Assembly (NCBI GenBank): GCA_017479645.1
Contig: JAFVBZ010000124.1
Coordinates: 1 to 44,952, forward strand
DNA from: Ruminiclostridium sp.
GTDB taxonomy: Bacteria; Bacillota; Clostridia; Oscillospirales; Ruminococcaceae
DNA: 44,952 nt
Direction of reading: 5' to 3'
This document shows positions 1 through 44,952 of this stretch, in pieces. Below the pieces are notes generated by a model that was not told the DNA's origin, did no database searches, and was given only the letters and a program-made list of their open reading frames with translations. Each line of letters opens with the position of its first letter. The first letter of the stretch is position 1. Made by a program: the position numbers and the translations under genes.

Positions 1-2
1 GA

Positions 3-224
3 AAGGTTATCCTCAAATGGAAGAAGGTAGTGGGCGCCGAGAAGTACAGAGTTTACGAGTACGAGGGCGGCAAGCTCGTAAAGGTAGCCGATACAACCGC
101 TAACGCAGTCCGCATCAGCAAGGTAACAGCAGGCAAGACTTACAAGTACGCTGTAAAGGCTTATGTTGACGGCAAATGGACTAAGGTAACCAAGAGCGAT
201 ATCGTAAGCGTAAAAGTCAAGTAA
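3..224 (+). CDS. C-terminal end of a fibronectin-III-like repeat protein (5' partial)
   Basis: The reading frame enters from the left edge and ends at TAA 222-224, so only about 73 residues are visible. They have the pattern of a fibronectin type III or similar beta-sandwich module: a W-K-K-V-x-G-A-E-K-Y-R-V-Y strand, then G-K-T-Y-K-Y-A-V-K-A-Y. Such modules are common at the C-termini of secreted or surface proteins of Ruminococcus and relatives. The Lys/Val-rich tail has no LPXTG or dockerin. An internal GTG at 30 could pass for a start but has no ribosome site, and the frame is open upstream. An intrinsic terminator follows directly, so this is the last gene of its transcript. The full-length function cannot be told. 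Confidence 0.7.
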   Translation, partial: KVILKWKKVVGAEKYRVYEYEGGKLVKVADTTANAVRISKVTAGKTYKYAVKAYVDGKWTKVTKSDIVSVKVK

Positions 225-240
225 GAACTAAAACAATAAC

Positions 241-273
241 AAAGACGCAGAGTTTCGGCTCTGCGTCTTTTTT
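241..273 (+). terminator. Intrinsic terminator after the surface protein gene
   Basis: A perfect 12-bp stem (AAAGACGCAGAG, 241-252, with CTCTGCGTCTTT, 259-270) has a 6-nt loop and is followed by further T residues. Confidence 0.9.
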
Positions 274-517
274 GTGTATCAGCGGGGAGAGGGGACAGAA
301 AAATACGAACTTTATATGTTGACTGAATAAGTCCTCTTCTTCCAATGCTTTGCGATAACTGCAAACAACGGCTTTGTCACAAGATCGTATGATGATCGAG
401 CGCCTGAAAGGTCAAGAAAAGCAGCGATTTTCTTACAGTAAACTGCCAAAGAAATCGCAGTCAGATAATATAACAAAGCCGTTTGTGGAATTGCCCACAA
501 ACGGCTTTGTTATCAGC

Positions 518-579
518 TATTCACTGGTGCGGAGAATGAGACTTGAACTCACACGAGCTAACGCCCACTACCCCCTCAA
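518..579. repeat. Left attachment site: truncated 3' half of tRNA-Leu(GAG)
   Basis: These 62 bp are identical to 33389-33450. On the minus strand they contain the CCA end, T-arm, variable arm and 3' anticodon stem of tRNA-Leu. Identity stops at 579, inside the anticodon loop (next base T here, A at 33451). Weaker similarity continues outward to about 459 and includes the terminator-like hairpin just downstream of the tRNA. This is the pattern expected when a tyrosine integrase recombines into a tRNA 3' end: the intact gene stays on the integrase side and the displaced 3' half marks the far end of the island. Confidence 0.88.
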
Positions 580-735
580 TTGCGCCTCAGGCTTTATCGT
601 TACCGATATTTATGAATTTTTCACAGCGATTGAGCGCATTCAGCAAGCACAGTTTGTATCAGTTGCACTAAAGCGAACCCGGAAAAACTTAAAAATCATG
701 ACCTGTAAAACACATTTTGGAAATACAAGACGATT

Positions 736-746
736 TTGGTGGAACT
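736..746 (+). repeat. Candidate integrase arm site, left end
   Basis: TTGGTGGAACT occurs here once and twice in tandem at the other island end (33294-33315), in the same orientation. Short direct repeats inside both ends of an integrated element are typical of integrase arm-type or excisionase sites. No binding evidence exists beyond the repetition. Confidence 0.4.
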
Positions 747-776
747 CCGTAAATGGTAGCCTTTCTAATTAGATAA

Positions 777-814
777 GAGAACTATGCTGTTTTGTTACAG
801 TATGGTTCTCTTTT
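777..814 (+). terminator. Terminator-like hairpin in a gene-free stretch
   Basis: A 14-bp stem with G-U pairs (777-790 with 797-810) has a 6-nt loop and is followed by TTTT. No plus-strand gene ends here, and the 580-980 stretch contains no convincing coding sequence. A degenerate copy of the hairpin and following bases lies at 2716-2768, so it is probably a remnant of a lost gene end. Confidence 0.5.
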
Positions 815-980
815 CATTGTTTCGTTCATTCCTGTCAAATCACGATTTACTAAATCATGATTTGATAAAAGTGTTTTTAATGCGTCCATGTCGACAAATC
901 AAATTTTCCACTCAGTGTGTGGAAAATCTCGCTCGCGACTTTATATCCCAAAGCAATTTTTCACAAGCATCCTTATACCT

Positions 981-1517
981 CTATTTAAGTATATCCGCAA
1001 GATAAAGCTCATCTTTCTGATGTGCTCCGTTTATCCGTTTGTATTCTCTGATCGCATTGATAAGTTTTTGGGGCTCAGATCCATAATAATCTCTATAGAA
1101 CCTCGAGCTGTTATCATAGCGAGTTCTGTTATGACTTACGTTCTGCTTTGCAAATGCCTTGGGAGCAACTTTGGTCTTGATTATCTCGAATTCCTTGACC
1201 AATCCTTCTGAAATGATAAGCAGCATTTCAAGCTCCGGCATAGTGCAGTACTTTTCCACCGTACAGATCTTCTCCTTATAATCCGCAGGAATAACCAGGC
1301 GGTCGGTCTGTTTATCACCTATACGCATCACGCTGACATCGGTTCCGGGATACATATTCAATTCCAGACGCACCTGTGCATTACTCTTTATCTGCCTTGC
1401 ATGGTATGCAGTCAATCCGAGCAGATCATCTTCCGTGAAAATCAGAGCATTGTTTTCCAGAAGAATGTTTATAATTGTGAGTTCGTTGCTCCCCTCACAC
1501 ATGATCAGCCTTTTCAT
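981..1517 (-). CDS. Putative TOPRIM/RloB-like nuclease partner of the upstream ATPase
   Basis: This is a 178-residue protein. It opens with K-R-L-I-M-C-E-G-S-N-E, the shape of the first TOPRIM strand and its catalytic Glu, and later has M-P-E-L-E-M-L-L, comparable to the conserved P-x-x-E-L-W-x-L segment of RloB/DUF4435-type nucleases. Its ATG overlaps the stop of the ATPase gene by 4 nt, so the two are almost certainly co-translated. Pairs of an SMC-like ATPase and a small TOPRIM-type nuclease include PARIS and AbiL/RloAB, which cleave nucleic acid when phage is sensed. At 178 residues it is shorter than most such partners, and the acidic D-x-D motif is not obvious. The nuclease call is an inference from position and the first motif. 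Confidence 0.5.
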   Translation of the reverse strand: MKRLIMCEGSNELTIINILLENNALIFTEDDLLGLTAYHARQIKSNAQVRLELNMYPGTDVSVMRIGDKQTDRLVIPADYKEKICTVEKYCTMPELEMLLIISEGLVKEFEIIKTKVAPKAFAKQNVSHNRTRYDNSSRFYRDYYGSEPQKLINAIREYKRINGAHQKDELYLADILK

Positions 1518-2632
1518 CCCTTAAGCACCTTCTTCAGATCCATAAGGTCTTCGTAGTTGACCGCTGTTTTGAAGGCATTATTGTAATACTGCTTGCTCTT
1601 CAGCAGTACAGGGCGGATGTTGTAGTCCTCATACATATTTGAAAGATGAACATGACTGTTTGCGCTGCATATCCAGATGTTATCCTGCCTTCCCATTTGG
1701 TCCAGTAATTCGCAGTAATGGATAGTAAATATCAGCGTGGCATTATTCCTGTTGATATTTTTGTCCTTGTACAGGCTAATCATGTTTTCAACAAGCGTCT
1801 TATGGAAATGATTCTCAACTTCATCTATGATCAGATCAAAGCCCTCTCGAAGAGACGCCACCATAATGGTATAAAGGAGAATTCCTTTTGTTGTGCCGCT
1901 CGACAGAAAATAAATCAGCTGCATATCGGACATGATCTTGTCTTCGGTCTCTGTAACTATATGGTAATTATGGTCATCGACCCGTTTCAGGTCACATATA
2001 GTACCGTCAAAAATGCGAATGATCTTAGTCAGGATATCAAAGCCGATATCGTAATTCTTCAATGTGCGGAAAAGCATCTGATAGGTGTCTGAGCCTCCGC
2101 TGTAGCTGTCAAAGAACACAGCACGGGTCTGCTTTTTCTTAAGAACAAAGAATATATTTGAGGTGTCCTCCGGCAGATCGCCGAGTTCTGTCATTTCAAC
2201 AAATCCTTCTGGCTCAAAGATATCCTTGGCATTGGTTTTGAAGTATTCTTTTCTGTATATATGCTCATTCCGGAAGCAAGCCTGATCACTCATAGTCTTA
2301 CCGGACGCAAGCTCTGTTTTATACAGATATATAAAGCCGTCGTGGTAAAAAGTGATCTCCAGATCAACTCCGTCATAATTGTAGTGCTTATCCTCAAGAC
2401 GGAAGTCTCCGAGTATCGAATATGCGCAATCCAGTAATTCAACAGCAGTCGATTTTCCCGACGCGTTTTTTCCGATGAATGCGGCTGTGTTAAACACATG
2501 AAGATCAGGAGCAATCTCTTGCAGCTCGTATTCTTTATCTTCAGCTGTCTTCTTGGACTTTGATGTCAGATCTATCGTAAACCCGTCGCAGCAGTTTTTA
2601 AAGTGGCTCACCTTAACTTTAAGCAATTTCAT
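1514..2632 (-). CDS. OLD/RloA-like AAA (AAA_15/21) ATPase
   Basis: This is a 372-residue SMC/ABC-type ATPase. Walker A is G-K-N-A-S-G-K-S-T at residues 54-62. A signature-like segment, F-L-S-S-G-T-T-K-G, lies in the C-terminal half, followed by Walker B L-I-I-D-E-V-E-N and the H-loop T-I-H-Y. The start is well placed after GGAGGTGTGACAC. It overlaps the next gene by 4 nt and has its own promoter. Proteins of this build act as sensor-motor subunits of two-gene anti-phage systems with a TOPRIM nuclease. The length is close to RloA/AbiLi-type ATPases rather than full OLD, which carries its own TOPRIM domain. It is distinct in sequence from the second ATPase of this island (12474-13676). Confidence 0.72.
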   Translation of the reverse strand: MKLLKVKVSHFKNCCDGFTIDLTSKSKKTAEDKEYELQEIAPDLHVFNTAAFIGKNASGKSTAVELLDCAYSILGDFRLEDKHYNYDGVDLEITFYHDGFIYLYKTELASGKTMSDQACFRNEHIYRKEYFKTNAKDIFEPEGFVEMTELGDLPEDTSNIFFVLKKKQTRAVFFDSYSGGSDTYQMLFRTLKNYDIGFDILTKIIRIFDGTICDLKRVDDHNYHIVTETEDKIMSDMQLIYFLSSGTTKGILLYTIMVASLREGFDLIIDEVENHFHKTLVENMISLYKDKNINRNNATLIFTIHYCELLDQMGRQDNIWICSANSHVHLSNMYEDYNIRPVLLKSKQYYNNAFKTAVNYEDLMDLKKVLKG

Positions 2633-2660
2633 GTGTCACACCTCCGTTATTCACAAACGT

Positions 2661-2689
2661 ATTATATCACATAAATCAGTTTCAGTCAA
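2661..2689 (-). promoter_or_regulatory. Promoter of the ATPase/TOPRIM pair
   Basis: Read on the minus strand, TTGACT (2684-2689) and TATAAT (2661-2666) are separated by exactly 17 bp. The -10 element lies about 30 bp upstream of the ATPase start codon. Confidence 0.8.
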
Positions 2690-2715
2690 GTATTTTGCTC
2701 AAATTTAATTGCAAT

Positions 2716-2768
2716 AGAGCTGTGCTGTTCTTTTACAATATGATTCTTTTTTCGGCATTTCGTTTGTT
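2716..2768 (+). repeat. Degenerate copy of the 777-830 hairpin segment
   Basis: The hairpin, T-run and following TTTCGTTT segment resemble 777-830 at roughly 70% by eye, in the same orientation. The two copies flank the ATPase/TOPRIM pair on either side. Confidence 0.45.
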
Positions 2769-2860
2769 AACGCTCACTTTTAGGCATGGAGGCAACGGAA
2801 TATATTTCCCAAAACGGCACATTGTATCTCGGTCATATCATGGTCATGTCTTAGACATTT

Positions 2861-3556
2861 TTATGTCCATGACGACGATAAAAGATGGATATGCAACCGG
2901 GGTGCAACAAATGCATTTATTCTTATCTCTTCAAATCCTATATTCTCATTTTTCAATCTATCTATAACGGTATTAACGAAAGATGTTTTGCCACTCCCCC
3001 ATTTTCCTGCTATACAAATACTCATTCCATTATTAATGCGTCCTTCGTTTTTAACCAGATTAAAAAGATAGTCTTGCTGTCGTCTTCTGGACTTAAAAAG
3101 ATTTCCATCAAGTGTAATCGGAGAATAAGAATCGCTATCTTCTTCATTATTGCATTTCTTAGATGATTTAAGAGTTGCTTGTAGCACAATTATGGCTACT
3201 ATTAATATCCAAAACCACGCATCAAATTTTTGCTCTATTATAAATCTTGATTCAACAAATACACTCAAATAAGATGCTAAAATTCCTAATGAAATCTTTC
3301 TAGATGATGATTTATTAATATATGTTTCATAACACAGTATAAGTCCACCTATAGAAATGAAAATAACACCTGAATAATGTACAACGACTCTAGATACAGG
3401 GGTTAATACATTATCTGTTTTTAAAAAGCCAGACCAAATAAATAATATATTTAAAAATACCATTGTAAGAACAATCAACAAACATCTGATCATAGATGCA
3501 TGCGAATTAAAAAATCGTTTTTTCATTGTCACTTTTTCATTTGCTGAGTTTCTCAT
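2861..3556 (-). pseudogene. Truncated KAP-family P-loop NTPase
   Basis: The 231-residue frame has four hydrophobic segments (about residues 25-47, 60-78, 90-105 and 113-129), then a hydrophilic linker and a Walker A motif, G-K-W-G-S-G-K-T-S. It next reads I-R-I-N-A-F, the point where KAP NTPases normally have F-N-P-W, but after that the sequence is unlike the family and stops within about 15 codons. KAP NTPases are usually 500-700 residues, so most of the ATPase domain, including Walker B, is missing. The promoter and ribosome site (GGAGTATAAAAT) are intact. KAP proteins are membrane ATPases often found among phage-defence genes. The gene is probably non-functional. Confidence 0.65.
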
Positions 3557-3662
3557 ATTTTATACTCCAATTGTAAATAGACTATTTTCGATAAAAATAA
3601 TAACCATATAGTCCGATATCTGTTTACAGTTTGAAAACAGAAATGTAATTATTGACATTTTT

Positions 3663-3691
3663 ATTATATCATAAAGCATGAATGAAGTCAA
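3663..3691 (-). promoter_or_regulatory. Promoter of the truncated KAP gene
   Basis: On the minus strand TTGACT (3686-3691) and TATAAT (3663-3668) are 17 bp apart. It closely resembles the promoter at 2661-2689. The 5' leader is about 100 nt. Confidence 0.75.
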
Positions 3692-3739
3692 CAATTCAAA
3701 TAGTAACTACTCTTAACGCAATTATAATCGCAACAAATC

Positions 3740-3774
3740 ACAACGCCCGCGAGGACAATCCCCGCGGGCGTTGT
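3740..3774 (-). terminator. Terminator of the DUF6033-like operon
   Basis: A 12-bp GC-rich stem (3740-3751 with 3763-3774) lies just downstream of the last minus-strand gene. The following T-tract is weak, so termination efficiency is uncertain. Confidence 0.65.
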
Positions 3775-3806
3775 AATGTAGTCTATGATTTTATTGAGGC
3801 GCGGTA

Positions 3807-4487
3807 TTATATCCACTGATTAAGCAGATACTCTGCAAGCACGCCGCTTTGCGTTGTTACGGCATAATCGAACAGGCTGTTTTTTGAGTAGCCGCCATAG
3901 CTGTTGTAACCGCCGTAGCTCGTGTAGCTGAAGTTGTCCGAGTAACGCGAGACATTCACCGCCTGTGAGACCACGGAGCCTGTGAATGTGGAGTTCCTGC
4001 CAAGCGCAGAGCTTAGAGCCTTGTCATCGGCTTCCATGAACTTTTCCTTGTCGATAGACAGCTTCCCGTCCTTGCCGACAGTAACACCGGCTTTTTCGAG
4101 TGTTCCCGAATACGCCTTTGCGGTGTTCGTCATGACCGACGTGCGTCCCGAAACAAAGCTGTTGCGGGAATTGCTGACTGCCGAGTACATATCGTTGTAG
4201 CTGTCAACAAAGCTTTTCGCCGCATCAAACATCTTCTCGCGGTCGGTTCCCGACATAGCTTTGCTGAGATCGGACACCGACGACGCGATACCCGATACGG
4301 CATCGGACAGATTTGTCGTATAGGTCGTCTTTGCCGCGGATGTGGTCTGATACGCCTTGCGAGCAACGTTCGCGCTGTTTGACTTCCACGCGAATTGCTT
4401 GTAGGTGCTTACCCGACTGTGGTTATAGAGCGACGAATGACGGTAATTATTGTACGTCATATAGCGGGTCAATCCATAATTTCTCAT
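3807..4487 (-). CDS. FliD-C-like protein of unknown function
   Basis: This is a 226-residue protein without signal peptide or membrane segments. Residues about 60-175 follow the pattern of the FliD (flagellar cap) C-terminal domain: F-V-D-S-Y-N-D-M, then G-V-T-V-G-K-D-G-K-L-S-I-D followed by a run resembling the A-L-x-x-N-x-x-x-V-x-x-L stretch. The C-terminus is Tyr/Gly/Ser-rich. The start follows GGGAGGTGAAAGC. It is the last gene of a five-gene minus-strand operon with two DUF6033-like proteins. No other flagellar genes are in the window. The FliD resemblance was judged by eye and may mean only a shared fold; the role is unknown. Confidence 0.5.
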   Translation of the reverse strand: MRNYGLTRYMTYNNYRHSSLYNHSRVSTYKQFAWKSNSANVARKAYQTTSAAKTTYTTNLSDAVSGIASSVSDLSKAMSGTDREKMFDAAKSFVDSYNDMYSAVSNSRNSFVSGRTSVMTNTAKAYSGTLEKAGVTVGKDGKLSIDKEKFMEADDKALSSALGRNSTFTGSVVSQAVNVSRYSDNFSYTSYGGYNSYGGYSKNSLFDYAVTTQSGVLAEYLLNQWI

Positions 4488-4501
4488 GCTTTCACCTCCC
4501 T

Positions 4502-5182
4502 TTACATCATTGCTAATATTTCGGAAATATCAATGAATAGTATCGGCGAGACCTCGCTGACATTAGCCTCGGCGTAGCTCATAGCATCGGGAATATCGGT
4601 GTCCGTCTCGATCATATCCGCAAACGCGAGCCGTCGTTCCAATGCGAGAGCCTGTGCCTGTGCAAGCGCGATACGTTTCTTTTTGAGCATTTTCTCGAAC
4701 TCCTCGCGCCGCTTGTCCCGTATCTCTTTAAGCTGTTTCCAGTATTCTTCCTTCTCTTCTTTTTTCAGCGCACCGTCGCCCGTTGAGTAAGTGTCCTGCC
4801 GGAACTGCTCGGGTTTGCTGCCGAATTGAAGGGTGTGGTATTGGTTGCCGCCGAGCTGTCGCAGCCACGAGGGGACTTCCGCCGAGAACGCGGCGTGTAT
4901 CTGGTCAAGCACCCACTTTTCGTACTGCGGGTCAGCCTGCATTGCCCGATAACCCGCGTCGGATATGCTCACAGCGTAGGTGTCGCCGAACTGTGTCGGG
5001 TGCAGAACAATTGAGGATACGCGATCCTTGATGTACGCCTTGTAATCGTCGAGCGATTGTTCGCTCATACAACTGTCGAGCGCAGCCGCAAAGCCCGTCT
5101 CTGCTGATTTTGCCGGAGCTATGCTATCGGTAAATGCCTTTAAATACGCGGTCTGCGCGGATATGTACATGGTATTGCTCAC
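4502..5182 (-). CDS. DUF6033-operon protein, unknown function
   Basis: This is a 226-residue soluble protein with a GTG start, chosen because AAAAGGAGATG sits 5-8 nt upstream and the next Met is four codons in. The middle contains I-V-L-H-P-T-Q-F-G and Y-R-A-M-Q-A-D-P-Q-Y-E-K-W-V-L, reminiscent of the substructure of the neighbouring DUF6033-like proteins, which also have an x-N-P-x-L-x-x-E-Y helix. Residues about 145-195 are a Lys/Glu/Arg-rich coiled coil. It lies 15 bp from both neighbours in the operon. I do not recognise a specific family and no enzymatic motif is visible. Confidence 0.55.
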   Translation of the reverse strand: MSNTMYISAQTAYLKAFTDSIAPAKSAETGFAAALDSCMSEQSLDDYKAYIKDRVSSIVLHPTQFGDTYAVSISDAGYRAMQADPQYEKWVLDQIHAAFSAEVPSWLRQLGGNQYHTLQFGSKPEQFRQDTYSTGDGALKKEEKEEYWKQLKEIRDKRREEFEKMLKKKRIALAQAQALALERRLAFADMIETDTDIPDAMSYAEANVSEVSPILFIDISEILAMM

Positions 5183-5197
5183 GGAAACATCTCCTTT

Positions 5198-6196
5198 TTA
5201 CATCAACGACGCTAACGCTGACATCATTTCCTCCTGCGGCGTAGGCTCACGGTCCTCGGCGCTGCTCATGCGGGATTTCGCTTCTTCCAGCAGGCTCTCC
5301 GCTGCTTGGACAGAAGCCTCTTCAACGTCAAGCCCCTGTTCCTTGCCCGCGTCGCACTCGCGGAGATCGGACTGTATCAAATCCATGACCGCCTGAACCT
5401 GCGAGCGGGTCTTAGCGGCAGCAAGCATACGCGCGAGCTTTGCGGCGTTTATGCCCATGCTCCCGCTGACGCTTTCGGATTCGCCGCCTTCTTCCTCGCC
5501 GTCGGCATTCTCTTCGTTCTGTTCGGGGTCAAGAGCCTTCGCAGCCTCGCCGAACAGCTTCATTTCATCGTCGCCGAGGATAAGCTCGCCGGTCTCGTCC
5601 GCCTTGTTCAGAAGTTCTTCGAGCTTGTCGGCAGCCCCGGCATTCTTTTCGCGGACGCGTTCGATTATCTTCTCCGCGTTCTCACGAGCCTGCACACGAA
5701 GCTCCTCGTTCAGCTCGTCCTTGCGTACTAGAACGGAAGCGTGGTGTAACTGCCCGTCCTCGTCGATATAATTCTCGCAATAGACGGTCTTCATTCCCAG
5801 CGCATTGGAAAAGCTCTCGGCAAAAGCCGTAGCACGTTCGATGTCGCGGAACTTCTGTATGTACTCGGATTCGGCTTCCGGGTCGCCGCTTATCTTTTCG
5901 AGCAGCTTCGGGTCGAGCGTGAATGCCCAGCGGTTCGCGTTATCGCCGGTGTTGCGGGCGTTTTTTCCAACAAGCCCCGTTCCCGCTGAAAAGGTCATTT
6001 TCGGGAATTTTTCCTGCAGGGACGCTAGCGCCGCAGACTGAACACGGCTCTGTTCACTTCGCTCCAGAGCGTCGGCGGAGAACTCGATCTTGTCCTGTAC
6101 GGCAGGCTTTTCGGTCGGTTCTTCGTTTACAGTGCGCTTTTGTGGATGTTCGGCGAATTGATACGCGGTCAGATAATTGTCGATCCCTCTTATCAT
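5198..6196 (-). CDS. DUF6033-like protein (longer paralogue)
   Basis: The protein is 332 residues. The start M-I-R-G-I-D was chosen because AAGGAAGGTGA precedes it by 4 nt; an upstream alternative at 6226 has no ribosome site. Residues about 60-150 (L-Q-E-K-F-P-K-M-T-F, then F-T-L-D-P-K-L-L-E-K-I and a Y-I-Q-K-F helix) align by eye with the next gene upstream, so the two are paralogues. A charged helical C-terminal half is rich in Glu and Ala. There is no signal peptide. I recall this N-terminal pattern as DUF6033 in Lachnospiraceae and Ruminococcus; its function is unknown. Confidence 0.6.
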   Translation of the reverse strand: MIRGIDNYLTAYQFAEHPQKRTVNEEPTEKPAVQDKIEFSADALERSEQSRVQSAALASLQEKFPKMTFSAGTGLVGKNARNTGDNANRWAFTLDPKLLEKISGDPEAESEYIQKFRDIERATAFAESFSNALGMKTVYCENYIDEDGQLHHASVLVRKDELNEELRVQARENAEKIIERVREKNAGAADKLEELLNKADETGELILGDDEMKLFGEAAKALDPEQNEENADGEEEGGESESVSGSMGINAAKLARMLAAAKTRSQVQAVMDLIQSDLRECDAGKEQGLDVEEASVQAAESLLEEAKSRMSSAEDREPTPQEEMMSALASLM

Positions 6197-6222
6197 AAAA
6201 TCACCTTCCTTGGCGGTCAGTA

Positions 6223-6759
6223 TCACGCCTTACCGTTGAAGAAAAAACCTTTCGACAGCTTTTGGCTCATTGCGTTGAACTTTTTGAGGTACGGTTTTGC
6301 TTTCGCGTTTTTCTTATTCTCATACAGCTCATTCGCGTACTCCGTGGGCGACTTCACACGAGCTGTGCGGTCGTCGTGTGTGCCTATGCTCCAGCGGCTT
6401 ATCCCGCCGTCCTTGTCTATCGCCCAGCCGTCCGCGACAAGCTTATCCCCTCGAGCGCTAATGTTTGCTCGGCACCTCTGGTCGCAGGACTTCATATTTG
6501 CGATCTCTTTTTCGTATTCTTCCGCAAGCTTCGGGTTGTTCGCCATTTTCTTCAAAAACTGCGGAGAGATAGCCACATTCGTGGTCGCGTTCGAGCCGTA
6601 GCGCATACCCTGTCTGAAATTCGCGGCGACAAAGCTGTAATCCTTGAACTTGTCCTGTAAATACGAAAGCTCGTCATTAGCGGACTTACGCGTGGTATCG
6701 GTCTGTGTGCTTCTGCTGACGGGATAATTGATATATGAGCTGTCAATTCTCATTCCCAT
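6223..6759 (-). CDS. DUF6033-like protein (shorter paralogue)
   Basis: The protein is 178 residues. It starts M-G-M-R-I-D-S-S-Y-I-N-Y after a GGGGTGAG ribosome site; the second Met is equally possible. The core reads Y-L-Q-D-K-F-K-D-Y-S-F, A-I-S-P-Q-F-L-K-K-M and a Y-E-K-E-I helix, shared with the 332-residue paralogue. A G-I-S-R-W-S-I-G-T segment follows. There is no export signal. It sits second in the operon, 11 bp after the first gene. The matched pair of short and long paralogues next to a FliD-C-like protein suggests they act together in one structure, but this is inference. Confidence 0.6.
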   Translation of the reverse strand: MGMRIDSSYINYPVSRSTQTDTTRKSANDELSYLQDKFKDYSFVAANFRQGMRYGSNATTNVAISPQFLKKMANNPKLAEEYEKEIANMKSCDQRCRANISARGDKLVADGWAIDKDGGISRWSIGTHDDRTARVKSPTEYANELYENKKNAKAKPYLKKFNAMSQKLSKGFFFNGKA

Positions 6760-6770
6760 AGGCTCACCCC

Positions 6771-7274
6771 TCAGACCGTAATGTCAATGGGCTTGTGAAC
6801 GCGTATCGGGTCGGGAGTTTCAACAGTTGTCGGCTCGACGACCTCGGATTTCTCCGTTCCTGTGACTGCCTTAACGCCGTCATTCTCGCCGTTTTCGTCC
6901 GTTTCTGGAGCATTCCCGAGTTTTCCGTTCTTGTTCTCTTTTTCGGTCTTTTCGGACTTCTTCTTTTCGGCTGCCTTTGTCTCTTTCTTGGCGTCCTCGC
7001 GGTCGGTTTCACGGGAGCGGTCGATGTTGTCGCGAAGCTCGGTGGTCGCAGATTCAAGCGTGTCAGTCTGCTTCGATCTCAGATCGGCAGCGTGTTCCTC
7101 GGTCTCTTTCAGCTCAGCCTGCTTCGCGCTTGTATCGGTCTTGACGGAATGCTCGATCTCGGCTTTGAGGATACCCGCGTGACCCTCGTCCTTTTCGAGA
7201 GCGTGCTGCTGCACCTGAGCCTGTTTGAGCGTGGTGCCTGCCGACATCAGCGCTGACATTGTGTTTGTGATCAT
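6771..7274 (-). CDS. Charged coiled-coil protein, first gene of the DUF6033-like operon
   Basis: The protein is 167 residues. The start M-I-T-N-T-M-S-A-L-M-S is preferred because AGAAAGG precedes it by 9 nt; the longer frame to 7334 has none. The first 25 residues (S-A-G-T-T-L-K-Q-A-Q-V-Q-Q) resemble the short N-terminal helix of YjfB-like putative motility proteins. The rest is an extremely Lys/Glu/Asp-rich low-complexity coil ending in a proline-containing tail. No domain is recognised. It follows a good promoter and leads the operon below the histidine kinase gene. Confidence 0.5.
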   Translation of the reverse strand: MITNTMSALMSAGTTLKQAQVQQHALEKDEGHAGILKAEIEHSVKTDTSAKQAELKETEEHAADLRSKQTDTLESATTELRDNIDRSRETDREDAKKETKAAEKKKSEKTEKENKNGKLGNAPETDENGENDGVKAVTGTEKSEVVEPTTVETPDPIRVHKPIDITV

Positions 7275-7336
7275 ACTATCAAATCCTTTCTGTGAAATAT
7301 TGGCAACTCCATGCCGTGGGCGTTTCGCCTGCATTT

Positions 7337-7366
7337 ATTATATCGTCCGAAGCCGTATGAAATCAA
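7337..7366 (-). promoter_or_regulatory. Promoter of the DUF6033-like operon
   Basis: On the minus strand a TATAAT box (7337-7342) lies 18 bp from TTGATT (7361-7366). It sits between the kinase stop codon and the first operon gene, so this operon can be transcribed separately from the two-component genes. Confidence 0.65.
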
Positions 7367-7402
7367 GCGAAATGCCGTGAAACGACCTTTTTCGGACGCG
7401 AA

Positions 7403-8770
7403 TCACATCATCAGCATAACGGTCAGCGTGAACTCACCGTCCTTGAAGGAAATATCTATCCCGCCGCCGTATTTTTCGGCGGTATTTCTGATATTCACGA
7501 GCCCGAAGCCGTGCTCGGAGCGGTCAGGCTTTGTCGTTTCGGGAAGCTCCCCGTCCGCGGTAGCGCAGTCGCCGGTGCAGGTGTTCGTGACCGTTATCAC
7601 AAAGGCGTTCTTCTTTTTCAGCGAGGTTATGGAGATACGCCGCTTGCCTTCGGGGCATTTCTCGGCGGCTTCGATGGCGTTGTTCAGCGCGTTGTTGAGG
7701 ATAATGCTCATATCGAGAGCTCCCGCGGAAAAGCCGTCAGGATAGTGGAAATCGCACTCGAACGCGATTCCGCGGCGTTCGGCTTCGCTCTGCTTCTCGG
7801 TGAGGATAACGTCGGTCACGGGATCGCCGCTGTTTACACCCTTATCCGAACCGATACGCTCGCGAGCCTCCGCGAGATAGCTTTCAAATGCCTCGTTTTC
7901 GCCCCGCGCGTGCAGGCTTTCAAGGACTGCGAGGTGATTTCTCATATCATGACGTATCGCGCGGATGTCGCGGTACAGGCTCTCCGCGCCGCTGATGTAA
8001 TCGCGGATGTTGTCGGTCTGCACCGATAGCATGGCGGTCTCTTTCTCGCGGCGCTGACCGGCTTTGATCTGCTCGTAGAAATAAATCACCGCGACCAGCG
8101 CCGTGTACGAAACGAGGTAGAAAACGAACGAAATGAGGTCGTAGGGGCTGATGTCGATCTCGCGCGTGTCGATGCTGTTGAAGTAGAGCAGGAGCCGGTA
8201 GTTGAACACTCCCGCCACGCTCGGCAGCATCAGCAGAAGCGCCTCTTTTATGGTCATTTTCTCGTTTTTGCTGACATAGACCTTGTGGAAAATCGTTATC
8301 AGCAGGAGCATTATTCCCGCCATTATGCAGCCCTCGACCGCGTCGTAAACGATGTACGCCGCGACCTGTTTTTCGGGCTCGAACATGAACGCGTCAATGA
8401 CGAATCCACATGTCAAGCCGTAAACTTTAAGCCATATCGACGTACCGACAGCGGCGGTTAGCCACCGAACCGAGAAGAACGAGAACGCGAGGAACAGCTT
8501 CTGTGCGTAGTTCCGCCGGTCGAGCAGGGTGAAAACTGCAAACGCGCCGACGACTCCCGCGCCGTAGGCAACGAGATTGTTGAACTCCTGCGGCAGAAAG
8601 AACATCACAAGCATTATCGCCGCATACGCCGCGCCCGTGAGATACCGCGCGAGGCGGCTTTTTGTGAACGGGCGGAGGAACTGCATAAGCCCGACGGAAT
8701 AGACCAGAAGCGTAATTATCATCGTCAGCGTCAGGCTGATGTCCGTGTAAATTTCAAGATAATCGTACAT
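7403..8770 (-). CDS. GHKL-domain sensor histidine kinase (AgrC-like)
   Basis: The protein is 455 residues. The N-terminal ~220 residues hold about six hydrophobic membrane segments. A coiled region follows, then a phospho-acceptor motif I-R-H-D-M-R-N-H near residue 275, an N-box N-N-A-L-N-N-A-I-E-A-A and a G-box G-F-G-L-V-N-I-R-N. This is the architecture of AgrC/HPK10 kinases, which sense peptides at the membrane. The gene starts 1 nt after the response regulator stop, with GGAGGGCTGAA as ribosome site, so the two form an operon. No AgrB or AgrD peptide gene is visible nearby, so the ligand is unknown. Confidence 0.85.
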   Translation of the reverse strand: MYDYLEIYTDISLTLTMIITLLVYSVGLMQFLRPFTKSRLARYLTGAAYAAIMLVMFFLPQEFNNLVAYGAGVVGAFAVFTLLDRRNYAQKLFLAFSFFSVRWLTAAVGTSIWLKVYGLTCGFVIDAFMFEPEKQVAAYIVYDAVEGCIMAGIMLLLITIFHKVYVSKNEKMTIKEALLLMLPSVAGVFNYRLLLYFNSIDTREIDISPYDLISFVFYLVSYTALVAVIYFYEQIKAGQRREKETAMLSVQTDNIRDYISGAESLYRDIRAIRHDMRNHLAVLESLHARGENEAFESYLAEARERIGSDKGVNSGDPVTDVILTEKQSEAERRGIAFECDFHYPDGFSAGALDMSIILNNALNNAIEAAEKCPEGKRRISITSLKKKNAFVITVTNTCTGDCATADGELPETTKPDRSEHGFGLVNIRNTAEKYGGGIDISFKDGEFTLTVMLMM

Positions 8771-8771
8771 T

Positions 8772-9476
8772 TCAGCCCTCCGATTTTATATATCGCAGAT
8801 ACGCCCTGACAAGCTCGCTGTAACGCTGTTTCGCGAGCAGGACGCGGTCGCCGTTCTCCATTGTGACCTCGCTCGACGTGTATTTTTCGAGGTAGCGCAG
8901 GTTGATGAGGTACGAACGGTGCGTGCGGAAGAACGTCTCGTCGGTGCATTTCTCGAACTCGTTCAGCCGCCCCCGGTACTCGACTTTTCCGCTGACTGTG
9001 TGCAATATCAGTATGCGGTCGAACACCTCGGCGTACATGATCTCGGACAGTGCGAGCTTGGTGCTTACACCGCCGGATTTCACGGCTATGAATCTGTCGC
9101 TTGTTACAGTCGCAGCAGGCTCGGTGCGGCTGTCTATCGCCTTTTTCAGCACTTCCGCGAACTTCTTTGCCGAAACGGGCTTCACAAGGAAGTTGAACGC
9201 TCCGACATCGAACGCGTCGAAAACTCTGTCCTCGAATGCGGTAACGAAGATGATCGCCGCGCGGCAGCCATTCCGGCGCAGCTCACGCGCAGTCTGCATA
9301 CCGTCGAGCCCGTCCATTCCTATGTCGAGAAATATTATATCAAACCCGTCCGCGCTCGCGAGAAGCTCGCCGCCCGATGAAAACTCCGTCACAGATGCTC
9401 CCGGGCACAGCGCGGCTATCCAGTCCGAAATATCCCTGCGAAGCTCGGCTTCGTCGTCGCATACAGCAAATCTCAT
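8772..9476 (-). CDS. LytTR-family response regulator (AgrA-like)
   Basis: The protein is 234 residues. The receiver domain spans residues 1-120 with acidic residues C-D-D-E at 6-9 and phospho-acceptor Asp51 in F-L-D-I-G-M-D-G; the conserved Lys is in F-L-V-K-P. A LytTR DNA-binding domain occupies about 130-232, with F-F-R-T-H-R-S-Y-L-I-N-L. The start follows GGAGATGATAAA. It is transcribed ahead of the kinase. A pair of 13-bp direct repeats 21 bp apart just upstream matches the LytTR operator pattern, which suggests autoregulation. Confidence 0.9.
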   Translation of the reverse strand: MRFAVCDDEAELRRDISDWIAALCPGASVTEFSSGGELLASADGFDIIFLDIGMDGLDGMQTARELRRNGCRAAIIFVTAFEDRVFDAFDVGAFNFLVKPVSAKKFAEVLKKAIDSRTEPAATVTSDRFIAVKSGGVSTKLALSEIMYAEVFDRILILHTVSGKVEYRGRLNEFEKCTDETFFRTHRSYLINLRYLEKYTSSEVTMENGDRVLLAKQRYSELVRAYLRYIKSEG

Positions 9477-9535
9477 TTTATCATCTCCGTTTGTTACGGC
9501 TCAATGCCGATAGTAAGGGCAATACTTTGTCTATT

Positions 9536-9541
9536 ATTATA
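9536..9541 (-). promoter_or_regulatory. -10 element of the response regulator/kinase operon
   Basis: TATAAT on the minus strand, about 60 bp before the start codon. No good -35 sequence lies at the right spacing, as expected for a promoter that needs an activator bound just upstream. Confidence 0.5.
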
Positions 9542-9574
9542 TCGGAAATCGCGCGGAAAAGTTTAACGATATGG

Positions 9575-9608
9575 TGCGAAATGAACTTTTTGGGTTGCGA
9601 AATGAACT
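9575..9608 (-). promoter_or_regulatory. LytTR-type operator: two 13-bp direct repeats, 21 bp apart
   Basis: TGCGAAATGAACT occurs at 9575-9587 and again at 9596-9608, an exact repeat with a 21-bp period. On the minus strand each contains AGTTCAT, which fits the published LytTR half-site pattern in which GTT is central. Two sites on the same DNA face immediately upstream of the weak -35 region match AgrA-type activation. Confidence 0.65.
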
Positions 9609-9644
9609 CATATCTCCGGTTTTCGGATAAACGCTGATTTGCTC

Positions 9645-9673
9645 TTGACAATATAACAAAATTCGTGTATAAT
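9645..9673 (+). promoter_or_regulatory. Promoter of the toxin-antitoxin operon
   Basis: TTGACA (9645-9650) and TATAAT (9668-9673) are separated by 17 bp, a consensus sigma-A promoter. Confidence 0.88.
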
Positions 9674-9681
9674 ATTGTTAT
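9653..9681. promoter_or_regulatory. Inverted-repeat operator over the toxin-antitoxin promoter
   Basis: ATAACAAAATT (9653-9663) and AATATTGTTAT (9671-9681) form an inverted repeat with one mismatch. It covers the spacer and -10 box, the place where Phd-type antitoxins repress their own operon. Confidence 0.6.
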
Positions 9682-9704
9682 GAAATATTAAAGGAGGAGT
9701 CGTT

Positions 9705-9968
9705 ATGCCAAATATCAGATCAAGCGCCGACCTCAGAAACGGCTACAATGAAATATCCACATTCTGCCACACATACAATGAGCCGGTATTCATTACCAAA
9801 AACGGCAAGGGAGATCTTGCTGTTATGAGTATTGAGGCTTATGAATCACTTGTGGGAAGATTTGAACTGTACGACCTTATCAAAGACGGTCTTTCGGATG
9901 TTGAGAAAGGCAATACCAGACCGTTCTCAGAAGCTATGGCAAGTATCAGGGAGCGCCGCAGGAAATGA
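9705..9968 (+). CDS. Phd/YefM-family antitoxin
   Basis: The protein is 87 residues. The N-terminal part has the Phd/YefM pattern: S-S-A-D-L-R-N, then E-P-V-F-I-T-K-N-G-K-G-D-L-A-V-M and S-I-E-A-Y-E-S-L. The C-terminal Arg-rich helix would bind the toxin. The start follows AAGGAGGAG. The stop overlaps the toxin ATG by 4 nt, the usual coupling in type II modules. The antitoxin probably represses its own promoter through the inverted repeat at 9653-9681. Confidence 0.88.
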   Translation: MPNIRSSADLRNGYNEISTFCHTYNEPVFITKNGKGDLAVMSIEAYESLVGRFELYDLIKDGLSDVEKGNTRPFSEAMASIRERRRK

Positions 9969-10300
9969 CATATAATATTCATATCACCAATAAAGGCGAG
10001 CAGGACATCATTGAAGCGGCGGATCATATTGAATTCACGCTTCTTAATCCGGCAGCTGCCGACAGTCTACTTGACACTATCGAGGAGGAAATAGGAAATC
10101 TCTCCTTTATGCCGGAGAAGCATCAGATCATTGATGACCCTGTCTTGAAAGAGTGGAAGATCAGGATGATACCCGTCAAGAACTATCTGGCGTTTTATGT
10201 CATAGACGATAATTCTCATACGGTACACATAGTCAGATTCCTTTACGGAAGGCGGAATTGGCAGAAAATTCTTCGGTGTGAGCCGGTTTCGCTTGAATAA
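9965..10300 (+). CDS. RelE/ParE-family toxin
   Basis: The protein is 111 residues. It has the RelE/ParE fold pattern: I-T-N-K-G-E-Q-D-I near the start, a helical middle, then W-K-I-R-M-I-P-V-K-N-Y-L-A-F-Y-V-I and V-H-I-V-R-F-L-Y-G-R-R-N-W at the end. The R-F-L-Y-G-R-R-N-W motif is typical of the RelE/YoeB-like branch that cleaves mRNA at the ribosome, although ParE-type gyrase poisons share the scaffold. It is coupled to the antitoxin by an ATGA overlap. A stabilising role for the island is plausible. Confidence 0.85.
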   Translation: MTYNIHITNKGEQDIIEAADHIEFTLLNPAAADSLLDTIEEEIGNLSFMPEKHQIIDDPVLKEWKIRMIPVKNYLAFYVIDDNSHTVHIVRFLYGRRNWQKILRCEPVSLE

Positions 10301-10348
10301 CAATAGAACAGCGCACCATTCAATTATTCAACTCGTCCGAGGAACCAA

Positions 10349-10381
10349 AATGCCCGCCGTACATATCGTACAGCGGGCATT
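10349..10381. terminator. Bidirectional terminator between toxin and DUF6809-like gene
   Basis: A 9-bp stem (AATGCCCGC, 10349-10357, with GCGGGCATT, 10373-10381) continues inward with GTAC pairs. Followed on the minus strand by TTTT; it sits between convergent genes. Confidence 0.75.
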
Positions 10382-10387
10382 GTGCTA

Positions 10388-10687
10388 TTATGAGCCTTTC
10401 ATGCCGACTTGCATGAGCCTGATGCCCAGCGCAAGTCCTTTTCCAAACTCATTGACAGCGTAGATACTGTCGAGCACGGACTGTTTTTTCTGCCATTCTT
10501 CCCAAAGCCCGTTCAGCCCCGGGTTGGCTTTCATAAGCTTTTCTGTCACCACGGCAAGGTCGCGTTCGGCTGCCTTCATCTTATCAGATAAAACGCCGGG
10601 CTCCTCACAAGGCCTGATCTCACCGTAATACAGGGATTCGATAATCTTTGCTACATCTGCGCCGTATGTAATTTTCAGTTCGTCCAT
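10388..10687 (-). CDS. DUF6809-like small protein
   Basis: The protein is 99 residues. The segment S-L-Y-Y-G-E-I-R-P-C-E and the C-terminal F-G-K-G-L-A-L-G-I-R-L-M match my recollection of DUF6809 proteins, which are small helical proteins of unknown function common in Ruminococcus and Lachnospiraceae. It is entirely cytoplasmic, mostly helical, and starts after GGCAGGAAAAG. It is convergent with the toxin gene and shares its terminator. No function can be offered. Confidence 0.6.
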   Translation of the reverse strand: MDELKITYGADVAKIIESLYYGEIRPCEEPGVLSDKMKAAERDLAVVTEKLMKANPGLNGLWEEWQKKQSVLDSIYAVNEFGKGLALGIRLMQVGMKGS

Positions 10688-10818
10688 ATTCTTTTCCTGC
10701 CTTTCATTTTCATAATAGCGATATAAACTCCGTTCGTCATATATGTTGCTACTTCTATTATGATTACAACGAGCGCAGAATAAGGGAGATCTTTCAATTC
10801 ATGAATGTCTTCACGATT

Positions 10819-11151
10819 TTATGAATTGTCCTCTACCTTATGGATAGTTTTCAGGATAAATCGTCCATATCTGTCCATACCTATTATATCGAAAAGTACA
10901 TAGCATCCCGGGATAATGATCTGATAGGTAGGTAAAATTTCGATAGCAGCATTGCTTTCAACTACGAAGAACGGTCGGATCGTATTTCTGCCATCAAAGC
11001 AAACTGCGTTTTCAGCATCGAGTATAACTCTGTTAAATTCATCAAGTCCTGCAATTTTGCAAAAGAACTCGTTATCGGATTTATCGCAATTCGTATATCC
11101 TGTTTCTATAAGTACTTTCTCGCCGATTTTCAAATCGCCTACTTTTTCCAT
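10819..11151 (-). CDS. Hypothetical beta-rich protein
   Basis: The protein is 110 residues. It is preceded by a strong AAGGGGGGTGATATC ribosome site, which supports real translation. The sequence alternates short hydrophobic strands and charged turns (G-E-K-V-L-I-E-T-G-Y, R-V-I-L-D-A-E-N-A-V, G-C-Y-V-L-F-D-I-I-G), suggesting a small beta barrel. It has no signal peptide or known motif. It lies alone, with about 130 bp of unremarkable AT-rich DNA on each side. Confidence 0.5.
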   Translation of the reverse strand: MEKVGDLKIGEKVLIETGYTNCDKSDNEFFCKIAGLDEFNRVILDAENAVCFDGRNTIRPFFVVESNAAIEILPTYQIIIPGCYVLFDIIGMDRYGRFILKTIHKVEDNS

Positions 11152-11282
11152 GATATCACCCCCCTTTTTTACATGACAGTGAGTTCAAGATAAGGCAAAC
11201 CTACAAATGATCGTTTCCAAGCGAGGCTCTTTACATTTTCTTATTTTAAATTCGATTCCGTTATTTACCTTCATTTGTTATA

Positions 11283-12221
11283 TCATGCGGCCTCGTTCCA
11301 GTATTGGTCCACGGGATAACGCTTTGTTGCTTTCGGACAGGATATCGGCATTTTAACTGTGTGATTACTGCTAAAGGCTTTATCAGTCCTAAGAAAATAT
11401 GTGTGGGTAAAGAGTCTGACATCATCCCAGCACACATCTACGTTGTACCAGTCATCACCGATCTTCACCATATTCCAGGCATGATCTTCGTTTATCGCTC
11501 TGTTATTTGCCTTCCCCCATACAACGATACAGTCTATGCCCGCAAGCTGGCAGACTACGCAGAAAGCATCTGCATAACCGCTGCAATCAGCTTTACCTTC
11601 AAGAAATGCAGTTTCCATCTCTTGGTATGATTCGTATTTGATGAGATCACGCAGCTCATCGTGGATCACCTTGATCTTATCAAACGTCCGGTCGTATTCG
11701 CTCGCTTTATCAGCAATAGCTTTTGCCACCTTAAGGATCTTGTTCCGCTTTTTAGGAGTCATACTTGTAAGCTCGTTATCAATTTGATATTGAGTGGGAT
11801 AAAGCTGCAAATGCGGATTCTCTCTTTGAAAAGCATAATAGGCAATGTCCTTATCTGTGGAAGAATAATTTGGTTCAGGACCGTTTATTGAATATCTTTT
11901 CTTGTTGAAACAGTACCTGTAATACGCTTTTTGAGTATCGGTAAGCGTGTTGTAGTAATACTTGTGAGTGTAATCGTCGATGAACTCCGTGGAGCGTTTA
12001 ACATCCTTCATTTTCTTAGCAGTAGTTTCCTTTGATTTTGTTGTAACGGCCGATGTCATTTTTCCGGTATTATAGTCACCGCCCGGAGCGCAAAGCGGAT
12101 CATTTATCTCCGTCAGCATAATTTCTTCCATTGTCAGATTACTGTTATGATGCGGCTCGCTGCATCCGGCGAGCAGGATGCAGGCACACAATGCGATTAT
12201 AAATATTCTATTCTTTTTCAT
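11283..12221 (-). CDS. Transglutaminase-like lipoprotein
   Basis: The protein is 312 residues from the Met preceded by GGGAG; an ORF extension to 12242 has no ribosome site. An N-terminal signal with lipobox L-L-A-G-C (Cys20) predicts a membrane-anchored lipoprotein. A Ser/Thr/Lys-rich linker follows. The C-terminal half is a transglutaminase/protease-like core: Cys in K-A-D-C-S-G-Y (about 211), His in E-D-H-A-W-N-M (about 248) and Asp in Y-N-V-D-V-C-W-D-D (about 260). The triad is complete, so it may act as a cell-surface peptidase or crosslinking enzyme; many bacterial homologues are proteases. It is divergent from the AbiL-type pair. Confidence 0.82.
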   Translation of the reverse strand: MKKNRIFIIALCACILLAGCSEPHHNSNLTMEEIMLTEINDPLCAPGGDYNTGKMTSAVTTKSKETTAKKMKDVKRSTEFIDDYTHKYYYNTLTDTQKAYYRYCFNKKRYSINGPEPNYSSTDKDIAYYAFQRENPHLQLYPTQYQIDNELTSMTPKKRNKILKVAKAIADKASEYDRTFDKIKVIHDELRDLIKYESYQEMETAFLEGKADCSGYADAFCVVCQLAGIDCIVVWGKANNRAINEDHAWNMVKIGDDWYNVDVCWDDVRLFTHTYFLRTDKAFSSNHTVKMPISCPKATKRYPVDQYWNEAA

Positions 12222-12240
12222 AATGATTTCTCCCTTCGTC

Positions 12241-12276
12241 AATAACTATTAGAAACATTTGTTTCTTATAGTTATT
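12241..12276. promoter_or_regulatory. 36-bp near-perfect palindrome at the lipoprotein promoter
   Basis: AATAACTATTAGAAAC (12241-12256) and GTTTCTTATAGTTATT (12261-12276) are inverted repeats with one mismatch around ATTT. It covers the start of the leader and touches the -10 box, so it is either an operator or a hairpin at the 5' end of the mRNA. Confidence 0.55.
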
Positions 12277-12302
12277 ATAGCATACTTTTGGTTATAGTTC
12301 AA
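12274..12302 (-). promoter_or_regulatory. Promoter of the lipoprotein gene
   Basis: On the minus strand TTGAAC (12297-12302) and TATAAT (12274-12279) are 17 bp apart. Confidence 0.78.
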
Positions 12303-12314
12303 GGGGTAAAATGA

Positions 12315-12340
12315 AAAAAGACCGTAAAAACGGTCTTTTT
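12315..12340. terminator. Symmetrical terminator between divergent genes
   Basis: An 11-bp perfect stem (AAAAAGACCGT with ACGGTCTTTTT) has T-runs on both strands. It is odd in this position because the flanking genes diverge; it may be left over from a gene lost here or may insulate the two promoters. Confidence 0.75.
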
Positions 12341-12421
12341 ACAATAATATACAAATTAATTCCTATTAGCTACTTATATAAATTGCTACAGAAAATTATT
12401 TTCCAAAAGCACGATATATAC

Positions 12422-12450
12422 TTGACATTTCTGATTTTATAGGGTATAAT
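12422..12450 (+). promoter_or_regulatory. Promoter of the RloA/RloB-like pair
   Basis: TTGACA (12422-12427) and TATAAT (12445-12450) are 17 bp apart, followed by AAGGAGGCGG and the start codon. Confidence 0.85.
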
Positions 12451-12473
12451 AATCAAAAAGGAGGCGGATTTAT

Positions 12474-13676
12474 ATGCTGTGTCAGTTTTCTTTTGAGAAT
12501 TTCAAGTCCTATCGTGACGAAACCACGTTCGATTTTCAGGCAGAAGCATTACCTGAATTCCAGGACACGCTGTTAACTACCCCTAAAGGTAGTGATCTTT
12601 TGCCTGTTGGTGTTTTATATGGGCCCAACGGCGGAGGTAAAACGAATCTTTTACAAGCCTTATGCTGCTTAATATCCCTTGTAGTTAAGCCAATTAAAGG
12701 ATTAGATAAAAACCGCGAAGGAATGATTGTACAACACCACATAAGCAGAACACCATTCTTACTGGATGCAGAATCAAAAGATAACCCCACTGTTTTCCGG
12801 GTGTTTTTCAGAATAGAGACCCGAGAATACCAATATTATTTATCTCTTAAGGAAGAGATAGTTTATGAGGCTCTTTATTGGAAGAATATTGGAGGAAAAC
12901 GTACAGGGGTTGTTTTCGAGCGCGACGGACAGAAGATAGAACTTGGACCAAGTATCAACAAGTCAACGATCAATCGTGAAGTTAATCCGAAAATGCCATA
13001 TCTATCATTTCTTGCAATAAACTATGATCTGCCGGTAATCAACGAGGTGCAGGGATGGTTTGAATCATGTATTATTCTTAATTTCGGCAATCCTTTATCC
13101 GAATTAAAAATTGTATTTTCGCCGGATGGGAGTATAGAGAAAAGCACAGTTCACGCATTAAACCATATTGGCATTGACCTTTCCGGATATCGTTTTGACG
13201 AGGAACAGCAGCGGTTGTTTACTCAAAGAACTATCGACGGTGAAGTGTTTGAATTACCTTTTTCAGATGAATCCGACGGTACAAAGAAGATGATAGTTGC
13301 TCTGCCTATCTTGATGATAGCCTTGCAGCAAGGCAGAATGGTAGTAGTCGATGAACTTGATGCTAAGCTGCATCCGAAACTGTTGCGTTATATTATCATG
13401 CTGTTTAAGAATCCTGCTGTAAATCAGCACGGCGCCCAATTGCTTTTTACCTCCCATGATATGAGTACAATGAAGAATACTGTTTTCCGTAGAGACGAGA
13501 TATGGTTTGCGGCTGAGGATGATGATCATCAGAGTAAGATATATTCATTGTCCGATATTAGGCAGGAAGATAATACGAGAATTAAGAACACGGCCGCATA
13601 TGACAAGCAGTATCTCGAAGGTCGTTACGGCGCAGATCCGTACTTTTCCAACATGACTGGAGGCGATTGGGCGTGA
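12474..13676 (+). CDS. AbiLi/RloA-like AAA ATPase
   Basis: The protein is 400 residues. It starts with F-S-F-E-N-F-K-S-Y, the usual first strand of AAA_15/AAA_21 ATPases. Walker A is G-P-N-G-G-G-K-T at 50-57. A signature-like S-D-E-S-D-G-T-K-K, Walker B M-V-V-V-D-E-L-D and H-loop F-T-S-H-D follow near residues 260-330. It is co-translated with an RloB-like protein. Together they match AbiL (AbiLi/AbiLii) and RloA/RloB pairs, which are two-gene abortive-infection-type systems. The promoter and ribosome site are strong. Confidence 0.82.
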   Translation: MLCQFSFENFKSYRDETTFDFQAEALPEFQDTLLTTPKGSDLLPVGVLYGPNGGGKTNLLQALCCLISLVVKPIKGLDKNREGMIVQHHISRTPFLLDAESKDNPTVFRVFFRIETREYQYYLSLKEEIVYEALYWKNIGGKRTGVVFERDGQKIELGPSINKSTINREVNPKMPYLSFLAINYDLPVINEVQGWFESCIILNFGNPLSELKIVFSPDGSIEKSTVHALNHIGIDLSGYRFDEEQQRLFTQRTIDGEVFELPFSDESDGTKKMIVALPILMIALQQGRMVVVDELDAKLHPKLLRYIIMLFKNPAVNQHGAQLLFTSHDMSTMKNTVFRRDEIWFAAEDDDHQSKIYSLSDIRQEDNTRIKNTAAYDKQYLEGRYGADPYFSNMTGGDWA

Positions 13677-14344
13677 GCTTAAAGCCTCCTAAAAAGAGCG
13701 ATGTTGGTAAACGCTGGATGAATCCACGCCAAAGCAAAGAAATTCTTATTCAGCCGGAATATCATCTTATCGTGACCGAGGGAACTGATACCGAGCCTCA
13801 GTACTTTGAAAGCATAAAAACAAGAATAAACAGCAAATACCATGAGAAGATATGCCTTGAAATTTACGGCGAAGGTGATAATACTTTGAGTCTGCTGAAA
13901 AAAGCGCAAAAAAGAGCTTTAGACAGCAGTACTATTTTTAAGCATGTCTGGATCGTATATGATACTGATGATTTCCCGCCGGATCACATTAACCGAACCG
14001 CCGAAAAATGCTTATCCATGACAAGCGAGGAAACAGAATATCATGCTTTGTGGTCAAATCAATGCATTGAACTATGGTTTATGCTTCATTTCAATTATAT
14101 TGACGCGGACCTTCATCGATCAGAATACTTCCCGAAACTAACGGAGTGGATGTCAAATATAGGTTGTGGGAAATATGAGAAAAATCGCAAAGATATGTTT
14201 GATATCCTGATGCCATACCTTGACAATGCTATAAATAATGCCAAAAAGCTAAATGATATCAACAAAGATAAAACACCAGCAAATTCTTCGCCCGGGACAC
14301 AAGTTTATAAACTGCTTGAATTGCTGAGGCCTTACCTTTATTAA
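13673..14344 (+). CDS. AbiLii/RloB-like TOPRIM-type protein
   Basis: The protein is 223 residues. The GTG start at 13673 was chosen: GGAGG lies 8 nt upstream and the codon overlaps the ATPase stop by 4 nt. Y-H-L-I-V-T-E-G-T-D-T-E-P-Q-Y-F near residue 36 is the hallmark RloB opening with its catalytic-type Glu. W-I-V-Y-D-T-D-D-F gives the acidic D-T-D-D motif, and N-Q-C-I-E-L-W-F-M-L-H-F is the conserved segment before the C-terminal helices. RloB proteins share the TOPRIM fold and probably act as the nuclease arm of the AbiL system. Confidence 0.85.
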   Translation: MSLKPPKKSDVGKRWMNPRQSKEILIQPEYHLIVTEGTDTEPQYFESIKTRINSKYHEKICLEIYGEGDNTLSLLKKAQKRALDSSTIFKHVWIVYDTDDFPPDHINRTAEKCLSMTSEETEYHALWSNQCIELWFMLHFNYIDADLHRSEYFPKLTEWMSNIGCGKYEKNRKDMFDILMPYLDNAINNAKKLNDINKDKTPANSSPGTQVYKLLELLRPYLY

Positions 14345-14458
14345 TACAGTTTATCTGCTTGCCTGATCAGGCCAACCCACAACAACTATAATAAAAAACA
14401 AAATGAGCCGATAATAAAGCGAAGCATAGATAAAATCGAGCGTTCGCAGGAATAAATC

Positions 14459-14487
14459 TTGATTTTTCATCTTTTTTGTGCTATAAT
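14459..14487 (+). promoter_or_regulatory. Promoter upstream of the XRE regulator and type I RM cluster
   Basis: TTGATT (14459-14464) and TATAAT (14482-14487) are 17 bp apart, about 55 bp before the start codon of the small regulator. Confidence 0.75.
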
Positions 14488-14540
14488 GTCTGTAAAGATT
14501 CTTTTAATGGCATATTGATAGCAGAAAGCGAGGGAAAACT

Positions 14541-14747
14541 ATGGCCATAAGCTATAAAAAACTTTGGAAGCTCCTGATAGACAAAGATATGAAGAAAAAG
14601 GATTTACAGCAGCTTGCAGGAATCAGCTCGGCTTCTATAACCAAGCTTGGTAAAAACGAGAATGTAAATACAGAAATTATCGAAAAGATCTGTGTTGCGC
14701 TTCAGTGTGATGTAAGCGATATAATGGAAATGACGGAAGATGACTGA
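14541..14747 (+). CDS. Small XRE-type helix-turn-helix regulator
   Basis: The protein is 68 residues, essentially one Cro/C1-type HTH domain: K-L-W-K-L-L-I-D-K, K-K-D-L-Q-Q-L-A-G-I-S-S-A-S-I-T-K-L-G and a final I-C-V-A-L-Q-C-D-V-S-D-I-M. Proteins of this exact size regularly precede type I or type II restriction-modification genes and probably control their expression. The gene lies 138 bp upstream of hsdM in the same orientation, with no promoter or terminator obvious in the gap. Confidence 0.85.
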   Translation: MAISYKKLWKLLIDKDMKKKDLQQLAGISSASITKLGKNENVNTEIIEKICVALQCDVSDIMEMTEDD

Positions 14748-14885
14748 TATGACTGCGGGGACAAATTTGTTCTGATATACGCTGGTTAGTATTTGTCTTA
14801 AAGATCGATTGGATGAGTTGGTTGTGAACAAAAGCGTATCATCAAATGATTAACAGACAAAATGTCAATTTAAGGAGAATAGTAA

Positions 14886-17228
14886 ATGGCTGTCAAGAAA
14901 ACACAATTATACGCATCGCTTTGGGCGAGTTGCGACAAGCTTCGCGGAGGAATGGATTCCTCTGAATACAAGGACTATATTCTGACACTTCTGTTCATGA
15001 AGTATGTTACGGACAAATTCAAGAATAAGGGTGCGTATGAAGACATTAAGGTCTTCGATAAGGCTCACGACGAAGATCCCGATCCAGAAAAAAGGACAGG
15101 CTGCTCTTTTGATGATTTTATAGCTCTGAAAGGGAAGAAGAACATCGGTGAAGGGATGGATAAGATCATTGCACGTCTTGCAAATGAGAATACGGATTTG
15201 AAGGGCGTTATTGATATTGCTCATTTCAATGATGAAAAGAAACTTGGGAGTGGCAAGGAGATGGTCGATAAACTGACGGATCTCATTTCCATATTCCAGC
15301 GTCCGGAACTGGATTTCTCTAAAAATAGAGCAGAGGGTGATGACATTATCGGTGATGCATACGAGTTCTTGATGCGTAAGTTCGCCACCGAGAGCGGAAA
15401 GAGCAAGGGACAATTCTATACTCCTGCGGAGGTATCGAGGATTCTTGCCAATGTAGTAGGCATCAGCCGTTGCACAGATTCCAGCGCTACAGTGTGTGAT
15501 CCTGCCTGTGGAAGCGGCAGCCTCTTAATCAGGGCTATCGATGCGGCACCATTCCCTATCATGGGCTATGGTCAGGAAAAGGAGAGCACAACCGCTGGTC
15601 TTGCTAAGATGAATGCGGTTCTTCATCGTAAAGCAGAGATTACAATTAAGAGTGGCAACACATTCTCCAACCCTCAGTATCTTGATAAATCCGACAATTC
15701 TGTTCTGGAGCGATTTGATTATATTGTTGCCAATCCACCTTTCTCTATGAAAAACTGGCGTGATGGTATTGCAGGAAAAGAGTATGGTCGCTTTGAGGGG
15801 TACGGAGACATGCCGCCCGAAAAGAATGGCGATTATGCTTGGCTCATGCATATCCTTAAGGCATTGAAGAACAATGGCAAAGCGGCTGTTATTCTGCCGC
15901 ATGGTGTTCTGTTCAGAGGAAATGCAGAGGCTACGATCAGAGAGAACATCATCAAGAAACATTGGATCAAGGGTATTATCAGCCTTCCTGCCAACCTGTT
16001 CTACGGTACAGGTATTGCTGCCTGCGTGCTTGTAATTGATAAAGAGGGCGCGGCAAATCGTCAGGGTATCTTTATGATCGATGCCAGTCGGGGATATGTT
16101 AAAGACGGTAATAAGAACCGTCTCCGTGAACGTGATATCTATAGGATTATCACGACCTTTAATGAGCAGATAACAACAGATCCAAAGTATGCACGTTTTG
16201 TGCCGAACGATGAGATTGAGAAGAAGAACGAATACAATCTCAACATCACAAGATATATTGATTCGACTGATCCGGAGGATATTCAGGATATTTATGCTCA
16301 TATTCATGGCGGTATCCCGGCTGTGGATATTGAAGGACTTTCAAAATACTGGAAGGTATTCCCTTCATTGAAGGCTGAGCTGCTGACAGCAATCAGCGAG
16401 AAATATTATAGCTTGAATGTGGAGCATGACAATATCCGTCAGACGATATACAAAAATGCAGAGTTCTCGGATTATGGTGAGAAACTCGACGATGCTTTTG
16501 GCGTATGGAAGGCAAAGGAATATCCGATTCTTTCTGCCCTCGATGAAGATTTGTCTGCAAGAGAGTTGATTGCAAGCCTTGCTGAGGATATCCTTGCCGA
16601 ATTTGAACACCTGTCCCTAATTGACAAATACGATGTTTATCAGGTGTTGTTGGCCTATTGGAATGAAGTAATGAACGATGATGTATCCCTTATCATAAGC
16701 GAGCCGGATGGCTACTCTAATGCCAGAGCGACAGACAACATCGAGGAAGAAATCACGCAGGGCAAGAACAAAGGAGAAATGAAAGTCACAGGCTGGGAAG
16801 GTCGTTTGATTCCGAAGTCCATTGTAATAGATGCTTTTTCCCGTGAGGAGAAGAATGCTATAGAAGAAGCCGAAAATATTGTCGCAGAAACAGAGTCCCA
16901 GCTCTCAGATTTGATTGAGAGCGCAGATGAAGAATCAGCTCTTGCTGAAGTTGCTGAGAACGGAAAGGTTAAAGCGAAAGATATTGAAGCAAAAATAGTT
17001 GAGTTGACAAGCACGATTGAAACAGAAGAGACCATAGAACTGGAAGTAATCCTTATGGATCTCAATCTTGTAAATACGAAGAAAAGGCTGGAAGCATACC
17101 TTGTGGGACATCCGCTTTGCAAGAATGCAGTCAACGAAAATGGAAAAATCACAAAAGGCTCTATTGATATAGATTACGTATTATTCGTACTGAAGAATGC
17201 ATACCGGAGAGCCTTCAGGATGATGTGA
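14886..17228 (+). CDS. hsdM: Type I restriction-modification DNA methylase HsdM (C-terminus lost to a frameshift)
   Basis: The frame codes for 780 residues. An HsdM N-terminal helical domain covers about 1-165. The N6-adenine methylase domain has G-Q-F-Y-T-P near 174, SAM-binding motif V-C-D-P-A-C-G-S-G-S near 204 and catalytic N-P-P-F near 282. A long helical C-terminal region follows, longer than in EcoKI-type HsdM (about 530) but as seen in many Firmicutes type I systems. The frame ends abruptly in R-R-A-F-R-M-M. Just before, the +1-shifted frame reads I-P-E-S-L-Q-D-D-V-N-Q-L and runs into the next ORF, which looks like the normal C-terminus. The methylase core is intact. AAGGAG precedes the start. 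Confidence 0.88.
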   Translation: MAVKKTQLYASLWASCDKLRGGMDSSEYKDYILTLLFMKYVTDKFKNKGAYEDIKVFDKAHDEDPDPEKRTGCSFDDFIALKGKKNIGEGMDKIIARLANENTDLKGVIDIAHFNDEKKLGSGKEMVDKLTDLISIFQRPELDFSKNRAEGDDIIGDAYEFLMRKFATESGKSKGQFYTPAEVSRILANVVGISRCTDSSATVCDPACGSGSLLIRAIDAAPFPIMGYGQEKESTTAGLAKMNAVLHRKAEITIKSGNTFSNPQYLDKSDNSVLERFDYIVANPPFSMKNWRDGIAGKEYGRFEGYGDMPPEKNGDYAWLMHILKALKNNGKAAVILPHGVLFRGNAEATIRENIIKKHWIKGIISLPANLFYGTGIAACVLVIDKEGAANRQGIFMIDASRGYVKDGNKNRLRERDIYRIITTFNEQITTDPKYARFVPNDEIEKKNEYNLNITRYIDSTDPEDIQDIYAHIHGGIPAVDIEGLSKYWKVFPSLKAELLTAISEKYYSLNVEHDNIRQTIYKNAEFSDYGEKLDDAFGVWKAKEYPILSALDEDLSARELIASLAEDILAEFEHLSLIDKYDVYQVLLAYWNEVMNDDVSLIISEPDGYSNARATDNIEEEITQGKNKGEMKVTGWEGRLIPKSIVIDAFSREEKNAIEEAENIVAETESQLSDLIESADEESALAEVAENGKVKAKDIEAKIVELTSTIETEETIELEVILMDLNLVNTKKRLEAYLVGHPLCKNAVNENGKITKGSIDIDYVLFVLKNAYRRAFRMM

Positions 17229-17563
17229 ACCAGCTCAAGGCAGCGTTGGAACTTTGCGGCAAAGTGTCTGACTACAACAAGATTGTAAAGGATCTGAACA
17301 AGGCTCTGGATGAAAAGTGCCGTGCGAAATATGAAACTTTGACGGACGATGAGATTCTCGACTTACTTGTGAATAAGAAATGGTTTGACAGCATCTTCTC
17401 TGGCATTAGCGATTTGTACGCTGCAATTTCTCATCGTCTTACAAATAGAATCATTGAACTGGCAGAACGCTATGAGAGCACACTTCCGCAGCTGGAGTCT
17501 GACACTACGGAGTATGAGGCAAAGGTAAAGTCTCATCTAGAAAGGATGGGATTCACATGGTAA
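17225..17563 (+). pseudogene. hsdM: Detached C-terminal piece of HsdM
   Basis: The 112 residues (with D-E-I-L-D-L-L-V-N-K-K-W, L-Y-A-A-I-S-H-R-L-T-N and A-K-V-K-S-H-L-E-R-M-G-F) have the features of an HsdM C-terminal helical end and lie out of frame with the main gene. The open frame continues upstream of the nominal GTG to about 17201, so the indel lies around 17195-17203. There is no long homopolymer at that point, so this looks like an ordinary indel rather than a switch, or an assembly error. A GTG at 17225 overlapping the stop could allow separate translation, but no good ribosome site is seen. Confidence 0.65.
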
Positions 17564-18754
17564 ATGGATGGGATACAGCGACTATAGGCGATTTTCTTGA
17601 ATTTAAAAATGGCTTGAATAAGGGCAAAGAATTCTTTGGGTATGGGACGCCAATTGTGAATTATACAGATGTGTATAATCATAGGGGCTTACATAAGTCA
17701 GAGGTAAAAGGATCGGTATCGCTTACTACTGATGAGATATCAAGATATGAAGTAAAACGAGGAGATGTTTTTTTTTACTCGAACATCAGAAACACCTGAT
17801 GAAGTAGGTTTGACAGCTGTTTTATTGGACGAGATTGAAGATTGCGTTTTTAGCGGTTTTGTGCTTCGCGGCAGGCCTAAAAACAATTTGCTATTGCCTG
17901 AGTATTGTAAATATTGTTTTTCGACAAGAGAAATACGAGAAAAGATTGTTTTAAGTTGCACATACACAACACGTGCTTTAACGAATGGCACGCAATTATC
18001 AAAAATAGAAATACCAATTCCACCAAAGAAGGAACAAATTGCGATTTCAGAAGTACTTTCGGACATAGATCATTTGATTTTTGAGTTAAAGAAGCTTATT
18101 GCAAAAAAGAAAGATATCCGTCAGGGCACTATGCAGATGCTTGTCACAGGTAAAAAGAGATTACCTGGGTACCATGCAGACTTTGAACACTTTGCAATAG
18201 GAGAACTTGGAAGCCTTGCAAAGACGTCTATAAATCCATGTCAGGAACCGAAAACTATTTTTGATGAATACAGTATGCCAGCATTTGACAACGGGGCAAA
18301 ACCACAGCAAATGTTAGGTGAGTTGATGCTCAGCAGTCGTATTAAGGTTACGTCTAATACACTTTTGTTTAACAAATTGAATGTGCGTCAAAGAAGAGTT
18401 TGGCTTGTAAAAGATTGCAGTAATAACTCTGTCTGCTCATCTGAATTTTTACCGTATAAATCAGAGAAAATAGACCTATCGTTTTTTAAGCAATTGTTGC
18501 TGACGGATAAGGTGACAAAAGATTTTGAAGACATGTCGTCTGGTACGTCAAATAGTCAACAGAGAATAACACCCTCTGATTTTTTAAAGTATGAAATCTC
18601 GATTCCATCATTAGAAGAACAGAGAGAAATAGCATCAATTCTTTTGGATATGGATACAGAAATCCAAAGACATGAAGAAAAACTAAGTAAATACCAAAAG
18701 GTTAAACAAGGCATGATGGAAGAATTGCTGACCGGCAAGGTCAGATTAATGTAA
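17557..18754 (+). pseudogene. hsdS: Type I specificity subunit HsdS, out of frame at a T9 tract
   Basis: Two overlapping frames make one ~397-residue HsdS. Frame A (17557-17799) starts at the ATG overlapping the hsdM tail and carries the start of target-recognition domain 1 through V-K-R-G-D-V-F-F. Frame B (to 18754) continues T-R-T-S-E-T-P-D-E, then the central conserved helices (K-K-E-Q-I-A-I-S-E-V-L-S-D-I-D), target-recognition domain 2 and a second helix pair ending E-E-L-L-T-G-K-V-R-L-M. The shift falls in nine T residues at 17768-17776; eight would join the frames as G-D-V-F-F-T-R-T-S. HsdS sets DNA recognition, so in this state restriction and modification should be off. Confidence 0.85.
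17768..17776 (+). repeat. T9 homopolymer, candidate phase-variation switch in hsdS
   Basis: Nine consecutive T residues lie inside the coding sequence exactly where the two hsdS frames must join. Loss of one T restores a full-length protein, and slipped-strand mispairing at such tracts is a known phase-variation mechanism. A sequencing or assembly homopolymer error is the alternative. Confidence 0.75.
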
Positions 18755-18769
18755 GAAGGTGCCTGTCAG

Positions 18770-21700
18770 ATGAGTATTGGGGATGCCGAAATCAAAACAC
18801 AGGAAAGAGTAATCCGCTTCTTTAAAGATCCAGAGATTTTGGGCTACCAGTATATCGGTAACCTGTCAGATTATCAGAATAAGAATATCAAGGAAGATCG
18901 CCTGCGCCAGTACCTTCGATTAAAAGGTTATGCCGACAAGCTGATTGATGCTGCCGTTATGCAGCTTCAGCAGGAAGCCGGGAATCTTTCACGTGGAGTC
19001 TATGATGCCAATAAGACTGTGTATTCGCGGTTGAAGTACGGCATCCCAGTCAGTGAGAGCCCGGAGAAGCCTCCGGTGACAGTTGAACTTATCGATGAGA
19101 CCAATCCGCTGAATAATGACTTTGCCATCGCTGAGGAAGTAACTGTCGTTGAGCAATCCGAAAAAAGGCCTGATCTTGTTGTTTACTTGAACGGTATTGC
19201 AGTAGCCGTTATTGAGCTGAAGCGAAGCAGTATTTCTGTATCCGAAGGTATTCGTCAGAATCTGACAAATCAGAAGAACTCGTTCATACAAGGTTTCTTT
19301 ACCACGATGCAATTTTGTATGGCCGGAAACGAGTCTGAAGGCCTGCGCTACGGGACACTTCTGACCGGAGAGAAGTTTTATATGGAGTGGAAGGATGACG
19401 GCTTCAAGGAGCACGAGGAAGAGCGCGATCAGGTGGATGTCCGTATCAGCGAAACCTGTGAAGGCATCGAGAATAAACTCTTGAAGCAGATATATGCCAT
19501 GTTCGATAAGGAACGTTTCATTGACCTTATCATGAATTTCGTTGTCTTTGATAAAGGCTTCAAAAAGGTGTGCCGCTACAATCAGTATTTTGGTATCAAG
19601 CGCACTCAGCAGAGGCTTAATAATCTGAGGACAGAGCTTCATAATCCGAACAGAGATCCGGCTAAACCGATGGGTGGAATTCTTTGGCATACACAGGGTT
19701 CCGGCAAGACGCTAACAATGGTATGGCTTGCAAAGTGGATTCTGACGCATTGGGCGGAGCTTAATGCCCGTGTTCTTATCGTGACAGACCGCGATGAGCT
19801 TGATGAGCAGATTGAGAAGACATTTACCGGAGTGGATGAAAATATTGTTCGGACGAAGAGCGGGAAGGATTTGATTAATCGCCTGAATGTTTATGATGAT
19901 TCATTGATCTGCTCTCTTGTGCATAAGTTCGGTCGTCGTGGTGGTGAAGCTACCGAGAATGATTATGACAAATATATAGAAGAACTGAAGGCATCACTTC
20001 CGGCAGATTTTGAAGCAAAAGGGAATCTGGTTGTGTTTGTTGACGAATGCCACAGGACACAGTCAGGAAAGCTTCATACAGCTATGAAGACCATTATGCC
20101 GAATGCTATATTCATTGGATTTACCGGAACACCGCTATTAAAGAGAGACAAGAAGATTAGCATAGAGGTATTTGGTACATATATTCATGCCTACAAATAT
20201 AACGAAGGCGTAGCCGATGGAGTTGTTCTGGATCTGAGATATGAGTATAGAGATGTTCCGCAGGATCTGTCTTCACAGGATCGTGTTGATCAGTGGTTTG
20301 ATGTCAAAACCAGAGGTTTGTCATCTCGTGCGAAAGCAAAGCTAAAAGAGAAATGGGGTACGATGCAAAAGGTCTATAGCTCGCGTTCCCGTCTTGATAA
20401 GGTGGCATGGGATATTATCCAAGATTTCAATATGAAACCGCGTCTTATGGACGGTAATGGAAATGCTATTCTTGTTGCAGGCTCCATTCCGACAGCCTGT
20501 AAGTACTATGAAATATTCCAGCAGATGGGTTTTAAGAAGTGTGCTATTATTTCGTCCTACACTCCAAATAAGGGGGAACTGCGCACGGATACTGTTAGCG
20601 ATGAAGATGATACTGAGACATTCTTGAAATATGAGACATACCTCAAAATGCTTGGTATTGATCCTGATAATATTCCTAATGCCGGATCGATTCAGGCTAA
20701 GGTTGAAGAATTCGAGAAGGAAGCAAAACGGAAATTTGTGGAAGAGCCTGCAAATATGAAGTTGCTTATAGTCGTAGATAAGCTGCTAACCGGATTTGAT
20801 GCTCCGCCTTGCACGTATTTGTACGTTGATAAGAATATGCAGGATCACGGTCTATTTCAGGCAATTTGTCGTGTGAATCGATTGGATGATGATTCTAAGG
20901 ATTTCGGATATATCGTTGATTACAAACAGCTTTTCGGTAAGCTTCAGACGGCAATGAAGGATTATACTTCCGGTGCCTTTGAAGGTTATGATCCGGAAGA
21001 TGTAAAAGGACTTGTTAAAGATCGTCATGATGAAGCTATCGCATATTTTGATGAAGTATATGATGCGGTAGAAGAATTGTGTGAGGGCGTAGAGGAGCCT
21101 CGTGGAGAGATACAGTATATCCATTATTTCTGTGGAGTCTCTGGTCAGTCTGAAGAGAGTGATGAGATATATGCACGTCTTAGGGAAAAGCTCTACAGGT
21201 TGGTGAACAGCCTTGTCAGAGCATTTGCAGAGGCTAAGCCGTATCTGGTTGACGATATCTCTACAGGCAAGCTGAATGAATACGACAAGAAGGTCACATT
21301 CTATATTGAGCTGAAGAAGACGATAGGGACTGCAAGCGGCGACTTCTTGGATTTGAAGGCCTATGAGCCGGACATGAGGAAGATGATCGACAATTACATT
21401 ACTGCTGCGGATGCAGAAAAAATTGGCGATTTTGACGATCTTACCTTGTTGGATTTTGTTGCAAAACAGGGAGAAACTCTTACCGGAGAAGGCGACAGCG
21501 GGCACAAAGAAGGTGCAGCGGAAGCTATCGAAAATAATATTCGCAAAAAGGTTATAGAAAAGGTTACTGTCAATCCGAGGTACTATGCAAAGATGTCTGA
21601 GATCCTCGATAAGCTTATTGAGGAAAGACGACAGGGTGTGCTTGATTATGCCGAAATGCTTGAGAAATATATAAAGCTGGCTAAGGATGTTGATTGCCCT

Positions 21701-21949
21701 GAAGAGAATGACAAATATCCCGAGAGCATCCGTAAAAGTAAGGCGCTTATGGCGATTTACGATAATACAGGCGAAGATGAAAATCTTGCCATTAAAATCC
21801 ATAAGGCAGTAAAGAAACAGGCACTGTCGGGATTTAGAGATAATCAGGTGGTTATCAGAAGAATAAAGAAAGTACTATATGAGATATTAGGTGATGATTC
21901 CGAGGTGGAGCGCATCTATAAGATTATAGAGAAGCAGGAGGAGTTTTAA
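18770..21949 (+). CDS. hsdR: Type I restriction endonuclease subunit HsdR
   Basis: The protein is 1059 residues, typical for HsdR. The N-terminal nuclease domain has R-P-D-L-V-V-Y at about 133 and I-E-L-K-R at about 147-151, the PD-(D/E)XK pattern. The superfamily-2 motor has Walker A H-T-Q-G-S-G-K-T near 306-313, DEAD-box motif V-D-E-C-H-R near 424, F-T-G-T-P (motif III) and G-F-D-A-P followed by Q-A-I-C-R-V-N-R (motif VI). It translocates DNA and cuts unmethylated targets in complex with HsdM and HsdS. It begins 15 bp after hsdS and its stop overlaps the next start. It looks intact, unlike hsdM and hsdS. Confidence 0.95.
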   Translation: MSIGDAEIKTQERVIRFFKDPEILGYQYIGNLSDYQNKNIKEDRLRQYLRLKGYADKLIDAAVMQLQQEAGNLSRGVYDANKTVYSRLKYGIPVSESPEKPPVTVELIDETNPLNNDFAIAEEVTVVEQSEKRPDLVVYLNGIAVAVIELKRSSISVSEGIRQNLTNQKNSFIQGFFTTMQFCMAGNESEGLRYGTLLTGEKFYMEWKDDGFKEHEEERDQVDVRISETCEGIENKLLKQIYAMFDKERFIDLIMNFVVFDKGFKKVCRYNQYFGIKRTQQRLNNLRTELHNPNRDPAKPMGGILWHTQGSGKTLTMVWLAKWILTHWAELNARVLIVTDRDELDEQIEKTFTGVDENIVRTKSGKDLINRLNVYDDSLICSLVHKFGRRGGEATENDYDKYIEELKASLPADFEAKGNLVVFVDECHRTQSGKLHTAMKTIMPNAIFIGFTGTPLLKRDKKISIEVFGTYIHAYKYNEGVADGVVLDLRYEYRDVPQDLSSQDRVDQWFDVKTRGLSSRAKAKLKEKWGTMQKVYSSRSRLDKVAWDIIQDFNMKPRLMDGNGNAILVAGSIPTACKYYEIFQQMGFKKCAIISSYTPNKGELRTDTVSDEDDTETFLKYETYLKMLGIDPDNIPNAGSIQAKVEEFEKEAKRKFVEEPANMKLLIVVDKLLTGFDAPPCTYLYVDKNMQDHGLFQAICRVNRLDDDSKDFGYIVDYKQLFGKLQTAMKDYTSGAFEGYDPEDVKGLVKDRHDEAIAYFDEVYDAVEELCEGVEEPRGEIQYIHYFCGVSGQSEESDEIYARLREKLYRLVNSLVRAFAEAKPYLVDDISTGKLNEYDKKVTFYIELKKTIGTASGDFLDLKAYEPDMRKMIDNYITAADAEKIGDFDDLTLLDFVAKQGETLTGEGDSGHKEGAAEAIENNIRKKVIEKVTVNPRYYAKMSEILDKLIEERRQGVLDYAEMLEKYIKLAKDVDCPEENDKYPESIRKSKALMAIYDNTGEDENLAIKIHKAVKKQALSGFRDNQVVIRRIKKVLYEILGDDSEVERIYKIIEKQEEF

Positions 21950-22686
21950 TGCGCATTGTCATCTCCGGGTTACCGATTGATGTACAAAAAAAGAATATAA
22001 AAAACATGCATCTTCAGGTTAAACCCCCGGACGGACATGTTGTTATTTCTGCGCCTTTATCCGTGGATGACAAGGCAATAGAGGCATATGCCAGAACACA
22101 GCTTGGCTTCATCAAGAGATCTATTGCTCAGTTTCAGGATCAGCCAAGAGCGTCAAAGCGACAGTACGTTTCCGGTGAAACGATGTATATCTGGGGAAAA
22201 CAGTACTTCCTCGTCTTTAAGCCAGATAATCAAAAGAATAGTTTTATTATTCAAAATCAAAATATTATCCTCTCTATGAGCGCAAAAAGTACAGTGACGC
22301 AGAGAAGCGCTTATGTAAAAGAGGAATACAGAAAAATCTTGAAGAAAGAGATAGAAAAGAGACTGCCAAAGTGGGAGAAACAGACTGGTCTTAAATGTGA
22401 TTCATGGCAAACTAAATATATGGTAACAAAATGGGGCTCTTGTAGCATTGATAAAAAGAAGCTTTGGTTCAACCTTCAACTTGCCCAGAAACCATATTCA
22501 TGTCTTGATTATATTATTTTGCACGAGCTTACACATTTAATCACAAGAAAGCATGATGCTACATTCAATGATCATATGGATAGGTACATGCCGAATTGGA
22601 GATGTATCCGTAAAGAGCTTAACGACAGCAGACTGGATTATTATGAAGCTCAAAATGATAGTCATCTCTCCCGAATGGTTGAATAG
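21949..22686 (+). CDS. YgjP/SprT-like zinc metallopeptidase
   Basis: The protein is 245 residues. The zinc site H-E-L-T-H lies near 191-195, with a downstream H-D-A-T-F and M-P-N-W, as in the YgjP-like (DUF45) M48-related family. W-G-S-C-S before it is another family hallmark. The ATG overlaps the hsdR stop (TAATG), so it is translationally coupled. YgjP-like proteins are very often the last gene of type I restriction operons; they may process or control the complex, but the role is not established. Confidence 0.88.
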   Translation: MRIVISGLPIDVQKKNIKNMHLQVKPPDGHVVISAPLSVDDKAIEAYARTQLGFIKRSIAQFQDQPRASKRQYVSGETMYIWGKQYFLVFKPDNQKNSFIIQNQNIILSMSAKSTVTQRSAYVKEEYRKILKKEIEKRLPKWEKQTGLKCDSWQTKYMVTKWGSCSIDKKKLWFNLQLAQKPYSCLDYIILHELTHLITRKHDATFNDHMDRYMPNWRCIRKELNDSRLDYYEAQNDSHLSRMVE

Positions 22687-22837
22687 TCCTCTTGCCAAGG
22701 TGATGGATGTGTCCGGATGAGTCTTGTGCAGAATGGAGTATTTATGAGGTTAATGAGATACTGGTGGCGAATGGGTGTCTACCGTTTGGGAGTACGCCAG
22801 AATAAGAATAATAAATTTTCAAAGGAGAGATGAGTTT

Positions 22838-23773
22838 ATGTCATTGGATTTGATAAAGGAGATTTTTAGTGCACTGCCTGATTGTAAGGAATGGCATGCT
22901 CATTTACTCAGTTTTACACATTCAAAACGTAACGGAACTACATACAACTGTAGAAGAATTGAATTAGAGCCGTCTGAAAGACTGAATGTTCTGATTCAAG
23001 ACATTTCGTCCGGATATACCAACGAAGGGAAGAATAAGCTAGATAACTATGTGGATGTACGTGAGTACGACGGAACATGCAATAGCACGACGGTTTACAG
23101 AATAAGAGATAATAATCCTGACATAGAGATTGATTTGGATGCATTGCTACAGGAAATTGCGAATTCTGATTCTGAAGCGGATCCTTTCAGTATAAAAGCT
23201 CGGGCATATATGCTTTGTGGAAACATGAGACGTAATGACGAAGATCATCAGATTAAACTGATATCAATGAATACGCCAATCACAAGGTTAAAGAATCGTT
23301 TTTGGCATAATAAAGGTAAGTTTTGGAAGATTCCTGATAAGGTTTTAAATCTTCGTACTTCTATGAACGTCATCATATATGACCGAACAGTATATTTTAT
23401 GGATATGTCCGGGGAAACTCTGTTTAACATGGAACGAGCTTATAAACATAAGTGCAACGAAGCTGTTGATGAGATAACGGGATTGAGTATCATTTCTGAT
23501 CCTGAGATGTTCCGTAATACTGCTACATCTGGGCAGAATCCAAGACGTTTTGCAGCTTTCAGTAAATCGAAACTGCAGCTATTAACAAAAAAGAAAAATC
23601 GAGAGAAAGCTGCAAAATACTTTAAGATTCCGTTAACGAAGAATAAGCAGTTTGATACATCACAGAAGGTTGATGCCGAAAATCTTGTTAAGGTTCTTTG
23701 CGGTAAAGCTATGTGGGATGTGCTAGAAGAAGTTCCGGTTGAGGTTGATGGATCAAAAGACTGGGTGCGCTAA
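22838..23773 (+). CDS. kwaB: KwaB-like protein (DUF4868) of a Kiwa-type system
   Basis: The protein is 311 residues. The start M-S-L-D-L was chosen for AAAGGAGAG 10 nt upstream; a frame extension to 22775 has none. The middle (I-K-L-I-S-M-N-T-P-I-T-R-L, K-F-W-K-I-P, L-N-V-I-I-Y-D-R-T-V-Y-F-M-D-M) follows the DUF4868 pattern of an inner strand, a linker and a D/N-G-x-V-Y-I strand, then helices. It is followed by a four-helix membrane protein of KwaA size. Kiwa is a two-gene anti-phage system in which membrane KwaA senses infection and KwaB binds DNA and blocks replication and late transcription. Gene order (kwaB then kwaA) is reversed compared with the well-known E. coli locus. The call is by pattern and context. 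Confidence 0.65.
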   Translation: MSLDLIKEIFSALPDCKEWHAHLLSFTHSKRNGTTYNCRRIELEPSERLNVLIQDISSGYTNEGKNKLDNYVDVREYDGTCNSTTVYRIRDNNPDIEIDLDALLQEIANSDSEADPFSIKARAYMLCGNMRRNDEDHQIKLISMNTPITRLKNRFWHNKGKFWKIPDKVLNLRTSMNVIIYDRTVYFMDMSGETLFNMERAYKHKCNEAVDEITGLSIISDPEMFRNTATSGQNPRRFAAFSKSKLQLLTKKKNREKAAKYFKIPLTKNKQFDTSQKVDAENLVKVLCGKAMWDVLEEVPVEVDGSKDWVR

Positions 23774-23785
23774 AGGAGATAGGAA

Positions 23786-24349
23786 ATGTCAGTATTTGTT
23801 TCTTTGGGTATGTACATCTTGTCGTTTGCACCATTGTGGATCACTGTTTTATTTATTGATATCAAGAGCCTGGTTGATGGCGGCGGTGACAAATGGACGG
23901 AGATAATCGGTATCACAGGAATCCTTTTGGGAATGCTGATTTCAGCGATTATACTCTTCACAAAATTCTTTGTAACAGATGATGAGAAGTACACGCTTAC
24001 AATACAGGAGGCAAAGGAAAGTAAGACTATAACGGCAGAGTTCTTGCTTTCATATATTCTTCCATTATTTGCGTTTGATTTTACACAATGGGATGAAGTG
24101 GTGAAGTTTTTGATCTTTTTTATCATATTGGGTTACTTATGCATTCGTCATAATAATTTTAGCGTGAATATCATTCTAGAGCTTATGTGCTATAGGCTGT
24201 ATGACTGCATTTTAATGAATGCTGATGGCCAAGTAGTTGATAGGACTGTCATCAGTAAAAATATACTTTCGACAAGTAAAGGAAAAGACATTGAAGTAAA
24301 GATTCTGAATAATGAGTATTATCTGGATCTGGATGATAAAAAATTATAA
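23786..24349 (+). CDS. kwaA: KwaA-like four-helix membrane protein
   Basis: The protein is 187 residues with four strongly hydrophobic segments at about 5-25, 41-63, 86-103 and 108-125, and a hydrophilic C-terminal domain of about 60 residues. Size and topology match KwaA. It starts 12 bp after the KwaB-like gene, with AAAGGAGATAGG as ribosome site. In Kiwa the membrane protein forms assemblies that detect phage at the inner membrane and release KwaB. The membrane protein alone has no diagnostic motif, so the call rests mainly on pairing with the DUF4868-like gene. Confidence 0.6.
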   Translation: MSVFVSLGMYILSFAPLWITVLFIDIKSLVDGGGDKWTEIIGITGILLGMLISAIILFTKFFVTDDEKYTLTIQEAKESKTITAEFLLSYILPLFAFDFTQWDEVVKFLIFFIILGYLCIRHNNFSVNIILELMCYRLYDCILMNADGQVVDRTVISKNILSTSKGKDIEVKILNNEYYLDLDDKKL

Positions 24350-24376
24350 CCGTTGATGTATGGAGGTATAGATAGA

Positions 24377-26932
24377 ATGAAGATTGATAGCGGAAGAATG
24401 TTGAATGATTACATTCAACCGAACAAAAAGCAGTATTGCATACCCGTTTTCCAGCGCGACTATGCATGGACATCTGAGCAGTGCGAAAAACTCTTCGAGG
24501 ATATTGTTCTTGCATTTAAAAAGGACCGGCCACATTTCTGCGGTTCTTTCGTATATGCTCCGCTTAAGTCAAAGAATCATATTGACTATTTTATCATCAT
24601 CGATGGACAACAGAGATTTACGACATTGTATATACTGCTGAAAGCTCTTGCGGATTGCGCTAAAGACGAGTCTGAAAAAGATGCGCTGAAAAAATACCTC
24701 TTTAACGAAGATAAGTTTAACAGATATGGTATAGACGAGAAAAGCAAACTGAAGCTTAAGCCTGTTAAGACAGACAATGATCAACTTCAGCTACTGATGT
24801 CCGGTCAGATAGATGCTATGGATAAAAGTAGAAATGGTATCATCTACCATAACTACATGCTCTTTAAGGAGTTGACAAATGCATTTTTAAATGAGAATCC
24901 TGATAATTCTGTAATGATGATACATGACGGAATCGATAATTTAATTTGTGCCGATATTCGTCTGGATCAGGATGATGATGCTCAGGAAATCTTTGAGAGA
25001 ATCAATTCAACTGGAATCACATTGGGGCTTCCTGATCTGATCAGGAATTATGTATTGATGACTGACGATGACCAGGAAAGGCTTTATGAAGATTACTGGC
25101 TTATTACTCAAGAATTGCTTTCAAAAGATCGCCTTGAAAGCTACTTCTTGGATTACCTGAATATGAAATTGGATGGTTTTACTACAGAGAGTAACGCTTA
25201 TGCTGACTTCAAGCAAATATATAGGGATGGCAGATATACCAATGAATCTATGCTTCAGGAAATCCTTCATTATGCTAAGCAGTACCACACATTCTATTAC
25301 GGCGATAACAAACTGAGCGATGAAATAAATACTGCGCTTTCCGGTCTCCGAAAATTGAACCAGACGACAGTTTACCTTTTCCTATTCCATATCTTTGATG
25401 ATTTTGAGGCAGGAGTCATAGACCAGAAAGAGTTGGGGAAGATCCTAAATTTTCTGTTGAGCTACAGCATTCGCCGCCTGATCTGTGAGATCGGGTCGAA
25501 TTCATTGCGCGGGTTATATAAGACACTTTATAGCCGTGTCTTTAATCGTGCGGAAAACAAGGATCATTATTATGATGCGATAGTATCATTCCTTCTTCAG
25601 CTCACATCTAAAGACGCGATTCCGAATGATGCTGACTTTGTAATGGCGTTGAAGGAACGGAATCTTTACAGAAAGAATGCTCTCTGTAAATATCTTCTGG
25701 CCACTATTGAGAATCAAGGCAAAGAGCGTGTTATTACAGATAATCTGACAATTGAGCATATCATACCACAAAATAAGAACCTCTCGACTGCCTGGCAGAA
25801 AATGCTGGGAGAGGAATGGGAAACTGTACGTGACAGATATCTACATACCCTTGGAAATCTCACTCTGACTGGTTACAACAGTGAGCTTGGGGATAAACCA
25901 TTTCCCGAAAAGAAAGAATTATTGGCTGATACCGTCACACATATTGTGGTATTGTACAGCGATGTAAAAGATAAGGAACAGTGGAATGCCACAACTATTG
26001 AAAACAGGGCAAGCAGACTGGCTTCAGAGATCATACGATTGTTCCCTGTTGAGGCGCCAGAGGAAAAGATTGAGTTTAAGGATCCTAGATATTCGCTGTA
26101 TACAGTTGTAGATCCTCACGCTGCAACTTACAAGCATGTAAATTATTATGAGCTGTTGGGAGAGAGAGTAAACGTAGATAGTTTTGCTGTCATGGTAAGG
26201 TCTGTTGCTGAAAAGCTGTATGATCTGGATAGCAGTATTATTGAGCAGATGGCAAGTGCTCAGGAAGTTTTTCCAACGTGGCTTAATCCGGTATTTGCAT
26301 ATGATGAATCTTCTTTGCGGAATCCAATCAAGCTAAAGAAAGATGAAGATATATATATCAGTACCGGTTATTCTGCCTATGATTGCATTTGTTTCATCAG
26401 GGCGTTACTTAAGAAATATGACTTGGATTTGGAAGAAGATTTCGTCTACAGTGCAAGACCGACTGCTGGAAAAGACAATGAGTTTGACCGCAATGAAGCG
26501 GAAAAAGCATGGTGCATGAGTATGAAGGAGACGTCTTTGATAGGCTTCGACCCAAAGAACAGCAGTGGAAAGCTTGTGCGTTTCACTACACCTTATCTAG
26601 ATTCAATCATTCCGGAATCAAGCGGGAAATTGAGTCCGTGGAAGACACCAAACTTCTATTTCTATGAGATCGCAAATCAGAAGGGAGAAATGTTTGTTCA
26701 GTTGTACTTCTATTGCAAGAACATTAGTGACGAGATGAAAGAGGCATTTAATCATCTATCGGATATTCTTGATCTTGGTGAGCTGTCGAAGGGGTACAAG
26801 CTATATTTTAAGTCATCGAAATATCAGAATACCGATGACGATACCGCAGAAGGAATAGCTAGGCAACTAGATATTATGTTTACAGAAATACAAGAGTTTG
26901 AAAAGGAAGTTTCCGATAAGTGGAATGGTTAA
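24377..26932 (+). CDS. GmrSD-like DUF262/DUF1524 nuclease
   Basis: The protein is 851 residues. The start follows TGGAGG by about 12 nt; an extension to 24353 lacks a site. The DUF262 domain covers the first ~330 residues, with Y-C-I-P-V-F-Q-R-D-Y-A-W at 20-31 and the nucleotide-handling motif I-D-G-Q-Q-R-F-T-T at 75-83. A DUF1524 HNH-type nuclease follows with L-T-I-E-H-I-I-P-Q near 458 and L-G-N-L-T-L-T-G-Y-N. The C-terminal 250 residues are an additional alpha/beta domain I cannot assign. GmrSD-type proteins are NTP-dependent restriction enzymes acting on modified phage DNA, so it complements the type I system. It is the last gene of the cluster. Confidence 0.82.
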   Translation: MKIDSGRMLNDYIQPNKKQYCIPVFQRDYAWTSEQCEKLFEDIVLAFKKDRPHFCGSFVYAPLKSKNHIDYFIIIDGQQRFTTLYILLKALADCAKDESEKDALKKYLFNEDKFNRYGIDEKSKLKLKPVKTDNDQLQLLMSGQIDAMDKSRNGIIYHNYMLFKELTNAFLNENPDNSVMMIHDGIDNLICADIRLDQDDDAQEIFERINSTGITLGLPDLIRNYVLMTDDDQERLYEDYWLITQELLSKDRLESYFLDYLNMKLDGFTTESNAYADFKQIYRDGRYTNESMLQEILHYAKQYHTFYYGDNKLSDEINTALSGLRKLNQTTVYLFLFHIFDDFEAGVIDQKELGKILNFLLSYSIRRLICEIGSNSLRGLYKTLYSRVFNRAENKDHYYDAIVSFLLQLTSKDAIPNDADFVMALKERNLYRKNALCKYLLATIENQGKERVITDNLTIEHIIPQNKNLSTAWQKMLGEEWETVRDRYLHTLGNLTLTGYNSELGDKPFPEKKELLADTVTHIVVLYSDVKDKEQWNATTIENRASRLASEIIRLFPVEAPEEKIEFKDPRYSLYTVVDPHAATYKHVNYYELLGERVNVDSFAVMVRSVAEKLYDLDSSIIEQMASAQEVFPTWLNPVFAYDESSLRNPIKLKKDEDIYISTGYSAYDCICFIRALLKKYDLDLEEDFVYSARPTAGKDNEFDRNEAEKAWCMSMKETSLIGFDPKNSSGKLVRFTTPYLDSIIPESSGKLSPWKTPNFYFYEIANQKGEMFVQLYFYCKNISDEMKEAFNHLSDILDLGELSKGYKLYFKSSKYQNTDDDTAEGIARQLDIMFTEIQEFEKEVSDKWNG

Positions 26933-27102
26933 TCCGCGTAGCAATATTGGGATAATAATAACCTTGTTTAGAAGGGAGATCATGAGTGGGATATCTATTA
27001 AGCATACTATATTACAGAATTGTGTTTAGATTATGTAAATTGTATATACCCAGGTTTGATACTAATCCAAACAAGCAGCATAAATAGCCAAGCTGTTATA
27101 AC

Positions 27103-27435
27103 TTATATCGTTTTTTCCGCATGTTCGATAAGAGCTTCTAGCACCGCGAATATCCTATCCTGTTCTTTTTTCGGGAGTGCGTTAATTTTATCGAGGAGCA
27201 GCGAGCCTTTGATTTTATAGTTATCATTCAACACGCCATGCAAAAGCATATCAGCGGTAACGCCAAGTGTATTTGCAATATCCACGAGCATTGCCAATGA
27301 CGGTGCTTTATCGCCGCGTTCGAGTATTCCGATGTAGTTAGCGCTTACGCCAGTTTTCTCTGCAAGTTCGGATTGCTTTATTCCTTTTTCCGTGCGGAAT
27401 TTTTTGATATTAGTCCCGATAGATAATATATTCAT
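27103..27435 (-). CDS. XRE-family transcriptional regulator
   Basis: The protein is 110 residues. The N-terminal HTH has I-G-T-N-I-K-K-F-R-T-E-K-G, Q-S-E-L-A-E-K-T-G-V-S and Y-I-G-I-L-E-R-G-D-K-A-P-S-L-A-M-L. A helical C-terminal part (residues 75-110, K-E-Q-D-R-I-F-A-V-L-E-A-L) may dimerise. A GGTGGCG ribosome site precedes the start. It lies 139 bp downstream of the HEPN-motif gene in the same orientation, with its own likely promoter region, so it may regulate that gene. It is not related closely to the 68-residue regulator at 14541. Confidence 0.88.
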   Translation of the reverse strand: MNILSIGTNIKKFRTEKGIKQSELAEKTGVSANYIGILERGDKAPSLAMLVDIANTLGVTADMLLHGVLNDNYKIKGSLLLDKINALPKKEQDRIFAVLEALIEHAEKTI

Positions 27436-27574
27436 GATAAAGAAACGCCACCTTTGGAAATCTTAATCATTGATTTAGCTTGGAATAAATGGTAATGCAT
27501 TATAGAGGTTACTAATACTTTATTTGTCCCATATTCTAGCTAATCTGTATTTATATAGAATAGAATCTTTTTTG

Positions 27575-28435
27575 TTAATTTTCTTCCGATTGCCCCATTG
27601 TGTTTTTGATTGCTTTGATCAAATACTCAAAAGCACTAGAATAATCCTTGACATTATCATTGTTTTCATTATAATTATTTACCCAATGGAACAAATCTTT
27701 CATGGCATTAGCAAGTTCCACAGTATTAATTGCATTGTCGGGTAGTTTTACAGTGCTATCTATATCTTTTGATAGTTCAGAGTTTACTGATTCATATAAG
27801 TGTTTTATTTCTTTATATCTTTGAAAATTTATGTTATGTGCATGCATAACATCATTTCGGTATTCCTTCAATTGATTAAATCTTTTTTGGACAGATTCCA
27901 ACGAATCACTTGTTACCATTTTACTCCAATTCGTACATTCAGGTATCTTTTCTAAAGCATCTATAAGATCAGAACGAGAAATATGTGTCTTTACCAAATC
28001 TTTTGCTTCCTTTAAAAAAGAGCTATCAACAAATAGAATATTAGTAATCTCACCAAAATCTTTTTCTTCTAATTTGCTTATCTTTTGGTTTAGTGCAGGA
28101 TCATTGCACATGGCCGCTTTTATATATACAAATGTCCTCAAATGTCGCTCAAACGAATTAACCAATGGATATAGTTTCTTGTTAAAATAAGCTGATGCTT
28201 CATTAATGAGCGTGATTGGGCTAAACGAATTTATTATTATCTCGTCAAGGTCTGATAATTTCTTCGCAGTTGTCTCACTGCCACCAGTTAATTCGCACCT
28301 TAAGATCCAATAAGTGCTGTTTTCAGAATCAATGAAAAAGAACACAAACTCGTCATGAGAGGATGCAAAAGAATCTATGTATTCTTTTACCTTGTTACGA
28401 AGATTGTCGGTCAAAAAAAGGTATTCTATAACCAT
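27575..28435 (-). CDS. HEPN-motif protein, putative RNase-type defence effector
   Basis: The protein is 286 residues; the second Met is preferred since GGTGA lies 5 nt upstream. It has no signal peptide or membrane helix. The feature that stands out is R-N-D-V-M-H near residues 192-197, which fits the HEPN R-x4-H active-site motif, placed in a long helical region (E-Y-R-N-D-V-M-H-A-H). The N-terminal ~90 residues form an alternating alpha/beta segment, possibly a sensing domain. Many HEPN proteins in defence islands are RNases triggered by phage. I cannot assign a named family. Confidence 0.55.
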   Translation of the reverse strand: MVIEYLFLTDNLRNKVKEYIDSFASSHDEFVFFFIDSENSTYWILRCELTGGSETTAKKLSDLDEIIINSFSPITLINEASAYFNKKLYPLVNSFERHLRTFVYIKAAMCNDPALNQKISKLEEKDFGEITNILFVDSSFLKEAKDLVKTHISRSDLIDALEKIPECTNWSKMVTSDSLESVQKRFNQLKEYRNDVMHAHNINFQRYKEIKHLYESVNSELSKDIDSTVKLPDNAINTVELANAMKDLFHWVNNYNENNDNVKDYSSAFEYLIKAIKNTMGQSEEN

Positions 28436-28555
28436 ATAAATCACCATACCTTAGTTATATTTTTGTAAGTCTATGTGGCAATCATTGTAGAAATCCATGA
28501 TTATTTATAACATATTCTATAATATTTGAAATAGAAATTTGAACTATTATAAATA

Positions 28556-28584
28556 AGTATATCATAATAGCATATAATTGTCAA
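28556..28584 (-). promoter_or_regulatory. Promoter of the HEPN-motif gene with an internal TATYATRATA site
   Basis: On the minus strand TTGACA (28579-28584) and TATACT (28556-28561) are 17 bp apart. The spacer contains a TATYATRATA motif like those repeated at 30.7-31.8 kb, so a repressor site is possible. Confidence 0.75.
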
Positions 28585-28631
28585 TCTGAAAACGCTCAAA
28601 TTGCTTTGTTATAAGCGATTCTTCAAAAAAA

Positions 28632-29495
28632 CTAATACAAATAACTCTCCGCAATAACCGCGACTCTGTTATGACCGAGCTGCCTGCTCACTTCGAGCAT
28701 GGCGGCGCGGTCATATTTTTCTCCGGCGCGGTCCTTACGCATAATATATAACTCCTCCGGCGGGATCTCTTCAACCGGTCTCGCGAGCTCATAATACAGC
28801 CCTTTTGCGAAGTCGCCGCGGTACCGGTGATTCTGCAGCTTACCCGGGAGCGTGAGAAAAACATTCTCTTTTGGCAGAACAGCACCGGCCATTTTCAGAA
28901 TGTGTTCAGCATATTGAGTGCGAGCGGTCACAAAACGCTCCTTGCCGCCCTTGCCTTTGCGAACATGGGCGATAACGTCGCCGTTCTCATTCCTGTACAC
29001 ATCTTCACCCCTCAAACGTAGCATCTCACAGCGCCGAAGTCCACAGCCACGGTAAAAATCGACAATATCTTGATGCTTGCGCTCGTACTCCGGGTCGGGC
29101 TCTTTTCGTGAGCGCTTGATGGTCTTACGTTCCCGCTTGTCAAGATCGACACCGAAATCCTACATTCTGCAATCAAACAGTTTCGCCAACGCGGACGCGG
29201 CGGTGTGGACTGTGAACACCGAATAGTCGTTATCCTTCAGTTCGTTAAGATAAGTTCCGACATACTTCCGTGCATCGGCAATTGCTCTGACTGTCGGCAA
29301 ATCCTCGTTTTCTTTAAGCCAGTTCACGAACTGATGACACTGCTGCATATAGGTCTCGAAAGTCATGTGCGAGAATATGCCTTTTGGGTATTTCGTACCC
29401 TCCTCGCGCCGAGCCTTATACTTCGACTGACCGATACGAAGCTGACCATATATGATCGTGTTGACCTGGTGGTATAGAGATTTATGTTTCGACAT
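28632..29495 (-). pseudogene. Tyrosine recombinase interrupted by an amber codon
   Basis: One frame of 288 codons contains a single TAG at 29160-29162. Before it are 111 residues of an N-terminal SAM-like core-binding domain. After it come the linker and catalytic domain: G-C-G-L-R-R-C-E-M-L with the first catalytic Arg, K-G-G-K-E-R, R-Q-L-G-H-N-R and a final S-Y-L-Y nucleophile. The frame is otherwise clean, and the start has AGGAGGAAGAAAA. A single C-to-T change from CAG would explain the stop. The catalytic half could restart at 29024 but would lack DNA binding. This is a second, probably dead integrase of the island. Confidence 0.75.
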
Positions 29496-29556
29496 TTTTC
29501 TTCCTCCTCACAAAGTTTGTCATACATATTATGATAGCAAGCTCGTACAAATAAAA

Positions 29557-29687
29557 CAAACAGCCCCGTATCAGAGTTCACCTTATTTATAAGGGTGCCT
29601 TGAAGGGTTCTTTTATGCGTGCTTCCTGCACGCTTTTGAAAACCTTCTGTACGACATCCTGTCGTCTGTGCGGGGCTTAATTGTTTG
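29557..29687. ncRNA. Candidate folded RNA (or DNA) element with a closing stem and three hairpins
   Basis: The outer stem pairs CAAACA-GCCCCG (29557-29568) with CGGGGC (29671-29676) and TGTTTG (29682-29687), with a 5-nt bulge. Inside are CCTTAT/ATAAGG (29581-29594), a long stem built from GAAGG/CCTTC and GCGTGC/GCACGC (29602-29647) and ACGACA/TGTCGT (29651-29665). All stems are G+C- or length-supported and do not overlap. On the minus strand the element is upstream of the broken integrase and followed by T-rich sequence, so it could be its leader or a small RNA. I recognise no known family. Confidence 0.45.
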
Positions 29688-30271
29688 TAGGTCGAAAAAT
29701 GTCGGATATTTGCGTCCGGGCATAGTTCACCCTTGAAAATCGGGCGTTTTTGTTTTGTTTTTATAGGTTCTCACCGCGGCGATGATCGGTGACCTATGTT
29801 AATGTTGTTAAGTGCGCTCCGTGTGGGAGTGCGTTCAGAGCGTGCGTGCCCCCGCCGTGCTTAATGTTCCGTGCCATAAAAATCACCGCTTTCCCATAAT
29901 TTTTGGAAGATAAGTGGTTATGTCATCAGTTTCCGAGATCATACTCGTCCCGGGTCAGACTTCTATCCCAATTATCTCACCACGCAATGTCGACATCAAT
30001 GATCGAATTCAGAAGTTCCGGATCAATCCCCGTGATCTACAGTCACAAGAACATGATAAGCAAGCCGTGCTGTCGTGCGAGTACCATTGAAGGATCGAGA
30101 TCTTTGCTCGTCCTATTCGCCATACCGCCTCCGACAACATCAGTCCATGTGAATCTCCGTTCGTCATATAGCCTGTACCTTTATTATGATTACGATAACG
30201 CTCCGATAAGTCGAGATCTCATCGAAACGCCGGAACTTTTTTGTGTGTTGGTTATACAAATGCGTTTTGAG

Positions 30272-30537
30272 GGGGTTATCTACAACTCTAAGGAAAAATT
30301 GGATAACCCCATGGATGTATTTTATCAAGGAAGCACTCCCACGTGTGAAAACGTCTCTGATGCAGCTTGCCATCAGGGTTTGCTCGTATTTTTAAGTTTT
30401 CGCCCACGTAGGAATGCGGGTTTGCGCTATTGCAAGTATGCATTTCTTCGTGGGACACCTTTTCTTACAACCCTGTGTAGATGGAGTTATCCACGTACCC
30501 CCGCAAAACCGTAGATAACTCCATGGATGTATTTTAT
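30272..30537. repeat. Two copies of a hairpin plus conserved-tail unit
   Basis: Copy 1: GGGGTTATC (30272-30280) pairs with GATAACCCC (30302-30310). Copy 2: GGAGTTATC (30483-30491) pairs with GATAACTCC (30514-30522). Loops are 21 and 22 nt. Each is followed by ATGGATGTATTTTAT and a looser AAGCA-TCCC-ACG segment. The one base that differs in the stem changes on both sides (G-C to A-T). The copies are about 211 bp apart. Confidence 0.65.
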
Positions 30538-30708
30538 AAAAAGAAGCAATCCCCACGCCGAAAGAGGCTCTGATGTGTCTGATCATGCGGCTTTCCGCCG
30601 TTTTAGCTATTGTCGCACCGTCGAATAATGTCGAATATCAGCCAATGTCTTCCAAATAATTAACTATCATTTTCTATCATAGGCGATAATTATTTATTCT
30701 CCATTCCC

Positions 30709-31031
30709 GCTATCATAATAGAACAGAATGGTGTCAATTTTGGGAGTTTTTTCAGGATGCGGGGAAATTCTCCTGATCGCCAATTTCGCTATCATAATAT
30801 GTTTGATTCCAAAAATGCGATCTTTTATAAAAATTCCTTGAAAGGCGCTTAGCGTGATCATAATAGTAATGACCGATGTAAACTTTATGTTTATGATAAT
30901 TCTGGCTTTTGCGAGAAAAATCATTCAATCGCCAATTTCGCTATCATAATAGGAATGAATGGCATCATTTCTATGATGATTTAACCTGATGAGGAAGAGT
31001 TCTCTTGATTGCCATTCTTGTTATCATAATA
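30709..31031 (+). repeat. Array of GCTATCATAATA motifs at about 80-bp spacing
   Basis: The motif or a close variant begins at 30709, 30788, 30854 (weaker), 30940 and 31020. The units 30709-30787 and 30940-31019 are similar along their full ~80 bp (about 65-70% by eye, including a shared ATGG and a CTTGAT/CCTGAT-GCCA end). The inner TATYATRATA is self-complementary as a class. More copies lie at 31792 (plus), 29528-29539 (minus, before the broken integrase) and 28559 (in the HEPN promoter). The array ends at a ParM-like gene, so a partition site or iteron set is plausible. Confidence 0.6.
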
Positions 31032-31071
31032 TGGTTGGCGCCACCCAAAACAAATGAAAGGACGTGTCTAT

Positions 31072-31758
31072 ATGTTATCAGACATTCTTAAAGCAAAACG
31101 GCAGATGAGATCATCCGCCAATCCATTCGTTCCCAAAACATGGGTCGTATCAATGGACGTTGGGTATTCGAGCATAGCGGCTGTCTCGCCGAACAAGCTG
31201 TTCTCGATACCAATGAGTGTACGGAAATCGGAGATCACGGATATCAACGATATCCTGCCCGACAAAGAGGTCATCCGGTATAGATCTCCCGACGGAACGA
31301 TCTATGATGTCGGCGGTAGTTGGTCGGCAGAACGGGAAGAACGTGAGAAGTACATATCGGGCTGTGGGTATTGGGAGCAGGTCGATATGCTGCGGATACT
31401 CACCGAGACTGCGCTGGGAGTTTCGTTGTTCAACAACTTCGCGCGGTGTTACAACGATGAAACGATACGGGCTGTTTGCTGTCTTCCGCCGGAATACGAA
31501 GAGAGCAGCAACTTTACTATGCTGAAAACTATGCTTGAAGGTTATCACAAATTCAGCCTGCTGCCAGCGGGATCGAGCAATTGGCTGAAATTCGACTTTG
31601 CTGTAAAGTCCGCAGTCGTAATGCCGAAGAGCTTTGCAAATTCGTATTTCGACCTGTACTGCGATAAAACGACACATTCCGACATCATCAACGGCAACCC
31701 ACCGATGTTTCGCAGCAGTATTGGGCTTTATCTTCACTATTTCAGTCGTTATTCTTAA
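31072..31758 (+). pseudogene. ParM/StbA-like actin, C-terminally truncated
   Basis: The frame has 228 residues from the ATG preceded by AAAGGA; an ATG at 31054 is also possible. M-D-V-G-Y-S-S near residue 29 is the phosphate-1 motif of ParM-type actins. The following V-S-P-N-K-L-F-S-I-P-M-S-V, D-G-T-I-Y-D-V-G-G and A-V-C-C-L-P-P-E-Y match the first subdomain of plasmid actins. The second subdomain (phosphate-2 and adenosine motifs) is absent: after P-P-M-F the sequence is unlike an actin and ends. Plasmid actins are 310-380 residues, so this one should not polymerise. No ParR-like gene follows. Confidence 0.55.
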
Positions 31759-31856
31759 TATGACGAGGGCGCGCCTTATCCGGTGCTCGCCGCTATCATA
31801 ATATAGATGTAACGAAAGTGACTTTTCACAAAGTCCGGAAAAGGGAGGTGAAACAA

Positions 31857-32027
31857 ATGCTTGAGAAGTACCCCGAGTTAATATCTATAACTCAGCTCTG
31901 TGAGATACTCGGTATCGGCAGAGTAAAGGCTTATCAGCTCCTAAAAGCTAACATTATAAAGTGTAAGCGGATAGGAAAAAAGTACATAATTCCCAAGAAG
32001 TCTGTAATAGAATTTTTGGACATGTAG
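31857..32027 (+). CDS. Excisionase-like small helix-turn-helix protein
   Basis: The protein is 56 residues. The start after GGGAGGTGAAACAA was chosen over the longer frame from 31818. I-S-I-T-Q-L-C-E-I-L-G-I-G-R-V-K-A-Y-Q-L-L-K is a winged HTH (HTH_17, excisionase/MerR-like), and K-R-I-G-K-K-Y-I-I-P-K-K-S-V-I-E-F-L is the wing and last helix. Proteins of this kind direct excision by the neighbouring integrase. A large hairpin separates it from the integrase gene. A TATYATRATA motif lies about 55 bp upstream. Confidence 0.8.
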   Translation: MLEKYPELISITQLCEILGIGRVKAYQLLKANIIKCKRIGKKYIIPKKSVIEFLDM

Positions 32028-32034
32028 TACTATT

Positions 32035-32089
32035 GAACTCCGGCCGCCGTAATGTTATAATAATGTTATGGCGGCCATTTACGGAGTTC
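32035..32089 (+). promoter_or_regulatory. Large hairpin between excisionase and integrase genes
   Basis: GAACTCC-GGCCGCC (32035-32048) pairs with GGCGGCC (32070-32076) and GGAGTTC (32083-32089), with a 6-nt bulge. The loop holds TATAAT. It ends 20 bp before the integrase start, next to the AAAGGAG ribosome site, so it could limit integrase expression by termination or by blocking translation. No T-run follows. Confidence 0.6.
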
Positions 32090-32108
32090 AGAAAGGAGAA
32101 ATGGCAAA

Positions 32109-33266
32109 ATGACCGCTTTTATAAAGAGTAAAAAGGGCAATTTATATGTTGTACTGCGCTACAATCTTAACGGCGAGTGGAAACAGAAATGGGTCTCGAC
32201 CGGTCTGAAAGACAAAGGGAACAGAAATCAGCTCAAACAGCGCCTTGACGACTATATCAGGGAGTATGCTTACCTGGAATCCGGGGTAGAGCGTGATGAC
32301 GCTTATTTTATCCCGTTCCTGAGAAAGTGGTGTGACAGGCACAAGCCCGAAGTCCAGCCCAATTCCTACGAATCCATGGTAACTAACATCAACGCCCACA
32401 TAGCGCCGTATTTCGAGAAGCGCAACTATCGGCTCGATGATGTGACCCCGCTTATGATCTCGGATTTCTACGGGTATCTTACTACCGAAGGCAACCACAG
32501 GACCGGCGGTGGACTGGGTACGGCTTCCGTCAAGAAGATATCATCCATTCTTAAGCAATGCTTCAACGCCGCACTTGTGCTCGGGATAATCAAATCCAAC
32601 CCCGCCTCGGCGGTAAAAGTCCCTAAGATCAAGAACCCGAAGGCTGTAAAGTATGTTTATATGAACAAAACCGAGGCAAACAAGGTCATCAAGGCCTTTG
32701 AAGGGCATCAGCTCAAGCCCCTTGTATTCATGACATTGTTCTACGGGCTGCGGCGTTCCGAGGTAATAGGGCTGAAGTGGGAAAACGTTGACTTCGAGAA
32801 CAGCACCTTCGAGATAAAAAGCACTATCGTAAGGCATCGGACGCTTATTGAGAAGGATACAACAAAGACCGATGACAGCGCCGCGGTCTATGAGATGCTC
32901 CCGCAGGTGAGTCAGATCCTTCTGAACCTGAAAGCAGAGCAGAACGAAAATCGCGAGCTGTTCGGAAGCGCTTATCAGGAAAACGGATATGTCTTTGTCT
33001 GGGCGGACGGGAAGTTCTTCAAACCCGACTATGTGTCCAACGAGTTCAAAAAGGTGATCACAAACGCGGGATTGCCGCCAATGAGATTTCACGATCTGCG
33101 TCATTCCACAGCTTCAATTTTATTTGATATTGGCTGGGATATTGAAAAGATCAAGTGCTGGTTACGCCATGCCGATATTGACACGACGAGCAACATTTAT
33201 TTGCACATAAGCAAGGAACGCAAGAAGATCATGGCAGAAGAGCTCAAAGATCTGTATGAATTTTAG
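32109..33266 (+). CDS. int: Tyrosine site-specific integrase of the island
   Basis: The protein is 385 residues. The N-terminal AP2-like arm-binding part (residues 1-55: L-Y-V-V-L-R-Y, W-V-S-T-G-L) is followed by a SAM-like core-binding domain (60-170). The catalytic domain has G-L-R-R-S-E near 212, H-D-L-R-H-S near 327, L-R-H-A-D-I-D-T-T and the nucleophile Tyr in N-I-Y-L-H near 362. It resembles Tn916/phage-type integrases of Firmicutes and is complete. AAAGGAG precedes the ATG. It lies 123 bp from the att repeat in tRNA-Leu and most likely integrated this island. Confidence 0.93.
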   Translation: MTAFIKSKKGNLYVVLRYNLNGEWKQKWVSTGLKDKGNRNQLKQRLDDYIREYAYLESGVERDDAYFIPFLRKWCDRHKPEVQPNSYESMVTNINAHIAPYFEKRNYRLDDVTPLMISDFYGYLTTEGNHRTGGGLGTASVKKISSILKQCFNAALVLGIIKSNPASAVKVPKIKNPKAVKYVYMNKTEANKVIKAFEGHQLKPLVFMTLFYGLRRSEVIGLKWENVDFENSTFEIKSTIVRHRTLIEKDTTKTDDSAAVYEMLPQVSQILLNLKAEQNENRELFGSAYQENGYVFVWADGKFFKPDYVSNEFKKVITNAGLPPMRFHDLRHSTASILFDIGWDIEKIKCWLRHADIDTTSNIYLHISKERKKIMAEELKDLYEF

Positions 33267-33293
33267 CCCGCTTTTGAGGAGGCAGAACCCTTC

Positions 33294-33315
33294 TTGGTGG
33301 AACTTTGGTGGAACT
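33294..33315 (+). repeat. Tandem 11-bp candidate integrase arm sites
   Basis: TTGGTGGAACT is repeated without a gap at 33294-33304 and 33305-33315, and recurs at 736-746 at the other end of the island. Confidence 0.45.
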
Positions 33316-33388
33316 CGGACATTTTCCGCTGTCAGACAAAATAACAAAGCCGTCTGTGGTATTGCCCACAAACGGCTCTGTTATCAGT

Positions 33389-33450
33389 TATTCACTGGTG
33401 CGGAGAATGAGACTTGAACTCACACGAGCTAACGCCCACTACCCCCTCAA
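33389..33450. repeat. Right attachment site inside tRNA-Leu
   Basis: Exact 62-bp match to 518-579; covers the 3' half of the tRNA gene and seven bases beyond its CCA end. Confidence 0.88.
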
Positions 33451-33481
33451 AGTAGCGTGTCTGCCATTCCACCACCTCCGC
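33396..33481 (-). tRNA. tRNA-Leu (anticodon GAG)
   Basis: This is 86 nt on the minus strand including an encoded CCA (33396-33398). The acceptor stem GCGGAGG pairs with the 3' strand with one G-U. Anticodon stem CTACT/GGTAG with loop TTGAGGG gives GAG, reading CUC/CUU Leu codons. A long variable arm is present, as required for Leu. A consensus promoter precedes it. Its 3' half is the attachment site of the island. Confidence 0.95.
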
Positions 33482-33509
33482 AGGTGGTCATCTCACTGAT
33501 GACTGTATT

Positions 33510-33538
33510 AGTATAGCACATCTTATTCGATTTGTCAA
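33510..33538 (-). promoter_or_regulatory. Promoter of tRNA-Leu
   Basis: On the minus strand TTGACA (33533-33538) and TATACT (33510-33515) are 17 bp apart, about 30 bp before the tRNA 5' end. Confidence 0.85.
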
Positions 33539-33600
33539 TACTTTTTTCAAAAAAATTTCCCGGCAGGAAAAACGTTTCTGAACGGCTTCAAAAAACCGAC

Positions 33601-33740
33601 AATACTAAATCAGCATCTATCCGTTGACATAACCAAGTAATTTCGTCACGATTCAGATAGGCGCGCAGAGCGCGCTCCATAATTGTGAATTGTGCATTGT
33701 GAATTGTGAATTGTGCATTGTGCATTGTGCATTTTGAATT
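33601..33740 (+). repeat. Dispersed repeat, left copy (inverted relative to 43055-43169)
   Basis: About 90 bp (33601-33690, including GTAATTTCGTCACGAT and the palindrome around GAGCGCGCTC) match the reverse complement of 43080-43169 at about 90% by eye. It continues into a tandem heptamer tail (TTGTGAA/TTGTGCA, about eight units, 33683-33740). A third partial copy starts at 44899. Confidence 0.85.
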
Positions 33741-33814
33741 GGATAGAAATATAGTATAAAATCTCAAAGATGTCATTGTTTGTCACCCAAAAGTGTGATA
33801 TCATCTAAAATGCA

Positions 33815-33846
33815 GAGAGCTGTGAACGGGAATGTTCGCGGCTCTC
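33815..33846 (+). terminator. Terminator-like hairpin before the phage module
   Basis: A 13-bp stem with G-U pairs (33815-33827 with 33834-33846), followed by TTCATTT. It lies just upstream of the scaffold gene and may be the leftover end of a deleted upstream phage gene. Confidence 0.5.
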
Positions 33847-33879
33847 TTCATTTATCACACCTGAGAGGAGGAAACAAAA

Positions 33880-34362
33880 ATGCAGGAAAACGAGATCATA
33901 GGCGAGCAGGAAAACACTGCTCCCGATGAGAACGGCGGGGCAGAGCAGGACGAGAAGCTTTACTCCCAGTCGGAACTCGATCAGCGCGTGAATGCGGAAT
34001 GCGAGCAGCTCCGAAAGAAGCTTGCCGATACGGAAAAGCTTGCCGCTATGTCCGAGAAGGAGCGCGCAGATCACAGGCGCACTGTCCGCGAAAAGGAACT
34101 CGCCGAGAGGGAAGCGGCTGTGGCAAAGCGTGAGCTTATCGCAGACGCTGCCGAGAGACTTGCGGAGGCGGGGCTCCCGAAACAGCTCGCCGCGTGCCTT
34201 AACTACTCCGGCAGGGAGGAGTGCGAACAGAGCCTTGAGGCTGTCGCACAGGCGTTCGAGTCCGCGGTGACAGGTGCCGTCAACAGACGCTTCAAGGGCA
34301 ATGTCCCCAAATTCGCAGGCTCCGGTCCGAAGGACGCATTCCTTGACGGGCTCGGAATGTAA
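33880..34362 (+). CDS. Phage scaffold-like protein (DUF4355 type)
   Basis: The protein is 160 residues, starting after GAGAGGAGGAAAC. An acidic N-terminus, Y-S-Q-S-E-L-D-Q-R-V-N, a long charged coiled coil (residues 38-90) and a C-terminal G-L-P-K-Q-L-A segment ending F-K-G-N-V-P-K give the DUF4355 scaffold pattern. Such proteins guide capsid assembly and always precede the major capsid gene, as here. The terminase and portal genes that should come before it are absent. Confidence 0.8.
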   Translation: MQENEIIGEQENTAPDENGGAEQDEKLYSQSELDQRVNAECEQLRKKLADTEKLAAMSEKERADHRRTVREKELAEREAAVAKRELIADAAERLAEAGLPKQLAACLNYSGREECEQSLEAVAQAFESAVTGAVNRRFKGNVPKFAGSGPKDAFLDGLGM

Positions 34363-34376
34363 ACAAATCGCATCAG

Positions 34377-34407
34377 CGCTTTCCGGCTGTTCCGGAAGGC
34401 GTTTTTT
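34377..34407 (+). terminator. Terminator between scaffold and capsid genes
   Basis: A 10-bp stem (CGCTTTCCGG, 34377-34386, with CCGGAAGGCG, 34392-34401) followed by TTTTTT. It could set the scaffold-to-capsid ratio or imply a separate capsid promoter. Confidence 0.85.
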
Positions 34408-34443
34408 GCACCGGAAAATCATTATTTCAAAGGAGAAATTACT

Positions 34444-35304
34444 ATGGCAGTCAATTTAGCGGAAAAGTATTCGTCTCAGGTAGATGAGGTCATCAGAAGA
34501 GGTCTTCTCTCTACCGCAGGTACAAACAACGATGTTGAGTTCGGCAATGCACAGACCGTAAAGGTCTATTCCCTCGATACAGCGCCCCTCAACGACTACG
34601 ATCCCACAGCAGGCATGAGCAGATACGGCGAGCCTGTTGAGCTTGAAGATACCGTTCAGACTATGCAGATGTCCCAGCAGAAGTCCTTCACCTTCACTAT
34701 CGACAAGACCTACGAGTCCGATTCCCCCGACGGCGTGAGAAATGCAGGAAAGGCTCTCCAGCGCCAGATCGAGCAGGTGATAATCCCCGCGATAGATACC
34801 TACCGCTTCTCCGTTCTTGCGACGAAGGCAGGCACAAAGATCGAGAAGGTTCTTTCTTCCGGGAACGCCTACTCCACTTTCGTTGAGGCAAACACAGCAA
34901 TCACAGATGAGGAATTCCCCGTTGAGGGACGCGTGGCTTTCTGCTCCAACGCCTTTATCGAGCTCCTCAAGCAGGACGGCGCTTTCACAAAGGCTACCGA
35001 GCTTGCGCAGGACAGAGTGATCTACAAGGGCATGGTAGGCGACTGCGACGGCGTGGCGATAATCGCTGTTCCGAAGCGCAGACTTCCCGAAGATACCGCC
35101 TTCATCATCACTCACCCCATGTGCGCTCCCGCCCCCGTAAAGCTCCAGGACTATAAGATCCACAAGGATCCTCCCGGCATCGCAGGTACTCTCGTGGAAG
35201 GTCTGCTGTACCACGATATCTTCGTTTTCGACAAGAAAAAGAAGGCTGTGGCAGTTTGCTTCGACAGAGAACCTACCGAGGACGATACGACCGAAAACAG
35301 CTGA
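34444..35304 (+). CDS. Major capsid protein (HK97 fold)
   Basis: The protein is 286 residues. It starts A-V-N-L-A-E-K-Y-S-S-Q-V-D-E and has E-D-T-V-Q-T-M-Q-M-S-Q-Q-K-S-F-T-F-T-I-D-K as the E-loop/P-domain strand region, a long spine helix with R-Q-I-E-Q-V-I-I-P-A-I-D-T-Y, then the A-domain V-A-F-C-S-N-A-F-I-E-L-L and H-D-I-F-V-F-D-K-K-K-K-A-V-A near the end. This is the short HK97-fold capsid type of Siphoviridae-like Clostridial phages, with no N-terminal delta domain. It looks intact. GGAGAAATTACT precedes the start. Confidence 0.85.
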   Translation: MAVNLAEKYSSQVDEVIRRGLLSTAGTNNDVEFGNAQTVKVYSLDTAPLNDYDPTAGMSRYGEPVELEDTVQTMQMSQQKSFTFTIDKTYESDSPDGVRNAGKALQRQIEQVIIPAIDTYRFSVLATKAGTKIEKVLSSGNAYSTFVEANTAITDEEFPVEGRVAFCSNAFIELLKQDGAFTKATELAQDRVIYKGMVGDCDGVAIIAVPKRRLPEDTAFIITHPMCAPAPVKLQDYKIHKDPPGIAGTLVEGLLYHDIFVFDKKKKAVAVCFDREPTEDDTTENS

Positions 35305-35327
35305 GTAAATGACGGAGGCAGAGCTAT

Positions 35328-35639
35328 ATGAAAAGAATAGATTCGCTGCGTGTTCTGCTCCCGCCCGACGATAAAAGCTCGGACATAAAGCTCGGAATGC
35401 TGCTGGACAACGCGGAGAACATGCTTCTCGACTATATCGGCAGGGATTCCCTCCCGGAACGCCTTGCGGATATGCAGATACACCTCGCTCTTGAGATGTA
35501 CAACAGGCTCGGGAATGAGGGAGAGACAAAACGCACGGAGAATGATATCTCCGTGTCGTTTTCCGATCTCATCACCGACGATATGAAGCTCCGGCTCAGA
35601 AACTATCCGAGAAAGGTGGGTGCCGTTAAATGCAGCTGA
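35328..35639 (+). CDS. Head-tail connector (gp6-like adaptor)
   Basis: The protein is 103 residues, all helical: L-G-M-L-L-D-N-A-E-N-M-L-L-D-Y-I-G-R, M-Q-I-H-L-A-L-E-M-Y-N-R-L-G-N-E-G, then F-S-D-L-I-T-D-D and R-N-Y-P-R-K-V-G. This matches the gp6/DUF-type adaptor that plugs the capsid vertex below a portal. Its end overlaps the next gene by 10 nt. It normally requires a portal protein, which is not encoded here. Confidence 0.75.
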   Translation: MKRIDSLRVLLPPDDKSSDIKLGMLLDNAENMLLDYIGRDSLPERLADMQIHLALEMYNRLGNEGETKRTENDISVSFSDLITDDMKLRLRNYPRKVGAVKCS

Positions 35640-35944
35640 CACAGAACAGACTGAAGCGCGTCAACATCTTCTCCGATGCTGTCACCGACAGCGGTTACGT
35701 CGGAAAGAAGCGCGCTCCGGCACTTCTCGGGTTCGTTTACGCAGAAGTCTTTCCCTCCGCGGAGAAGCTTTCCGACGAGCGCAGAGGCACAAAGGTCTCC
35801 TCCGGCGCTACGCTGATACTGCGCAGGGAAGCAGGCGTGAAATGCGGCGATCTCGCGGGCATTTACGGCGAATCGCCGGACAGCAGGATAACGCAGGTGG
35901 AGATATACCCCGGACATCTCACAGCAAGGACGGAATGCCTATGA
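35630..35944 (+). CDS. Head closure (stopper) protein
   Basis: The protein is 104 residues. Position directly after the adaptor, beta-rich sequence (V-Y-A-E-V-F-P-S, G-A-T-L-I-L-R-R) and length fit the head-closure protein of HK97-like siphophages. It overlaps both neighbours, with ATGA at its 3' end. No signature motif, so the call leans on gene order. Confidence 0.6.
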   Translation: MQLTQNRLKRVNIFSDAVTDSGYVGKKRAPALLGFVYAEVFPSAEKLSDERRGTKVSSGATLILRREAGVKCGDLAGIYGESPDSRITQVEIYPGHLTARTECL

Positions 35945-36243
35945 AGGACTTTACAGCAGAAATAAACACGGCTGTGCTCACCCTCGGAAATCTCGCTTTT
36001 GACCACGCAAAAGAGCACTGCCCGGTACGCACCGGCAGGCTGAAGCGGAGCATTGCGATACGCACCGAACACAACCGCGCGAAAAATGAGGATACCGTCG
36101 TTATCGGAACTTTCGTGCCTTATGCGCCCTGCGTCGAGTTCGGCGGCATCGGAAGAAGACCGAACCCGTTCCTCGGGAATGCCGCGGAATACGCGAAAAG
36201 CTGTGTGCAGACGGTATTTGAGCTTGCATTCGGAGGTGTGTGA
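35941..36243 (+). CDS. HK97 gp10-like neck/tail protein
   Basis: The protein is 100 residues. A-F-D-H-A-K-E-H-C-P-V-R-T-G-R-L-K-R-S-I is the gp10-family hallmark (C-P-V-D/R-T-G-x-L), followed by Y-A-P-C-V-E-F-G and R-P-N-P-F-L. The ATG overlaps the previous stop by 4 nt. It belongs to the minor tail/neck proteins placed between closure protein and tail terminator. Confidence 0.82.
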   Translation: MKDFTAEINTAVLTLGNLAFDHAKEHCPVRTGRLKRSIAIRTEHNRAKNEDTVVIGTFVPYAPCVEFGGIGRRPNPFLGNAAEYAKSCVQTVFELAFGGV

Positions 36244-36599
36244 TGAAAGACTATTTACCTGATGTCGCCGGGCTTCTCGGAGATATCGCAGATGTGGAGC
36301 TTTCTTTTGCTGACCATGCTGTCCCGCTGCCGTGCATCGTCCTCTCGGAGCTCGGCAACAGCTCCGCCGTTGTTCTCGGCGGGAAAGACAGATACAGCAT
36401 AGTTTCAGTGCAGGCAGATGTCTATGCGGAAAGCGCAGAGGAAGTGCGTTCCCTTGCATTGCAGGTGAACAGCGTCCTCACGGACAAGGGCATTAAGCGC
36501 AGCTCTTCGCAGTTCCTTACAGATGAGGATAAGCCGAGAATGTGTATGCGTTACCGCTTCGGCATTGACGAGGTCACGGGAAGGACAGTGTCGCTGTAG
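36243..36599 (+). CDS. Tail terminator/completion protein
   Basis: The protein is 118 residues after GGAGGTGTGTG; a GTG one codon earlier is possible. The alpha/beta pattern (V-E-L-S-F-A-D, C-I-V-L-S-E-L-G-N, S-V-Q-A-D-V-Y-A-E-S-A-E-E-V-R-S-L-A-L-Q-V) and the gene order between gp10 and the tail tube match tail-terminator proteins. The start overlaps the gp10-like stop. Confidence 0.65.
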   Translation: MKDYLPDVAGLLGDIADVELSFADHAVPLPCIVLSELGNSSAVVLGGKDRYSIVSVQADVYAESAEEVRSLALQVNSVLTDKGIKRSSSQFLTDEDKPRMCMRYRFGIDEVTGRTVSL

Positions 36600-37020
36600 T
36601 GCAGCGGCGCCTTCGCGCTTTTGTCTTTCTGTGGTCACTTTTTATGCGCACATCGTGTGCGCTTTTGGTGACCACTGCCAATGCATCCTGCATTGTGCGG
36701 ACGGCACCGGCTTACGCAGCCGGCTCGCGCAAGGGCAGAGCCCTTGACCCTAATGCCGTAACACGGAGATCTGCAAGACTGCGAAAAGAGCCACAATAGC
36801 ATTAATAAACGATTTGGGTGCAGCGTCACGCTGCCGCGGTCCAGCCTCAATGCAGGAGGCATTGACTTCGGCACCCAAAGCACGCACGATGCGTGCATAA
36901 CAGTGCCGAAAAGCGCAGGCTGGCGCTGTCCGCGCAGGACAAAGCGCGTCAGCGCAGTATCGCAGAACTGCCGCGCGTCAGCGCTGCTGCACCTGTCTTT
37001 TCGCTTGAAGGAGGCGGAAA
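36600..37020. other. 420-bp non-coding stretch packed with GC-rich palindromes
   Basis: No supported gene. It holds nested hairpins GTGGTCAC/GTGACCAC (36631-36638, 36668-36675) with GCGCAC/GTGCGC inside, and TTTGGGTGC/GCACCCAAA (36813-36821, 36871-36879) enclosing two smaller hairpins, plus GCACGC/GCGTGC (about 36880-36896). This splits the head genes from the tail tube gene in what is normally a gap-free operon, suggesting an inserted palindromic element or a structured RNA. Confidence 0.55.
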
Positions 37021-37455
37021 ATGGAAATTCTTTCTTCGGGTACTGCCTACTACCTCAACGGGCAGAACCTTTACGGACTAAAGTCCACGCCCGAACTTGG
37101 CGGCACGCGCGAAAAACGTGAGGTCACGAACCTCCTCGATACCGCGCACCGCTATATCGCGGGTCTTTACAAGTACGACGATCTTACCTTCGACTTCTAC
37201 TACAACAGCGCAGAGGAAAACCCCAACGTCACTCCCGCACAGACAGCTGCGGCATTCGCCGCGGCAAGAGCCGTGGAGCTTTCCGGGGCTTCCGTCACGC
37301 AGAAAGTGCAGTTCCCCGACGGAACGTACTTCACATGGTCGGGTCAGGTCGCAACCAAGATCAAGCGTATGGAGGCGGACGGGGTAATGGAATTCAGCAT
37401 TATCTCCATTCCCAACACCGCCCTCGTTTACAGCTCGGACACCAGTTCGTCATAA
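37021..37455 (+). CDS. Major tail tube protein
   Basis: The protein is 144 residues after GAAGGAGGCGG. It contains F-D-F-Y-Y-N-S-A-E-E-N-P-N, V-T-Q-K-V-Q-F-P-D-G-T-Y-F-T-W-S-G-Q-V and E-F-S-I-I-S-I-P-N-T, which fits the beta-sandwich tail tube proteins of Clostridial siphophages. Located after the tail terminator and before the frameshifted chaperones, as expected. A strong terminator follows. Confidence 0.75.
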   Translation: MEILSSGTAYYLNGQNLYGLKSTPELGGTREKREVTNLLDTAHRYIAGLYKYDDLTFDFYYNSAEENPNVTPAQTAAAFAAARAVELSGASVTQKVQFPDGTYFTWSGQVATKIKRMEADGVMEFSIISIPNTALVYSSDTSSS

Positions 37456-37466
37456 ACAGCTATTTC

Positions 37467-37500
37467 CCGCCTTTCGTATCCACGGAAGGCGGGTTTTTTC
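37467..37500 (+). terminator. Terminator after the tail tube gene
   Basis: A 12-bp stem (CCCGCCTTTCGT with ACGGAAGGCGGG) followed by TTTTTT; it would reduce transcription into the tail chaperone and later genes, matching the high need for tube protein. Confidence 0.85.
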
Positions 37501-37519
37501 AGAAAAAGGGGATTTTACT

Positions 37520-37861
37520 ATGAATGAGAACAAAGCCGCACTGCCTTATACGGAGCTTTCCGCGGGAGACAGGACTTACCTGCTCCGCCTTACCGCGCTT
37601 TCCGCCGCAAGGCTCGAAGAACGTCTCGGTATGTCCGTTTACAAGGCGGCGGAGCGCATGGACGAGGTGACGGTCATCGCCGAGTTCGTCTATGCCCTTA
37701 TCGAGGGACTCAAGCCAGAATTCAGCCGCCAGGACGCATACGCCGTCATCGACGACTTCATCAGCGCGGGAGGTACGCTTGCCGGACTGAACAAACACAT
37801 CGCGGAGGCGCTGAAGATCTCCGGTTTTTTCGGGCAGGCTTCGGGAGCGCAGGAGAGCTGA
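37520..37861 (+). CDS. Tail assembly chaperone (gpG-like)
   Basis: The protein is 113 residues, mostly helical (A-A-R-L-E-E-R-L-G, V-T-V-I-A-E-F-V-Y-A-L-I-E-G-L, Y-A-V-I-D-D-F-I-S-A-G-G), the usual first chaperone between tail tube and tape measure. Near its end the mRNA carries T-TTT-TTC in frame (37825-37831), a canonical -1 slippery heptamer. A -1 slip there enters the open frame that continues to 38199, giving the longer GT-type product. Confidence 0.8.
   Translation: MNENKAALPYTELSAGDRTYLLRLTALSAARLEERLGMSVYKAAERMDEVTVIAEFVYALIEGLKPEFSRQDAYAVIDDFISAGGTLAGLNKHIAEALKISGFFGQASGAQES
37825..37831 (+). promoter_or_regulatory. -1 ribosomal frameshift site (TTTTTTC)
   Basis: The heptamer is phased GG-T TTT TTC G in the chaperone frame, as X-XXY-YYZ requires. 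The -1 frame is open from here to 38199. Confidence 0.75.
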
Positions 37862-38199
37862 TAAAGGCGCTGAGGCGGGAAGCGCTCGTTTACTCGCGGG
37901 ATATATCCGGAATGTGGCAGCTCACCGCAGCCGAACTCGATGAGATCATCGAAGCCGGAAGAACCACAAAAGCCGGTGAGATACGGGAAAACGAACTGCT
38001 CGCATTCAATATCGGCGCACTGGTGCTTGCCGCTTTCAACGCTCCCCGGCGCTTCCCGGAAACACCCGATGCCGCATTCGGAAGAAAGGCTCCTATGCCC
38101 CCGGACGGCGGCAAGGAAGATTTCATGAAGATCGCCGTTCAGCTGAACAAACGGCTTTCGGAAAGATCAGGAGAAACTTATGACAGTAGAGGAACTTAA
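37831..38199 (+). CDS. Frameshift extension of the tail chaperone (gpGT-like T domain)
   Basis: The frame lacks its own start with a ribosome site; the first ATG is at 37912, within M-W-Q-L-T-A-A-E-L. Upstream it is open back through the slippery site and reads R-A-G-F-G-S-A-G-E-L-I-K-A-L-R-R. It should therefore be made only as a fusion of about 225 residues with the first chaperone. The T domain binds the tape measure during tail assembly. The end overlaps the tape-measure start by 20 nt. Confidence 0.7.
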   Translation, partial: RAGFGSAGELIKALRREALVYSRDISGMWQLTAAELDEIIEAGRTTKAGEIRENELLAFNIGALVLAAFNAPRRFPETPDAAFGRKAPMPPDGGKEDFMKIAVQLNKRLSERSGETYDSRGT

Positions 38200-38704
38200 T
38201 ATCAAAATTTCCGCAGATGCCGAAAATTTCCGGCGCGGTCTCGCAGATGCACAGACCGCGGTCACGGAATTCAGGAATAATGCGGTACAGGCTGCCGGGG
38301 AAGTGACCAGAGCTTTCGACGGGCTGATAAATGTCGGAGTTGCGTCCGACTTCTCCGGAGATAAGCAGGAAACTGCGGCTGTGCAGACCGCCGCCGCAGA
38401 AACAGCAGCGGCTCCGTCTTTTTCCATGCCGTTCTCGGACTGGAGAAGCGGCGGTACTGCGGGCTTCACAAACGGCGGTATTTCCATAAGCCCGCTTATT
38501 TCCGGCATTTCGAGCCGTACCGCAAATGTGCTCCGGCTCGAAAACAGCGAGACTGTGATCGGCGCAGTCGGTCAGCAGGACAGCGATGACGGCAGACCCG
38601 TCAATATCACCACAACCGTCGAACTTGACGGCGACAAGGTGGGCGAGTCGGTAAACCGCTTCAATCTGCGCCGGAACAAGATCACAAACGGCATTTACGG
38701 ATAA
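38180..38704 (+). CDS. Miniature tape-measure protein
   Basis: The protein is 174 residues. The first 40 (L-N-I-K-I-S-A-D-A-E-N-F-R-R-G-L-A-D-A-Q) are the standard tape-measure N-terminus, and the last 40 (V-N-I-T-T-T-V-E-L-D-G-D-K-V-G-E-S-V) are the standard tape-measure C-terminus. The middle, normally 600-1500 residues of helix and a membrane stretch, is reduced to about 90 residues of Ala/Gly/Ser-rich linker. Tail length scales with this protein, so any tail would be extremely short. The frame is open and the position is right, so it looks like an in-frame deletion rather than random decay. Confidence 0.7.
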   Translation: MTVEELNIKISADAENFRRGLADAQTAVTEFRNNAVQAAGEVTRAFDGLINVGVASDFSGDKQETAAVQTAAAETAAAPSFSMPFSDWRSGGTAGFTNGGISISPLISGISSRTANVLRLENSETVIGAVGQQDSDDGRPVNITTTVELDGDKVGESVNRFNLRRNKITNGIYG

Positions 38705-38718
38705 AGGAGAGAATTACA

Positions 38719-39084
38719 ATGTACTTTATAAAGATAAACGATGCTGTACTTCCCACTCCTTACTATTACTCGGTCACTTCGCGCGACATCGAAAGCTCCG
38801 ACAGCGGAAGATACGACGAGACCGGCGTTGTCCACAGAAACAGGGTGCGTCACAGCGTAAAGACCTGCGATGTGAAGTGGAGACTTCCCGGAAACTCGCT
38901 CAGCCCGCTAAATGCGGCGCTCGGAGATACGCTCCTGGAAGTGAATATGCTCGATCCCGCGACAGGAAGCTATATCGACTGCGAGATGTACGCCGAGAGC
39001 ATAAGATCGGACTTCTACCAGCATCAGAACAGAAGCGAGCCGTCAAGCTGGTGGGAGATAAGCTGCCGGCTCGTGGAGTATTAA
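38719..39084 (+). CDS. Distal tail-like protein of the phage module
   Basis: The protein is 121 residues after AAAGGAGAG. It is beta-rich (Y-Y-Y-S-V-T-S-R-D-I-E, R-H-S-V-K-T-C-D-V-K-W-R, S-W-W-E-I-S-C-R-L-V-E-Y) and lies between tape measure and tail-tip adhesin, where the distal tail protein belongs. I recall similar small proteins annotated as DUF6711. It is about half the size of a typical Dit protein, so the functional name is tentative. Confidence 0.5.
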   Translation: MYFIKINDAVLPTPYYYSVTSRDIESSDSGRYDETGVVHRNRVRHSVKTCDVKWRLPGNSLSPLNAALGDTLLEVNMLDPATGSYIDCEMYAESIRSDFYQHQNRSEPSSWWEISCRLVEY

Positions 39085-39096
39085 GGAGAGTGGGAT

Positions 39097-41271
39097 ATGT
39101 ATAATGTCGGACAGGATTATATAGACGCGCTCGCCGGAAAGACAAGGACTGACAGGATAGAAGGGACCCTTACCCTCGCAAACGGCAGTTCGATCGCAAT
39201 CACAGACGAAAACCTTGTGAGGGATTCTCTCTCCCTTTCAAAGGAGCTCTGCGGTGAGCAGTACCGCGTCGGCACATTCAATACCGCCTGCCTTAAACTT
39301 TCGTTCTTTATTGACGATGCGCTCGGCATAGATCTCACGGACGCTTCGGTGACAATGAGCTATTTTCTGACTCCCGAAGATGCCGCGGAACAACAGGTGC
39401 CGCTCGGTACGTTCTTCGTTGACCCGATACTCTCGATAAGACGGAAGAACATACTCAACATCATCGCTTTTGACGCGGGCGTGAAGTTTGACCGCGAGGT
39501 CTCCGACAACTTCCGTACCATAACCGGCACCCCCGCACAGATCATCTCGGCGGCATGCACATACTGCGGGGTGACTACCGCAGTCCTGCCGGCAAGCCTT
39601 GACGAGATGCCCAACAGCGATATCATCGTAAGCGCCGCGGATAAGCAAATACAGACGTACAGAGACGCGGTCATGTGGTGCGCGGCACTCGTCTGCGGAT
39701 ATGCGGTCATCGGCAGGGATTCCGCCCTTTATCTGATACCCGCGATATACAGCGTTTCCGGCGGTGTCAGACCTTCCATAATCACAAGCAGGACGGTGAC
39801 TGCCGCGGAAAGACAGAGCGTCTATGTCACCGATACGAGAGCTTACATCAAATACCTCACCGCTTATGCCGGCGACGATGTGGTCAACTATGTCTCTTCC
39901 TTCTCGGCACAGGACGAACAGGCTTCACCCGCTTCTTACGTTCTCGAAAAGAACCCGCTTCTTGCCGATAAGGAAGAAGCTGAATGTGAGACCGCGAACG
40001 AGGAGTGGCTCGGTTACATCGACAACTTCATGCAGCGCGGAGTGCAGGCAAGGATCATGGGTGACCCTGCGCTCGATATGGGAGACGCGCTTATGTTCAC
40101 AGGCGGTGACGTTGACCAGCGCACAGGCATCATCGGCGTGGTCACGTCCTATGAGTGGCGGTACAGGAATTACCACGATATCCGCTGTACCGCAGCGGAA
40201 TGCTGCGGTTCGATCGCTCCCGGCTCACTGTCCGGCGGTGCGGCTTCGGTAAGACCCCAGTCCGCAAAGCGCATAGATGCAATCAAGACGCCGGAACCGT
40301 CTGCCGGAGGAGTGGGAGAAGATCTCGGAAACCGCAACGAAAACTTCAACACATACACAGGTCATCAGTGGGCAAACCGCATAATCGACGAGCAGTTTGA
40401 CTGCTCGGACTGCTGTCACCTCGAAGGAGAGCTGAACACGCTCCGGAACTGCGACTATACGTCGGTGGGCGGCGCGAACAATGCCGGTACGAACGACAGC
40501 TACAGCATCGTTCACGGCAATTACAATACGTTTTCCGGCGGCAGGCATATCATCGCAGGCTCTCACAACAATGTCAGCGGCGACGGCAATACCGTGGCAG
40601 GCTATGGCAGCACCATTACCGGAGACAGCAATGTCGTTGCGGGAAGCAATCACACTGTCGGCTCGGTCGGGGCGCTGGTATGCGGCTGCGGCGTTGACGC
40701 AACAAGAGCCGCCGCTTCGTATGTGTTCTATGCCGGAAATTACAGCATCTCCGTGGCTATGACGTCCAACGGCTATGTATTCGCGACTGCCTACAACACA
40801 AACGGCGCAGACTACGCCGAATACTTTGAATGGGCGGACGGGAACCCGGAGAATGAGGACAGGCGCGGTATGCTCGTATCGCTTATCGGTGACAAGATAC
40901 GGCCCGCGGACGGTGACGGTATCGACGGTGTTATATCGGTCAGACCGTCGGTTTGCGGCAATGACTGTCAGCTCAACTGGAGAGGCAAGTATAAGACTGA
41001 TGTTTTCGGAGAGACGGAGCAGGACGCGGACGGCAGGCTGATACTTGCGGAAGAATATGACAAAGACCGCGAGTATATCCCCCGCTCCCGGCGCCCGGAA
41101 TGGTCGCCTGTCGGGCTTGTGGGAAGGCTCGTCATCACCGACGACGGAAGCTGTACGGCAGGCGGTCATGTCACCGCTAGGAACGGCATCGGTCACAAGG
41201 CGGAATGCACTACCCGCGTGAAGGTGCTTAAAAGACTTGACGATACGCACGTTGAAGTGCTTGTCAGATAG
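39097..41271 (+). CDS. Tail-tip adhesin with beta-roll repeats and Peptidase_G2 domain
   Basis: The protein is 724 residues. Residues 1-~390 are a tail-associated baseplate domain (Y-I-D-A-L-A-G-K-T, F-F-V-D-P-I-L-S-I-R-R). Residues ~425-530 are degenerate 14-16-residue repeats of the type I-x-A-G-S-x-N-x-V-x-G, as in trimeric YadA-like heads. The C-terminal ~155 residues start G-A-D-Y-A-E-Y-F-E-W and contain R-R-P-E-W-x-x-V-G-L, the Peptidase_G2 intramolecular chaperone that cuts itself off after trimer folding. It should bind a cell surface. AAGGAGAG precedes the start. Confidence 0.78.
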   Translation: MYNVGQDYIDALAGKTRTDRIEGTLTLANGSSIAITDENLVRDSLSLSKELCGEQYRVGTFNTACLKLSFFIDDALGIDLTDASVTMSYFLTPEDAAEQQVPLGTFFVDPILSIRRKNILNIIAFDAGVKFDREVSDNFRTITGTPAQIISAACTYCGVTTAVLPASLDEMPNSDIIVSAADKQIQTYRDAVMWCAALVCGYAVIGRDSALYLIPAIYSVSGGVRPSIITSRTVTAAERQSVYVTDTRAYIKYLTAYAGDDVVNYVSSFSAQDEQASPASYVLEKNPLLADKEEAECETANEEWLGYIDNFMQRGVQARIMGDPALDMGDALMFTGGDVDQRTGIIGVVTSYEWRYRNYHDIRCTAAECCGSIAPGSLSGGAASVRPQSAKRIDAIKTPEPSAGGVGEDLGNRNENFNTYTGHQWANRIIDEQFDCSDCCHLEGELNTLRNCDYTSVGGANNAGTNDSYSIVHGNYNTFSGGRHIIAGSHNNVSGDGNTVAGYGSTITGDSNVVAGSNHTVGSVGALVCGCGVDATRAAASYVFYAGNYSISVAMTSNGYVFATAYNTNGADYAEYFEWADGNPENEDRRGMLVSLIGDKIRPADGDGIDGVISVRPSVCGNDCQLNWRGKYKTDVFGETEQDADGRLILAEEYDKDREYIPRSRRPEWSPVGLVGRLVITDDGSCTAGGHVTARNGIGHKAECTTRVKVLKRLDDTHVEVLVR

Positions 41272-41280
41272 GAGGTCAGA

Positions 41281-41619
41281 ATGTATATTACAGACGGGTG
41301 CAATATTATCGTACCGAGGGGTGACCGCGCAGATATCCCCTTCGTTTTCACGGACGAGGAAAGCGGTGACCCTTATGTATTCGACGAGGGAACGCAGATA
41401 AGGCTCGATGTTTTCCCGGTAAGGGGCGCGGACAGCGTGATATCAGAGACGCTGGAGGCTCCGGGAGCATCTTCCGGCGGTACCCTCATTTTCAGCCTCT
41501 CTTCGGAGGAAACGGATATCCCGCTCGGCGAGTATCTCTATACCCTTACCGCCGAAAACGGGACTGCGGTGGATACGCTTGCCGGATCCCCGCAGTCCGC
41601 GCGTTTCGAAATAAGATAG
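41281..41619 (+). CDS. Baseplate-associated protein, beta-sandwich
   Basis: The protein is 112 residues. I-V-P-R-G-D-R-A-D-I-P-F-V-F, G-T-Q-I-R-L-D-V-F-P and P-L-G-E-Y-L-Y-T-L-T-A-E-N-G form an Ig-like sandwich, the pattern of N-terminal domains of BppU-type baseplate proteins. It follows the adhesin by 9 bp with AGGAGG. No receptor-binding domain is attached, so it may be a small accessory baseplate subunit. Confidence 0.55.
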   Translation: MYITDGCNIIVPRGDRADIPFVFTDEESGDPYVFDEGTQIRLDVFPVRGADSVISETLEAPGASSGGTLIFSLSSEETDIPLGEYLYTLTAENGTAVDTLAGSPQSARFEIR

Positions 41620-41629
41620 GAGGCGCGTT

Positions 41630-41866
41630 ATGGACAGGATCAATGTGAAGATAGGCGCTTCTCCGGCTGTCGGCGTAAAGACCGGCATAATGCCGGAATA
41701 TACCGGGGAATGCACGGTCGTGCCGAAGATCGGACATCAGACCGTGCTGAATACCGCAAAGCATTACCTGAGCGGAAATATCACGGTGCGCGAGATACCG
41801 GTGACGGTGCAGGAGAATGAGGCGGGCGGTCTTACCCTTACGGTGGGAGGTGCGGACGGTGAGTGA
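41630..41866 (+). CDS. Small phage-module protein, unknown
   Basis: The protein is 78 residues, starting after TAGGAGGCGCG. It is basic-to-neutral and beta-rich, with a Y-L-S-G-N-I-T-V-R-E-I-P segment that resembles small tail-fibre-linked proteins of Clostridial prophages, which often carry this G-N-I-T-V motif. Its stop overlaps the next gene. No function can be given. Confidence 0.5.
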   Translation: MDRINVKIGASPAVGVKTGIMPEYTGECTVVPKIGHQTVLNTAKHYLSGNITVREIPVTVQENEAGGLTLTVGGADGE

Positions 41867-42089
41867 GCTTTTTGTCAACAAGGTAGTCATCGGAAGCGCG
41901 GTAATGGCAGACCTTACCGGAGATACGGTAACGCCGGAGACTCTGCTTGAGGGCGTGACTGCCCACGACTGTTCCGGCGCGCCGATAACCGGTGAGGCAA
42001 AACAGAAGGAGTCGGTTTTCTGCAGCGGCTTATGCTATGTGATAATGCCGGCTCTCAAAGATGCAAAAGCAGGAGGTACAGGAGCATAA
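41859..42089 (+). CDS. Small phage-module protein with G-V-T-A-H-D motif
   Basis: The protein is 76 residues from a GTG at 41859, chosen because GGGAGG lies 11-16 nt upstream and the upstream codons overlap the previous gene. T-P-E-T-L-L-E-G-V-T-A-H-D-C-S-G-A-P-I-T-G is a pattern frequently seen in tail-fibre-like proteins of Firmicutes phages. The stop overlaps the next ATG (TAATG). Function unknown. Confidence 0.55.
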   Translation: MSELFVNKVVIGSAVMADLTGDTVTPETLLEGVTAHDCSGAPITGEAKQKESVFCSGLCYVIMPALKDAKAGGTGA

Positions 42090-42757
42090 TGGCACATACA
42101 CTCAATGAACAGGTAGTTGTGATACCGTCGGGCGCGGCAGCTGACAATATCGAGCGGTATCTCAGCACGATCGTAAGTCTCACGGGCTGGACAAGGGACG
42201 GATATACCGTTTACAGCGATCCCGGCAAGACTATGGGCATAAAATTCGATTATACCGGATCCAACACCTGCTACACCGAGGTTTTCTGCAGCAATAATGT
42301 GAGAATGAACTATATTTCGTCATTCGGCATTGCTGCCGGAACCACGATAAGAGTACACAAGAGCACGGACGAGACTTTAACTTATCTCGATATCGGCACA
42401 AACAGCCAGTATGAGCTGCGAATGATATCTACGAGGAACGAGAACGGTGACTCGCTGCTGATAGATGCCGACACAGGTACGGTGATCAAGGTGGGAACCA
42501 CCACAAGAACAGGCTATGTGGATATCTACATGCCGAGATATACCACGGGAAAGGAGTACTGCATAACGAAGTTCCCCGATCCCGTGAACGGAAAGCTTAT
42601 ACCGAGCCTTTATGCTGCCTTCGGTACGGCGGCGCCTTCTTACAACAATCAGCTGGTGAGCTTCGACGGGGAAATATTCCGCCTTGCTTTTATGTCAACC
42701 GATATGCACGGTCCTGTGCTCGCTTTCCCGGTCTCCGATGAGACGGAGGACGAGTGA
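42089..42757 (+). CDS. Phage-module protein, unknown (possible tail fibre)
   Basis: The protein is 222 residues. It is beta-rich throughout (G-I-K-F-D-Y-T-G-S-N-T, G-Y-V-D-I-Y-M-P-R-Y, F-R-L-A-F-M-S-T-D) with few charged runs, as expected for a fibre or receptor-binding subunit. AGGAGGTACAGGAG precedes the ATG. It overlaps both neighbours by a few bases. I do not recognise a family. Confidence 0.5.
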   Translation: MAHTLNEQVVVIPSGAAADNIERYLSTIVSLTGWTRDGYTVYSDPGKTMGIKFDYTGSNTCYTEVFCSNNVRMNYISSFGIAAGTTIRVHKSTDETLTYLDIGTNSQYELRMISTRNENGDSLLIDADTGTVIKVGTTTRTGYVDIYMPRYTTGKEYCITKFPDPVNGKLIPSLYAAFGTAAPSYNNQLVSFDGEIFRLAFMSTDMHGPVLAFPVSDETEDE

Positions 42758-43041
42758 TGGACGAGAACGATGTAAAGCTGCGGGAACGGGTGACGGCAGT
42801 GGAGAACGGGCTTCTTAATCTCGGCGGACGGGTGGACAGGATAGACGATATCGTTTCGTCTATCCGTGAAGTCGTTGTGGAGCTGAAGCAGATGCGCTCC
42901 GATGTGAACCGCATCGACAGAAAAGTCACCGATATCGAGAACCGCCCCGCAAAGCGCTGGGAATCCGTTGTTGCAGCCGTTGTCGGCGCTGCCGCGGGCG
43001 GGCTCGGCACGGCTTTTATTACACGGATCATAGGAGGCTGA
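42757..43041 (+). CDS. XhlA-like membrane-anchored protein
   Basis: The protein is 94 residues. A coiled coil with heptads (R-E-R-V-T-A-V-E-N-G-L-L-N-L, V-V-V-E-L-K-Q-M) is followed by one C-terminal membrane segment (V-A-A-V-V-G-A-A-A-G-G-L-G-T-A-F-I). This is the XhlA/hemolysin form found beside holin and endolysin genes in Bacillus prophages. Here no holin or endolysin follows; the module ends at the inverted repeat. The ATG overlaps the previous stop. Confidence 0.75.
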   Translation: MDENDVKLRERVTAVENGLLNLGGRVDRIDDIVSSIREVVVELKQMRSDVNRIDRKVTDIENRPAKRWESVVAAVVGAAAGGLGTAFITRIIGG

Positions 43042-43054
43042 AACAATACAGCTT

Positions 43055-43169
43055 TACAATGCACAATTCACAATGCACAATGCACAATTGTGGAGCGCGC
43101 TCTGCGAGCATATCTGGATCGTGACGAAATTACAGGGTTTTGTCTGCGGATAGATGCTGATTTAGTATT
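43055..43169 (-). repeat. Dispersed repeat, right copy (inverted)
   Basis: Reverse complement of 33601-33715 at about 90% in the core, with a shorter heptamer tail (TTGTGCA/TTGTGAA, about four units). It lies 13 bp after the last phage-module gene, so the two copies bracket the module. Confidence 0.85.
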
Positions 43170-43179
43170 AATTTATGTT

Positions 43180-43213
43180 CCCGCACGGTTTTTATCGTGC
43201 GGGAGTTTTTTTA
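43180..43213 (+). terminator. Terminator upstream of purD
   Basis: An 8-bp stem (CCCGCACG, 43180-43187, with CGTGCGGG, 43196-43203) followed by AGTTTTTTTA. Confidence 0.85.
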
Positions 43214-43229
43214 TTTCCGAACTTTCGGC

Positions 43230-43258
43230 TTGATTTTACAGCGGATATATGTTATAAT
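43230..43258 (+). promoter_or_regulatory. purD promoter
   Basis: TTGATT (43230-43235) and TATAAT (43253-43258) are 17 bp apart, about 50 bp before the start. Confidence 0.75.
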
Positions 43259-43309
43259 ATCGCTGACGGCGGTTTTCCGCCAAATCTTTGTATGCTGAAA
43301 GGACAAACT

Positions 43310-44599
43310 ATGAATATTCTTGTTGTGGGCGGCGGCGGACGCGAACATGCCGTTATCAAAGCCCTTTCCCGTTCGGAAAAGGTAAGTAAGATATACTGCG
43401 CTCCCGGAAACGGCGGTATCTCCCGGCTCGCGGAATGCTTTCCCGTAAAGGCTACCGATATCGACGGAATGGTGGAGCTTGCCGAAAAGCTTAAACCCGA
43501 TTACGTTTTCGTTACCCCCGATGACCCGCTCGTTATGGGTATGGTGGACAGGCTCAATGAAAAGGGATTCAGGACTTTCGGCCCCCGTGCGGACGCGGCT
43601 GTGCTCGAAGGAAGCAAGGTCTTTTCCAAGGGGCTTATGAAGAAGTACGGCATTCCTACCGCCGCTTACGAGACATTCACAGATGCGGAAAAGGCGATAG
43701 CTTACATAAAAGAGCAGGGCAGATACCCCGCTGTCATCAAGTGCGACGGACTTGCGCTCGGCAAGGGCGTTATCATCGCTCAGAATGAGCAGGAAGCCGT
43801 TGACGCGGTTAATTCCATGCTCATCGGCGGTAAGTTCGGCAAGAGCGGCAGCGAGATCGTTATAGAAGAATTTATGACAGGCCCCGAAGTCACTGTTCTT
43901 GCATTCACCGACGGAAAAACCGTAAAGCCTATGGTTTCTTCTATGGATCACAAGCGTGCCTACGACGGCGATAAGGGACTTAACACAGGCGGTATGGGTA
44001 CTATCGCGCCTAACCCGCTCTATACAAAGAAGTACGCCGACGAGTGCATGGAGAAGATCTTCCTGCCCACGATAAAGGCTATGCAGGCAGAGGGAAGACC
44101 TTTCAAGGGCTGCCTTTATTTCGGGCTTATGCTCACTCCCGACGGCGCAAAAGTCGTTGAGTACAACTGCCGTTTCGGTGACCCGGAGGCGCAGGTGGTT
44201 CTCCCGCTCCTTAAGACCGATCTCGCCGATATCATCGAAGCTGTTTATGAGGAGCGCCTTGACAGCCTTGATATCGAATGGGCAGACGAAAGCTGTGCGT
44301 GCGTGGTCATGGCAAGCGGCGGCTATCCCGAGAAGTATCCTACCGGACTGCCGATCAGCGGTTTTGATGCAGACGGTCAGCTCCCCGACGGCAAGGCTTA
44401 TGTTTATCACGCCGGTACAAAGCTTGACGGCGGCACGTTCCTCACCGCAGGCGGCAGAGTGCTCGGCGTGACAGCGACTGCACCTACTCTTAAAGCCGCT
44501 CTCGACAAGGCTTACTCTGCAGTCGGCGAGATAAGCTTCGAGAATGCGCATTTCCGTAAGGATATCGGGCAGCGTGCACTTGCCGGAGAAGATCGCTGA
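43310..44599 (+). CDS. purD: Phosphoribosylamine-glycine ligase
   Basis: The protein is 429 residues, the usual PurD length. It starts M-N-I-L-V-V-G-G-G-G-R-E-H-A, the diagnostic N-terminus; an ORF extension to 43175 has no ribosome site, while AAAGGAC precedes this ATG. ATP-grasp features follow: K-A-D/K-C-D-G-L-A-L-G-K-G-V near 145, M-D-H-K-R-A-Y-D-G-D-K-G-L-N-T-G-G-M-G near 215 and E-Y-N-C-R-F-G-D-P-E-A-Q near 285. It joins glycine to phosphoribosylamine in the second step of purine synthesis. Here it stands alone with its own promoter and terminator. Confidence 0.96.
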   Translation: MNILVVGGGGREHAVIKALSRSEKVSKIYCAPGNGGISRLAECFPVKATDIDGMVELAEKLKPDYVFVTPDDPLVMGMVDRLNEKGFRTFGPRADAAVLEGSKVFSKGLMKKYGIPTAAYETFTDAEKAIAYIKEQGRYPAVIKCDGLALGKGVIIAQNEQEAVDAVNSMLIGGKFGKSGSEIVIEEFMTGPEVTVLAFTDGKTVKPMVSSMDHKRAYDGDKGLNTGGMGTIAPNPLYTKKYADECMEKIFLPTIKAMQAEGRPFKGCLYFGLMLTPDGAKVVEYNCRFGDPEAQVVLPLLKTDLADIIEAVYEERLDSLDIEWADESCACVVMASGGYPEKYPTGLPISGFDADGQLPDGKAYVYHAGTKLDGGTFLTAGGRVLGVTATAPTLKAALDKAYSAVGEISFENAHFRKDIGQRALAGEDR

Positions 44600-44692
44600 C
44601 GCTCGAGAAAGGTCGCGCACGGCGCTCGAGAAGGGTCGCTTGCGCTCGAGAAGGGTCGCTTGCGCTCGAGAAGGGTCGCGCACGGCGCTCGA
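44600..44692. repeat. Tandem ~20-bp repeat after purD
   Basis: CGCTCGAGAAGGGTCGCTTG and a 23-bp variant ending GCGCACGG occur in about four and a half tandem units. Each unit contains CTCGAG. No coding sense in the direction of purD. Confidence 0.85.
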
Positions 44693-44695
44693 GAC

Positions 44696-44732
44696 TTGGG
44701 GAAAACCTTTCTGAAGAAAGGTTATTCCCCAA
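44696..44732. repeat. Long palindrome after the tandem repeat
   Basis: TTGGGGAAAACCTTTC (44696-44711) pairs with the segment ending 44732, with one bulged A and a 4-nt loop. It resembles intergenic palindromes common in this group of bacteria. A second hairpin (GTGCTGC/GCAGCAC within TTGTTTTC/GAAAACAA, 44761-44805) follows. Confidence 0.7.
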
Positions 44733-44857
44733 ACCCCTTTCCTATGGCAGGACGCCATAATTGTTTTCCCAGAGTGCTGCACGATGCAGCACCCTAAGAA
44801 AACAAAAAAGACTTTTAATCGCTCCGCAGTTAAGGGAGATGGCTTTCAGAACAGAAT

Positions 44858-44896
44858 AAAGACTGCTGAAATTTGTCGGTTTCGGCAGTCTTTTTT
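44858..44896 (+). terminator. Terminator downstream of purD
   Basis: GACTGCTGAAA (44861-44871) pairs with TTTCGGCAGTC (44880-44890), flanked by A and TTTTTT. Confidence 0.88.
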
Positions 44897-44898
44897 GA

Positions 44899-44952
44899 TT
44901 TAGTATCTATCCGTAAACAAAATCAAGTAATTTCGTCACGATTCAGATATGC
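44899..44952 (+). repeat. Third dispersed repeat copy, cut by the window end
   Basis: Contains ATCTATCCG and AAGTAATTTCGTCACGAT as in 33601-33690, same orientation, and runs off the edge. Confidence 0.8.

Follow-up and report, generated by a model that had tools for sequence, protein, structure and literature searches.

Few gene transfer agents (GTAs), phage-like particles that a bacterium retains as carriers for its own DNA, have been described outside the Alphaproteobacteria, according to a 2026 virome study that itself reports GTA-like packaging of host DNA in gut Ruminococcaceae and Oscillospiraceae, with packaged fragments of 4.6 kb in Ruminococcus callidus (PMC12946183). As presented there, a GTA gene set is given for Faecalibacterium only; this agent, FpGTA, was characterized by electron microscopy, proteomics and sequencing as small particles that package host DNA (PMC12946183).

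We analyzed a 44,952-nt stretch of a Ruminiclostridium sp. genome (contig JAFVBZ010000124.1; hereafter the window), which carries a block of phage-type genes (Table 1). We put at roughly three in four the probability that this block serves as structural operon in a GTA-like system that is dispersed over the chromosome and bound to its lineage. As described in the virome study, FpGTA resembles this system in its host, labelled Ruminococcaceae, its two chromosomal operons, its holin and endolysin (in our case, genes) and its TerS without an obvious DNA-binding domain (PMC12946183). FpGTA is, however, depicted as podovirus-like, with TerS, TerL, portal, scaffold and capsid in one operon (PMC12946183). 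A TerS-TerL-portal operon split from scaffold and capsid, a siphovirus-like tail and a miniature tape measure set the present system apart from that description.

The published accounts of RcGTA, the proven GTA of Rhodobacter capsulatus and thus of another host phylum, include several features found or predicted here, namely a short tape measure (~216 residues), a TerS without specific DNA binding and a tail of the tailed-phage type; its g1 and g2 are adjacent (PMC7296036, PMC7947584). In Caulobacter, one activator is described as serving both the main CcGTA cluster and many unlinked accessory promoters, much like the arrangement proposed here; those GafY/IHF promoters have a far-upstream site, whereas here a direct repeat takes the -35 place beside an extended -10 (PMC11150451).

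The structural operon and its bracketing repeats

Stop-free open reading frames span positions 33880-43041 in the ORF list of the window, and the PHROGs and Pfam identities bear out the initial annotation, in which the scaffold-to-adhesin genes and an XhlA-like gene were present and open. No terminase or portal was found inside the block in PHROGs/Pfam scans of its proteins, and the locus does not show the contiguous terminase-portal-head-tail-lysis-integrase layout of an intact temperate prophage. The reported lack of an integrase holds for the block itself, but not for its surroundings: an integrase (32109-33266) and an excisionase-like gene (31818-32027) lie just outside it, the integrase ~0.6 kb away beyond a tRNA-Leu (33396-33481). 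Both genes probably belong to another element.

Table 1. Positions of the features in and around the structural block of the window
Feature	Position	Strand	Basis or remark
Dispersed repeat copy, left 'inverted repeat'	33601..33714	+	Probably outside the system
Promoter: direct repeat TGTCATTGTTTGTC, then 11 nt, then extended -10 (TGATATCAT)	33771..33804	+	
Scaffold, capsid assembly, Gp46/DUF4355 type, 160 aa	33880..34362	+	Pfam PF14265 3.7e-16; phrog_172 1.6e-27
Major capsid protein, 286 aa	34444..35304	+	phrog_422 2.4e-53
Head-tail adaptor, gp6/gp15-like	35328..35639	+	PF05135 1.1e-10; phrog_132 5.1e-21
Stopper / head completion protein, beta-barrel, 104 aa	35630..35944	+	AlphaFold pLDDT 79; Foldseek phage-neck stoppers
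Tail completion / Neck1 protein	35941..36243	+	phrog_5 5.6e-10 for 35959-36243
Tail terminator, gp17-like	36240..36599	+	phrog_78 5.7e-8; PF11367 slightly below cut-off
Major tail tube protein, 144 aa	37021..37455	+	phrog_158 1.2e-10; clade-specific profile A3
Tail assembly chaperone	37520..37861	+	phrog_183 6.8e-11
Gene at second-tail-chaperone position	37912..38199	+	phrog_2066 9.1e-5 (function unknown); position; homologues in relatives
Mini tape measure protein, 174 aa	38180..38704	+	Family profile against full-length tape measures
Distal-tail-position protein, 121 aa	38719..39084	+	phrog_1194 4.9e-17 (function unknown)
Tail-tip / adhesin, 724 aa	39097..41271	+	Peptidase_G2 PF11962 2e-30; phrog_6616, phrog_4775
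Four genes, perhaps appendages (41281-41619, 41630-41866, 41817-42089, 42032-42757)	41281..42757	+	Weak or no PHROG matches
XhlA-like membrane protein	42754..43041	+	phrog_937 'hemolysin' 2e-9
Dispersed repeat copy, right 'inverted repeat'	43056..43169	-	Same repeat

The stopper candidate had no sequence family in the Pfam and PHROGs scans. The best PDB matches of its model in Foldseek were phage necks (E 4e-4), followed by the RcGTA virion, PBSX XkdH and SPP1 gp16 (E 0.001-0.06). The start codon of the tail completion gene is at either 35935 or 35941. The distal-tail-position protein had the same length in all 17 genomes measured, and the adhesin ends in an autoproteolytic Peptidase_G2 domain. 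Homologues of the four putative appendage genes adjoin some related modules, and the 'hemolysin' family protein is called XhlA-like after the initial annotation.

The tape measure matched its own PHROG weakly (E 0.0093). When 18 mini tape measures were combined into a profile, it matched the N-terminal ends of full-length tape measures from two related phages, of 827 aa (sister prophage L030) and 858 aa (L052), with E-values of 4e-8 and 1e-8, and the match of the C-terminal segment to full-length proteins was below significance. Within the family, a variable middle separates a conserved N-terminus from a conserved C-terminus. The earlier claim of a ~174-residue tape measure keeping both conserved ends is therefore confirmed for length and N-terminus, but not for a C-terminus shared with full-length proteins. 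Mini tape measures were 132-201 aa long in the 18 of 22 carrier genomes measured; G028, whose gene did not pass the coverage rule, has one of 133 aa. The structural model suggests terminal helices at low confidence (pLDDT 54).

The bracketing inverted repeats are indeed about 90% identical (114 nt, 90% complementary), and the whole block had been proposed to invert between them. The repeat occurs at at least 36 further genomic places. A search of 24 other loci returned one copy, beside the module of the closest relative, and none at the remaining 23 (22 with the module and one sister phage; several are cut at contig ends). An invertible cassette was therefore rejected, the bracketing repeat being a dispersed genomic one. 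The repeat is not near-palindromic: as a single strand it folds hardly better than shuffled sequence, if at all (z -1.5 and -0.7).

Recurrence, selection and a separate packaging operon

The gene set with its mini tape measure, here called the module, recurs in 22 of the 72 genus genomes, the window's genome counted (tube profile built from 18 of the 22 and one viral contig), which rules out a one-strain remnant. Capsid homologues with 75-99% identity are present in the 21 other genomes, while a search of 396 family genomes gave no module-level match beyond the genus. Median dN/dS values were 0.08 for the capsid, 0.08 for the tube, 0.31 for the mini tape measure, 0.11 for TerL, 0.12 for the portal and 0.06 for host purD, and ranged from 0.08 to 0.51 over the 16 module genes measured (41817-42089 left out). 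These values were computed with a Nei-Gojobori script from pairs with dS 0.05-1.5, the rest being dropped, and from frames free of stops that span 60% or more of the reference, a selection that cannot itself show absence of stops; separate genome searches found no internal stops in capsid, tube or portal of any carrier. The module is a maintained, phage-derived gene set under purifying selection across species, as expected had the prophage been domesticated rather than dying, the view taken at the outset.

Gene distances correlated with those of purD (Mantel r 0.72-0.85 for capsid, tube, TerL and portal; 0.58 for TerS), and those of capsid and portal with each other (r 0.90) despite the two genes being unlinked. 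The purD tree is poorly resolved and too weak to prove vertical descent, and the tree for the capsid was computed by a quick search. The module is found in several different chromosomal contexts, so it has moved. The movement and the weak purD tree both count against the GTA reading.

Packaging genes, which the initial annotation reported as absent, are missing from the block but not from the system. A dedicated portal profile detected a separate TerS-TerL-portal operon in 20 carriers out of 22 and in none of the 50 other genomes (Fisher 7e-16, uncorrected for kinship); 13 of the 20 portals went into the profile, those of G023, G025, G029, G038, G048, G055 and G060 being left out. In each of the 20 genomes showing both, module and portal were on separate contigs, and in G002 and G061 the loci lie tens of kb away from contig ends. 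The 21st carrier (G057) shows the TerS-TerL start and then a contig end. No assembled operon was found in the 22nd, the window's own genome (G000), which counts against the GTA reading. The interval concerned is an assembly gap, where contig C85 ends and C225 begins with dispersed repeats on both flanks; loss of TerL-portal was not accepted, as such a gap proves neither loss nor presence.

TerL had ATPase and nuclease motifs in 15/15 sequences aligned. TerS, at the head of the operon, is short (~70 aa) in 19/19 loci examined, measuring 65-73 aa with the starts chosen, a length that depends on the start codon chosen (L105 has a longer in-frame start). It matches, weakly, the C-terminal end of phage TerS alone and, with its identity taken from position and weak matches, appears to be without the usual N-terminal DNA-binding part. 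A candidate minor-head (MuF-like) remnant 5' of the scaffold in G061 (L034:11165-11917) was considered; it had no family match of that type and rested on a short motif also present in a sister phage. The RcGTA genome is multi-locus, as here, but unlike here TerL stays beside the structural genes in its main cluster, and its regulation differs too.

Sister prophages share both halves of the system: TerL and portal are homologous in C56, L030 and L053, and capsid, adaptor and terminator in C218 (= L054), L030 and L053. In L030 and L053, however, TerL, portal and a gene at the minor-head position run on to scaffold and capsid, which here are split from them, and the TerS of C56, at 161 aa, matches Terminase_2 over the family's whole length, unlike the short TerS here.

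The complete neck, portal and TerL, all conserved, would be needless for a pure killing tail and argue against a PBSX-like particle that packages host DNA and hits competitors via tail and adhesin, delivering no DNA. PBSX of Bacillus subtilis is a defective phage-like particle encoded at a single locus with a contractile tail, and no sheath family was matched among the module proteins scanned (PHROGs/Pfam). On the other side, the adhesin shares 46-58% identity with that of most main-subgroup relatives, against 85-99% for the capsid, a pattern consistent with diversification of targets, and the virome study, in its treatment of FpGTA, leaves the same question open (PMC12946183). On this evidence we consider a killing particle unlikely.

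The shared promoter and its targets

The promoter upstream of the scaffold gene also precedes the TerS-TerL-portal operon in relatives. In the window it is the sole match at ≤2 mismatches, with 0 expected. Its core was present in 36/38 upstream regions (23 scaffold, 15 TerL; the TerL loci L105, L106, L110, L111 and L113 are outside this count, and four of these five were read separately), with the -10 'TA' at fixed spacing in 35/36 cores. The pattern occurred in 22/22 module genomes, a count that includes the sites from which it was built, and in 2/50 others, and the reversed control in 0/72. The sister-prophage contigs C56 and C218 of the same genome carry no copy.

Apart from the copies that head the scaffold and TerL operons, the module genomes contain 30 further sites; the surroundings of all 30 were inspected, as were those of the 2 sites in non-module genomes and of the TerS-TerL site in G057. 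Half of them (15, in 11 genomes) precede a DUF6291 gene, 15/15 above the Pfam cut-off; two (2 genomes) precede a DnaD-like gene, one (1 genome) a holin-GH25 endolysin operon and one a small gene of no known function (weak match to phrog_1084). The remaining 11 have no assigned gene and are located at contig ends or within mobile-element-like regions. Genes for DUF6291 or DnaD-like proteins are atypical GTA parts, an observation that counts against the GTA reading; no papers on DUF6291 were found among the open-licence papers searched. An endolysin adjoins the module in seven relatives, but the search returned only fragments in G000 and nothing in G002, a point against the GTA reading as regards release in this species.

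The promoter may instead point to a satellite-like or split temperate element, in which a helper prophage's late activator drives the operons for the benefit of the helper or of a mobile element. Copies occur in regions of G000 and G061 that appear, by eye, mobile-element-like, and two of four matches in other genera were read, both in phage-type regions: one directly 3' of a regulator gene, which we take to be RinA/ArpU-like, and one 5' of a TerS-TerL gene. The promoter is therefore not exclusive to a GTA. In the loci searched, the only RinA/ArpU-like activators belonged to sister phages; that none was found for the system itself counts against the GTA reading. The gene set is, however, kept in 22/22 carriers, whereas the sister-phage capsid (64-68% identity) occurs in only 5/22; gene distances follow purD; and near the modules searched, the window's integrase matched a single complete copy and four sets of fragments. 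We regard such an element as improbable. Capsid-forming phage satellites (cf-PICIs), compact integrated islands with their own head and packaging genes and no tail genes, are ruled out by the full tail and the presence of more than one locus.

A gene transfer agent as the preferred reading

Two further readings have very little probability left: a particle that is never loaded with DNA, be it an empty capsid-like container or one for surface adhesion, put forward for a block itself without packaging genes, is at odds with the co-occurring TerS-TerL-portal operon under the same promoter, and a decaying prophage left in this genome, which would fit the lack of an endolysin near the module and the promoter-distal genes that are not alike in the two closest genomes, is contradicted by the recurrence of the same set with the same reductions in 22 species-level genomes, at low dN/dS and with the capsid, tube and portal frames intact.

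Terminase and portal genes elsewhere in the genome had been named in advance as a sign of one displaced prophage. Such genes do lie elsewhere in 20 of the carriers, yet they are conserved and their promoter is common across species, which argues for a GTA-like system and not for an empty container or a broken prophage. As in a GTA, the genes are distributed over several chromosomal loci (two operons and further loci under the promoter), the phage-derived genes are under purifying selection across species, and the packaging motor is combined with a TerS predicted to be without a sequence-specific DNA-binding domain.

In a system of this kind, one activator would switch on all promoters of this type together. 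Presumably unable to recognise a pac site, the small terminase would let host DNA enter small heads almost at random, and the ~170-residue tape measure would result in a very short siphovirus-like tail. Particles would be released by holin/XhlA and endolysin, and relatives would receive chromosomal DNA fragments.

No paper on this system was found in the open-licence literature, the scope of the search (subscription papers and bioRxiv fell outside it). On balance we lean towards an undescribed, siphovirus-like GTA lineage of ruminant-gut Ruminococcaceae, with its motor at another chromosomal site and a single regulon under a retained phage-type late promoter; this promoter would also drive the DUF6291/DnaD-like protein, perhaps tying particles to DNA replication, and would be borrowed by mobile elements that could ride GTA induction. 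The genes, the promoter motif and the list of carrier genomes make direct tests possible in rumen viromes or isolates, and the promoter offers a handle for the activator and the remaining regulon. A prophage with 'missing genes' can thus be one part of a split system.

The head-tail block and its recurrence in the genus

Family searches of the block identified a Gp46-type scaffold, the major head protein and a head-tail adaptor. Among tail proteins they recognised the completion protein, terminator, tube, chaperone and a tip/adhesin whose C-terminus is autoproteolytic, and they placed one further protein in the 'hemolysin' family (XhlA-like). The initial annotation had named scaffold, capsid, connectors, tube, chaperone, adhesin and XhlA-like genes in intact frames; these families were recovered, and the reading frames are open throughout. 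A 104-aa protein matching no sequence family has a predicted fold (pLDDT 79) resembling phage neck stoppers, with matches that include SPP1 gp16 and the virion of RcGTA, the Rhodobacter capsulatus gene transfer agent (GTA). Together with the adaptor, completion protein and terminator, this predicted stopper would make up a whole neck, and a complete neck normally sits on a portal. The tape measure has 174 aa, and no terminase, portal or endolysin was found within the block itself.

Of the 72 genus genomes searched with the capsid, 36 gave a match, and in 22 of these (the window's own included; the module genomes) the capsid was at least 75% identical. The same 22 were separated by a tail-tube profile (264-295 bits; next best 127 bits), and gene order was conserved wherever the fetched contigs permit comparison. 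Tape measures, measured in 18 genomes, had 132-201 aa; those of two sister phages (related phages with full-length tape measures) have 827 and 858 aa. At 0.15 nm of tail per tape-measure residue, tails some 20-30 nm long would be expected. Matching records are deposited as Ruminococcaceae bacterium UBA3215, uncultured Ruminococcus and ruminant 'Ruminiclostridium' MAGs. In a survey of 396 family genomes from 126 genera, tube matches outside the genus were weak (51-89 bits) and confined to three genomes, and a portal match beyond 1e-150 occurred in one genome only (G081, 568 bits), at sister-phage level. In the module genome G061, the sequence HPFCRC stands near the start of an ORF that lies upstream of the scaffold (L034:11165-11917, minus strand), and likewise in a sister-phage ORF at that place (L055); the G061 ORF is perhaps the fossil of a lost minor head gene.

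The bracketing inverted arms (114 nt each, 90% identical) are copies of a repeat present at at least 36 other places in the same genome; among 24 other loci searched, one held a copy, beside the module of the closest relative. The integrase and excisionase-like genes lie on the far side of tRNA-Leu(GAG) from the module and would form an element of their own at the 3' end of the tRNA. Because this tyrosine integrase has matches near the module in five relatives, the tRNA gene looks like an integration hot spot.

Coordinates of features in the window
Position	Feature	Remarks
14886-21949	ORFs resembling a type I restriction-modification set	Read by eye
30688-31038	Repeated units with ATCATAATAG or near form	Copies 30-52 nt; spacing irregular, 80-231 nt
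31054-33481	Actin-like N-terminal fragment, excisionase-like gene, tyrosine integrase adjoining tRNA-Leu(GAG)	Weak ALP_N match for the fragment
31818-33266	Integrase and excisionase-like gene	
33396-33481	tRNA-Leu(GAG) gene	
33601-43169	Head-tail block	
33771-33804	Promoter	Sole match with at most 2 mismatches
36600-37020	Non-coding insert separating tail terminator from tail tube	About 142 nt 95% identical to contig C160 of the same genome (G000); may hold another dispersed repeat
41630-41866	Reading frame with highest median dN/dS	0.51
44593-44694	Short tandem-like repeats with GCTCGAGAA	At and just past purD end

A packaging operon on other contigs

A genus-wide portal family search picked out a tight score group of portals that lie on other contigs of module genomes. 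With a dedicated portal profile, scores of 745-873 bits were confined to 20 of the 22 module genomes (0 of the 50 others), and the next score, 555 bits, came from a sister prophage. The absence of terminase and portal noted in the initial annotation therefore stands for the block, but not for the system. The TerL-portal operon is surrounded by ordinary host genes (six loci listed gene by gene, labels by eye), and the TerL ATPase and nuclease motifs were present in 15 of 15 aligned sequences. Between promoter and TerL sits a short ORF (19/19 loci examined) of 65-73 aa (18 aligned; length depends on the start codons chosen), termed TerS. Its weak similarity to phage small terminases is to their C-terminal end (phrog_51: 5.9e-5 in one member, 0.03 in another). 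The small terminase of a sister prophage has 161 aa and matches the entire Terminase_2 family.

In the window's own genome, contig C85 (11,364 bp) stops at 5595 and contig C225 begins at 9216 of a relative's 16.5-kb stretch, with 96% identity on either side. Since the interval so flanked holds TerL and portal in the relative (6353-8945), we assign their place here to an assembly gap. In another genome, G057, a contig end cuts the locus off within TerL, leaving the promoter and the short TerS ahead of the truncated gene.

Median dN/dS was 0.084 for capsid, 0.078 for tube, 0.108 for TerL and 0.120 for portal (host purD, 0.064), and 0.25 for scaffold, 0.27 for TerS, 0.31 for tape measure and 0.42 for tail completion. 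Correlation (r) with purD distances was 0.72-0.85 for capsid, tube, TerL and portal and lower for TerS (0.58); capsid and portal, though unlinked, correlated at 0.90. A quick capsid tree placed the genomes whose module lies at tRNA-Leu(GAG) in one supported group; the purD tree was mostly unresolved there, the site label taking three changes, one of them forced by supported branches. Distances and trees fit strict vertical descent as well as some movement.

A promoter common to both operons

From k-mers common to the upstream regions of both operons we derived the promoter motif TGTC[A/C]TTG[A/T][A/T]TGTC, followed after 11 nt by an extended -10. Its core was present before 22 of 23 scaffold and 14 of 15 TerL genes examined (36 of 38 together). 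The pattern matched in 22/22 module genomes, a count that includes the sites used to build it, and in 2/50 others, while a reversed-pattern control gave 0 matches in 72 genomes.

Module genomes hold 30 more sites. Fifteen of them precede a DUF6291 gene (11 genomes, own included), two a DnaD-like helicase-loader gene, one a small gene of no assigned function and one a holin and GH25 endolysin; the other 11, with no assigned gene, are at contig ends or in regions resembling mobile elements. Two promoter-driven DUF6291 genes each were found in G061 (L202, L203), G060 (L198, L200), G022 (L183, L184) and G057 (L204, L206). By eye, some of these genes adjoin an htpG-like gene, and some DUF6291 proteins have a short C-terminal tail similar to that of the other subgroup's DnaD-like protein. 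Two promoter copies (G000:C39:13143, locus L182; G061:C1:519602, locus L201) lie in apparent mobilisable elements with MobC-like, integrase and primase/helicase-type ORFs, also read by eye; such elements could be switched on together with the particle genes.

Outside the genus the promoter matched in 4 of 396 genomes, and both of the two read were phage-type regions, one copy lying directly after a RinA/ArpU-like regulator (phrog_36) and one before a TerS-TerL gene. We infer that the motif is an old phage late promoter retained by the system. Among the fetched loci, the only RinA/ArpU-like activators found were those of sister phages.

A candidate gene transfer agent

Across the genomes compared, the head-tail and packaging operons are split, conserved and co-promoted; the tape measure is shortened, and so is the small terminase. 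In a GTA of this kind the operons would be induced jointly, host DNA would be packaged at random, and lysis and delivery would follow. RcGTA works with a TerS that lacks specific DNA binding (PMC7947584) and with a short tape measure, of about 216 residues (PMC7296036), so both traits are compatible with a functional GTA.

The main rival is a particle that packages DNA but does not transfer it. Against a GTA, no endolysin adjoins the module in the window's species, and elsewhere there were fragments only in its own genome and none in G002, another module genome; the DUF6291/DnaD-like genes within the promoter set and the missing activator were also counted against it. The container without packaging proposed initially is rejected, since 20 of the 22 module genomes carry a separate, co-promoted TerS-TerL-portal operon. 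Recurrence in 22 genomes and low dN/dS make a dying prophage very unlikely. FpGTA, the Faecalibacterium GTA, shows that gut Ruminococcaceae produce GTA particles (PMC12946183). We put at roughly three in four the probability that the block is part of a multi-locus GTA, a variant of GTAs not described before.
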